A stretch of DNA of 41,126 nt from Treponema sp. (GTDB lineage Bacteria > Spirochaetota > Spirochaetia > Treponematales > Breznakiellaceae): the NCBI GenBank assembly GCA_031266175.1, contig JAISBN010000125.1, forward strand, positions 1 through 41,126. Reading direction: 5' to 3'. The notes under the pieces were generated by a model. That model searched no databases. It was not told where the DNA came from and was given only the letters and a program-made list of their open reading frames with translations. This document shows positions 1 to 41,126 of the stretch, piece after piece. The translations under genes and the position numbers were made by a program. The stretch's first letter is position 1. Every line of letters starts with the position of its first letter.

Positions 1-90
1 TATCTTGAAGCATATTATAACCGGATTCGTATACATTCGGCACTTGACTATGCGGCGTCTAATGTGTTTAACTCAGGACAAGTCGCTTAA
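1..90 (+). CDS. IS3-family transposase (OrfB, DDE type), C-terminal fragment
   Basis: The first 29 codons and a TAA stop encode the end of a DDE integrase-core transposase. The YLEAYYNRIRIHSALDYA motif is the usual C-terminal signature of IS3 OrfB proteins (YNxxRxHSALxY). The rest of the gene lies upstream of the window. The same motif occurs in the transposase remnant at the right end, differing by one residue (AAS here, AAP there). This copy ends in FNSGQVA, probably its natural C-terminus because IS-end-like DNA follows directly. Confidence 0.8.
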   Translation, partial: YLEAYYNRIRIHSALDYAASNVFNSGQVA

Positions 91-118
91 CGGTGTCTAC
101 CAAACGGGGTAAAGTCCA
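1..118 (+). mobile_element. 3' end of an IS3-type insertion sequence
   Basis: The window opens inside an insertion sequence. The end of its transposase gene is followed by about 28 bases that look like a terminal inverted repeat; read from the outside on the minus strand they begin TGGACTTTACCCCG and continue to GTAGACACC. This agrees with the TG...CA ends usual for IS3 elements, so I place the IS edge near 118. The edge is inferred, because the other end is outside the window and no target duplication can be checked. The element interrupts the gpV-like gene on the other strand. A related but decayed copy lies in opposite orientation at 40842-41126. Confidence 0.6.
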
Positions 119-404
119 CGTCGCTGTTTTCTTCCGTCCTGGGGGGCCGGTGTTTTTCGGTATACAGGGTCCCGGACGCTATCATGGTGGTCCGGTGTTT
201 GTCCAGGGTGTTGACAAAAACGATGCTTCCCACTTCGGGCAGGGCAACCGTCCCGGTTTCTTCCCCCGCCATGAATGTCTGGTAGGGTATCCAGCCGCAT
301 ACCCGGGCTCCTTCCAGATAGGGAAAATAGACCCGTATCCGGTTTAACCCGTCCGGATCGTTGTTGTCGGAAACAATGCCAAGAATCGGCTGGAATTCAG
401 CCAT
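87..404 (-). pseudogene. gpV/VgrG-like baseplate spike protein, 3'-truncated by an IS
   Basis: The protein reads MAEFQPILGIVSDNNDPDG, then LNRIRVYFPYLEG, ALPEVGSIVFV and SGTLYTEKH. This is the pattern of the OB-fold domain of phage baseplate protein V (gp45/gpV) and VgrG spikes: GxVxDNxDPxGxxRVRVxxP, then PEVGdeVxV, then GxLY. These proteins form the tip of contractile tails in phages, type VI secretion and extracellular injection systems. I place the start at 404 because AGGAGG lies 6 bases upstream; the open frame extends to 491 without such a site. Only about 95 native residues remain. After roughly position 118 the frame runs into the IS end and stops in FTPFGRHR. No other tail genes are visible. 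The family assignment is by motif only. Confidence 0.6.
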
Positions 405-534
405 ACGGAGCCTCCTGGGTTTTACTTGTCCACCATACCATGGCCGGGATATGGTGGGCAAGTGGTGGCGGTTACCGGCAGCGGCAGGCAAAAGCTCCGC
501 CGGACAGGACTTCGTTCCAAATATCGCGGGTCAA

Positions 535-672
535 GACCAACTGCGAAACATCCTTAAAAGCTGCGTTGAATATTATAACAACTACCGTCCACATCAAGCA
601 AAACGGTACGCTCAAAACGCCTGTTTCCCGGCTGATTTTGAATTAGTTGACACTTCGGGTAAAAACGGCCCA
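535..672 (+). pseudogene. Second transposase remnant, integrase-core C-terminus
   Basis: In plus frame 1, about 30 codons encode LRNILKSCVEYYNNYRPHQ, a typical C-terminal piece of rve/DDE transposases (YYNxYRPHQ). It is a different family member from the copy at 1-90. The coding similarity fades after RPHQAKRYAQN. The DNA from about 648 to 672 (GTTGACACTTCGGGTAAAAACGGCCCA) resembles a terminal repeat of the same general style as at 91-118 and would put the IS end near 672. Nothing recognisable of the 5' part of this transposase survives between 405 and 534, where I see only a small dyad (CCACCATA...TATGGTGG, about 430-455). It is a decayed remnant. Confidence 0.5.
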
Positions 673-687
673 GGTGTGGGTCCAAAC

Positions 688-1437
688 TTACTCGACGGCG
701 GCCTCATTGGCGGCCTTGCCTTCCCGGGTATAGACCCGGCGGGGGTTATTCGGGTCCAGGTGCCGTTCGCCCCGGTAGAAAAAAGCATACTGGTAGACGC
801 CCGGGGGCAGGGGCAGCGACAGGGTATACCGGCCGGGGCTGACTTCCCGCAGTTCATACATAAAGGGATCCCAGCGGTTAAAGGATCCCGCCACGGTCAC
901 CGTTCCGCCGCTTTCGGCATAGTAGGTAAAGGTCAGGGTTCCTGCGGGCCCCCGGTTCGGGGTATCGGGCCGCCGGATAGGGGGAATAGAAACCACCGAC
1001 CGGATAATGCCCGAAGACGGATCGGACCGGTAATCGGGATTCAGCGGATCCCGGACCCAGAGGCCGTCAATAATAAGCCGGTATTCCAGGTCTCCCGCAA
1101 GGTTTTCGGGAATGGAAAAGATATAAAAAAAGACCCCCGAATCACGGTACAGATCCGCCGGGGACTTTCCCTTAACCCAGGGGCCGGCCTTTTCATTGGG
1201 CACCATAAGCCTGCGGAACCAGTACACTGTGCCGAACCCTTCATGGCCAAAGGCTATGCCCACCCGGCGGTACGAAGACGAAGCGGTAAAGACTACCGTA
1301 TCCTCCAGAATCCGGGGGCTTTCCGGTTTCTGCAGGCTCAGCAAATGATCGGTAATAAATTGGGAAGAATCTGTATCAGCCGCCCATATACTGCCGATAA
1401 TAGCCGTAAGGAGCGCCGCCATAAAGAACGTTTTCAT
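688..1437 (-). CDS. Secreted CBM48/E-set (glycogen-binding-like) protein
   Basis: The 249-residue protein starts with a signal peptide (MKTFFMAALLTAIIGSIWA, likely cleaved after AWA). It carries two immunoglobulin-like E-set segments. The first, around residues 45-130, has the DLEYRLIIDGLWVRDP pattern. The second, around 165-235, has VTVAGSFNRWDPF followed by GVYQYAFFYRGERHLDPNNP. The FNxWD...Y.Y.f..dG....DP layout is that of CBM48/isoamylase N-terminal and AMPK glycogen-binding domains. No catalytic domain follows. A periplasmic or surface role in binding alpha-glucans or in protein contact is possible, but the substrate is unknown. It diverges from the FlcA-like gene with only 41 bases between start codons. 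Confidence 0.65.
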   Translation of the reverse strand: MKTFFMAALLTAIIGSIWAADTDSSQFITDHLLSLQKPESPRILEDTVVFTASSSYRRVGIAFGHEGFGTVYWFRRLMVPNEKAGPWVKGKSPADLYRDSGVFFYIFSIPENLAGDLEYRLIIDGLWVRDPLNPDYRSDPSSGIIRSVVSIPPIRRPDTPNRGPAGTLTFTYYAESGGTVTVAGSFNRWDPFMYELREVSPGRYTLSLPLPPGVYQYAFFYRGERHLDPNNPRRVYTREGKAANEAAVE

Positions 1438-1478
1438 TGTTCTTTACTAATATCGGCTAATGCTCCAATATCTTAATT

Positions 1479-4400
1479 ATGCCGTCACTTGAACAGCTGG
1501 GTGAATTCAAATCCTCGTTTAAAGAGCTGGGTAATGAAGCTCTGCTTATGGCCAACAACCAGCTTCCCCTGGAGGACCTTGAACTCCCCAACGGCGAAGC
1601 TCCCGTTCCTTTTCCCGAAGGCCTTGAAGGCATGCCGGATTCGGATTCGGGCATACCGGACCTTGCCAGCCTGAATCTGGACGCGCCCCCCGAAAGTTTT
1701 TCCGGCCCTGAAGTTCCCGCCGGTTCCGCCGATTTTGACGCCGGCAATTTTGACGCCGAACCTGATTTTTCCGCCGGCGGGGATTTTGATTTTGGCGATC
1801 TCCTGGGCGGCGATTCGGTGGAACCCGTTCTTTCCCGGGATTTGCCGGACATTCCCGATGTTCCCGGTGTTTCCGAAAGCGGCGAAACTTTTCCCCCGGA
1901 GGAATCCGAAGACCTGCCGGAGGATCTCTTAAGCGGTTTTGCGGAAGACCTGGAAGACAGTTTTTTGGCGGACATCGAAACGCCCGGGTCCGCCGGGGAG
2001 ACGGCCGCCGGGAAGGCGGAACCCTCCGGAACGGAAAGCGTCCCTGCCGCGGATGCGGATTTTTCCGGCATTGAATTTCCCGACATCGATCTGTCCCAGG
2101 CCGTGGATATGGGCGGCGAATTCAGGGGATCTAAGGCGGCGCCGGATACCGCGGACAGAGCGGAACCGGATGCCGCGGAACCGGAAGACTTAACGGAAAC
2201 GGACCGGCCGGAGGCTGAATTTTCCGGGGCCGCGGATTTTGACCTGGGCGACATAGGGGATTTTGGCACGCCGGAACCCGCCGCGGATCAAGCGGCCGAA
2301 CCGGATGACGCCGGTATGGAAGGGACCGGTTTTGACATGGCGGATTTCGGCGCCGATCCGGACGCCGGTTTTGGCGATACCGGCGGCTTCCCCGAATCCC
2401 TGGATTTGGGCGGCGAAACCATAGAGGGAGTTCCGGAACCGGGCGAACCGGAAGCCCCGCCGGAAGAATTGAGCGCGGACGGTTCTTTTCCCGATCTGAA
2501 CATCCCCGATTTTGAGGAAAGCGGGGAAACCGCGGATGAGGGCGGTTTTCCCGGTACCGGACCTGACGCTCCGGTGTCTGCCGATACCGGGTCCTCCGGG
2601 GCGGATCCCTTCGACACCTTTAATCTGGGGGACGAAGCATGGACGCCTCCTGTCGAAACCCTGGATTCCCCGGATTTTTCGGCTCCCCCGGACGACTTTG
2701 GGGATTTTTCCCTTGACGGAATAGATACTGCCGGAACTCCCGGAACCGGGCCATCCCGGGCAGCTCCCGGCAGAACGGCTCCGGCGGCCTCGGAAAACAT
2801 TGAAGAAATCCGCCTGAGCGAAGAGGAATACAAGCGGCTCCAGGATACCCTTTCATCCTATCCTTTAAATCTTCGCATTGCCTGTGAAGAACTTATCGCC
2901 GAACAGGCAGTTGCCCCGGATCTGATGTCGGCGCTGGTTAAACTGCTTACCAGGGGCGCTCCGGCAAAAGAAACGGCGGCCCTGGCAGGCAGGATCCTGG
3001 GCCGCGCCATCCCCGTACCCAAAGGTTATGCAAAACAAACCGGCGCGGAGCTGGAGGCGGAACAGGCCAGCATCGGCTATATTTTTGTCCATAGTTTTCT
3101 TCCGGTGCTGCGGCTTTTCGGGGCCATTGCCCTGGTTGTCCTTTGTCTTGGGTATCTGGCCTGGCGTTTTGTTGTCACCCCCCTGCAGGCGGAAGATCTC
3201 TACAAGAAAGGCTATACTGCCCTGCAGTCGGGAGAATACGCCAGGGCAAATGAGCTGTTCCTGCAGGGCTTTGAAAAGCGCCGGGTCAAGAACTGGTTCT
3301 ACCGTTATGCCGAAGGATTCCGGGATGAACGGCAGTACATCTACGCGGAGCGGAAGTACGATGAACTGCTGCGGGTTTATCCCCGGGATAAAAAGGGCGC
3401 GCTGGATTATGCCGCCATGGAAACGTATTACCAGTACAATTATGAAAAAGCGGACATGATCCTTCGCACGAATATCCTGGACTATGCGGTCAATGACCGG
3501 GAAGGACTTACCGCCCTGGCGGAAAACAATCTTGCCTGGGGTGAAATCGATCCTTCCCGTTACGAAGAAGCCCGGGCCGCCTATGCCCGGCTTCTGGAAA
3601 AATACGGACGAACGGATTCCGTCCTGGAAGGGATGCTTAAGTATTTTATCAGAACCGATCAACTGGACGAAGTTCTGCCCCTGCAGGCTTATTTTATGGA
3701 GAAGCCCAAAAAGCGGAAAATTTCCGTTCCCGCTTTGGCCGAACTTGGCGGGTACCTTCTGGACAAAAAATTTACCGAGGTGGAAGGCGTTCCCGATGAA
3801 TATGTTGACAGAATAGAAGGCATCAGGGATGTACTGCTCCGTGCCGTCAAGGCGGACGAAAACTATCCTGAATCCTACTACCATTTGGCCCGGTACTATA
3901 ACCGCTACGGTTCTACGGCGGAAGAACGTCAGACCCTGGAAAAGGCGGTACGGATCTTTGACAGCGCCAGGGAAGAAACACCCAAACGGGCCGCCTGCCG
4001 CGTAGACGCCCACCGCCGTTACGCGGAAGTATTGATCAACGCGAAAGAATTCTTTTCCGCCGAAGAAGAGCTTATCCGGGGGGTCCGCATTTACGAGGAT
4101 GCCCGGGCGAGGACGGTTCTTAAAACCCAGAGTGAATTTGGCAGGCTCTACGCAGACCTGGGGGATTTGGAATTTTTTGTCAAAGAGGGGGATATGGCGG
4201 CGGCCCTGCGTTTTTATCAGGAAGCGGAACGAAACGGCTGGTCGCCGCCGGAGATACAGTACCGCATGGGCGCTGCCCATTACCAGAATGAGGAATGGGA
4301 AGAAGCCCTCCGGTATTTCTTTGCCCTTACCTCCTCCATGTCCAATAACAAGCGGCTGCTCTATGCCCTGGGAAACACCGCGTATATGCGGGGTGATTAC

Positions 4401-4880
4401 TTTGCCGCCCAGGGTTACTATAACCGGCTTATGGATATGCTGACCGCCGAACGGGTCCGTTTTCCCAATCTGGCCCCCGGGAGCCGGCCGGAAGAACAGG
4501 ATCTGGCGGAACGGATCATGGTGGCGGACAACAACCTGGGGGTTACCCTGGAAACCCTTACCCGGATTAGCGGTGATACCGGTTACCGGACCCGGGCCCT
4601 GGGCCTTTTCTCGGAATCAATCCGGGCATGGGATGTGCTGACCCGCAACCCGGAAAGCATGTCCCGGATGAGGCCCATTAAGGACCTCTATGGCCCCGGC
4701 ATCAATCTGGGGTACCTTAACGCCCAGAATATACTCCATCCCGAACCGGACTATGAACTCCAGCTTTTTATGCGCATAGACAGGGATGCCCTGGAGCCCT
4801 CTCCCTGGGAAAACCTGGTCCCCAGGGATTATCAGCTTTCGGATCAACTTTTGCCTATGCGGCCTATGCGGGTAGAATAA
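1479..4880 (+). CDS. flcA: Large TPR membrane protein, FlcA-like (periplasmic flagellar collar)
   Basis: The product is 1133 residues. Residues about 30-430 are extremely acidic and low in complexity, rich in D, E, G, P, A and F, with recurring FGD and FDxGD motifs. A structured acidic segment (about 435-530) follows, then one membrane segment (about 541-565, FGAIALVVLCLGYLAWRFVV). The rest is tetratricopeptide-type helical repeats such as LYKKGYTALQSGEYARANELF. Topology would be N-terminus in the cytoplasm and TPR region in the periplasm. From memory, this plan matches the spirochaetal collar protein FlcA (Borrelia BB0326), needed for collar and stator assembly of periplasmic flagella; that is a match by architecture, not by search. 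There is no clear ribosome-binding site before the ATG. A TPR lipoprotein follows 31 bases later, likely in the same transcript. Confidence 0.6.
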   Translation: MPSLEQLGEFKSSFKELGNEALLMANNQLPLEDLELPNGEAPVPFPEGLEGMPDSDSGIPDLASLNLDAPPESFSGPEVPAGSADFDAGNFDAEPDFSAGGDFDFGDLLGGDSVEPVLSRDLPDIPDVPGVSESGETFPPEESEDLPEDLLSGFAEDLEDSFLADIETPGSAGETAAGKAEPSGTESVPAADADFSGIEFPDIDLSQAVDMGGEFRGSKAAPDTADRAEPDAAEPEDLTETDRPEAEFSGAADFDLGDIGDFGTPEPAADQAAEPDDAGMEGTGFDMADFGADPDAGFGDTGGFPESLDLGGETIEGVPEPGEPEAPPEELSADGSFPDLNIPDFEESGETADEGGFPGTGPDAPVSADTGSSGADPFDTFNLGDEAWTPPVETLDSPDFSAPPDDFGDFSLDGIDTAGTPGTGPSRAAPGRTAPAASENIEEIRLSEEEYKRLQDTLSSYPLNLRIACEELIAEQAVAPDLMSALVKLLTRGAPAKETAALAGRILGRAIPVPKGYAKQTGAELEAEQASIGYIFVHSFLPVLRLFGAIALVVLCLGYLAWRFVVTPLQAEDLYKKGYTALQSGEYARANELFLQGFEKRRVKNWFYRYAEGFRDERQYIYAERKYDELLRVYPRDKKGALDYAAMETYYQYNYEKADMILRTNILDYAVNDREGLTALAENNLAWGEIDPSRYEEARAAYARLLEKYGRTDSVLEGMLKYFIRTDQLDEVLPLQAYFMEKPKKRKISVPALAELGGYLLDKKFTEVEGVPDEYVDRIEGIRDVLLRAVKADENYPESYYHLARYYNRYGSTAEERQTLEKAVRIFDSAREETPKRAACRVDAHRRYAEVLINAKEFFSAEEELIRGVRIYEDARARTVLKTQSEFGRLYADLGDLEFFVKEGDMAAALRFYQEAERNGWSPPEIQYRMGAAHYQNEEWEEALRYFFALTSSMSNNKRLLYALGNTAYMRGDYFAAQGYYNRLMDMLTAERVRFPNLAPGSRPEEQDLAERIMVADNNLGVTLETLTRISGDTGYRTRALGLFSESIRAWDVLTRNPESMSRMRPIKDLYGPGINLGYLNAQNILHPEPDYELQLFMRIDRDALEPSPWENLVPRDYQLSDQLLPMRPMRVE

Positions 4881-4911
4881 AATTCTTTATCTTATAACCA
4901 TGGAGTTACTA

Positions 4912-6015
4912 ATGCCGTCCAGGGGTAAAAATTTTTTCCCGTATTATACGATTATAGCCTGTGCGGCGCTGATATGCGCTGCCTTTTTTTCCGCCTGCCG
5001 GCCCGCGGGAAACGATGCCCCGGAAACGGCTGTTTCCCGGGATGCTTCCGATTCAGCCGGAACCGGCGGCCCGGGCGCGGCGGTACAGCAAAGCGGCGAA
5101 GCCGCCCTTTCCCCGGTTCCGGAAACAGCCGCCGCGCGGAACGGCGGAACATCCGCCGTTCAAACCGCCCGCAGCGGTTCGTCCGCGGCAGGATCCGCCG
5201 CCGTTGCTTCCGCCGGTACGGGCGGAACCGCGCAAACCGGCAGCGCCCAATCCCGGCCTTCTGGCGGCAGAAATGAATCCCTCGCATCGCTGGGCGGCGT
5301 CAGGTCCGGATCGGGCCGGGGTGTTTTTATCGGGGAACTGAACCCGGTTAACTATCAGACTGTCGACCCGGCGATCCTTCTTCAGATGGGCATGGAACAG
5401 TATCAGGTTTCGTTTATTCTGGGCGAACGGTATCTGAACGAAAAAAAATACGACAGCGCCCTGACGGAGTACAACAAAGCCCTTAACCTGAAGCCCGATT
5501 ACCCGGAGGCCCTTTTTTCCCGGGGCAGAACCTACCAGATCAGGGGCAATTTTAATCATGCCCTGGAAGACTATACCAAAACCATCGCCCTGAAAAAGGA
5601 CAGTGCCGCCGCCTACAACCACCGGGGGTACATCTTTGCCCAGCGGGGGGATCACGCAAAAGCCCTGAACGATTATACCCAGGCTATCGCCCTTAAAAAG
5701 GATTACGGGGACGCCCTCTATAACCGGGGTTATTCCTACCGCGTCCAGGGACAATACGACAAAGCCATAGATGATTTTACCCGGCTTCTGCAGCTGGAAC
5801 CAAACAACGCCGCCGCCTATAACCAGCGGGGAACCGCCTGGTATTACAGGGAAAATGACGAACAGGCAATCCGTGATTTTTCTGAAGCCATCAGGATTAA
5901 GCCCGGCTATGCCCTGGCCTGGCATAACCGGGGCACAGCCTACCGGATGAGCGGAGATAAAAGCAAGGCGGATGCGGATTTTGCCGAAGCGGTCAGGCTG
6001 GGGTACCGGAAGTAG
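4912..6015 (+). CDS. TPR-repeat lipoprotein
   Basis: I chose the ATG at 4912 over the in-frame ATG at 4900 because GGAG sits 6 bases before it. The N-terminus has a hydrophobic stretch ending in LICAAFFSAC, a relaxed spirochaetal lipobox with Cys29 as the lipidated residue. Residues about 30-130 are a flexible A/G/S/T-rich linker. Six consecutive 34-residue TPRs fill residues about 150-367 (e.g. AYNHRGYIFAQRGDHAKALN). The protein should be a membrane-anchored, periplasm-facing scaffold. Its position directly after the FlcA-like TPR gene suggests a shared complex, perhaps in flagellar assembly or envelope maintenance, but no sequence feature proves that. Confidence 0.75.
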   Translation: MPSRGKNFFPYYTIIACAALICAAFFSACRPAGNDAPETAVSRDASDSAGTGGPGAAVQQSGEAALSPVPETAAARNGGTSAVQTARSGSSAAGSAAVASAGTGGTAQTGSAQSRPSGGRNESLASLGGVRSGSGRGVFIGELNPVNYQTVDPAILLQMGMEQYQVSFILGERYLNEKKYDSALTEYNKALNLKPDYPEALFSRGRTYQIRGNFNHALEDYTKTIALKKDSAAAYNHRGYIFAQRGDHAKALNDYTQAIALKKDYGDALYNRGYSYRVQGQYDKAIDDFTRLLQLEPNNAAAYNQRGTAWYYRENDEQAIRDFSEAIRIKPGYALAWHNRGTAYRMSGDKSKADADFAEAVRLGYRK

Positions 6016-6043
6016 ATCATGCCGACAAAAAAGAGGAGTTATT

Positions 6044-6367
6044 ATGGCCATGACAGCGGTAACCGTAAAGGCTGGACAAAAGCCGACTAAGGAGCAGATC
6101 AAAAGGATTCGGGCTGCGGCAAAAGCGCCTATAACGTACACCTCGGACTGCCCGGAGACAACACCAGCAGGGCTTGCCGAATTCGCGGCGAAGGCGCGGG
6201 AACTCCGGCAGTGTATGAAGCGCACAAAACCTGCCGTTACTATCCGGGTAACGCCTGATTGCCTGGAAAAATACCAGTCTTTAGGGAAGGGCTATACCGG
6301 CATCATGGCGGATGTACTGAACTACGTGGCTGATAACCCGGAGATCTTCTCAAAGGCTCGTAGATGA
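6044..6367 (+). CDS. BrnA/DUF4415-type antitoxin, apparently without a BrnT partner
   Basis: The 107-residue protein starts at an ATG preceded by AAGAGGAG with 5-base spacing. Its C-terminal half, AVTIRVTPDCLEKYQSLGKG followed by YTGIMADVLNYVADN, fits the ribbon-helix-helix domain of BrnA antitoxins (VxIRLdpdvLexfkxxGkGYqxrindvLrxy). BrnA normally binds the RelE-like RNase toxin BrnT and represses the operon. BrnT genes usually precede brnA; here the upstream gene is the TPR lipoprotein 28 bases away, and no toxin-sized ORF follows before the tRNA. It may be an orphan regulator or the survivor of a lost toxin-antitoxin pair. Confidence 0.65.
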   Translation: MAMTAVTVKAGQKPTKEQIKRIRAAAKAPITYTSDCPETTPAGLAEFAAKARELRQCMKRTKPAVTIRVTPDCLEKYQSLGKGYTGIMADVLNYVADNPEIFSKARR

Positions 6368-6507
6368 CAGCTATACCTATAGCCTGCATGACGTTAATCC
6401 GACCGCCCTTGATGTCCCGTTCAGCCACCTTTTTGTGTGATATGCCTCCCGTTTTCGGGTCAGCTTATAACCGCTAATTCCTTGCTATACAAGCAATTAG
6501 AAAAAGG

Positions 6508-6597
6508 CCGATTAGTGGGCGATACTGGATTCGAACCAGTGACTTCTACCGTGTGAAGGTAGCACTCTCGCCACTGAGTTAATCGCCCACTAATCGG
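6508..6597. repeat. Perfect 16-bp inverted repeat enclosing tRNA-Val
   Basis: CCGATTAGTGGGCGAT (6508-6523) and its exact complement ATCGCCCACTAATCGG (6582-6597) bracket the tRNA gene. Seven pairs are the acceptor stem. Nine pairs are flanking leader and trailer, which are not expected to match. In the precursor RNA the leader and trailer would form one continuous 16-bp helix (interrupted only in register by the discriminator position), followed by a U-run. Confidence 0.85.
6516..6588 (-). tRNA. tRNA-Val (anticodon CAC)
   Basis: The minus strand folds into a full cloverleaf of 73 bases: acceptor GGGCGAT/ATCGCCC, a D-arm with GAGAGTGC, anticodon stem CTACC/GGTAG with loop TTCACAC (anticodon CAC, reading GTG), and a T-arm with GGTTCGAATCC. 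The discriminator base is A, and CCA is not encoded because CTA follows. The acceptor stem is extended by nine further perfect pairs in the flanking DNA, and the 3' trailer runs into CCTTTTT at 6501-6509, a likely termination site. Confidence 0.95.
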
Positions 6598-6683
6598 TCA
6601 TGGTCAAAGAACGCGGATACGCGCACTCTCGCCACTGAGTTAATCGCCCGCTAATCGGTCATGGTCAAAGAACGCGGATGCGC
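6562..6683. repeat. 61-bp tandem duplication containing the 5' part of tRNA-Val
   Basis: Two direct copies, 6562-6622 and 6623-6683, differ at only about three positions. Each holds the first 27 bases of the tRNA (acceptor strand and D-arm) plus 34 bases of upstream flank including GACCGATTAG. The copy next to the tRNA is part of the intact gene. The outer copy leaves a tRNA 5'-half pseudogene upstream of the real gene. Confidence 0.85.
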
Positions 6684-6733
6684 GCATTCCCGTCCGCAAC
6701 TTTCACTTATTTTAACAGCGGCATGGCACTATG

Positions 6734-9175
6734 TCAACGCTCCGGGAGCGCCGTGCCGGATTCCAGCTTTTCCCGGATGGCGTCATATTCCAGATTGTCA
6801 AGCTGTTCGCGAAGCCAGGGGATAAGTTCGCCGCCCGATTCATATTCGCAGCCTTCGAGCTCTGTCATGACCTCTTCCATGATCGCGGGCTTAAAACGCC
6901 GGGAGGCGTCAAGCAGCTTTTCGAGCAGCGCCTTTTCGGGGGCGGCGGCCTTTCGTTTTTTCTCTCCCCTTTCCGCCGTGCTTTCCAGCAGCTTCCGCAG
7001 GTCCTCAAGGAACGTTTCGGTTTTTTCTATAAAGGCGGCGTTCTTCGAACTGACCTTTTCATAGTCCGCGGCTTTTGCCGCGTGTTCCAGTTCTTCGGCG
7101 CCCTTGCCGGTTTCGTCGGCGCAGACGCCGTAGCTTGCCCCTTTGAGGCCGTGGACGGTAACCGTGTACTCCGGCAGGGTTTCCCGCGTCAGGGAACGGA
7201 GCTTGTCCAGCAGCTCCGGGGAATGGGTCACATAGGATTGGAGAACCTTTATATAGATCTCTTCAGTTCCGTAGCGTTTCAATCCCGCCTTAAAATCCAT
7301 GCCTTCCAGCCTGGCCGTGTCCAGAAAGCCGCCGGAAGGGACGACGGCAGCTTCGAAGGAGTTTTCATGCTCCGCCTTCCACAGCGTTTCCTCGGTCTGC
7401 TTGTCCCGCACCCATTGGTTCAATACCGCGTCCAGCTTGAAAATATCAATTGGTTTGGCGAGAAACCCGTTGAAGCCCGATGTGAGGAACAGCTCCTCAT
7501 TGCCTGCCAGCGCGTTGGCCGTGAGGGCGATTATGGGGACAGTCTTCGCGTACTCCGTACCGATTTCGCCGCGGATGATCTTTGTTGCTTCGATGCCGTC
7601 CATGCCGGGCATCATGTGATCCATGAAGATCGTGTCGTACTTTACGCCTTCCTTGCGTATCCTGTCTATCGCTTCCTGTCCGCTCAGGACACAGTCAATG
7701 GTAAGGTCGTAGGGAAGCATAAGACCCTTGGCGACATCCAGGTTCGTGGGCACGTCGTCCACGACCAGCACTTTTCCGTAGGACATGCGGGCACGGACCA
7801 GATTCTTGCCCCGGCTGCGTTTGGTTTCGATCAGCCGGAAGGATCTGAGGTTCTCCGATACTTCCTGCCCTATGGGCCGTATATCGACGATTCCCTGCCG
7901 GAGCCGCACGGTAAAGGTACTGCCCAGGCCGTACTCGCTTTCCACGTTTATGGTCCCGTCCATCATCTCCACAAGCTGTTTGGTGATGGAAAGCCCCAGG
8001 CCGGTTCCCTCAATTTTGCGGTTGGCCCTGGTGTTAAGCTGGCTGTACTCGGAAAAGAGCCTGTCTATGTCCTCCGTCCGGATGCCCTGGCCGGTATCGT
8101 TTACGGCGAAGATCATACACGCGTCGTCCCCCTGTTTTTCCCAGCGGATCTGCAGGGTAACCGTCCCCTCTTTGGTATACTTGAAGGCGTTGGAAAGGAT
8201 GTTGTTTAGCACCTGCTTTACCCGCAGTTCGTCGCCGAAAAGTTTTGCCGGTATGGTGTCGTCAATATTCAGCTTAAAGGTGATAGGCTTGGAACCGATC
8301 CGTACGATATTGAGCTGTACCGTGTCGTTGATCAGGCTTGGGGTATCGTATTCCACCGGAATAAGTTCCAGGTTGCCCGCCTCGATCTTGGAGATGTCGA
8401 GGATGTCGTTGATGATCCCCAGGAGGATGGAACCTGAGCTGTATATCTTTTCCAGATCCCCAAGAACCGCCTCCGGCAGCTCCTGCTGCAGTTGTATCTC
8501 CGAAAGGCCGATGATCGCGTTGAGGGGGGTGCGGATCTCGTGGCTCATGGTGGCAAGGAACGCGCTTTTCGCCCTGGATGCGGCCTCCGCCGTTTCCTTT
8601 GCCAGGAGGGTTTCGGTAACATCGTGGAAGAGGATCATGATCCCCTCTACCCTGCCGGACTTGTCCCGCATGGCGGTGGTATTGGTCGTATAGATCCGGT
8701 GATCCCCGCTGCCCGTAAGGTCAAGGACCTCCTCGGATCGCACGGTTCCTTCTTCGGTCATGGCCCGCTCGATGCAGGCCGCGGCATGTTCTGAAAAAGT
8801 CTTGTTGTGAAAGCGTTCAAAGACCTCGAAAAAGCGCAGCCCGTTGACAAGGCCGAAGTTCTGAATCCCCGCTGTTTTAAGAAAGGTGTCCGTACAGTAG
8901 GCAAAACGCTGCTCCCCGTCCAGCAGGATGATAATGTTGGAACTGTTTTCCAGCATCATGTTCATGAACTTTTCCTGCTTGGTTTGCTCCTCTTTCAGCT
9001 TTGCGGCCAGCCCGTCCCGGATGGCGGATACTCTTTCGAACCGCGTCATGGTATTTTGTTGAACGCCAAGCTGCCGGGTAAGTTTTTTTACCTGAAGCCG
9101 CAAAGCGGCGTTTTCTTCTTTTAGCGTCCGCGGGTCCGAAGTCTGCACATCCGGAGCTTGTATATCCAGAGCCAT
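6734..9175 (-). CDS. Soluble hybrid histidine kinase (PAS-HisKA-HATPase-REC-HPt)
   Basis: The 813-residue protein has no signal peptide or membrane segment, so it is cytoplasmic. Order: coiled coil (about 15-75), PAS domain (about 80-195), HisKA with SHEIRTPLNAIIGLSE (His212), HATPase with NILSNAFKYT and GTGLGLSI, receiver with IFMDHMMPGMDG (Asp519), and HPt with VHGLKGAS (His675). All phosphotransfer residues are present, so a full His-Asp-His relay is possible. The C-terminus adds a charged linker and a small helical segment. GGGGAGG precedes the ATG, and the FIST gene ends 10 bases upstream. It is the last gene of the HD-GYP/HD-GYP/FIST/kinase operon; its input is probably the FIST protein and its output the HD-GYP regulators. 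Confidence 0.92.
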   Translation of the reverse strand: MALDIQAPDVQTSDPRTLKEENAALRLQVKKLTRQLGVQQNTMTRFERVSAIRDGLAAKLKEEQTKQEKFMNMMLENSSNIIILLDGEQRFAYCTDTFLKTAGIQNFGLVNGLRFFEVFERFHNKTFSEHAAACIERAMTEEGTVRSEEVLDLTGSGDHRIYTTNTTAMRDKSGRVEGIMILFHDVTETLLAKETAEAASRAKSAFLATMSHEIRTPLNAIIGLSEIQLQQELPEAVLGDLEKIYSSGSILLGIINDILDISKIEAGNLELIPVEYDTPSLINDTVQLNIVRIGSKPITFKLNIDDTIPAKLFGDELRVKQVLNNILSNAFKYTKEGTVTLQIRWEKQGDDACMIFAVNDTGQGIRTEDIDRLFSEYSQLNTRANRKIEGTGLGLSITKQLVEMMDGTINVESEYGLGSTFTVRLRQGIVDIRPIGQEVSENLRSFRLIETKRSRGKNLVRARMSYGKVLVVDDVPTNLDVAKGLMLPYDLTIDCVLSGQEAIDRIRKEGVKYDTIFMDHMMPGMDGIEATKIIRGEIGTEYAKTVPIIALTANALAGNEELFLTSGFNGFLAKPIDIFKLDAVLNQWVRDKQTEETLWKAEHENSFEAAVVPSGGFLDTARLEGMDFKAGLKRYGTEEIYIKVLQSYVTHSPELLDKLRSLTRETLPEYTVTVHGLKGASYGVCADETGKGAEELEHAAKAADYEKVSSKNAAFIEKTETFLEDLRKLLESTAERGEKKRKAAAPEKALLEKLLDASRRFKPAIMEEVMTELEGCEYESGGELIPWLREQLDNLEYDAIREKLESGTALPER

Positions 9176-9185
9176 TGCCTCCCCT

Positions 9186-10337
9186 TTACAGAATGCAGAT
9201 GATCAGCGAATCGTTTTGCAGATGGTTTACCACCCTGCCGTCACCGAGCCGGGAAGGGAATATCTCGCCCCCGGAATACACAAAATGATACGGACTGTTC
9301 CCCAGGCATTCCTTTACTTTTTCGTGCTCCGCCATGGGCTGCATACCCAGGCACCAGTTACGGCCCGCGCAGGAGTACATCAGGATCCCCCGGCCTTTGG
9401 CCGCCGTCCGCGCTTCCGTTACTTTGGACTCGCTGGAGCTTACTACATCCTCGAAGCCCATCGTAGCCAGGGCGATGGCGGAATTAAGCGGGACGGCCCC
9501 GCAGAGGATCAAAGACCCGTCTCCCGTACCGCCGATGCAGGCCCGGATCAGCAGGGAACCGTCTTCCAGATAAATGATAAAAGGCATGGACTGCAGGCCC
9601 GCCACATCGCCGCCTTTGACAATGCCGATGGACTCAAGGTAGTTTACGGCGGGGATGTTGTTTATCGTTTGCAGAATATTGCGGTTAACCCCCGTTATTA
9701 CCGCCTTTTGCTTGAGGATATTTTCTTCATTGACGGAAACGCTTAAAAATTCAGGAACCTCCTCCCCCACAACGGCTGTCAGCGCCATGGAAGCCAGGTA
9801 GGATTCGCCGTTGTAGAGCGTATAGCTCCTGCTGTAATCCGGTTCGTTGGAAATAGCCAGGGTGCCGAAGGCGGGGATACCCCCGGAAAGGGCGTCAAGT
9901 TTTTCGATAAACTCATCTCCCCCCACGGTGAGCAAAAAAGGAATAAAGGGCATCAGCATGGCGGGTTTCCCGTCCAGGCCCGCCGTGATCCTGTGGTAGA
10001 ATTCCGAGAGGGGGACGTCAACCGAATCGGTAACCGGCGCGGAAACGCCGCTTACAAATTGTATGTCGTCGCTGGTCAGCACCGTTACCGAAAGCCCCGT
10101 CTCGCTCAGCATTGAAGACGCCGAGGCGCTTATGGTGGTAGAACCCACAGTATCAAAGGGCAGTTTTTCTGAAAGGGCCTTGACGACCCCGCTGTCCACA
10201 AAATCGCTGTAGCAGTGGATGATCCCAAGAGAATTGGCCAGACGCTTATGGTCCAAATCCAACTGTCCCAGCAGCTCCGATACCGCCGCTTCCACATCGT
10301 CGATCTCTTCGGTAAAGGCAGTAAGCATTTTAATCAT
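9186..10337 (-). CDS. FIST-domain sensor protein (FIST_N plus FIST_C)
   Basis: I place the start at 10337 (MIKMLTAFTEEIDD): CAGGAGG lies 8 bases upstream and the start matches that of the paralogue at 26921. The longer open frame up to 10487 overlaps the preceding gene and is not used. The 383 residues carry FIST_N features (LGIIHCYSDF, a VGSTTIS glycine turn, VLTSDD) and FIST_C features (SCAGRNWCLG, then PYHFVYSGGEIFP). FIST proteins bind small ligands, and in proteobacteria some (NosP) bind heme/NO and control an adjacent hybrid kinase. The gene overlaps the upstream HD-GYP gene by 8 bases (ATGATTAA), so translation is likely coupled. The ligand is unknown. Confidence 0.88.
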   Translation of the reverse strand: MIKMLTAFTEEIDDVEAAVSELLGQLDLDHKRLANSLGIIHCYSDFVDSGVVKALSEKLPFDTVGSTTISASASSMLSETGLSVTVLTSDDIQFVSGVSAPVTDSVDVPLSEFYHRITAGLDGKPAMLMPFIPFLLTVGGDEFIEKLDALSGGIPAFGTLAISNEPDYSRSYTLYNGESYLASMALTAVVGEEVPEFLSVSVNEENILKQKAVITGVNRNILQTINNIPAVNYLESIGIVKGGDVAGLQSMPFIIYLEDGSLLIRACIGGTGDGSLILCGAVPLNSAIALATMGFEDVVSSSESKVTEARTAAKGRGILMYSCAGRNWCLGMQPMAEHEKVKECLGNSPYHFVYSGGEIFPSRLGDGRVVNHLQNDSLIICIL

Positions 10338-11406
10338 TTCCCGTTCCTCCTGAATTTTGCCGCGCCTGGCCGGCGCTTTTTTTTGCCTCCGCGGCCAGTT
10401 CCCCATGGATGGACTCAAAGGCATCAACCACCCGCTCGTCAAAGCTTGTATTTTTTCCGTCCAGTATGATACGGCAGGCTTCGGCATGGTTCATTCCCTT
10501 GCGATACACCCTGTTGTCCACCAGGGCATCGTACACATCCGCCACCGCCATGATCCGGCCGCAGAGGGGGATTTGGTTTCCCGCAAGGCCCTGGGGATAG
10601 CCTTTCCCGTCAAAGCGTTCGTGGTGGGAGGCGGCGATCATCCTGGCGTAGTGCAGGTACTGCTGGGTGGGAGTGCGGACCAGCATATTTTCCAGTATTT
10701 CTTCGCCGATGACCGTATGCTGTTTCATGAGGTTAAATTCCTCGTCATCAAGCCGGTCCGGCTTAAGGAGGATGCGGTCGCTGATGGCGATCTTCCCGAT
10801 GTCGTGGAAGGGCGCCGCCCGGACCATCATCCGAAGGTCCGTGAGGGTAAGCTCTTCGGCAAAAAGCCCCGTTTCGATCAGCTTTTGCCCCAGCATACCC
10901 ACGTATTTGCTGGTCCGCGCCACGTGCTCGCCGGTGTTTTCGTCCCGGCACTCGATAAGCTCGGCAAAGGCAAGGGCAACGCTGTCCGACATTTTTGCCA
11001 CGGTATTTTCAAGCTGGGTCTGGTAGGATGAAAACCGGAGATGCAGTTCTATGCGGTGCAGGAGGATGCTCTTTTCCACCGGCTTGGTGATAAAGTCCCT
11101 GGCCCCCGACTGGAGTCCCCGGACCTGGGTTTCCGTATCGTGGTTGCCGGTAAGGAAAATCACCGGGATGCTTCCCAGATAGTGGTTCAGCCTGAGCCGC
11201 TTCAATGTCTCAAAACCGTCCATTCCGGGCATCTCGATGTCCAGCAGGATAAGATCGGGTTTTTCCCGCATGCAGATCTGCAGGGCCAGGGCCCCTGATT
11301 TGGCAAGGGAGACATCGTACCGTTCCCCAAGCTGGGCGCCTATCTGTTTAAGGCTTGACAGGTTATCGTCTACCACAAGGATCTTGTTTTTGGGAGCTTT
11401 ATCCAT
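10330..11406 (-). CDS. REC-HD-GYP response regulator, intact metal-binding motifs
   Basis: The 358-residue protein has an N-terminal receiver (ILVVDDN, LILLDIEMPGMDG, FLTGN, TKP) and a C-terminal HD-GYP domain with GEHVARTSKY, PFHDIGKI, HHERFDGKGYPQG and AVADVYDAL. The last motif keeps the Asp expected to bind the active-site metal. HD-GYP proteins hydrolyse cyclic di-GMP to pGpG or GMP. Its start overlaps the end of the preceding paralogous gene by 8 bases (ATGGATAA), and its end overlaps the FIST start, so the genes form a tightly coupled operon. The likely phosphodonor is the hybrid kinase at 6734-9175 through its HPt domain (inference). Confidence 0.93.
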   Translation of the reverse strand: MDKAPKNKILVVDDNLSSLKQIGAQLGERYDVSLAKSGALALQICMREKPDLILLDIEMPGMDGFETLKRLRLNHYLGSIPVIFLTGNHDTETQVRGLQSGARDFITKPVEKSILLHRIELHLRFSSYQTQLENTVAKMSDSVALAFAELIECRDENTGEHVARTSKYVGMLGQKLIETGLFAEELTLTDLRMMVRAAPFHDIGKIAISDRILLKPDRLDDEEFNLMKQHTVIGEEILENMLVRTPTQQYLHYARMIAASHHERFDGKGYPQGLAGNQIPLCGRIMAVADVYDALVDNRVYRKGMNHAEACRIILDGKNTSFDERVVDAFESIHGELAAEAKKSAGQARQNSGGTGND

Positions 11407-12463
11407 GGTACAGATCCTTTCCCTGGATTTTCACCAGCGGTTTCACGGAGACCTTGAGACGGGCAAATTCATTTTTCATTCCTTCAAATACCTCCACTAT
11501 CCGGGGATCAAACCAGGAACCCCTGCCGTCGATAATAACCCGGCAGGCTTCCTCGTGGCTGAGGGCCCCGCGGTAGACCCGCTCGGTGACGCAGCCGTCG
11601 TATACGTTTGCCACCGCCATGATCCGGCCGCAGAGGGGGATAGCGTTCCCGGCGAGACCGTGGGGATACCCTTTGCCGTCGTAGCGTTCATGATGGCTTT
11701 CGGCGATCAGCCTGGCGAATTTAAGGTAGTGCTGTTCGGGGGTACGCGCGTAAACGGCGGCAAGAAAGTGGGCGCCGATCAGGGTATGCCGCTTGACTTC
11801 CTCATATTCGTCTTTCGTAAGGGCATCTTCCTTGAGAAGCAGTATATCGCTGACGCCAATCTTGCCGATGTCATGAAAAGGCGCCGCCCGGACTATCATG
11901 TCCAGTTCCGCCCGGCTCAGTTCATCCCCGAAGGTTCCGGCATCAAGCAGCTTCCGGCCAAGAATTTCCACATACTTGCCTGTTCTGAGTACATGGGTCC
12001 CCGCGTTGTCGTCCTTGCATTCTATGAGTTCCGCGAAGGAAGTAACAATGCTTTCTTCCAGTTCCTTTACGGTCTGCTCCAGGGAATTCTGATACGCCGC
12101 GAATTGAAGATGGAGTTCCAGCCGGTGAAAGAGGATGTCCTTATTCGCCGGCTTTGTAATAAAATCCATGGCATCCGACTCAAGGGCCCTGATTTCGGTA
12201 GGCGCGTCGTGGTTGCCGGTAAGGAAGATAACCGGTATGGGGCTGAGGTCCGGGTCTTCCTTAAGCCTGGCGATAGTCTCGAAGCCGTCCATTTCCGGCA
12301 TCTCCACGTCCAGGAGGATAAGATCGGGCTTTTCCTGTTTGCATATCTTAAGGGCCAGGGCCCCCGATTTTGCCAGGGAAACCTCATAGTGCGGCTCAAG
12401 CTGGGCGCCTATCTGTTTGAGGGTTGCAAGATTGTCGTCTACCACCAGTATTTGCTTTGCCAT
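11399..12463 (-). CDS. REC-HD-GYP response regulator with Asp-to-Asn change in the HD-GYP site
   Basis: The start is taken at 12463 (MAKQILVVDDN), where the receiver begins as in its neighbour; no good ribosome-binding site is visible. The 354 residues show a receiver (LILLDVEMPEMDG) and an HD-GYP domain with THVLRTGKY, PFHDIGKIG and HHERYDGKGYPHG. The motif that reads AVADVYDA in the next gene is AVANVYDG here, so the Asp usually used to bind metal is Asn286. c-di-GMP hydrolysis may be altered or lost, and the protein may act as a binding or regulatory partner. Similar order and motifs show that the two regulators arose by tandem duplication. It is the first gene of the operon. Confidence 0.9.
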   Translation of the reverse strand: MAKQILVVDDNLATLKQIGAQLEPHYEVSLAKSGALALKICKQEKPDLILLDVEMPEMDGFETIARLKEDPDLSPIPVIFLTGNHDAPTEIRALESDAMDFITKPANKDILFHRLELHLQFAAYQNSLEQTVKELEESIVTSFAELIECKDDNAGTHVLRTGKYVEILGRKLLDAGTFGDELSRAELDMIVRAAPFHDIGKIGVSDILLLKEDALTKDEYEEVKRHTLIGAHFLAAVYARTPEQHYLKFARLIAESHHERYDGKGYPHGLAGNAIPLCGRIMAVANVYDGCVTERVYRGALSHEEACRVIIDGRGSWFDPRIVEVFEGMKNEFARLKVSVKPLVKIQGKDLYHG

Positions 12464-12788
12464 GGTACAGCCCGAAGAGGGATCCCCGGATAGCCGTAGT
12501 ATATCCCCTCCGGGGCAGGATAGCAAGCAAAAGCGTTCCGGGGCCGTATGCCGCCGGCGGGACCATTTACGGCAATGTTGACGCTCCCGGCGGGAACCGT
12601 GCGGACGGGGAAGCCGGGGCACAGCTTGACAGCGGGTCCCGCCTGCGATACCGTATTATACCAATAGTTTCTTTGATTGCCCTTACTTCCTGTAGTGGTG
12701 CTGTCCTCGTGGCGTCCGGGACCGTGGATGTCTTTTGCCCGGCGGCAATCTTGATCAAACACACGGAGGGCGGCGACGCGGTTGCGCG
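12464..12788. promoter_or_regulatory. Divergent control region between the HD-GYP and sugar-sensing operons
   Basis: This 325-base gap holds no credible gene. On the minus strand a perfect TATAAT (12655-12660) could serve the HD-GYP operon, but no good -35 box is seen, and it implies a leader of about 185 bases. On the plus strand a perfect TTGACA (12626-12631) is 22 bases from TATTAT (12654-12659), too far for a standard promoter. A short dyad, GCGGGTCCCGC (12632-12642), lies between them and could be an operator. The region probably contains both promoters, but their exact places are uncertain. Confidence 0.35.
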
Positions 12789-13760
12789 ATGGGCCAATTA
12801 TCCAACAGACTTAAATTCTTTCCGCTGGCTCTCTGCGCCCTTGTTTTTGTCCTGCTGGTGGGGTGGACCCTGGGGGAACTGCGGACCATAGGGACAACCA
12901 TCAATATTCCCCGGAATACGACGCCCATTGAATACCAGTTTGCCCTGCTTATTCCCGCCATGGATTACGATCTGTTCTATACCCGTTTTTGCGGCGGGAT
13001 GAAGGAAATTGCGGAGCGGGAACACGCGGTGCTGGAAGTTTATGAATATCCCGAAGGAGAGCGGGACGAAATACGCCGCCTTCTGCGGCTTATCCTGAAT
13101 ACCAATCCGGACGGGGTGGTGTTTTCTATTCCCTATGATCCGGCCTATGAAGAATACTTTAAGGCCTTTGCGGACCATAACATCCCCCTGGTTACCCTTG
13201 AATACGATGCCGTTTGCCGGGACGCCCATGTGGGATCCAATCCCTTTGAACTTGGCAGGCTGGCGGGGGAAGCGGTCATAAGCCTTAACTCCGGCGGTTC
13301 CGCGGCGGTGCTGCTTTCCGGGGGGGATACAAGTTTTATCCAGGGATTCAGACAGGTGTTGATGGATAACGGAACCATAGGCATAGGCATGATCCGATCC
13401 TACGAAGATACCACCGCGTCGGGGGAGGAATTTATCCGGGAAATTCTGGTAAGCCGGGACAATATTACCGTGGCGGTCTTTACCGGTTCCCGGGAGGCCG
13501 AAGGCGCCGCCCAGGCGCTGATCGAATATGGCAGGGTTGGAACCCCCCTTATCATTGCTTCCGAGGACAATCCGGAAATACGGCGGCTTATGGAAATGGG
13601 GGTTATTTCCGCGACGGTGGTGCGAAATCCGGAAAACGCCGGACGCGCCGCCATTCAGGCCCTCCGCGCCCTTTCCCGGAACGAAAGGACCAACGCCTAT
13701 GTGGACCCGGGTTCATCCATAGTCTGGGCGGAAACGCTGAAACAGGGAAGGCGTCCGTGA
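12789..13760 (+). CDS. Membrane-anchored periplasmic sugar-binding sensor (XylFII-like)
   Basis: The start is set at 12789 (MGQLSNRLKFFPLALC); a purine-rich GGAGGG lies rather far upstream, so the start is not certain. Residues about 8-27 form one membrane anchor without a clear cleavage site or lipobox. The rest is a type I periplasmic-binding fold (Peripla_BP_4 type): ALLIPAMDYDLFYTRFCGGM, PDGVVFSIPYDP, NIPLVTLEYD, VGSNPFELGRLAGE, SEDNPEIRRLMEMG. Its end overlaps the kinase gene (GTGA). Such an anchored binding protein coupled to a LytS-type kinase is known as XylFII-LytS in Clostridium, where it reports extracellular xylose. Here the sugar is not known. Confidence 0.75.
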   Translation: MGQLSNRLKFFPLALCALVFVLLVGWTLGELRTIGTTINIPRNTTPIEYQFALLIPAMDYDLFYTRFCGGMKEIAEREHAVLEVYEYPEGERDEIRRLLRLILNTNPDGVVFSIPYDPAYEEYFKAFADHNIPLVTLEYDAVCRDAHVGSNPFELGRLAGEAVISLNSGGSAAVLLSGGDTSFIQGFRQVLMDNGTIGIGMIRSYEDTTASGEEFIREILVSRDNITVAVFTGSREAEGAAQALIEYGRVGTPLIIASEDNPEIRRLMEMGVISATVVRNPENAGRAAIQALRALSRNERTNAYVDPGSSIVWAETLKQGRRP

Positions 13761-15268
13761 AACCCCATACTTTGCTTCGGGTAAAGCTGCCGGCCACCAT
13801 ACACAGCAAACTCATCTCCATCGCTATTGTTCCGGTACTGCTTCTTGCCCTGGCGGCGGTGCTTACCGCCTATACGGTTTCGGCCTCTATTTCTGGAACG
13901 GCGGCGTTATTCGAAAAAAACTACTACCTGGAAGGGCTTTTAACCGAGGCAGCCGCCGCGGAAAATAATCTGTCCAGTTATGTTTCGTCCCGGAATACCG
14001 AAAGCCTGCGGCAGTACTATTCCCATTCCCGGCTGCTTGGCGACAAGGGACAGGCTCTTGATTCCCCGGTGTATACCTACGAAGGGGTTGTGATCGAACG
14101 GGACATAGCGGAGCTGATTACCGGGTTTCTGGCAGCCGGCGAGGCGGCGGTTCAGGCTAAGCGGGGCTGGAATACTCCCGAATATACCCTGCAGCACCGC
14201 CGGGTCCAGGAACTGGGCAATCAAATCCGGGAACGGGCCGCGGCCCTGCGGCTTTTTATGCTGGATAACCAGCTGGTGTCGTTTACCGCTTTCTCCGGCG
14301 GCATGCGCAGGGCCCTGCTGCTCAACCTGGCTACCATAGGGGCGGCTTTGATGCTGGCTATTTTTGTTATTCTTTATTTTACCCAGAAAATCTCCGCGCC
14401 CATCTCCCTTTTGGGTTCCGAAGCGCAGAAAATTGCCAGAGGGATCTTTGACGAATCGGTACTGGCAGCGGAAGGGGACGACGAAATCAGCGCCACCGCC
14501 AAAGCCTTTAACCTGATGAAAAAATCCATTCAGGATTCAATTAACGAGATTCACGCCAGGGCGGAGGTGGAGCGGGCTTTGCTCCAGGAGAAAATGAAGA
14601 ACCTGGAAGTGACCGGGCTTCTGCGCAAGACGGAACTGGACGCCCTCCAGGCAAAAATCAATCCCCACTTTCTTTTTAATACCCTCAATACGGGACTTCA
14701 GCTGGCAGTGGTGGAAGGAGCGGAAAAAACCCGGATCTTTCTGGAACAGCTTGCTTCCCTGATGCGCTATTCCTTCCGGGAATCGGACAATTTTATTACC
14801 ACCCTCCAGGAAGAGGTGGCGTACCTTAAATCATACCTTTACCTGATGACCACCCGCTTTCCCGATGTCTTTAATATTGATATATCCGTAAGCGGCGACG
14901 CCGGAAACGCCATGGTACCTAAGATGATCATTCAGCCCCTGGCGGAAAACGCCATCCGCCACGGCCTGCAGCAGAAAACCGAAAACGCCCGGCTGGTCCT
15001 GCTGGGGGAACTTAAAAACGGCAATCTCATTATTATGGTGGAAGACAACGGCATAGGAATCCACCAGGACCGGATACGGGAAATCCTTGCCGCCGCGGAA
15101 CATAATAAAGATCTTCCGGACAACTCCGCGGGCCACGGATACGGCCTCTCCAATGTTATCCGCAGGCTCAGGCATTTTTCCGGCAGGACCGATGTATTTT
15201 CCATAGAACCGGTTGTTCCTTCCGGAACGCGGATAACCATTAATATTCCCTTTAGGGAAGCGTCATGA
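13757..15268 (+). CDS. LytS/YesM-type sensor histidine kinase
   Basis: The start is GTG at 13757, overlapping the previous stop (GTGA), with AGGGAAGG upstream. The 503 residues have a first membrane helix (about 20-42), a periplasmic loop of about 140 residues, a second helix (about 185-210), a HAMP segment (about 212-265), the His_kinase domain with KINPHFLFNTLN (His near 304), and a HATPase with NAIRHGLQ and GHGYGLSNV. This is the YesM/LytS architecture. The periplasmic part has no sugar-binding fold of its own, which fits input from the anchored binding protein next door. It should phosphorylate the AraC-type regulator encoded directly downstream. Confidence 0.92.
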   Translation: MKPHTLLRVKLPATIHSKLISIAIVPVLLLALAAVLTAYTVSASISGTAALFEKNYYLEGLLTEAAAAENNLSSYVSSRNTESLRQYYSHSRLLGDKGQALDSPVYTYEGVVIERDIAELITGFLAAGEAAVQAKRGWNTPEYTLQHRRVQELGNQIRERAAALRLFMLDNQLVSFTAFSGGMRRALLLNLATIGAALMLAIFVILYFTQKISAPISLLGSEAQKIARGIFDESVLAAEGDDEISATAKAFNLMKKSIQDSINEIHARAEVERALLQEKMKNLEVTGLLRKTELDALQAKINPHFLFNTLNTGLQLAVVEGAEKTRIFLEQLASLMRYSFRESDNFITTLQEEVAYLKSYLYLMTTRFPDVFNIDISVSGDAGNAMVPKMIIQPLAENAIRHGLQQKTENARLVLLGELKNGNLIIMVEDNGIGIHQDRIREILAAAEHNKDLPDNSAGHGYGLSNVIRRLRHFSGRTDVFSIEPVVPSGTRITINIPFREAS

Positions 15269-16779
15269 AGACGGAAAACAGAACTTCGATATACCTGGTG
15301 GACGACGAACAGCCGGTGCTGGACGGCCTTTCGGTAACTTTGGGCAAAATATTTCCGGAGATGAGGATCTGCGGTACCGCCCGGTCCGGCATGGACGCGC
15401 TAAAGGGCATTGCCAGGGAAAAGCCGGACATTATCATCATGGATGTCCGAATGCCCGGCATGAGCGGCATCGACACCCTGCGGGAGGTGAACAAGATCCT
15501 TCCCGGTACTGTTTCCATCCTGCTCACCGCCTATGAACGGTTCGACATAGCCAAGGACGCCTATGCCCTGGGAGTATACCGTTATCTGGTCAAGCCCGTA
15601 TCCCAGGAAGTTCTTGCCGAAACCCTCACCGGAGTCCTCCGGCGGCTGGAGAACATAAAAAATTCCACCCTGCGGGAAGCTTCCGAACGGGAACGTTTTG
15701 AAAGTACCCGGCCCCTGCTGGAAGCGGGCTTTATCTGGCAGGCGGTACTGGGGGATCCCCGGTCTTTGCTGCTCCACTCCTTTGGGGAACTTTTGGGGCT
15801 GGTGGAAGACGGAAACATCCGGGGGCATTTTGCAGTTATCTGCCGGGAAAAATACTGGCTTACCCAGGAAGAGATCGCCGCCATACAGCGGGAACTAACC
15901 AACCACCTGGACTGTATTCCGGGCCCGCTTTTGGGGGGAATACTGCCGGTTTTTGTTCCCGGTGAAAAGCTTAACCGGACCAGAGATACGCTGCGGAGCG
16001 TTCTGGAAGTCCTGGACATGCGGGAACTTCGCTGTTCCCTGGGTTATGTAGCTTCCAACAACGACCTCCGGCTTTCCTGGTCCCAGGCCCTGACCGCCAT
16101 ACAAAGGGAAACGGAAAACGAAGCTGTTCGTCCGGTTCCGGGAATCAATGATACGGGAACGGATAAGGCGAACCTGATGCTGCAGCAGTTCAGGGACGGG
16201 GATATGCTTAAACTCCGGACCGCGTTCTTTGAATGGGCCCTGGCCGGAGCGGATAAAACCGAAAGGGCGGTCCTGGCCGGGGTTCTCTGCGCCCTGGCCG
16301 GGGCGGATGCGGAAAAAATCCTGGCCGCGGGGAAACTGCAGACGGCGGTAACCGGTACCGGAACCAGGGAAACCGCGGAATATGCCGCGGATCTTTTAAT
16401 TTCCGCCCTTTCGATCCTGCCGGCATCCGGTGAAGGCGGCGATGGAGCATATCTTGGCAGCGACCGGCGGATCCGCAGGGCTTTGCGGTTTATTGCCGCC
16501 CACTACAGCGAGCCCGTATCTCTGGAAGATACCGCCGCTTATGCGGAACTAAGCCCCGCCCACCTTTCCAGGCTTTTTTCGGTGGAAACGGGTAGTACCT
16601 TTTCCAGCCAGCTGGCCCGTTACCGTATTACCCGGGCCTGCCAGGAATTAAGTGAAGGAAAACTCAGCATCAAGGAAATTGCCGGCGCCTGCGGCTATTC
16701 GGATGCCAATTATTTTAGCCGGGCCTTTAAAAAAATTCTGGGCCTAAGCCCCACCGAATGGATGGAGGGAAAACAATGA
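15265..16779 (+). CDS. YesN-type response regulator with AraC DNA-binding domain
   Basis: The start ATG overlaps the kinase stop (ATGA). The 504-residue protein has a receiver (IYLVDDE, IIIMDVRMPG with Asp60, LTAYERF, VKP), a central region of about 250 residues as in YesN proteins, and a C-terminal AraC/HTH_18 domain (RFIAAHYSEPVSLEDTAAYA, then IKEIAGACGYSDANYFSRAF and GLSPTEW). It is expected to activate sugar-uptake genes when phosphorylated; the obvious targets are the binding protein and mglBAC just downstream, and perhaps its own operon. The end overlaps the XylF-like gene. Confidence 0.93.
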   Translation: MKTENRTSIYLVDDEQPVLDGLSVTLGKIFPEMRICGTARSGMDALKGIAREKPDIIIMDVRMPGMSGIDTLREVNKILPGTVSILLTAYERFDIAKDAYALGVYRYLVKPVSQEVLAETLTGVLRRLENIKNSTLREASERERFESTRPLLEAGFIWQAVLGDPRSLLLHSFGELLGLVEDGNIRGHFAVICREKYWLTQEEIAAIQRELTNHLDCIPGPLLGGILPVFVPGEKLNRTRDTLRSVLEVLDMRELRCSLGYVASNNDLRLSWSQALTAIQRETENEAVRPVPGINDTGTDKANLMLQQFRDGDMLKLRTAFFEWALAGADKTERAVLAGVLCALAGADAEKILAAGKLQTAVTGTGTRETAEYAADLLISALSILPASGEGGDGAYLGSDRRIRRALRFIAAHYSEPVSLEDTAAYAELSPAHLSRLFSVETGSTFSSQLARYRITRACQELSEGKLSIKEIAGACGYSDANYFSRAFKKILGLSPTEWMEGKQ

Positions 16780-17819
16780 AACAGGAGCATATCTCCGCGA
16801 AACCGCTGTTTATCCTGCTGGGCCTGCTGCTTGCGGGCGGCTGTTCGGACAAGCGGGAACTTCCTTCTTCGGGCGATAAAATTACCATCGGCTTTGTGAT
16901 GGATTCCCTGGTGGAGGAACGGTGGGCCCGGGACAGAAATATTTTTATCTCCACCGCCCACCGGCGGAACGCGGAGGTCATTGTCCAGATTGGCGAAGAA
17001 AGCGCGGCCAACCAGGAAGCCCAGATAAACTATCTGATGGAGCAGGGTATTGACGTGCTGGTTCTTATCGCCAGTACTCCCCACCATCTTACCAAATCGG
17101 TCCTTGATGTCCGGCGGAAGGGGATTCCGGTACTGCTTTACGAACGGATCGTTTATAATGCCGGGGCCAACCTGCTGGTAGCCTTTGACGGGGAAGCGGT
17201 AGGAACCCTTCAGGCCCAGGAGATGCTTAAGCGGGTCAAGCGGGGAAAAATCCTTATCTACAACGGCCTGTCCGGGGATTTTTATGCCGAGGAAGTGCAC
17301 CGGGGTATCATCAATACTTTGGCGGAAGCCATAAACCGGGGAAACATTACCATCGCGGAGGATCACTGGCCTGAAAGTTCCAGGGCGGAAGAGGCGTTCA
17401 CCTATATCGGCGGCTATCTGGAACAAAGCGGGCCGGTGGACGGCATTATCGCCCTGAACGATCTTCAGGCGGAAGCAGTTATCCGGGCCCTGGCATTAAA
17501 GCGGCTGGCGGGAAAAGTCGTTGTCATCGGGGCCGACGCGGATCTTGCCGCCTGCCAGCGCATCGCGGTCGGAACCCAGGCCATGACGGTATATAAACCC
17601 ATCAACTACATCGCCTCCACCGCGGCGGATTTGGCTGTCTACCTGGCCAGGGATAACCGTTTTACCATCCATAACGGTATCAGCGACGGCGCCTTCCGTA
17701 TTCCCTATTACCGTCTTGCCCCGGTGGGGGTTACCGCCGACAATCTGGACGAAACGGTTATCAGGGACGGTTTTCACCTGCGGGACGAGGTGTATCGTAA
17801 TATGCTTTTACCGGAATGA
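16776..17819 (+). CDS. XylF-like sugar-binding lipoprotein
   Basis: The start ATG overlaps the regulator's stop (ATGA) and has GGAGGG upstream. A short signal ends in the lipobox LLLAGGC. The mature part closely follows the layout of the E. coli xylose-binding protein as I remember it: IGFVMDSLVEERWARDRNIF, EAQINYLMEQGIDVLVLI, KGIPVLLYERI, GADADLAACQRIAVGTQAMT and VYKPIN. It could be a second binding protein delivering to MglAC, or an accessory sensor; no dedicated xylGH genes are nearby. Because it is cotranscribed with the two-component system rather than with mglBAC, a sensory role is plausible. The substrate is predicted only from family resemblance. Confidence 0.82.
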   Translation: MKQEHISAKPLFILLGLLLAGGCSDKRELPSSGDKITIGFVMDSLVEERWARDRNIFISTAHRRNAEVIVQIGEESAANQEAQINYLMEQGIDVLVLIASTPHHLTKSVLDVRRKGIPVLLYERIVYNAGANLLVAFDGEAVGTLQAQEMLKRVKRGKILIYNGLSGDFYAEEVHRGIINTLAEAINRGNITIAEDHWPESSRAEEAFTYIGGYLEQSGPVDGIIALNDLQAEAVIRALALKRLAGKVVVIGADADLAACQRIAVGTQAMTVYKPINYIASTAADLAVYLARDNRFTIHNGISDGAFRIPYYRLAPVGVTADNLDETVIRDGFHLRDEVYRNMLLPE

Positions 17820-17929
17820 TACGGCGGGCTTCACTTTTATGCGCTGTTTTACAAGATTAATGCTGGTAAAAAAACTGCGTATCTATGCCGCCAAAATCTT
17901 TCCTGTAAATAAAAAAAATTCCTCAAGGT

Positions 17930-17991
17930 AAAAATGGTACAACAAAAGTACCGGGGTCTGTTTGCTCCGGAAAAACCATTTTTTCAGGAGG
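17930..17991 (+). promoter_or_regulatory. Structured leader before mglB
   Basis: The 177-base gap before mglB contains an outer dyad, AAAAATGG (17930-17937) with CCATTTTT (17976-17983), enclosing a small GGTAC/GTACC hairpin. The right arm ends 2 bases before the AGGAGG ribosome-binding site (17986-17991). The outer stem could influence translation or stability of the mglB message. I see no convincing promoter in the gap, although one is likely given the distance. Confidence 0.35.
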
Positions 17992-17996
17992 AAAAA

Positions 17997-19010
17997 GTGA
18001 AGAAAACTATTATCGTTCTCCTTATTGCGGCGGTTGTGCTGTCCTTTGCGGCCTGCGGCGGCGGAAGCCGGCAGGGCAGCGGGCTGCCCGCCATCGGTGT
18101 AGCTATTTACAAATTTGACGACACCTTTATGTCCTATACCCGCAACGCCATCCAGTCCAACGCGGCCGGCAAGGCCGAGCTGGAAGTGGTAGACTCCCAG
18201 AATGCCCAGGCTACCCAGAACGACCAGGTTGATGCGTTCCTTTCCAAAAAGATCAGCGCCATCGCCATTAACCCTGTTGACCGGACCGCGGCGGCCACCA
18301 TTATTGATAAGGCCCAGGCCAAGAAAGTTCCCGTGGTATTCTTTAACCGGGAACCTCTTCCCGAAGATATGGCCAAGTGGGACCAGGTGTACTATGTGGG
18401 GGCCAAAGCCGAACAGTCCGGCTCCATGCAGGGCGAAATCGCCTACGACTATTGGACCGCTAATCCCGATGCGGACAAAAACAAGGACGGCGTTATCCAG
18501 TATATCATGCTCAAGGGCGAACCCGGACACCAGGACGCGGAACTGCGGACCCAGTATTCCATCCAGTACCTTAAAGACAAAGGCATCCAGGTTGAACTTC
18601 TGGCCGAGGATACCGCGATGTGGGACCGGCCGAAGGCGGTAGAAAAAATGGATGCCTTCCTGGCCGCCTACGGCGACAGGATCGAAATGGTATTCTGTAA
18701 CAACGACGACATGGCTCTTGGCGTAATTGAATCCCTCAAAAACGCCGGTTATTTCCAGGGTGGAAAATATCTTCCCGTCCTTGGCGTCGATGCTACCGCA
18801 CCCGCGCTTGAAGCCCTTTCCCAGGGAACCCTGCTGGGTACTGTCCTTAATGACGCCGACAATCAGGGCAAAGCGACTTTCGACATTGCCTACGCCCTTG
18901 CCAGCGCTTCCGCTCCCGAGACTGCCGGCTGGACTATCACTGACAGCAAGTATATCTGGGTGCCCTATCAGAAGGTTACCAGGGACAACTATACCCAGTT
19001 CCAGAAGTAG
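17997..19010 (+). CDS. mglB: Galactose/glucose-binding lipoprotein MglB
   Basis: The start is GTG at 17997, 5 bases after AGGAGG; the frame extends further up without such a site. Signal peptide and lipobox LSFAAC make it a lipoprotein. The sequence keeps the sugar-contact motifs of E. coli MglB: YKFDDTFMS, FFNREP, GEPGHQDAELR, MWDRPKA, VFCNNDDMALG and VLGVDATAPA. This covers the Asp, Asn, His, Asp, Arg, Trp, Asn and Asp residues that hold glucose or galactose. It delivers hexose to MglA-MglC. Spirochaetal MglB lipoproteins are often very abundant, and the hairpin after this gene may favour its expression over the downstream genes. Confidence 0.92.
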   Translation: MKKTIIVLLIAAVVLSFAACGGGSRQGSGLPAIGVAIYKFDDTFMSYTRNAIQSNAAGKAELEVVDSQNAQATQNDQVDAFLSKKISAIAINPVDRTAAATIIDKAQAKKVPVVFFNREPLPEDMAKWDQVYYVGAKAEQSGSMQGEIAYDYWTANPDADKNKDGVIQYIMLKGEPGHQDAELRTQYSIQYLKDKGIQVELLAEDTAMWDRPKAVEKMDAFLAAYGDRIEMVFCNNDDMALGVIESLKNAGYFQGGKYLPVLGVDATAPALEALSQGTLLGTVLNDADNQGKATFDIAYALASASAPETAGWTITDSKYIWVPYQKVTRDNYTQFQK

Positions 19011-19055
19011 TCCTTTTCGGATCTCCAAATTTTTGACCCGGTAAACCCGGGTAAA

Positions 19056-19084
19056 GGGATGTGCGGAAGTTTTCCGTGCATCCC
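19056..19084 (+). promoter_or_regulatory. Intercistronic hairpin between mglB and mglA
   Basis: GGGATGTGCGGAA pairs with TTCCGTGCATCCC over 13 bp, counting two G-U pairs, with a three-base loop. No T-run follows, so it is not a standard terminator. Its place after a binding-protein gene fits an mRNA-stabilising or partial-attenuation element that keeps MglB in excess over the ATPase and permease. Confidence 0.65.
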
Positions 19085-19116
19085 TCTACTTTATCTATGT
19101 GCAGGAGGAACGGCCG

Positions 19117-20652
19117 ATGGCAAACAACGATTCACCTTCAGGTGTGTCCAATTATATCCTCCAGGTAAAAAATCTTTCCAAATCTTTTCCTGGCGTTAGA
19201 GCGCTCAATGATGTTTCGCTCAATGTTAAGCCCGGCAGCGTACATGCCCTGATAGGAGAAAACGGCGCCGGTAAATCAACCCTTATGAAGTGTCTCTTTG
19301 GCATTTATGAAGCCGATGCCGGGGAAATTATTCTGGACGGGAAAAAGGTACATTTTAATGATTCCAAGCAGGCTCTGGATGCGGGAATCTCCATGATCCA
19401 CCAGGAATTACTGCCGGTACCGTTCCGGAGCGTCATGGAAAACCTGTGGCTGGGGCGTTTTCCCAAACAGTTCTTTGGTCCCATAAGGCTTATTGATCAT
19501 AAAAAAATGTACAACGATACGGTGGACCTTTTTAAGGATCTGGATATGGATATTCCCCCAAAAGTCTGGGTTAGGGAACTGTCGGTATCCAAGGTGCAGT
19601 CTCTGGAAATCGCCAAGGCCGTATCCCACAATTCCCGGGTGATTATCATGGATGAGCCCACGTCATCCCTTACGGAACACGAGGTATCCCAGCTTTTCAC
19701 CATTATCAGGCGGCTTCGGGACCAGGGAGTGGCGATTATCTACATATCCCACAAAATTGAAGAGATTCTTACCATTGCCGACGAAGTATCGATAATGCGG
19801 GACGGACAACATATCGGTACCTTCGCGTCAAAGGAACTTACTACGGACAGAATCATTAAATACATGGTGGGACGGGATTTAACTAACCGGTTCCCGCCAA
19901 AAATCAATGCCCCCGGCGAGGTGATTCTGGAAGTAAAGAACCTTACCTCCGGCATGGAGCACTCTTTTAAGGAGGTAAGTTTTACCGTCCGAAGGGGCGA
20001 AATCTTCGGTATCGGGGGACTGGTAGGCGCCCAGCGGACAGAACTGGTGGAATCCCTGTTCGGACTGCGGTCTATTGCCGGAGGTACGATCCTGATCAAT
20101 GGAAAAGAACAGGAAATCAAGTCTCCCGTTCAGGCAAAACAGAAAAAATTGGCCCTGGTTACCGAAGAAAGACGGGTAACGGGGATTATTCCCATGCGGT
20201 CTGTAAAGGATAATATGATCCTGGCCAACCTGAAAAAATATGTCGGCCGCCTGGGCCTGATTAACGAACAAAAAGGCGAACAGGACGCCCGGGAAAGCAT
20301 CAAGACCCTGAATGTTAAAACCCCTTCAAGCAAAACCCTGATTCGGGATCTTTCCGGAGGTAACCAGCAGAAGGTGCTTTTTGCCCGGTGGTTCCTGACA
20401 GAGCCGGACATTCTTATTCTGGATGAACCAACCCGGGGCATTGATGTGGGGGCCAAGTACGAAATTTACAATATCATTATTGAACTGGCAAAGCAGGGCA
20501 AGTGCGTAATCATGATTACCTCGGAAATGCCCGAACTGCTGGGAATTTCGGACAGGATTATGGTCATGTGTGAAGGCAGGGTTACCGGTATTCTGGAAGC
20601 AAAAGACGCTACCCAGGAAGAAATAATGCGCCTGGCGGCAAAATTCATGTAG
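19117..20652 (+). CDS. mglA: Sugar ABC transporter ATP-binding protein MglA
   Basis: The start is placed at 19117 (MANNDSP), 8 bases after AGGAGG. The 511-residue protein has two fused ABC domains, as in all MglA/RbsA/XylG proteins. The first has Walker A GENGAGKS (48-55), signature region LSVSKVQSLEIAKA and Walker B VIIMDEPTSSL. The second has a degenerate P-loop (GLVGAQRTEL, as is normal in this family), signature LSGGNQQKVLFARW and Walker B ILILDEPTRGID. It energises uptake of the sugar delivered by MglB through MglC, and acts at the inner face of the cytoplasmic membrane. Confidence 0.95.
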   Translation: MANNDSPSGVSNYILQVKNLSKSFPGVRALNDVSLNVKPGSVHALIGENGAGKSTLMKCLFGIYEADAGEIILDGKKVHFNDSKQALDAGISMIHQELLPVPFRSVMENLWLGRFPKQFFGPIRLIDHKKMYNDTVDLFKDLDMDIPPKVWVRELSVSKVQSLEIAKAVSHNSRVIIMDEPTSSLTEHEVSQLFTIIRRLRDQGVAIIYISHKIEEILTIADEVSIMRDGQHIGTFASKELTTDRIIKYMVGRDLTNRFPPKINAPGEVILEVKNLTSGMEHSFKEVSFTVRRGEIFGIGGLVGAQRTELVESLFGLRSIAGGTILINGKEQEIKSPVQAKQKKLALVTEERRVTGIIPMRSVKDNMILANLKKYVGRLGLINEQKGEQDARESIKTLNVKTPSSKTLIRDLSGGNQQKVLFARWFLTEPDILILDEPTRGIDVGAKYEIYNIIIELAKQGKCVIMITSEMPELLGISDRIMVMCEGRVTGILEAKDATQEEIMRLAAKFM

Positions 20653-20660
20653 GAGGAACC

Positions 20661-21782
20661 ATGGAACAGCCTTTGAAGTTAAGCACTATCAGGATGAATA
20701 TCAGAATGAAGACCGTTAGGGATTTTGCGGTTCAGCATGCAATTTATTTTGTGTTTATCATTCTGATCATCTTTATCCACTGTTATTCGTATTTCGGCCG
20801 GGGTGGCGCAACTTTCCTGTCCGTAGGGAACCTGATCAATATTCTTAATATGTCCGCTACCAGGATTATTATTGCCATGGGCATGGGCGGAATATTGATT
20901 ACCGCGGGGGTGGATCTTTCCGCGGGGCGGCAGGTAGGGCTTGCGGCGGTGGTTTCCGCGTCCATGCTTCAGGCGTTAACCTATTCCCGGCGTATGTATC
21001 CTGATTTGCCGGTACTGCCCCTGGTGGTGCCGATCATCCTTGCCATGCTGGCCTGCGCCCTTTTCGGCTTCCTTAACGGCTGGATCACCGCCAGGTTAAA
21101 GATTCCCGCTTTTATCGCCACATTGGGATCCATGGTAGCGGTCTATGGAGCATGCTCGCTGTACTTTGACCGGCCTCCGTATGGGGCGCAGCCCATCGGC
21201 GGCCTGGATCCCCGGTTTAGCACTTTGGGTTCCAATTCCTTTCGTATCCTGGAAGGGCGTGGTCTTGTTATCGGCCCGAACCCCGCAGGTTTTGCGGGCG
21301 AGGTCCACAAGTTCCCTATTAACTATATCGTTATCATTGCCGTCATAGTAACGATACTGATCTACATCCTTTACAACAAAACCACCTACGGCAAAAACAT
21401 CTATGCCATTGGGGGCAATCCCGATGCCGCCAGGGTTTCCGGGGTTAATGTAGAACGGACCCTGATCGTCGTATACACCCTGGCGGCGGTACTCTACGGC
21501 TTGGGGGGAACCCTGGAAGCGGCCCGCACCGGGGGCGCTACCAACAACTACGGGAACGGCTACGAACTGGACGCCATTGCCGCCTGCGTTGTGGGCGGGG
21601 TGTCCAATATGGGTGGTATAGGGACTGTACCGGGTATTGTTATCGGGGTACTTCTGTTTAGTGTTATCAACTACGGTCTTACCTTTATCAATATGTCGCC
21701 TTACTGGCAGCAGATTGTTAAGGGAGCGATTATCATCGTGGCGGTAGCGCTGGACATCAGAAAATACCTCAAAAAGCGGTAG
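20661..21782 (+). CDS. mglC: Sugar ABC transporter permease MglC
   Basis: The ATG follows AGGAGG by 4 bases and mglA by 8. The 373-residue hydrophobic protein has about eight to ten membrane segments and the BPD_transp_2 features of ribose/galactose permeases: GMGGILITAGVDLSAGRQVG, FGFLNGWITARLKIPAFIAT, YAIGGNPDAARVSGVNV and AIAACVVGGVSNMGGIGTVP. It forms the membrane channel with MglA. An extra loop of about 35 residues lies around the YFDRPPYGAQPIGGLDPR segment, as in treponemal MglC. A strong terminator follows. Confidence 0.95.
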   Translation: MEQPLKLSTIRMNIRMKTVRDFAVQHAIYFVFIILIIFIHCYSYFGRGGATFLSVGNLINILNMSATRIIIAMGMGGILITAGVDLSAGRQVGLAAVVSASMLQALTYSRRMYPDLPVLPLVVPIILAMLACALFGFLNGWITARLKIPAFIATLGSMVAVYGACSLYFDRPPYGAQPIGGLDPRFSTLGSNSFRILEGRGLVIGPNPAGFAGEVHKFPINYIVIIAVIVTILIYILYNKTTYGKNIYAIGGNPDAARVSGVNVERTLIVVYTLAAVLYGLGGTLEAARTGGATNNYGNGYELDAIAACVVGGVSNMGGIGTVPGIVIGVLLFSVINYGLTFINMSPYWQQIVKGAIIIVAVALDIRKYLKKR

Positions 21783-21798
21783 CAGGTTGTTGCTTGGC

Positions 21799-21833
21799 AA
21801 AAGGGCTGCGGTAAAACCGGCAGCCCTTTTTTT
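21799..21833 (+). terminator. Rho-independent terminator after mglC
   Basis: AGGGCTGC and GCAGCCCT form an 8-bp GC-rich stem around a short loop, followed by a run of seven to eight T residues. It lies 20 bases after the mglC stop and should end the sugar-uptake transcript. Confidence 0.92.
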
Positions 21834-21849
21834 GTTCAGCCCTGTACCC

Positions 21850-21878
21850 TTGAATATTTACTCCGTGAAAGTTATACT
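21850..21878 (+). promoter_or_regulatory. Sigma-70-type promoter of nifJ
   Basis: TTGAAT (21850-21855) and TATACT (21873-21878) are separated by exactly 17 bases, a near-consensus housekeeping promoter. Transcription would start near 21885, giving a leader of about 27 bases with GAGGAAGG just before the ATG. Confidence 0.8.
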
Positions 21879-21911
21879 GGAGAAAATCCACTAATCTTTG
21901 AGGAAGGAACC

Positions 21912-24900
21912 ATGTCAGATAAAAAGGTCATGATCGACGGCAATACCGCCGCGGCCTATGTGGCCCACGCGTTAAGCGAAGTAATCGCCATCTATCCGAT
22001 TACCCCCTCCAGCCCGATGGGGGAAGTTTCCGATGAGTTTTCCGCCCAGGGCAGGAAAAATCTCTGGGGAACCATCCCGGAGGTAGTAGAAATGCAGTCC
22101 GAGGCGGGGGCCGCCGGCGCCGTTCACGGGGCGTTGACCACGGGGGCCCTCTCCACGACCTTTACCGCTTCCCAGGGACTTCTTTTAATGATCCCCAATA
22201 TGTACAAAATCGCCGGGGAGCTTACCCCCACGGTGTTCCATATCGCCGCCCGGGCGCTGGCCGCCAGCTCCCTGTCCATTTTCGGCGACCACCAGGACGT
22301 CATGGCCTGCCGTCAGACCGGCTGGGCCATGCTTGCCGGTAACAGCGTCCAGGAAGTGATGGACCTGGCGGTGATTGCCCACGCGTCCACCCTCCGGTCC
22401 CGCATCCCCTTCCTCCATTTCTTTGACGGTTTCCGCACCAGCCACGAGCTTCAGAAGATCGAGGAAGTGTCCTACGAAGTGATGAAGCAGATGATCGACG
22501 ACGGCCTGGTCCGGGAACACCGGGAGCGGGGACTGACCCCGGAAAATCCCCGGATCCGGGGTACCGCCCAGAATCCCGATACCTATTTCCAGGGCCGGGA
22601 AGGGGTTAACAAGTACTACGACGCCGTGTCCGGCATCGTTCAGGCGGAGATGGATAAATACGCCGCCCTTACCGGCCGGGCCTACCATCTCTTTGATTAC
22701 TTTGGCGCTCCGGACGCGGACAAGGTCATCATCATCATGGGGTCGGGTGCGGAAACCTGCGAAGAAACGGTGGAGTATTTAACCGGTAAGGGTGAAAAAG
22801 CCGGGGTCCTGAAGGTGCGGCTCTTCCGTCCCTTCGACGCCGCCGCCTTTGTCAAAGCCCTTCCTTCCACGGTCAAGAGCATCGCCGTCCTGGACCGGAC
22901 CAAGGATCCCGGCGCCCTGGGCGAGCCCCTCTACGAAGACGTCCGTACCGCCATCGGCGAAATTATGGCCGGTGGAGCCGCCCCCTTTAAGGACTACCCC
23001 CTGGTACTGGGGGGCCGCTACGGCCTGGGTTCCAAGGAATTCACCCCCGCCATGGTCAAGGCGGTGTTTGACAACCTGGGGGGTAAAAAGATCGCTAACT
23101 TTGTGGTGGGCATTAAGGACGATGTGCTGGGCAAAAGCCTCGACTACGATGAACACTTTGTCCTGGCCGAGGAAGGGATCAACGAGGCGATGTTCTACGG
23201 CCTCGGCTCCGACGGTACCGTGGGGGCCAACAAAAACTCGATCAAGATCATCGGGGACGCCAAGCCGGAACTGAACGCCCAGGCGTATTTCGCCTACGAC
23301 TCAAAAAAATCCGGGGGCTTTACCGTGTCCCACCTCCGGTTCGGCAAAGGTGCTATCCGCAGGCCCTACCTTATCACCAAGGCGGACTTCCTGGCCTGCC
23401 ACAAGTTTTCCTATATGGAAACCTTTGACATGCTGGCAAACATTAAAGAGGGGGGCACCTTCCTTCTGAACAGTCCCTTTAAGGCCGCGGAGGTCTGGAA
23501 AGAAATCCCCCTGGAAGCCCAGCAGCGGATCGCCGATAAAAAGGTTAAGTTCTATGTGATCGACGCCGCGGAAATCGCCCGGAGCACCGGTATGGGCAGC
23601 CGGATCAATACGGTGATGCAGGCCGCGTATTTCAAGATTTCCGGGGTGCTTCCCCAGGACGAAGCGGTCAAATATATGAAGAAATTTATCGAAAAGTCCT
23701 ACGGGAAAAAGGGCGCGGACATCGTGGAAAAGAACTATAAAACCGTGGACGCTGCCCTGAGCGCGGTGGAAGAGGTCGCCTATTCCGCTCCCGGGGGCAG
23801 CCTCCGCATGAAAAAGCCCTTTGCCACCGCCAAGGACAGCTGGATCCGGGAAGTACTCGGGGCGGTGTCCGTTCAGGAAGGGGACAAGCTTCCGGTGTCG
23901 AAGATTCCCGCGGACGGAACCTTCCCCACCGCTACCACCCAGTACGAAAAACGGGCCGTGGCGGAACGGGTTCCCGCCTGGGACCCGGCGGTCTGTATCC
24001 AGTGCGGCCGCTGTTCCGCGGTGTGTTCCCATGCCTGCATCAGGATGAAGTACCTTTCAGCCGGCGAGGCCGAAAAAGCTCCCCGGGGATTTAAGACCGC
24101 CGAGCTTAAACCAAAGCCGGTGGACAACAAGAAAGTAACCCTTATCATCGCCGCGGAAGACTGCATGGACTGCGGCCTCTGTATCGCCAACTGTCCGGTG
24201 TCTAGGGATCCCGCTAAACCCTGCGCCCTTTCCTGGAAATCCTATGCCGACGATCCCGGCTACCATGCCGAGCAGGCGGAAGCCTGGGATTATTTCCAGC
24301 AGCTGCCGGAAGTTCCCGCGTCGGAACTTAACCTGGGCACCTTTAAGGGACTGGCCTTTAAGCGGCCCCTCTTTGAATTCTCCGGCGCCTGCGGGGGCTG
24401 CGGCGAGACTCCCTATGTAAAACTGCTGTCCCAGCTTTTCGGTGATCGGGCGGTTATCGCTAACGCCACGGGCTGTTCCTCCATTTACGGCGGGAACCTT
24501 CCTACCACCCCCTATGCCCGGCGGGCCGACGGCCGGGGGCCGGCCTGGTCCAACTCCCTCTTCGAGGACGCCGCCGAATTCGGCCTGGGCATGAGGCTTA
24601 CCAGCGACAAGCTTGCCGTTCACGCGAAAGAAGTGGCGGCCCAGGCCAAAGGCGAGGGGATTGCTCCGGCGCTTATTGACAAACTGCTGGCCAATTCCCA
24701 GGGGGACGACGCTGCCATCGAGGAACAGCGGAAAACCGTGGACGAACTTAAGGCGGCCCTGAAAAACGACGCCAAGCCCCTGGCCAGGATGCTTCTTTCC
24801 CTGGCGGACCATTTTATCAAGCGCTCCGTATGGATCCTGGGGGGCGACGGCTGGGGCTACGATATCGGCTACGGCGGCCTGGACCACGTGATCGCCTCCG

Positions 24901-25469
24901 GCAGGAACGTCAACATCCTCTGTATGGATACGGAGGTGTACTCCAATACCGGTGGCCAGATGTCCAAGGCCACTCCCGTCGGCGCCATCGCCAAGTTTGC
25001 CGCGGCGGGGAAGGAGATCACCAAGAAAGACCTGGGGGCCATGGGGATAAGCTACGGCTATGTTTATGTGGCAAAGATTGCCATGGGCGCGGACATCAAC
25101 CAGACGATCAAGGCCTTTAGGGAAGCGGAAAGCTATGACGGCCCCTCGCTGATCATCGCCTATTCCCACTGCATCAACCACGGCATTGACATGTCGAAGG
25201 GTCTTGATCAGCAAAAGGCGGTGGTTACCTGCGGATTGTGGCCCCTCTTCCGCTACGATCCCCGGCTTAAGGATCAGGAGAAAAATCCCTTCCAGCTGGA
25301 TTCGAAAGAGCCCACCACGGCCCTGGAAGACTTTATGTACAAGGAAGTCCGGTTCAAGAGCCTGAAGGCCGCCAGTCCCGACCGGGCCGACGCCCTTCTG
25401 GCCAAGGCCAAAGCCCAGGCCGGCCGGGTCTACAGGGAATACAAGTACCTGGCCGACAGGCCTTTCTAA
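21912..25469 (+). CDS. nifJ: Pyruvate:ferredoxin (flavodoxin) oxidoreductase
   Basis: This 1185-residue single-chain PFOR oxidises pyruvate with CoA to acetyl-CoA and CO2 and reduces ferredoxin or flavodoxin. The N-terminal domain has YPITPSSPMGE (from residue 28) and the transketolase-like region. Two 4Fe-4S motifs follow, CIQCGRCSAVCSHAC (from Cys695) and CMDCGLCIANCP (from Cys751). The C-terminal TPP domain has CGGCGETPY, NATGCSSIYGGN and GGDGWGYDIGYGGLDH, plus the Cys near SHCINHGID. Length and order match the classic homomeric enzyme. It has its own promoter and sits between two hairpin regions, so it is probably monocistronic. It indicates an anaerobic fermentative metabolism. The symbol por is also used. 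Confidence 0.97.
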   Translation: MSDKKVMIDGNTAAAYVAHALSEVIAIYPITPSSPMGEVSDEFSAQGRKNLWGTIPEVVEMQSEAGAAGAVHGALTTGALSTTFTASQGLLLMIPNMYKIAGELTPTVFHIAARALAASSLSIFGDHQDVMACRQTGWAMLAGNSVQEVMDLAVIAHASTLRSRIPFLHFFDGFRTSHELQKIEEVSYEVMKQMIDDGLVREHRERGLTPENPRIRGTAQNPDTYFQGREGVNKYYDAVSGIVQAEMDKYAALTGRAYHLFDYFGAPDADKVIIIMGSGAETCEETVEYLTGKGEKAGVLKVRLFRPFDAAAFVKALPSTVKSIAVLDRTKDPGALGEPLYEDVRTAIGEIMAGGAAPFKDYPLVLGGRYGLGSKEFTPAMVKAVFDNLGGKKIANFVVGIKDDVLGKSLDYDEHFVLAEEGINEAMFYGLGSDGTVGANKNSIKIIGDAKPELNAQAYFAYDSKKSGGFTVSHLRFGKGAIRRPYLITKADFLACHKFSYMETFDMLANIKEGGTFLLNSPFKAAEVWKEIPLEAQQRIADKKVKFYVIDAAEIARSTGMGSRINTVMQAAYFKISGVLPQDEAVKYMKKFIEKSYGKKGADIVEKNYKTVDAALSAVEEVAYSAPGGSLRMKKPFATAKDSWIREVLGAVSVQEGDKLPVSKIPADGTFPTATTQYEKRAVAERVPAWDPAVCIQCGRCSAVCSHACIRMKYLSAGEAEKAPRGFKTAELKPKPVDNKKVTLIIAAEDCMDCGLCIANCPVSRDPAKPCALSWKSYADDPGYHAEQAEAWDYFQQLPEVPASELNLGTFKGLAFKRPLFEFSGACGGCGETPYVKLLSQLFGDRAVIANATGCSSIYGGNLPTTPYARRADGRGPAWSNSLFEDAAEFGLGMRLTSDKLAVHAKEVAAQAKGEGIAPALIDKLLANSQGDDAAIEEQRKTVDELKAALKNDAKPLARMLLSLADHFIKRSVWILGGDGWGYDIGYGGLDHVIASGRNVNILCMDTEVYSNTGGQMSKATPVGAIAKFAAAGKEITKKDLGAMGISYGYVYVAKIAMGADINQTIKAFREAESYDGPSLIIAYSHCINHGIDMSKGLDQQKAVVTCGLWPLFRYDPRLKDQEKNPFQLDSKEPTTALEDFMYKEVRFKSLKAASPDRADALLAKAKAQAGRVYREYKYLADRPF

Positions 25470-25482
25470 AAAACGTGACCAT

Positions 25483-25562
25483 CCCCCGCCGGTACGGCGG
25501 GGGAAGCCGGAGGAACACGGACCGCGCGGGACTTGCCCGGCGCGGCCCCTGTTCCCCTCCGG
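25483..25562 (+). terminator. Two GC-rich hairpins after nifJ
   Basis: The first is a perfect 9-bp stem, CCCCCGCCG/CGGCGGGGG with loop GTA (25483-25503). The second is a long imperfect stem of about 24 pairs between 25507 and 25562, with CCGGAGG and CCTCCGG at its base. Neither is followed by a T-run, so they may protect the 3' end or act with Rho, rather than being a standard intrinsic terminator. Confidence 0.5.
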
Positions 25563-25635
25563 TTAAGGTCCCAAAAGCCCCTGCAAATTTTCAAAATCGA
25601 TAGTATTTTTTCCGTAAAGGGGGTATATTGTCTCT

Positions 25636-26913
25636 ATGTATCTTACACGATCGCCGGAGATTAGGAGGGTCGGTTTTGTTTCTACCCGTTTTAAGGGAAC
25701 CGACGGGGTATCCCTGGAAACCGTTAAATGGCGGCAGGTCCTGGAAAAAATGGGGTATGACTGCTATTTTTTTTCCGGCTTTTCGGACTGGGACGCGGAA
25801 AAATCCATGGTGGTGGAAGAAGCTTTTTTCAATCACCCCCTTATTCTGGATATTCAGGACCGCTGTTTTGGCTCTACGGTCAGAACCGAAAGCCTTTCCG
25901 GGGAAATACAGGCCGTCCGGTTCCGCCTTAAACGGGCGCTCTATGATTTTGTCGAAACCTTTGCCCTGGATCTGATTATTGCGGAAAACGCCCTGACCAT
26001 CCCCATGAACATTCCCCTGGGACTGGCCATAACGGAATTTATCGCCGAAACAGGCATTCCCGCCATAGCCCACCACCACGACTTTGCCTGGGAACGGCAG
26101 CGTTTTTCCGTCAGCTGCATAGAGGATTACCTTTCCATGTCCTTTCCTCCCCGGCTTCATACCATCAACCATGTGGTGATCAATTCCGAGGCCCGGCAGC
26201 AGCTTTCCTACCGCTGCGGCCTTTCTTCCACCATTATTCCCAATGTCTTTGACTTTGATTCGGAGCCTCCCGTCATGGACGACTATGCCCGCCGCATGAG
26301 GGAAGATATGGAAGTGCGGGACGACGAACTTCTGCTGCTTCAGCCTACCAGGGTGGTTGCCCGTAAAGGCATAGAGCATGCCATAGAACTTGCTTCCCGG
26401 CTCAAGAGCAGAAGCGCCCATCTGTTGATCAGCCACCAGGAGCGGGACGAGGGGTCCGAGTATTTCCAGCGGACCATGGATTATGCGGATCTTTTGGGGG
26501 TCCATGTGATTGTCCGGCCCGACATTATCGGCGCCGAACGGGGCCTCTCCGAGGGGGGGGAAAGAAAGTACAGCCTCTGGGACTGTTACCTGAACGCGGA
26601 TTTTGTTACCTATCCTTCAACCTATGAGGGCTTCGGCAACGCGTTCCTGGAAGCCCTGTGGTTCAGAAAGCCCATGCTGGTAAACCGCTATTCCATATTC
26701 CAGCAGGACATTGAGCCCCTGGATTTTGACGTGGTTGTGATGGATACCTATATTACTCCGGAAACGGTGGATACCGTTAATGCCATCCTGGACAGTCCGG
26801 AAGCGGTAGAGATCATGACGGCTAAAAATTTTGAGCTGGGGAAGTATTTCTTTTCCTTTAAATTACTGGAACAGAGGCTTCGTCAGGTGCTTATGAATTT
26901 CGGTCAGTTGTAG
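25636..26913 (+). CDS. GT4-family glycosyltransferase
   Basis: The 425-residue protein has the GT-B layout. The N-terminal half includes FVSTRFKGTDGVSLETVKW, a typical acceptor-side glycine loop. The C-terminal half has LLLQPTRVVARKGIEHAIEL, VIVRPDIIG and the E-x7-E motif region YEGFGNAFLEALWF. Such enzymes transfer sugar from an NDP-sugar with retention. Similar proteins include mannosylglucosylglycerate-type synthases, but the acceptor cannot be told here. The ATG lacks a ribosome-binding site; TATATT ends 6 bases before it, which would make the message leaderless. The FIST gene starts 7 bases after its stop, so the two are cotranscribed. Confidence 0.82.
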   Translation: MYLTRSPEIRRVGFVSTRFKGTDGVSLETVKWRQVLEKMGYDCYFFSGFSDWDAEKSMVVEEAFFNHPLILDIQDRCFGSTVRTESLSGEIQAVRFRLKRALYDFVETFALDLIIAENALTIPMNIPLGLAITEFIAETGIPAIAHHHDFAWERQRFSVSCIEDYLSMSFPPRLHTINHVVINSEARQQLSYRCGLSSTIIPNVFDFDSEPPVMDDYARRMREDMEVRDDELLLLQPTRVVARKGIEHAIELASRLKSRSAHLLISHQERDEGSEYFQRTMDYADLLGVHVIVRPDIIGAERGLSEGGERKYSLWDCYLNADFVTYPSTYEGFGNAFLEALWFRKPMLVNRYSIFQQDIEPLDFDVVVMDTYITPETVDTVNAILDSPEAVEIMTAKNFELGKYFFSFKLLEQRLRQVLMNFGQL

Positions 26914-26920
26914 GATAGTT

Positions 26921-28081
26921 ATGATAAAAATGCTTTTCGCCCATACAGCGGAAATTGACAATGTGGACGAGGCCCTTTCCCAGATCCATAACCAGCTGGA
27001 CGCGGAAGGGCGCCTGCTCCGCCATTCGGTGGGTATCCTGTATTATTACAGCGATTTTGCCCTGACCGGGGTGGTGCAAAAGCTCTGTTCCCGGTTCGAT
27101 TTTCCCATCGTGGGAGGGACCACCTCCAATTCCGCGGTGCCGGACTCCGGGGAAAACATGAACCTGACCCTGACGATCCTTACCAGTGATGATTGTACTT
27201 TTTCCGCGGGGGTAAGCGATCCCCTGAACCAGGATCCCTTTGTACCGATGGAAAAGCTCTACCGGCAGCTTGCGGGAGACGCCGGCGAAAAGCCCTCCCT
27301 GTTTTTTATTATGACCCCCCATTTAATGGAAGTTACGGGGGACGATTATCTTGCGGCCCTGAACAGTTTAAGCGGCGGCGTTCCGGTTTTCGGCTCCGCG
27401 GCCTTTACCCACACCGTGGATTTTACCGATGTCAAAACCTGTTTTAACGGCGTTGAATATAAAGACAGGCTGGCGTTGATTGCTTTCCGGGGGAACCTTC
27501 ATCCCCGGTTTTTTTGTTCCGTCATTCCGGAAGAACGGATGATTCACCAGCGGGCGTTTATTACCGATTCCTACAAAAACAGGATACGAAAAATCAACGG
27601 GATTCCCGCGGTGCAGTACCTTGAATCCGTCGGCCTTTCGGAGGACGGGAAATTACCCGGTATAGCCACCTTTCCCCTGATTGTGTATACCGGCGACGGT
27701 TCCAGGCTTATCCGTACTATTTTCAAGAATGAGGGCGAAGAACTTTTGTGCAGCGGTTCCATGCCTGTCCATACGTCCCTGGGCATTTCGTTCTGCGACA
27801 GGGAATTTGTCATTGAATCCGCAAAAAAAACGGCCCAGGAGTACACCAGAGCGGCTGCCGCCGGGGAAGCGGGCGGCCTGGCCCTGATCATTTCCTGCGC
27901 CGCCCGCAGATGGACGCTGGGCTCCGATGCTTATGCGGAGATCCGGGCGATTGACTCGGGTTTTGGAAATTTACCCTACCATTTTGCCTATTCCCTCGGT
28001 GAATTTTGTCCCATGGTAAACTCGGGCGGAAAAACGGCAAACTGTTTTCTTAACTATTCCCTCAGCGTTTGCATTATATGA
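26921..28081 (+). CDS. Second FIST-domain sensor protein
   Basis: The 386-residue protein is a clear paralogue of the FIST protein at 9186-10337. Both start MIKML, and equivalent blocks are [36 protein letters not shown] and [11 protein letters not shown]. The canonical SCAGR motif reads SCAAR here. It begins 7 bases after the glycosyltransferase and its stop overlaps the kinase start (ATGA), so it is translationally coupled to a hybrid kinase, as a FIST-kinase pair. It should be cytoplasmic and ligand-sensing; the ligand is unknown. Several His residues are shared with the paralogue only in the PYHF motif. Confidence 0.88.
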
Positions 28082-30204
28082 CCGGGCCGGAACTGCACGT
28101 AAAAAAGCTGGAACGGGAACTTGGGAACCTCCTGACCACCATGGAGCTTTCGGAACAGGCCTTCAGGGCCCAGCTTCGTTTTCTGTCCATGCTCCAGGAA
28201 GAAAAATCCCGGCAGGAAAAATACCTTAACATGCTGCTGCACGGCAGTACCGATATTATCGTTCTGCTGGACAGGAACTGGCGCATCACTTACTGTACCA
28301 CCGCCCTTCTGGGACTTTTTAAAATTCCCCATTTTGATATGATCCGGGGCAAAACCTTTACCGACGGAATCTGCCGGTATGCGGGCAGAGAAAACTTTCT
28401 TTTGTTAAAGCCGGTTTTCCGGAAATACCCTGCTATCGCCGGTCCCCTGGAGCTGGAATTTACGGTGCATCCCCCGGCGTTAAAAGACCACCGTCATTAC
28501 CGCGTTCACATAACTCCCGTCTTTGACGGGGAAAGCATAGACGGCTATACGGTTCTTGCCCATGATACTACGGAGTTAATCCGGGCCAAGGAAATGGCGG
28601 AAAAGGCCAATGCCGCCAAAAGCAGTTTTTTGGCGGCGATGAGCCATGAAATACGCACCCCCATGAACGCCATCATCGGGATGAGTGAACTGGCCCTGCG
28701 GGAAAATCTGGGCCCCCAGGCGGTGGAGTACCTTTCGGATATCAGGCAGGCGGGGACCAGCCTGCTTTCAATCATCAACGATATTCTGGACTTTTCAAGG
28801 ATCGAGTCGGGGAGTCTTCAGCTGGTGGAGACGCCCTATGAACTTTCTTCCCTGGCCGGCGACGTGATGGGCATCATGCGGATCCAGGTGAATGAAAAGC
28901 CCGTTCAGCTTTTGGCGGAAGTTGATCCCCATATTCCCCCGGTGCTTCTGGGGGATGCGGCCAAGGTACGGCAGATACTTTTCAATCTGCTCAGCAATGC
29001 CGTAAAGTATACCCGCCGGGGTTTTGTCAAACTGGCGGTAAGCTGCCGGGCGGAGGACGGGCGGGCGGAGATTTTTATTGAAGTAAGCGACAGCGGCATC
29101 GGCATAAAAAAAGAGGACATGGACAAGCTTTTCGGTACCTTTATCCGGCTGGATATGGAACGGAACGCCGGCATTGAAGGAAGCGGGCTGGGACTTTCGA
29201 TAACCCGCAGTTTCTGCCGGACCATGGGCGGGGATGTTTCGGCCAAAAGCGTTTACCAGAAAGGATCGGTTTTTACCGCCCGCATTGTCCAGCGGATTGC
29301 CGATCCCCGGTCCCTGCCGGAAGAGAACACGCTGACCGGCAGTTTGCTGCAGGGCCTGTCCGCCCCTTCCCCCGGGGCGGCTTCCTTTGTCTGCCCCGGA
29401 GTCAGGGTTCTGGTGGTGGATGATCTGTGGGTTAACATTAAGATTATCCGGGGACTGCTGAGTCCTTACCGCATAAAGGTTACCCACTGTACCGGCGGGA
29501 AAAAGGCCCTGAGGCTTGTGGAAAAAGAACAGTTTGACTTTATCCTGCTGGATCATATCATGCCGGGCATGGACGGCGTTGAAACCGCCGCCGCCATACG
29601 GGCCCTGAAGAACGGCGGGAATATCCCCCTTATTGCCATGACAGCCAACGCGGCGGCGGGAATCAGGGAGATGTTTTTAAACCAGGGATTTAACGATTAT
29701 ATTTCCAAACCGCTGGATATGCGCAGCCTTGCCGGGCTCATGGAAAAATGGGTCCCCGAATCAAAACGGCAGCCGGCAGACAGGGAAGATGCGGAACGGG
29801 AAGACAGGGACAGGAAAGACGAGGTGTCCGGCGTACTGACGATAAAAGGCCTGGATGAAAAAAGAGGCACCGCCGGGTTTGGGGAATATGTGCGGCTGCT
29901 TAAGCTTTACTGCGACGACATTGAATACCGGCTGCGTTTCCTTGTGCAGGCTGCGGAATCTTCCGCGAAACCGGGGAATAACAGCCGTTATGAATCGACC
30001 CTGCGGATAGTGAAAAATGCTTCGGAAACCGTGGGGGCCACCGCCGTGGTGGCGGCCGCGGTGGAGCTGGAAGAGTCCGCCCGGCAGGGCAGGACCGAAC
30101 CGGAAAAACTTGCCCGGTTTATTAAGGATCTTAAAGCATTCAGGCGGGAACTGCTCCGGATTATAACAGATGATGTTTTGCTTCGGTCCAGTAACGATCC
30201 ATAA
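28078..30204 (+). CDS. Soluble hybrid histidine kinase (PAS-HisKA-HATPase-REC, degenerate HPt)
   Basis: The start is the ATG at 28078 overlapping the FIST stop. The 709-residue protein has an N-terminal coiled coil, PAS (about 60-175), HisKA with [16 protein letters not shown] (His190), HATPase with [10 protein letters not shown] and GSGLGLSI, and a receiver with [12 protein letters not shown] (Asp492). The C-terminal helical domain aligns with the HPt of the other kinase, but the motif reads [12 protein letters not shown]. Arg643 thus sits where the phospho-accepting His should be. The relay must end at the receiver or use a separate HPt. No membrane segment is present. The 3' end overlaps mazG on the other strand by 44 bases. 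Confidence 0.9.
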
Positions 30205-31021
30205 GGGCCAAATTTGCCGCCTCCATGGGCCGGCCTTCCTGTTTCATTTTTGTTTCCACATATTTAAACCGTTTGGTAAATTTGGCATTGGCCCGCTGCA
30301 GGGCTATGGAAGGTTCAACCCCGAAAAAACGGCACAGGTTGACCGCTGAAAAAAGAAGATCGCCCAGTTCTTCTTCCAGTTTGCCCGCCGTATCCGGTTT
30401 GTCCGCGCCCTCCGCCCGGGAAGCGGCGGCCCGGGCGGCCTCTTTTACTTCCCCGGTTTCTTCCTGTAATTTGTCGAAGACGCCTTTTACATCGGGCCAG
30501 TCGAATCCCTTTTTGGCGGCTTTTTTCTGAAGTTTCCAAGCCCGGTCCAGAGGAGGCAGGGAACGGGAAACTTCATCCAGAACCGAATCTTTCGGCTTCC
30601 GTCCTTCCTGCTCAACCTTAATCCTGGCCCAGTTAGCAAGAACGTCCGCCGAAGTTAAATCTGAGGCGGGCGTTCCAACTTCCGCCGGGGTTAAGTCCGG
30701 GGCGGATGTTTGCCCGAATACGTGGGGATGCCGCCGTATCAGCTTGGCCGATATGCCGGATAGGACATCGGCGACGGAAAACAGCCCCATCTGTTCGTGC
30801 ATATAGGAAATCATGGTCGTCAGAAGAAACAGATCCCCCAGTTCTTCCCGGATATGGGACGGATCTTTTTCGTCGATGGCTTCGACACATTCGTAGGTCT
30901 CTTCGATAAGGTCTCCCCGCAGGGTATGGGGGCTTTGTTCCCGATCCCAGGGACATCCTCCCTCGCCCCGGAGTTTTTCTACGATACCGCAGAGTTCTTT
31001 AAAAGCAGCGCCGGAATCCAT
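30161..31021 (-). CDS. mazG: MazG nucleoside triphosphate pyrophosphohydrolase
   Basis: The 286-residue protein has the two-copy MazG layout. The N-terminal copy has [20 protein letters not shown], then [12 protein letters not shown] and RRHPHVFG. The C-terminal copy has a matching EEtgEVKEA and [16 protein letters not shown]. The EExxE and ExxD helices bind magnesium. MazG hydrolyses NTPs to NMP and pyrophosphate, as a house-cleaning enzyme that can also lower ppGpp. A linker rich in A, D and T (about residues 108-125) is longer than in E. coli MazG (263 residues). It converges with and overlaps the hybrid kinase gene and diverges from the PilZ gene. Confidence 0.95.
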
Positions 31022-31034
31022 GGGTTTATTCTAT

Positions 31035-31061
31035 TGTAATTATGGGATTTTGTGCTAGAAT
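31035..31061 (+). promoter_or_regulatory. Possible promoter of the PilZ-pth operon
   Basis: TTGTAA (31035-31040) and TAGAAT (31056-31061) are 15 bases apart (slightly short). Transcription would begin at or next to the ATG at 31067, so the message may be leaderless. No ribosome-binding site is seen. Confidence 0.35.
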
Positions 31062-31066
31062 GGGGC

Positions 31067-31822
31067 ATGGACCAGAGCGCCTCCGGAAAAAAAATATTCA
31101 TCCTCCATCCCCACAGCGTGATCCAGGATGAACTGCTTGATCTTCTTATTATGTCCGGGTTTGAATCCTATGTTCTGTATGACCACAAACGGGCCCTGAA
31201 ACTGCTGGCCAAATTCCCCGATTCAATCATGTTTGTCAACATCGACGACGGCATGACGGAAAAGGAGTGGGAAGCCTATATCCGGGGTATCCAGGAAAAT
31301 CCCGCGACCAGGGAGTGCAAGCTGGGGATCCTGTCGTACAATACGGATCAGAACCTTATGCGGAAGTATCTGATGGAGCTTGCCCTGCCCTGCGGGTATA
31401 TCCAGCTTAAACTGGGGGTCAGGGAAAGTACCCGGATTATGCTTGGGGCCCTGGAAGCCAACGAAGCCCGGGGCAGGCGTAAGTATATCCGGGCTTTCTG
31501 CGAAGGGGACATTAACGCCACGGTGAACATCAAAAGCGCCGCCGGCTATTATTACGGCAAGATCCTTGATATCAGCGCCGCGGGTATTGCCGCCCGGTTT
31601 GATACTTTCGCGGACCTTCCCCCCAATACCCTGCTCAGGGAGGTACAGCTTAAGCTCCGGGGCGGTCTGGTGCTGACCGACGCTGTTTTGATGGGAAAAC
31701 GGCAGGATAATGTCTGGATATTCCTCTTTGATGTCACCAAAATGAACACGGATCACAAGCTTGTTATCCACCGGTTCATCAAATATACCCTGCAGCACTA
31801 TATCGATACTCTTGAGGGCTGA
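31067..31822 (+). CDS. PilZ-domain protein with N-terminal receiver-like region
   Basis: I chose the ATG at 31067; an in-frame GTG at 31052 is possible. The N-terminal 125 residues look like a receiver fold (IFILHPHSVIQDELLDLL, SIMFVNIDDG, LGILSYN) but lack the usual DD pair and phospho-Asp pattern, so it may be a pseudo-receiver. The C-terminal part (about 135-245) fits PilZ, with GRRKYIRAFC, KILDISAAGIAARF and VLMGKRQDNVWIFLF. PilZ binds cyclic di-GMP through RxxxR and D/NxSxxG; RKYIR and DISAAG match those motifs. It is a c-di-GMP effector candidate. The stop overlaps the pth start (TGATG). Confidence 0.8.
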   Translation: MDQSASGKKIFILHPHSVIQDELLDLLIMSGFESYVLYDHKRALKLLAKFPDSIMFVNIDDGMTEKEWEAYIRGIQENPATRECKLGILSYNTDQNLMRKYLMELALPCGYIQLKLGVRESTRIMLGALEANEARGRRKYIRAFCEGDINATVNIKSAAGYYYGKILDISAAGIAARFDTFADLPPNTLLREVQLKLRGGLVLTDAVLMGKRQDNVWIFLFDVTKMNTDHKLVIHRFIKYTLQHYIDTLEG

Positions 31823-32472
31823 TGCTCGATCTGGCGGTCTTTCTGGGAAATCCCGGCGGCGAATATGAACGGAACCGCCACAACGCGGGGCGGCTTCTGG
31901 CAAGAAAACTTCCCTTTTATGACGATCTTGTCTGGAAAAAAAAGTTCAAATCCTTCTACGCGTCCCTGGAAAGGACCGTAGTGTCTCCCTCCCTTTCCCC
32001 GGCGGGGACTTTACCGCCCCTTCATCTGCTTATGCCCGAAACCTATATGAACCTTTCAGGCCGGGCGGTCCGCGCCGCGGCATCCTTTTTTAAAATTCCC
32101 CCCCGGGGGATTATCGCGGTCCATGATGAGCTTGAACTGCCGCCGGGCACGGTGTCCCTTAAATACGGCGGCGGCCTGGGCGGTCATAACGGCCTGCGGT
32201 CAATGAAGGCGGAACTGGGGACGGCTGATTTTTGGCGGCTCCGCATAGGCATAGGCCGCCCTCCGGGCCGTCTGCCCGGAGAAGGCGGCCCCCCCGGTTC
32301 CGGGGGGGATGTGGCCGGCTGGGTGCTGTCCGACTTCTCCAAAACGGACGCCCTGGAGGGATCCCTGACGGCGGCGGCGGAGCTGCTGGTTCGCGCCTTT
32401 GCGGAAGAGCCGGAATCCCTGCTGCCGGAATGGAAGAAAAAGACAGTGATCCCAACCGCGGATAGATCTTAA
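31822..32472 (+). CDS. pth: Peptidyl-tRNA hydrolase
   Basis: The 216-residue enzyme recycles peptidyl-tRNA released by stalled ribosomes. The conserved residues are present: Asn10 in GNPG, catalytic His20 in RHNAG, the MNLSGRAV substrate loop, the HDELELPPG Asp, and Asn in GGHNGLRS. A glycine/proline-rich insertion (about 148-165, GRPPGRLPGEGGPPGSGG) makes a loop longer than usual. Its start overlaps the PilZ stop, and its stop overlaps the convergent SUMF1 gene's stop by 4 bases. Confidence 0.96.
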   Translation: MLDLAVFLGNPGGEYERNRHNAGRLLARKLPFYDDLVWKKKFKSFYASLERTVVSPSLSPAGTLPPLHLLMPETYMNLSGRAVRAAASFFKIPPRGIIAVHDELELPPGTVSLKYGGGLGGHNGLRSMKAELGTADFWRLRIGIGRPPGRLPGEGGPPGSGGDVAGWVLSDFSKTDALEGSLTAAAELLVRAFAEEPESLLPEWKKKTVIPTADRS

Positions 32473-33281
32473 CCGTTCCGGGCTATCCTGAACCCCAGGC
32501 TGTTGACTTTTATGACCGGCGAATCCCAGATACGGAAGGTGGTTCGCAGCTGGTTCAGGTTGTTAAGATAGGCTCCGCCCCGGTATACCCGCTGTTTTCC
32601 GGCGACACTGCCCTGATAGTCGCTGACCGGCCCCTCGGGATAGTCGGCGTACCAGTCCCAGCACCATTCCCAGACATTGCCGCTCATGTCGTAAAACCCA
32701 AGCCGGTTGGGAAGTTTACTTTTTACCGGGTGGGTGGCTTTTGCCCCGTTCGGGGAAAACCAGCAGTAATCCTGGGGACTGGCGGAAGCGTCCCCGCCAG
32801 CAAAATAGGCTTTTTCTATGGGACCCGCCGGGCCGTGGATTCCCCCCCGGGCGGCATATTCCCATTCGGCTTCGGTGGGAAGGCGGTAGCCCTTTGATTC
32901 CCGGTTCCAGGTGACGTTTCCGCCTTCCACGGTGTAGGCGGGACTAAGGCCCGACCGGAGGCTTAGGGCATTACAGAACAGGACCGCGTCAAGCCAGCTT
33001 ACCGTTTCAACGGGAAGCTGGCTGCCCTTGAACGAGGAGGGGTTTTGGTTCATCACCTCGGCGTAGAGTTCCTGGGTTACCTCTGTTTCGGACAGAAGGA
33101 AAGGGCGGACCGTTGTTTCATGGACCCGTTCGGTAACCCTGAAGGACCCTTCGCTGCTTCCCATAAAAAAGGTTCCCCCCTCGACGGAAATCATGACCGG
33201 ATTAATCAGGGGATCCGCCGCGGCAAGAATAGCCGCTACGGAAAACAGCAGGGCAATGATATGGTATTTTACGCGGTTCAT
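32469..33281 (-). CDS. Secreted SUMF1/FGE-fold protein without the catalytic Cys
   Basis: The 270 residues start with a signal peptide ending near ILAAADP. The rest is the SUMF1 (formylglycine-generating enzyme-like) fold: ISVEGGTFFMGSSEG, LSETEVTQELYAEVM, LPVETVSWLDAVLFCNALS, YRLPTEAEWEYAARGG, MSGNVWEWCWDWY and YRGGAYLNN. In true FGE the C-terminal block has Cys residues that bind copper and oxidise the sulfatase; here the block reads NQLRTTFR, with Leu in place of that Cys. It is therefore probably a structural or binding member of the family, which is common in treponemes. The start overlaps the clpP stop (ATGA), so it belongs to the alr-clpP transcript. Confidence 0.85.
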   Translation of the reverse strand: MNRVKYHIIALLFSVAAILAAADPLINPVMISVEGGTFFMGSSEGSFRVTERVHETTVRPFLLSETEVTQELYAEVMNQNPSSFKGSQLPVETVSWLDAVLFCNALSLRSGLSPAYTVEGGNVTWNRESKGYRLPTEAEWEYAARGGIHGPAGPIEKAYFAGGDASASPQDYCWFSPNGAKATHPVKSKLPNRLGFYDMSGNVWEWCWDWYADYPEGPVSDYQGSVAGKQRVYRGGAYLNNLNQLRTTFRIWDSPVIKVNSLGFRIARNG

Positions 33282-33922
33282 GTCAGTTCCTCCCGGCGCT
33301 GGATTATTTTCGCGATAAGCCCGTAACGGGCCGCCTCTTCCGCGGTCATCCAGAAATCCCTGTCGGTATCCTTTTCTACCTGTTCTAGGGCGGTTCCGGT
33401 TTCCCCGGCAATCAGCTTGTTGATCTTTTCCCGGAGTTTTTCCAGTTCCCGGGCGTGGATTTCAATATCCGTCGCCACCCCCCGGATTCCCGAAAGGGGC
33501 TGGTGGATAAGGTAATGGCTGTTGGGAAGTCCCGCCCGCCGTTCCCCGGGAGCGGCCAGCTGGATAATCGCCGCCGCGCTGGCCACAAGCCCCATCCCGA
33601 TAGTCCAGACCGGGGCTTTGACAAAGCGGATCATGTCGAAGATTGCAAATCCCGCATCCGCATCCCCCCCGGGGGAGTCGATAAAAATACGGATCGGTTC
33701 GTCACTTTCATCCTCCAGAAGCAACAGCTGCCGGATGGTCCGTTCCGCCAGATCCTTTTTTACCTCGCCGGAAAGCAGTATGGTCCGGGTTTTCAGCATC
33801 CGGGCAATCAGCGGATCCGCGCCGGAAAGCTTTTCGGCATCCTCCTTCTCTTCGTCCTCATCCTCGTCTTCGCACAGAAAATCCCCCCTGGGGGATTTCC
33901 ACGGGTACATGCTTTTTATCAT
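33278..33922 (-). CDS. clpP: ClpP-family serine protease with acidic N-terminal extension
   Basis: The 214-residue protein keeps the ClpP triad: Ser115 in GMGLVASAAA (normally MAASMGA), His140 in LIHQP, and Asp in DTDRD (185-189). It also has IDSPGGDADAGFAIFDMI and the TDIEIHARELEKLREKIN helix. An acidic run, CEDEDEDEEKEDAEK (17-31), precedes the core and replaces the usual N-terminal loop that forms the gated pore, so axial access or partner ATPase binding may differ. GGAGG lies 5 bases before the ATG. It sits 10 bases after alr and overlaps the SUMF1 gene. It may be the second, divergent ClpP of the cell (inference). Confidence 0.9.
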   Translation of the reverse strand: MIKSMYPWKSPRGDFLCEDEDEDEEKEDAEKLSGADPLIARMLKTRTILLSGEVKKDLAERTIRQLLLLEDESDEPIRIFIDSPGGDADAGFAIFDMIRFVKAPVWTIGMGLVASAAAIIQLAAPGERRAGLPNSHYLIHQPLSGIRGVATDIEIHARELEKLREKINKLIAGETGTALEQVEKDTDRDFWMTAEEAARYGLIAKIIQRREELT

Positions 33923-33932
33923 GTAATCCTCC

Positions 33933-35045
33933 CTAAACTTGTATGTATACCCGGGGAACCCGCTTGTTGATGGTGCAGGTTATTTCGTAGGGTATGGTGT
34001 TCAGCAGGGAAGCCATAATCCCCGCGTGGGGAGCCTCGCCGCCGAAAATGGTTACTTCGTCCCAGCGTGAAAAAGAACGGTCCCTTCCCAGATCAACCAT
34101 GCACTGATCCATACAGATCCGTCCCGCCAGGGGCCTTAATACCCCGCCGGCCAGTACCTGCCAGGTATTACCGAGCTGCCGGGACAGGCCGTCCCCGTAT
34201 CCCAGGGGAAGGGTGCCGATAACCGTATCCTCCGCCGCCGTCCAGATTCTGCCGTAGGAAACCGTTTCACCCCGGCGGACGTCCTTGATAAAGACCAGGC
34301 GGCTTACCAGTTCCATCAGGGGCTTAACGGCCATGGCAGGTTTCCCGCCGGCGTCCGGCGGAGCATAGCCGTACAGCAGGATCCCCGGCCTTACCATATC
34401 AAACCAGGCCCCGTTGTGAAAGGTTACAGCCCCCGTATTGGCCGCGTGGACGATTCCCGGATCGATCCCCCCGGCGCGGATGTCTTCCAGGGCTCCGCGG
34501 AAGCTGTCCAGCTGCCGTTCCGTAAAAGCCCGGTCCTCTTCCCGGAGGGAATCGGAGACCGCCAGATGGGTAGCGGTTCCCGCCAGCGTCAGGGAGCCGC
34601 TTTTCGCGATCCGGGAAGCCAGGGAACGGGCGAGGGAGGGCCTGCAGCCGATACGCCCCATGCCGGTGTCGATTTTAAGGTGGACCCGGAGCTTTTTCCC
34701 CGCCCCGGAGGCGGCCCGTTCCAGCGCTTCGATGTACTCCTCATCCCCGGCCAGGGGTTCCAGATCCGCCGCGGCCAGGTCTGCCAGTTCTTCCGGCAGC
34801 GCCACGGACAGGAGCAGGACCGGCGCCGTTATTCCCCCCTCCCGGAGTTCTTCCCCTTCCCCGACGGTGGCGACCGCCAGGTACTCCGCTCCCGCGGAAA
34901 GGGCCGCCCCCGCAACAGGCAGCGCCCCGTGGCCGTAAGCGTCGGCTTTAACGGGTACGCAGAGGGGACGGCGGGTTCTTTCCCGGACCAGATTGATGTT
35001 GTCCCGCAGATAATCTAGGTGTATGACGGCCCGTGTCGCCCGCAT
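33933..35045 (-). CDS. alr: Alanine racemase
   Basis: The 370-residue PLP enzyme interconverts L- and D-alanine for peptidoglycan. Lys33 in VPVKADAYGHG is the PLP-binding lysine. Other family motifs are LKIDTGMGRIG, the THLAVSD block, HAANTGAVTF, MVRPGILLYGY, TLPLGYGDGLSR with the second catalytic Tyr near 260, and GRICMDQCMVD. Length matches the family. It is the first gene of the alr-clpP-SUMF1 operon. Only about 50 bases separate its start from the stop of the LRR gene at higher coordinates. Confidence 0.97.
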   Translation of the reverse strand: MRATRAVIHLDYLRDNINLVRERTRRPLCVPVKADAYGHGALPVAGAALSAGAEYLAVATVGEGEELREGGITAPVLLLSVALPEELADLAAADLEPLAGDEEYIEALERAASGAGKKLRVHLKIDTGMGRIGCRPSLARSLASRIAKSGSLTLAGTATHLAVSDSLREEDRAFTERQLDSFRGALEDIRAGGIDPGIVHAANTGAVTFHNGAWFDMVRPGILLYGYAPPDAGGKPAMAVKPLMELVSRLVFIKDVRRGETVSYGRIWTAAEDTVIGTLPLGYGDGLSRQLGNTWQVLAGGVLRPLAGRICMDQCMVDLGRDRSFSRWDEVTIFGGEAPHAGIMASLLNTIPYEITCTINKRVPRVYIQV

Positions 35046-35096
35046 TAACCCATTATAGGGAAAATGGGCGGTAATGGAAAGGGCCGTGACCCCGCG

Positions 35097-35978
35097 TCAC
35101 TGCCTTGCCCAGGTCCCGCCGCCGTCACTGGAACGATACGTCCCCGCCCGGCTGCCTCCCCGCGTGTAAACATCCCTAAAGTTTCCGGGGAATGCCCTCC
35201 CCGCCACATTGACATTGGCGGGGATGGTGACGCTGGTTAACTGGTTGGTCGCAAACGCATAGTCTCCGATAGCGGTGACGGAATCGGGGATGGTGGCGCC
35301 GGTTAACCGGTTGTCCACAAACGCAGAGCCTTCGATAACGGTAAGGGAATCGGGAATGGTGACGCTGGTTAAGTAGTTGTCCGCAAACGCATAGTCTCCG
35401 ATAGCGGTAACGGAATCGGGGATGGTAACGCCGGTTAACCGGTTGTCCTCAAACGCATAGTCTCCGATAACGGTAACGGAATTGGGGATGGTGATCCCGG
35501 TTAACTGGTTGTGGTAAAACGCCAGTACTCCGATAGCAGTAACCGAATCGGGGATAGTGACGCTGGTTAAGTGGTTGTAAATAAACGCATTGTCTCCGAT
35601 GGCGGTAACGGAATTAGAGATGGTGACGCCAGTTAACCGGTTTCCCGCAAACGCCCCCGCTCCGATAACGGTAACGGAATCGGGGATGACGACATTGGTT
35701 AACCGGTTGTACGCGAACGCACGGTCTCCGATGGCGGTAACAGAACCGGGGATGGTAACGCCGGTTAACTGGTTGTCCGAAAACGCATAGTCTCCGATAA
35801 CGGTAACCGGCAGATTGTTTATCCGTCCGGGGATCGTCACGTTTTTTTCGCTTCCCCTGTAACCGGTAATGGTTACTTCCCCGTTCCCGGCCTCGTACCC
35901 GAAATCCGCCGCGTTTTGGCCGAAGAGGGCCGCCGCCATAAACAGCGCGCCCGCCGCCGCAAAGAACCGCTTTTTCAT
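35097..35978 (-). CDS. BspA-like leucine-rich-repeat surface protein 1
   Basis: The start at 35978 follows GAGGAGG. A signal peptide (MKKRFFAAAGALFMAAALFG) is followed by a 50-residue cap (YEAGNGEVTITGYRGSEKNV) and about eight 22-residue repeats of the type [21 protein letters not shown], then a NVNVAGRAFPGNF cap. These are LRR_5/TpLRR repeats, which make right-handed solenoids at the cell surface and in related bacteria help attachment or coaggregation. The C-terminus [14 protein letters not shown] contains an Asp-box (SxDxGxTW), shared by all LRR genes here. No lipobox is seen. Part of a tandem gene family. Confidence 0.9.
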   Translation of the reverse strand: MKKRFFAAAGALFMAAALFGQNAADFGYEAGNGEVTITGYRGSEKNVTIPGRINNLPVTVIGDYAFSDNQLTGVTIPGSVTAIGDRAFAYNRLTNVVIPDSVTVIGAGAFAGNRLTGVTISNSVTAIGDNAFIYNHLTSVTIPDSVTAIGVLAFYHNQLTGITIPNSVTVIGDYAFEDNRLTGVTIPDSVTAIGDYAFADNYLTSVTIPDSLTVIEGSAFVDNRLTGATIPDSVTAIGDYAFATNQLTSVTIPANVNVAGRAFPGNFRDVYTRGGSRAGTYRSSDGGGTWARQ

Positions 35979-36018
35979 ACATACCTCCTCATCAGATCCT
36001 GAAACTTATTCGACTGCA

Positions 36019-36030
36019 AACCTTCGGTTC
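36019..36030. repeat. Conserved intergenic hairpin of the LRR array (copy 1)
   Basis: AACCTTCGGTT lies between LRR genes 1 and 2 in a conserved block that also carries AACTTATTCG and GAGGTTTTTTGGCG. It is the weakest of three copies, with a 4-bp stem. The block was probably copied along with each gene. Confidence 0.5.
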
Positions 36031-36064
36031 GATTTGACTTTGAGGTTTTTTGGCGTCCCTCGTG

Positions 36065-36880
36065 TCATTGCCTTACCCATGTCTCGCCGCCGTCACGGGA
36101 ACGATACGTCCCCGCCCGGCGGCCTCCCGATGTGTAAACATCCGCCAGGTTTCCGGGGAATGGATCCCCCGCCACATTGACATTGGCGGGGATAGTGACG
36201 CTGGTTAGCTGGTTTCCCCAAAACGCCCCTTCTTCGATGGCGGTAAGGGAATCGGGGATGGTGACGCCGGTTAACTGGTTGTCCGCAAACGCATGGTCTC
36301 CGATAGCGGTAACGGAACCGGGGATGGTGACGCCGGTTAACAGGTTGAATGCAAACGCAGAGTCTCCGATATCGATAACAGACTTGGGGATAGTGACGCC
36401 GGTTAACTGGTTGCCCGCAAACGCATAATCTCCGATACCGGTAAGGGAATCGGGGATGGTGACGCCGGTTAACTGATTGCCTACAAACGCCCCCTCTCCG
36501 ATAGCGGTAACAGAATCGGGGATGATGACGCCGGTTAACTGGTTAATTGCAAACGCCCCCTCTCCGATAGCGGTAACGGAATCGGGGATGGTGACGCCGG
36601 TTAACTGGTTAATTGCAAACGCCCCCACTCCGATAACGGTAACAGAACCGGGGATGGTGACGCCGGTTAAGTAGTTGTCCCGAAACGCAGAGTCTCCGAT
36701 AGCGGTAACCGGCAGATTGTTTATCCGCCCGGGGATCGTCACGTTCTTTTCGCTTCCCCTGTAACCGGTAATGGTTACTTCTCCGTTCCCGGCCTCGTAC
36801 GTGAAATCCGCCGCGTTTTGGCCGAAAAGGGCCGCCGCCATAAACAGTGCACCCGCCACCGCAAAATACCGCTTTTTCAT
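36065..36880 (-). CDS. BspA-like leucine-rich-repeat surface protein 2
   Basis: The 271-residue protein has the same plan as its neighbours: MKKRYFAVAGALFMAAALFG signal peptide, conserved cap, about seven repeats of 22 residues and the tail TYRSRDGGETWVRQ with an Asp-box. Two adjacent repeats ending in EGAFAINQ and EGAFVGNQ are almost identical, pointing to recent internal duplication. GGAGG precedes the ATG. It is a close paralogue of the gene at 35097-35978, and likely a secreted or outer-surface adhesin-type protein; ligand unknown. Confidence 0.9.
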   Translation of the reverse strand: MKKRYFAVAGALFMAAALFGQNAADFTYEAGNGEVTITGYRGSEKNVTIPGRINNLPVTAIGDSAFRDNYLTGVTIPGSVTVIGVGAFAINQLTGVTIPDSVTAIGEGAFAINQLTGVIIPDSVTAIGEGAFVGNQLTGVTIPDSLTGIGDYAFAGNQLTGVTIPKSVIDIGDSAFAFNLLTGVTIPGSVTAIGDHAFADNQLTGVTIPDSLTAIEEGAFWGNQLTSVTIPANVNVAGDPFPGNLADVYTSGGRRAGTYRSRDGGETWVRQ

Positions 36881-36953
36881 ACATCCCTCCTCATTCGTGG
36901 TAAAATGTTATGTACCCCAAAGTCGAAAACAAAGTAAAAAACTTATTCGCCCG

Positions 36954-36968
36954 CGAACCTTCGGTTCG
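36954..36968. repeat. Conserved intergenic hairpin of the LRR array (copy 2)
   Basis: CGAACC-TTC-GGTTCG forms a perfect 6-bp stem. On the minus strand it is flanked by an A-run before and a T-run after (GTTTTTT), which can pair, so the block could act as a weak terminator between LRR genes 3 and 2. Confidence 0.6.
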
Positions 36969-37637
36969 ATTTGACCCTGCGGTTTTTTGGCGCCCCCGTA
37001 TCACTGCCTTGTCCACGTCCCGCCGCCGTCACTGGAACGATATGTCCCCGCCCGGTTGCCTCCCGATGTGTAAACATTCGCCAGGTTTCCGGGGAATGAA
37101 TCCCGCCCCACATTGACATTGGCGGGGATGATGACGTTGGTTAGCTGGTTGTACGCAAACGCCCGGTTTCCGATAGCGGTAACGGAATCGGGAATGGTGA
37201 CGCCGGTTAACTGGTTTTCCCAAAACGCCAGTGCTCCGATAACGGTAACGGAACCGGGGATGGCGACGCCGGTTAACTGGTTTCCCTCAAACGCAGAGTC
37301 TCCGATAACGGTAACGGAACCGGGGATGGCGACGCTGGTTAACCGGTTGTACGCAAACGCCCTCGCTCCGATGGCGGTAACCGAATCGGGGATGGCGACA
37401 CCGGTTAATTGGTTTCCCTCAAACGCAGAGTCTCCGATAACGGTAACGGAATTGGGGATGGTGACGCCGGTTAACTGGTTTTCCCAAAACGCCCCCATTC
37501 CGATAACGGTAACGGAACCGGGGATGGTGACGTTGGTTAACTGGTTGTTCGCAAACGCAGAGTCCCCGATCGTGGTAACGGAATCGGGGATGGTGACGCC
37601 GGTTAGCTGGTTGTCCGCAAACACCCCCGTTCCGATA

Positions 37638-37880
37638 GCGATAACCGGCAGACCTTTTATTTTTTCGGGGAGGGCAAGTTTTGCAGCTTTTCCGCGATAA
37701 CCCGCAATTTCAACGATATTGTTGCATACCATGCTATCAAAATCACCATCCTTGCTTCGTGAAAAGGCATACACTGCGGCTCTTCTATCGTTTGCGGTAT
37801 AGAGCGCGTATAAGAGGCTGTTAAATGACGATACCGACATATCCACATTGGCAGGGATAGTTACCCTGGTTAATTGGTTG
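37638..37880. repeat. Interblock linker of LRR gene 3, copy A
   Basis: This 243-bp segment repeats at 38629-38871, offset 991 bp, with about 90% identity. On the minus strand it encodes a non-LRR linker, including [30 protein letters not shown] and [18 protein letters not shown]. It resembles a C-terminal cap joined to an N-terminal cap, as if whole LRR domains had been fused in series. Confidence 0.85.
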
Positions 37881-38452
37881 TTCGCAAATGCATAGGCTCC
37901 GATAGCGGTGACGGAATAGGGGATGATAACCTCGGTTAACAGATTGTCCGCAAACGCCCCTGCTCCGATAACGGTAACGGAATTAGGGATAATAACGCTG
38001 GTTAACCGGTTTTCCGCAAACGCCCCGTCTCCGATAACGGTAACGGAACCGGGGATAGTCACGCCGGTTAACTGATTTTCCGCAAACGCCATCGCTCCGA
38101 TAGCGGTAACGGAATCGGGGATGGTGACGCTGGTTAACCGGTTGTTCATAAACGCATAGTCTCTGATGATGGTAACGGAATCGGGGATGGTTATGCTGGT
38201 TAAGTAGTTGTTTCGAAATGTCCCCGCTCTGATAGCGGTAACGGAACCGGGGATGGTGACGCCGGTTAGCTGGTTGTTCGCAAACGCCTCATCTCCGATA
38301 ACGGTAACGGAATTGGGGATAGTAACGCCGGTTAACCGGTTTCCCGCAAATGCCCAGTGTTCGATAGCGGCAACGGAACCGGGGATAGTGACGCCGGTTA
38401 GATGGTTGTACGCAAACACCCTCTCTCCGATAACGGTAACGGAATTGGGGAT

Positions 38453-38582
38453 GGTAACTCCGGTTAACGGTTGTCCGCAAACGCCATCTCTCCGATAGCA
38501 GTAACGGAATCGGGGATGGTAACTCCGGTTAACGGTTGTCCGCAAACGCCATCTCTCCGATAACGGTCACGGAACCGGGGAT
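38453..38582. repeat. Two tandem 65-bp units carrying the same one-base deletion
   Basis: Units 38453-38517 and 38518-38582 are nearly identical. The LRR period elsewhere in the array is 66 bp; both units are one base short at the same place (TTAACGG for TTAACCGG). The second unit was therefore most likely copied from the first after the deletion. Confidence 0.85.
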
Positions 38583-38628
38583 GGTAACGCTGGTTAAGTG
38601 GTTTTTCGCAAACGCCTCCGCTCCAATA

Positions 38629-38871
38629 GCGACAACCGGCAGACCGTTTATTTTTTCGGGGAGGGCAAGTTCTGCAGCTTTTCCGTGATAACCCGCAATT
38701 TCAACGGTATTGTTGCATACCAAACTATCAAAATCACCATCCTTGCTTCGTGAAAAGGCATACACGGCGGCTTTTCTATCGTTTGTGGTATAGAGTACGT
38801 ATAAGAGGCTATTAAATGACGATACCGACATATCCACATTGGCAGGGATAGTTACCCTGGTTAATTGGTTG
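38629..38871. repeat. Interblock linker of LRR gene 3, copy B
   Basis: Second copy of the 243-bp linker described at 37638-37880. Most differences are single bases, and several are silent in the minus-strand reading frame. Confidence 0.85.
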
Positions 38872-39267
38872 TCCGCAAACGCCCCGCCTCCGATAATGGT
38901 CACGGAACCGGGGATGGTGACGGCGGTTAGCTGGTTGTACGCAAACGCCCCCATTCCGATAACGGTAACGGAATGGGGGATGGTAACGCCGGTTAACCGG
39001 TTGTCCGAAAACGCATAGTCTCCGATAACGGTAACCGGCAGATTGTTTATCTGCTCGGGGATTGTTACGTTTGTTGCGCTTCCCATGTAGTCGGTAATGG
39101 TTACTTCTCCGTTCCCGGCCTCGTACTCGAAATCCGCCGCGTTTTGGCTGAAAAGGGTCGCCGCCATAAACAACGCGCCCGCCGCCGCAAAGAACCGCTT
39201 TTTCATACATCCCTCCTCATTCATGGTAAAATTTTATGTATCGAAAACAAAGTAAAAACTTATTCGG

Positions 39268-40704
39268 CTACGAACCTTTGGTTCGACTCGACCTTGAGGT
39301 TTTTATTCCCAGCGGGGGTCTAGTACCTAAGAACCCGCTAACGCAGGGGAGCTTTAGGACGATTAGAATTGGTAACCCCAACAAAAGAATAGTAATAGAC
39401 CCCACGGTTAATAATTTCCTTACCCATAATAACTTTCTTATCCACGTTTCGCCGCCGTCACGGGAGCGATACGTCCCCGCCCGGCTGCCTCCCGATGTGT
39501 AAACATCCGCCAGGTTTCCGGGAAATGAATTCCTCGCCACATTGACATTGGCAGGGATGGTAACGCCGGTTAACTGATTTTTCGCAAACGCATCTTTTCC
39601 GATAAAGGTAACGGAATCGGGTATGGTGACGTTGGTTAACCGGTTGCCCGCAAACGCCCAGTCTCCGATAGCGGTAACGGAACCTGGGATGGTGACGCCG
39701 GTTAACTGGTTGCCCGCAAACGCCCGGTCTCCGATAGCGGTAACGGAACCTGGGATGGTGATGCTGGTTAACCGGTTGTTCGCAAACGCCTCATCTCCGA
39801 TAGCGGTAACGGAACTGAGGATGATGACGCCGGTTAACTGGTTGTCCGCAAACGCAGAGTTTCCGATAGTAGTAACGGAATCGGGGATGATGACGCCGGT
39901 TAGCTGGTTGTTCGCAAACGCCCAGTTTCCGATAGTAGTAACGGAACCAGGGATGGTGACGCTGGTTAACTGATTTTCCGCAAACGCCTCATCTCCAATA
40001 GCGGTAACGGAGCCGGGGATGGTAACGCCGGTTAACCGGTTGTTCTCAAACGCATAGTCTCCGATAGCGGTAACAGAACCGGGGATGGTAACGCTGGTTA
40101 ACCGGTTGTTCAAAAACGCCTCCACTCCGATGACAGTAACCGAGTCGGGAATAGTAACGCTGGTTAATTTGTTTCTCGCAAACGCCCAGTTTCCGATAGT
40201 AATAACGGAACCAGGGATGGTAACGCCGGTTAACTGATTTTCCGCAAACGCCTCATCTCCGATAGCGGTAACGGAACCGGAGATGGTGACGCCGGTTAAC
40301 TGATTGCGATAAAATGCCCCCACTCCGATAGCGGTAACCGAATCGGGGATGACGCCGGTTAACCGGTTGTTCGCAAACGCATAGTCTCCGATAGTAGTAA
40401 CCGAGTTGGGGATGGTAACGCCGGTTAACCGGTTGTCCGCAAACGCCTGGTCTCCGATAACGGTAACGGAATCGGGGATGGTGACATCGGTTAACCTGTT
40501 GCCCTCAAACGCCCTCTCTCCGATAACGGTAACCGGCAGATTGTTTATCCGTCCGGGGATCGTTACGTTCTGCACACTTCCCCTGTAGCCGGTAATGGTT
40601 ACTTCCCCGTTCCCGGTCTCGTACTCGAAATCCGCCGCGTTTTGGCCGAAAAGAGTCGCCGCCATAAACAGTGCGCCCATCGCCGCAAAGAACCGCTTTT
40701 TCAT
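39268..40704 (-). CDS. BspA-like leucine-rich-repeat protein 4 with hydrophobic C-terminal extension
   Basis: The 478-residue protein starts at 40704 (MKKRFFAAMGALFMAATLFG). It has about fourteen repeats, the most in the array. One, LTGVIPDSV, lacks a residue but stays in frame. Where its relatives end with WVRQ, this one reads WIRKLLWVRKLL, from an 18-bp tandem duplication, and continues for about 50 residues. The extension contains a strongly hydrophobic stretch (VGSITILLLGLPILIVLKLP) and a basic tail, like a membrane anchor. The extra DNA includes an 89-bp inverted-repeat segment (39315-39403). Whether the extension is made in the cell is unknown. Confidence 0.85.
   Translation of the reverse strand: MKKRFFAAMGALFMAATLFGQNAADFEYETGNGEVTITGYRGSVQNVTIPGRINNLPVTVIGERAFEGNRLTDVTIPDSVTVIGDQAFADNRLTGVTIPNSVTTIGDYAFANNRLTGVIPDSVTAIGVGAFYRNQLTGVTISGSVTAIGDEAFAENQLTGVTIPGSVITIGNWAFARNKLTSVTIPDSVTVIGVEAFLNNRLTSVTIPGSVTAIGDYAFENNRLTGVTIPGSVTAIGDEAFAENQLTSVTIPGSVTTIGNWAFANNQLTGVIIPDSVTTIGNSAFADNQLTGVIILSSVTAIGDEAFANNRLTSITIPGSVTAIGDRAFAGNQLTGVTIPGSVTAIGDWAFAGNRLTNVTIPDSVTFIGKDAFAKNQLTGVTIPANVNVARNSFPGNLADVYTSGGSRAGTYRSRDGGETWIRKLLWVRKLLTVGSITILLLGLPILIVLKLPCVSGFLGTRPPLGIKTSRSSRTKGS
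39271..39285. repeat. Conserved intergenic hairpin of the LRR array (copy 3)
   Basis: CGAACC-TTT-GGTTCG, the third copy of the LRR intergenic dyad, here just inside the 3' end of the extended gene 4 reading frame, confirming that the extension reads into former intergenic DNA. Confidence 0.6.
39315..39403. repeat. Inserted 89-bp segment with terminal inverted repeats
   Basis: GGGGTCTA (39315-39322) is matched by TAGACCCC (39396-39403); extended to 13 bases, 11 pair. The segment sits in about 130 bp of DNA that is absent from the equivalent position after the other LRR genes, between GAGGTTTTT and CTTACCCAT. It may be a small mobile element or remnant. I do not recognise it. Confidence 0.5.
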
Positions 40705-40753
40705 ACATCTCTCCTCATTCGTGGTAAAATTTCTTCCTTAAAATCCCTTTGCG

Positions 40754-40845
40754 TCACTGCCTTACCCATGTCCTGCCGCCGTCACTGGAACGATATGTCC
40801 CCGCCCGGCGGCCTCCCGATATGTAAACATTCACCAGGTTTCCGG
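40754..40845 (-). pseudogene. 3' tail of a fifth LRR gene, fused to a transposase remnant
   Basis: The last 28 or so codons, [20 protein letters not shown] and GGRTWVRQ, match the C-terminal tail of the other LRR proteins, with the Asp-box. Upstream the LRR repeats are absent; the frame continues instead into IS3-type transposase sequence. The junction falls within the few bases CCGGA near 40842-40847. The rest of the gene has been lost or displaced. Confidence 0.85.
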
Positions 40846-41126
40846 AGTTAAACACATTAGGCGCCGCATAGTCAAGTGCCGAATGTATACGAATCCGGTT
40901 ATAATATGCTTCAAGATACATGAACACCGATTGCCTGACCTCTCCCGCGGAATATTTGCCGTCCAGCGTTTCCAGCTCCCTCTTCAGGGTTTTGAAAAAT
41001 GATTCGGCACATGCGAAGGCCTGAGCAATTCCCCTTCTCATCTCATGCTCTGGCGAACAGAGGGACACTGTTCCGCCAGCATTTCCCGAAAGGCTTTCGT
41101 GCAGTATTGTACTCCCCGGTCAGAGT
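40842..41126 (-). pseudogene. IS3-family transposase remnant, frameshifted and missing its IS end
   Basis: Reading leftwards from the window edge, one frame encodes SDRGVQYCTKAFREMLAEQC, the conserved DDE (second Asp) block, then stops at TGA. A second frame resumes with ACAESFFKTLKRELETLDGK, containing the Glu of the DDE triad, and the YLEAYYNRIRIHSALDYAAP end. At least two single-base insertions near 41010-41040 separate the frames, so this copy is inactive. Its C-terminus runs straight into an LRR tail without the terminal repeat seen at 91-118. It is a sister copy of the element at 1-118, in opposite orientation. Confidence 0.85.

Follow-up and report, generated by a model that had tools for sequence, protein, structure and literature searches.

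A four-gene operon in a gut spirochete, Treponema sp. (contig JAISBN010000125.1), probably encodes a whole cytoplasmic pathway that leads from a ligand through a FIST sensor and a soluble hybrid histidine kinase to a pair of HD-GYP proteins and c-di-GMP. The window, i.e., the whole stretch of DNA that was analyzed (41,126 nucleotides), carries these genes, all on the minus strand and arranged as REC-HD-GYP1, REC-HD-GYP2, FIST, hybrid kinase. The features of the operon, with domains as assigned by Pfam, are as follows.

11399 to 12463, minus strand: REC-HD-GYP1 (N-type), the first gene of the operon; Response_reg and HD_5/HD domains, receiver intact
11399 to 11406, minus strand: 8-base overlap of the HD-GYP1 stop and the HD-GYP2 start, ATGGATAA
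10330 to 11406, minus strand: REC-HD-GYP2 (D-type); Response_reg and HD_5/HD domains, receiver intact
10330 to 10337, minus strand: 8-base overlap of the HD-GYP2 stop and the FIST start, ATGATTAA
9186 to 10337, minus strand: stand-alone FIST-FIST_C protein of 383 amino acids; FIST and FIST_C domains
9176 to 9185, minus strand: 10-base gap between the FIST and kinase genes, with a ribosome-binding-like GGGGAGG ahead of the kinase start
6734 to 9175, minus strand: soluble hybrid kinase of 813 amino acids; PAS_4, HisKA, HATPase_c, Response_reg, and marginal Hpt domains

The minus-strand coordinates confirm that the four genes are joined by overlaps of 8 bases at two junctions and by a gap of 10 bases at the third, as a sequence-only reading of this DNA had described. 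That reading gave the range of the operon as 9186 to 12463, which holds both HD-GYP genes and the FIST gene; the kinase gene lies outside it. The longest FIST open reading frame listed extends to 10487, which is upstream of 10337, the likely start. Upstream of the operon, Rfam detected no c-di-GMP riboswitch or other known RNA except a tRNA-Val. A sigma-70-like site at 12526 to 12498 was rejected as a promoter because the region contains 5 such sites against 3.6 expected, which is the level of chance.

A search for the same gene order in relatives recovered the complete HD-GYP1-HD-GYP2-FIST-kinase arrangement in at least 13 genomes of the family, from the window's genus and seven other genera. 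We conclude that the order is not due to chance, since it recurs in these genomes. FIST homologs were found in 24 of the 59 genomes searched, every one of them within the window's family, and in none of 23 genomes from the other families of the order. In a larger sample, FIST was present in 119 of 200 family genomes and in 43 of 57 genera, with up to seven copies per genome. Among 135 non-redundant loci, gathered with queries from gut spirochetes, 112 have a same-strand histidine kinase gene directly after the FIST gene, and 6 others stop at a contig edge (leaving about 129). A related FIST alignment, run against 84,980 species genomes, returned 78 loci, from Spirochaetota, Synergistota, Bacillota, Actinomycetota, Desulfovibrio, Elusimicrobiota, and Fibrobacter. 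Most of these isolates are presumably of termite or cockroach gut origin, judging from their titles and from the MAG series to which they belong. The window FIST clusters (98% SH-aLRT) with orthologs from its own family and with one Coriobacteriales and one Synergistaceae MAG, both of which have an HD-GYP gene upstream of FIST. This grouping suggests transfer between gut bacteria, with the caveat that bins can include foreign contigs. Because the majority of FIST-kinase units lack both an HPt and a linked output, HD-GYP proteins are not the sole target of FIST.

The kinase had been described as a membrane-free PAS-HK-REC-HPt protein, and its soluble PAS-HisKA-HATPase-REC-HPt architecture was confirmed. 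A coiled-coil-like stretch at the N terminus precedes PAS_4. All the phospho-sites of a hybrid-kinase phosphorelay are present: HisKA H212, REC D519, and HPt H675, the last lying in the motif HGLKG of a domain that scores 24.0 against the Pfam Hpt cutoff of 24.6. Of 34 kinases whose HPt histidine is intact, 13 have an HD-GYP gene in their operon, compared to 0 of the 69 other kinases (Fisher P = 8.7e-8, without a correction for phylogeny). When re-tested on the tree, this association was not significant, with only about 2 informative independent pairs; hence, we regard it as a supporting trend only.

Inheritance of the FIST protein is closely linked to that of one part of its kinase. Across 93 units, FIST distances correlated with those of the kinase N terminus plus PAS (N-PAS) at an r of 0.88, compared to 0.57 for the kinase catalytic core and 0.46 for REC; core and REC distances correlated with each other at 0.80. 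The partial correlation of FIST to N-PAS given the core was 0.82, and that of FIST to the core given N-PAS was 0.13. Because FIST tracks N-PAS and the core tracks REC, we infer two exchangeable modules, one consisting of FIST plus the coiled coil/PAS and the other of the core plus REC. The same co-inheritance, rather than a contact map, points to the N-terminal coiled coil/PAS part as the probable docking site of FIST.

The nearest solved HD-GYP domains are those of PA4781 (PDB 4R8Z) and PmGH (4MCW). HD-GYP2 retains all the ligands common to both: the equivalents of PmGH H189, H221, D222, H250, H276, H277, and D305 are present, as is the GYP motif, and the protein thus has the ligand set of a c-di-GMP phosphodiesterase. 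At the E185 position it has Asn, and PA4781 likewise has no Glu there. HD-GYP1 keeps H189, H221, D222, H250, H276, and H277 (PmGH numbering) but departs from the set at D305, which is replaced by Asn286 (codon 11608 to 11606), and is classed as HD-GYP-like. In 35 of 35 unique tandem pairs from the family, D305 is Asn in the first protein and Asp in the second, so that HD-GYP1 of every pair differs from PA4781 and PmGH at this position. The search for pairs relied mainly on an N-type query, and among 393 sampled genomes of the phylum, only those of the window's family gave matches of this strength. The two paralogs of a pair are 37 to 63% identical, their order is fixed, and the N-type proteins form one clade (99%). 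In 33 of the 35 N-type proteins, the receiver retains its phosphoacceptor Asp. Among 19 unpaired HD-GYP proteins, the residue is Asp in 17, Cys in one, and Ser in one; the protein with Ser falls within the N-type clade and is encoded at a contig end. In PmGH, the D305A mutation reduces hydrolysis (PMC12943098). Given this effect and the N/D split at D305, HD-GYP2 is predicted to be an active phosphodiesterase, and HD-GYP1 appears to be a fixed D305N variant, the two members of the pair differing in function. The sequence-only reading had overlooked that the two proteins are not equivalent.

In the pathway that we propose, FIST would bind a ligand and would alter the activity of the partner kinase by docking on the N-terminal coiled-coil/PAS part. 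Phosphate would then pass within the kinase from H212 to D519 and on to H675 of the HPt, and from there to the receivers of both HD-GYP proteins. Activated HD-GYP2, with its metal ligands kept, would hydrolyze c-di-GMP, alongside HD-GYP1 as a partner with low activity or a regulatory role.

The role of HD-GYP1 could be a different one. It is possible, if on the unlikely side, that this protein is active with an altered specificity, e.g., for pGpG or another dinucleotide, and that the pair divides the route from c-di-GMP to GMP. N-type proteins do retain much of the site: every other ligand is kept in 34 of 35, all 35 have K225 and the Y of GYP, and D308 is present in 30. Moreover, the residue fixed at D305 is not random but is Asn, constant at identities down to 40%. 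However, PmGH D305A hydrolyzes less, one N-type protein has lost two His ligands besides, and one homolog carries Ser; a regulatory role fits these observations better. It is also conceivable, but very unlikely, that the genes are merely co-transcribed, with the kinase serving another response regulator and the HD-GYP proteins being fed by another kinase. In favor of this alternative, HD-GYP pairs are found beside other HPt kinases in relatives. Against mere co-transcription, the genes overlap, and their order is unchanged among orthologs with 63 to 88% FIST identity. The relay from FIST through the kinase to the HD-GYP pair is the preferred reading; one point against it is that 15 of the 35 tandem pairs have no FIST gene after them (some of these are at contig ends), so that other kinases are able to serve the pair.

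The identity of the ligand is a separate matter, and the structure of FIST bears on it. The AlphaFold model of FIST is confident (mean pLDDT of 95.3). Among solved structures, human FBXO22 has the closest fold (Foldseek E = 2.9e-9; VIA Z = 20.5, rmsd 4.0, 266 aligned residues), followed by chorismatase and cyanuric acid hydrolase. A direct sequence search of the PDB, with a single FIST sequence or with a profile, yielded no relative; the link to FBXO22 is based on Foldseek, VIA, and a motif alignment, for which the FBXO22 fragment was letter-checked against PDB 29hg 324 to 400. FBXO22 is a ubiquitin ligase (E3) subunit with about 10% overall identity to the window FIST, but it shares both the fold and a Cys-x-x-Arg ... 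Gly-Glu signature: FIST C323 (codon 9371 to 9369), R326, and E358 (codon 9266 to 9264) align with FBXO22 C326, R329, and E362. These residues are nearly universal, being present in 130, 129, and 130, respectively, of the 130 loci of the gut set and in 20, 19, and 19 of the 20 members of a broader set that includes proteobacterial, cyanobacterial, and haloarchaeal FISTs. In FBXO22, C326 is reactive, together with E362; it reacts with aldehydes to form hemithioacetals, and activity is abolished by E362A (PMC13316043). Bacterial FIST proteins go undiscussed in that study. The correspondence leads us to suggest tentatively, while thinking it somewhat unlikely, that FIST senses an electrophile or redox-active small molecule such as an aldehyde by reversible covalent capture through C323, E358, and R326, and not heme. 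The location of Pseudomonas nosP-nahK within the ped alcohol/aldehyde oxidation cluster (PMC12997753) is consistent with this idea. However, the aldehydes tried on FBXO22 were synthetic, and the Cys-Arg-Glu site might instead be structural or hold a noncovalent ligand. Electrophile sensing concerns the ligand only and is compatible with the FIST-kinase-HD-GYP relay.

The sequence-only reading had drawn an analogy to heme- and NO-binding FIST proteins of the NosP type. FIST proteins from several proteobacteria bind heme and NO, and the operon resembles their loci in having a stand-alone FIST-FIST_C protein next to a soluble kinase and a c-di-GMP output gene, with domains and gene order matching those of Burkholderia pseudomallei nosRPK. 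Nevertheless, we consider it quite unlikely that this FIST is NosP proper, i.e., heme bound and NO binding, with a kinase responding to NO. No histidine is conserved across the family, whether in the 130 gut loci or in the 20-member broad set; the majority His374 (FBXO22 H388) is Gln in the window's clade and Leu, Cys, or Tyr in the clade of the second FIST of this genome. Of 14 controls, 8 have ferrochelatase, but the window's genome and all relatives searched lack it. Import of heme may be possible, as may its ligation by Cys. We concluded that identity as NosP is unsupported, while a NosP-like mode of working, in which an auxiliary sensor controls a kinase, is likely. Overall, the earlier interpretation is partly supported. 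The predicted relay from FIST to c-di-GMP is well supported by genomics, namely, by the conserved order, the behavior of FIST and the kinase N terminus as one module, and the finding of HD-GYP genes next to kinases whose HPt histidine is intact and next to no others.

The FIST-kinase-HD-GYP architecture is not new, because the genes of B. pseudomallei nosRPK follow this order as well, with an HD-GYP response regulator, a FIST protein, and a soluble histidine kinase, and phosphotransfer to the HD-GYP protein has been shown, the NosP-NosK-NosR pathway having been biochemically demonstrated (PMC12570481). The presence of HD-GYP genes in the same transcript, which had been put forward as a new element, is therefore known from nosRPK. 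That locus has one degenerate HD-GYP (HG-GTP) and a plain kinase, whereas the window has a REC- and HPt-containing hybrid kinase and two HD-GYPs, of which one keeps its ligands and the other differs by D305N only. NosP-NahK of Pseudomonas and Legionella likewise pairs a FIST gene with a kinase that feeds biofilm or c-di-GMP signaling. Its outputs are HptB or the GGDEF-EAL protein NarR rather than two HD-GYPs, and its heme/NO binding has been measured, whereas that of the window FIST finds no support in its sequence. In Shewanella, HnoX-HnoK-HnoB-HnoD similarly combines an auxiliary soluble sensor, a kinase, and a c-di-GMP phosphodiesterase, with HnoD as an inhibitor (PMC8846402). The sensor there is an H-NOX protein and the phosphodiesterase is HnoB, whereas the window has a FIST sensor and both outputs are HD-GYP paralogs. 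HnoD is a degenerate HD-GYP protein. Three results of the present analysis are new: the asymmetry of the N/D HD-GYP pair, the co-inheritance of modules, and the Cys-Arg-Glu site that nearly all FIST proteins have in common with FBXO22. We found no earlier description of any of the three in the openly available papers that the search covered.

A second FIST-kinase pair, absent from the sequence-only reading, lies at 26921 to 30204 in the same window.

26921 to 28081, plus strand: second FIST, 37% identical to the first; C/R/E signature kept, Leu at position 374
28069 to 30204, plus strand: its partner PAS-HK-REC kinase; C-terminal HPt-like region without the phosphoacceptor histidine

The second FIST gene follows a glycosyltransferase gene. 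A third FIST-kinase pair is found on another contig of the genome (C7). Genome-wide, there are five GGDEF domains and about eight HD-GYP genes.

A wider hypothesis, which we regard as rather unlikely in its entirety, is that FIST proteins of bacteria and archaea are thiol-based sensors whose putative Cys-Arg-Glu pocket captures a reactive metabolite and that in gut spirochetes they drive an obligate two-protein HD-GYP unit, the D305N partner tuning or completing the work of the intact phosphodiesterase. The putative pocket is the counterpart of that exploited by covalent FBXO22 drugs, and the natural ligand and its binding site matter for bacterial FIST domains and human FBXO22 alike. With up to seven FIST genes in one genome, nearly always adjoining a kinase gene, the family offers a test system for FIST ligands, and the co-inheritance of FIST with the kinase N terminus indicates where auxiliary sensors may dock. 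The asymmetric pair is a clean case for studying the effect of one metal-ligand change in a c-di-GMP enzyme, and it allows us to ask whether HD-GYP proteins act in pairs.

The FIST operon in the window is flanked by the following genes.

12735-21782 (+), sugar-related gene block, divergent from the operon
21912-25469, pyruvate:ferredoxin oxidoreductase gene
25636-26913, glycosyltransferase gene
26921-30204 (+), second FIST-kinase pair
6515-6588, tRNA-Val(CAC)

Judged from translations only, the products of the divergent block are sugar-binding proteins, a membrane kinase together with an AraC-type regulator, and an ABC transporter for sugar; the block looks like a typical sugar-uptake island. 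The oxidoreductase and glycosyltransferase genes lie ahead of the second FIST-kinase pair, and loci L046, L048, and L051 have an arrangement resembling that of this pair with its preceding genes. The kinase of the pair has a C-terminal HPt-like region that lacks the phosphoacceptor His. Variant modules of FIST and kinase genes were seen in L140 and L142 (Bacillota), L150 (Spirochaetales), and L153 (Defluviitaleaceae); across these loci, the forms were FIST, kinase, and a second FIST with a stand-alone HPt protein, or a tandem pair of FIST genes followed by a single kinase. Before the tRNA gene, a copy of the 5′ part of the tRNA and a unit of ~35 bases (GCGTATCCGCGTTCTTTGACCATGACCGATTA) lie within positions 6515-6720, a pattern as from local duplication.

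We also considered other HD-GYP proteins, including two open reading frames of the window's own genome.

Contig C130, from 3892, HD-GYP protein (L240)
Contig C113, from 4637, D-type HD-GYP regulator (L238)

Several HD-GYP matches from other genomes of the family contain one stop codon (TGA, TAA, or TAG; e.g., G030:C1:2119815-2120822); perhaps these are merely alignments running beyond the true stop. The L240 protein is probably degenerate, because HD is replaced by HE and the position of the metal ligand D305 is Cys. The L238 regulator, whose neighbor is an HPt-containing protein of 786 amino acids, falls on a branch adjoining the N-type clade and may resemble the state that preceded the D305N change.
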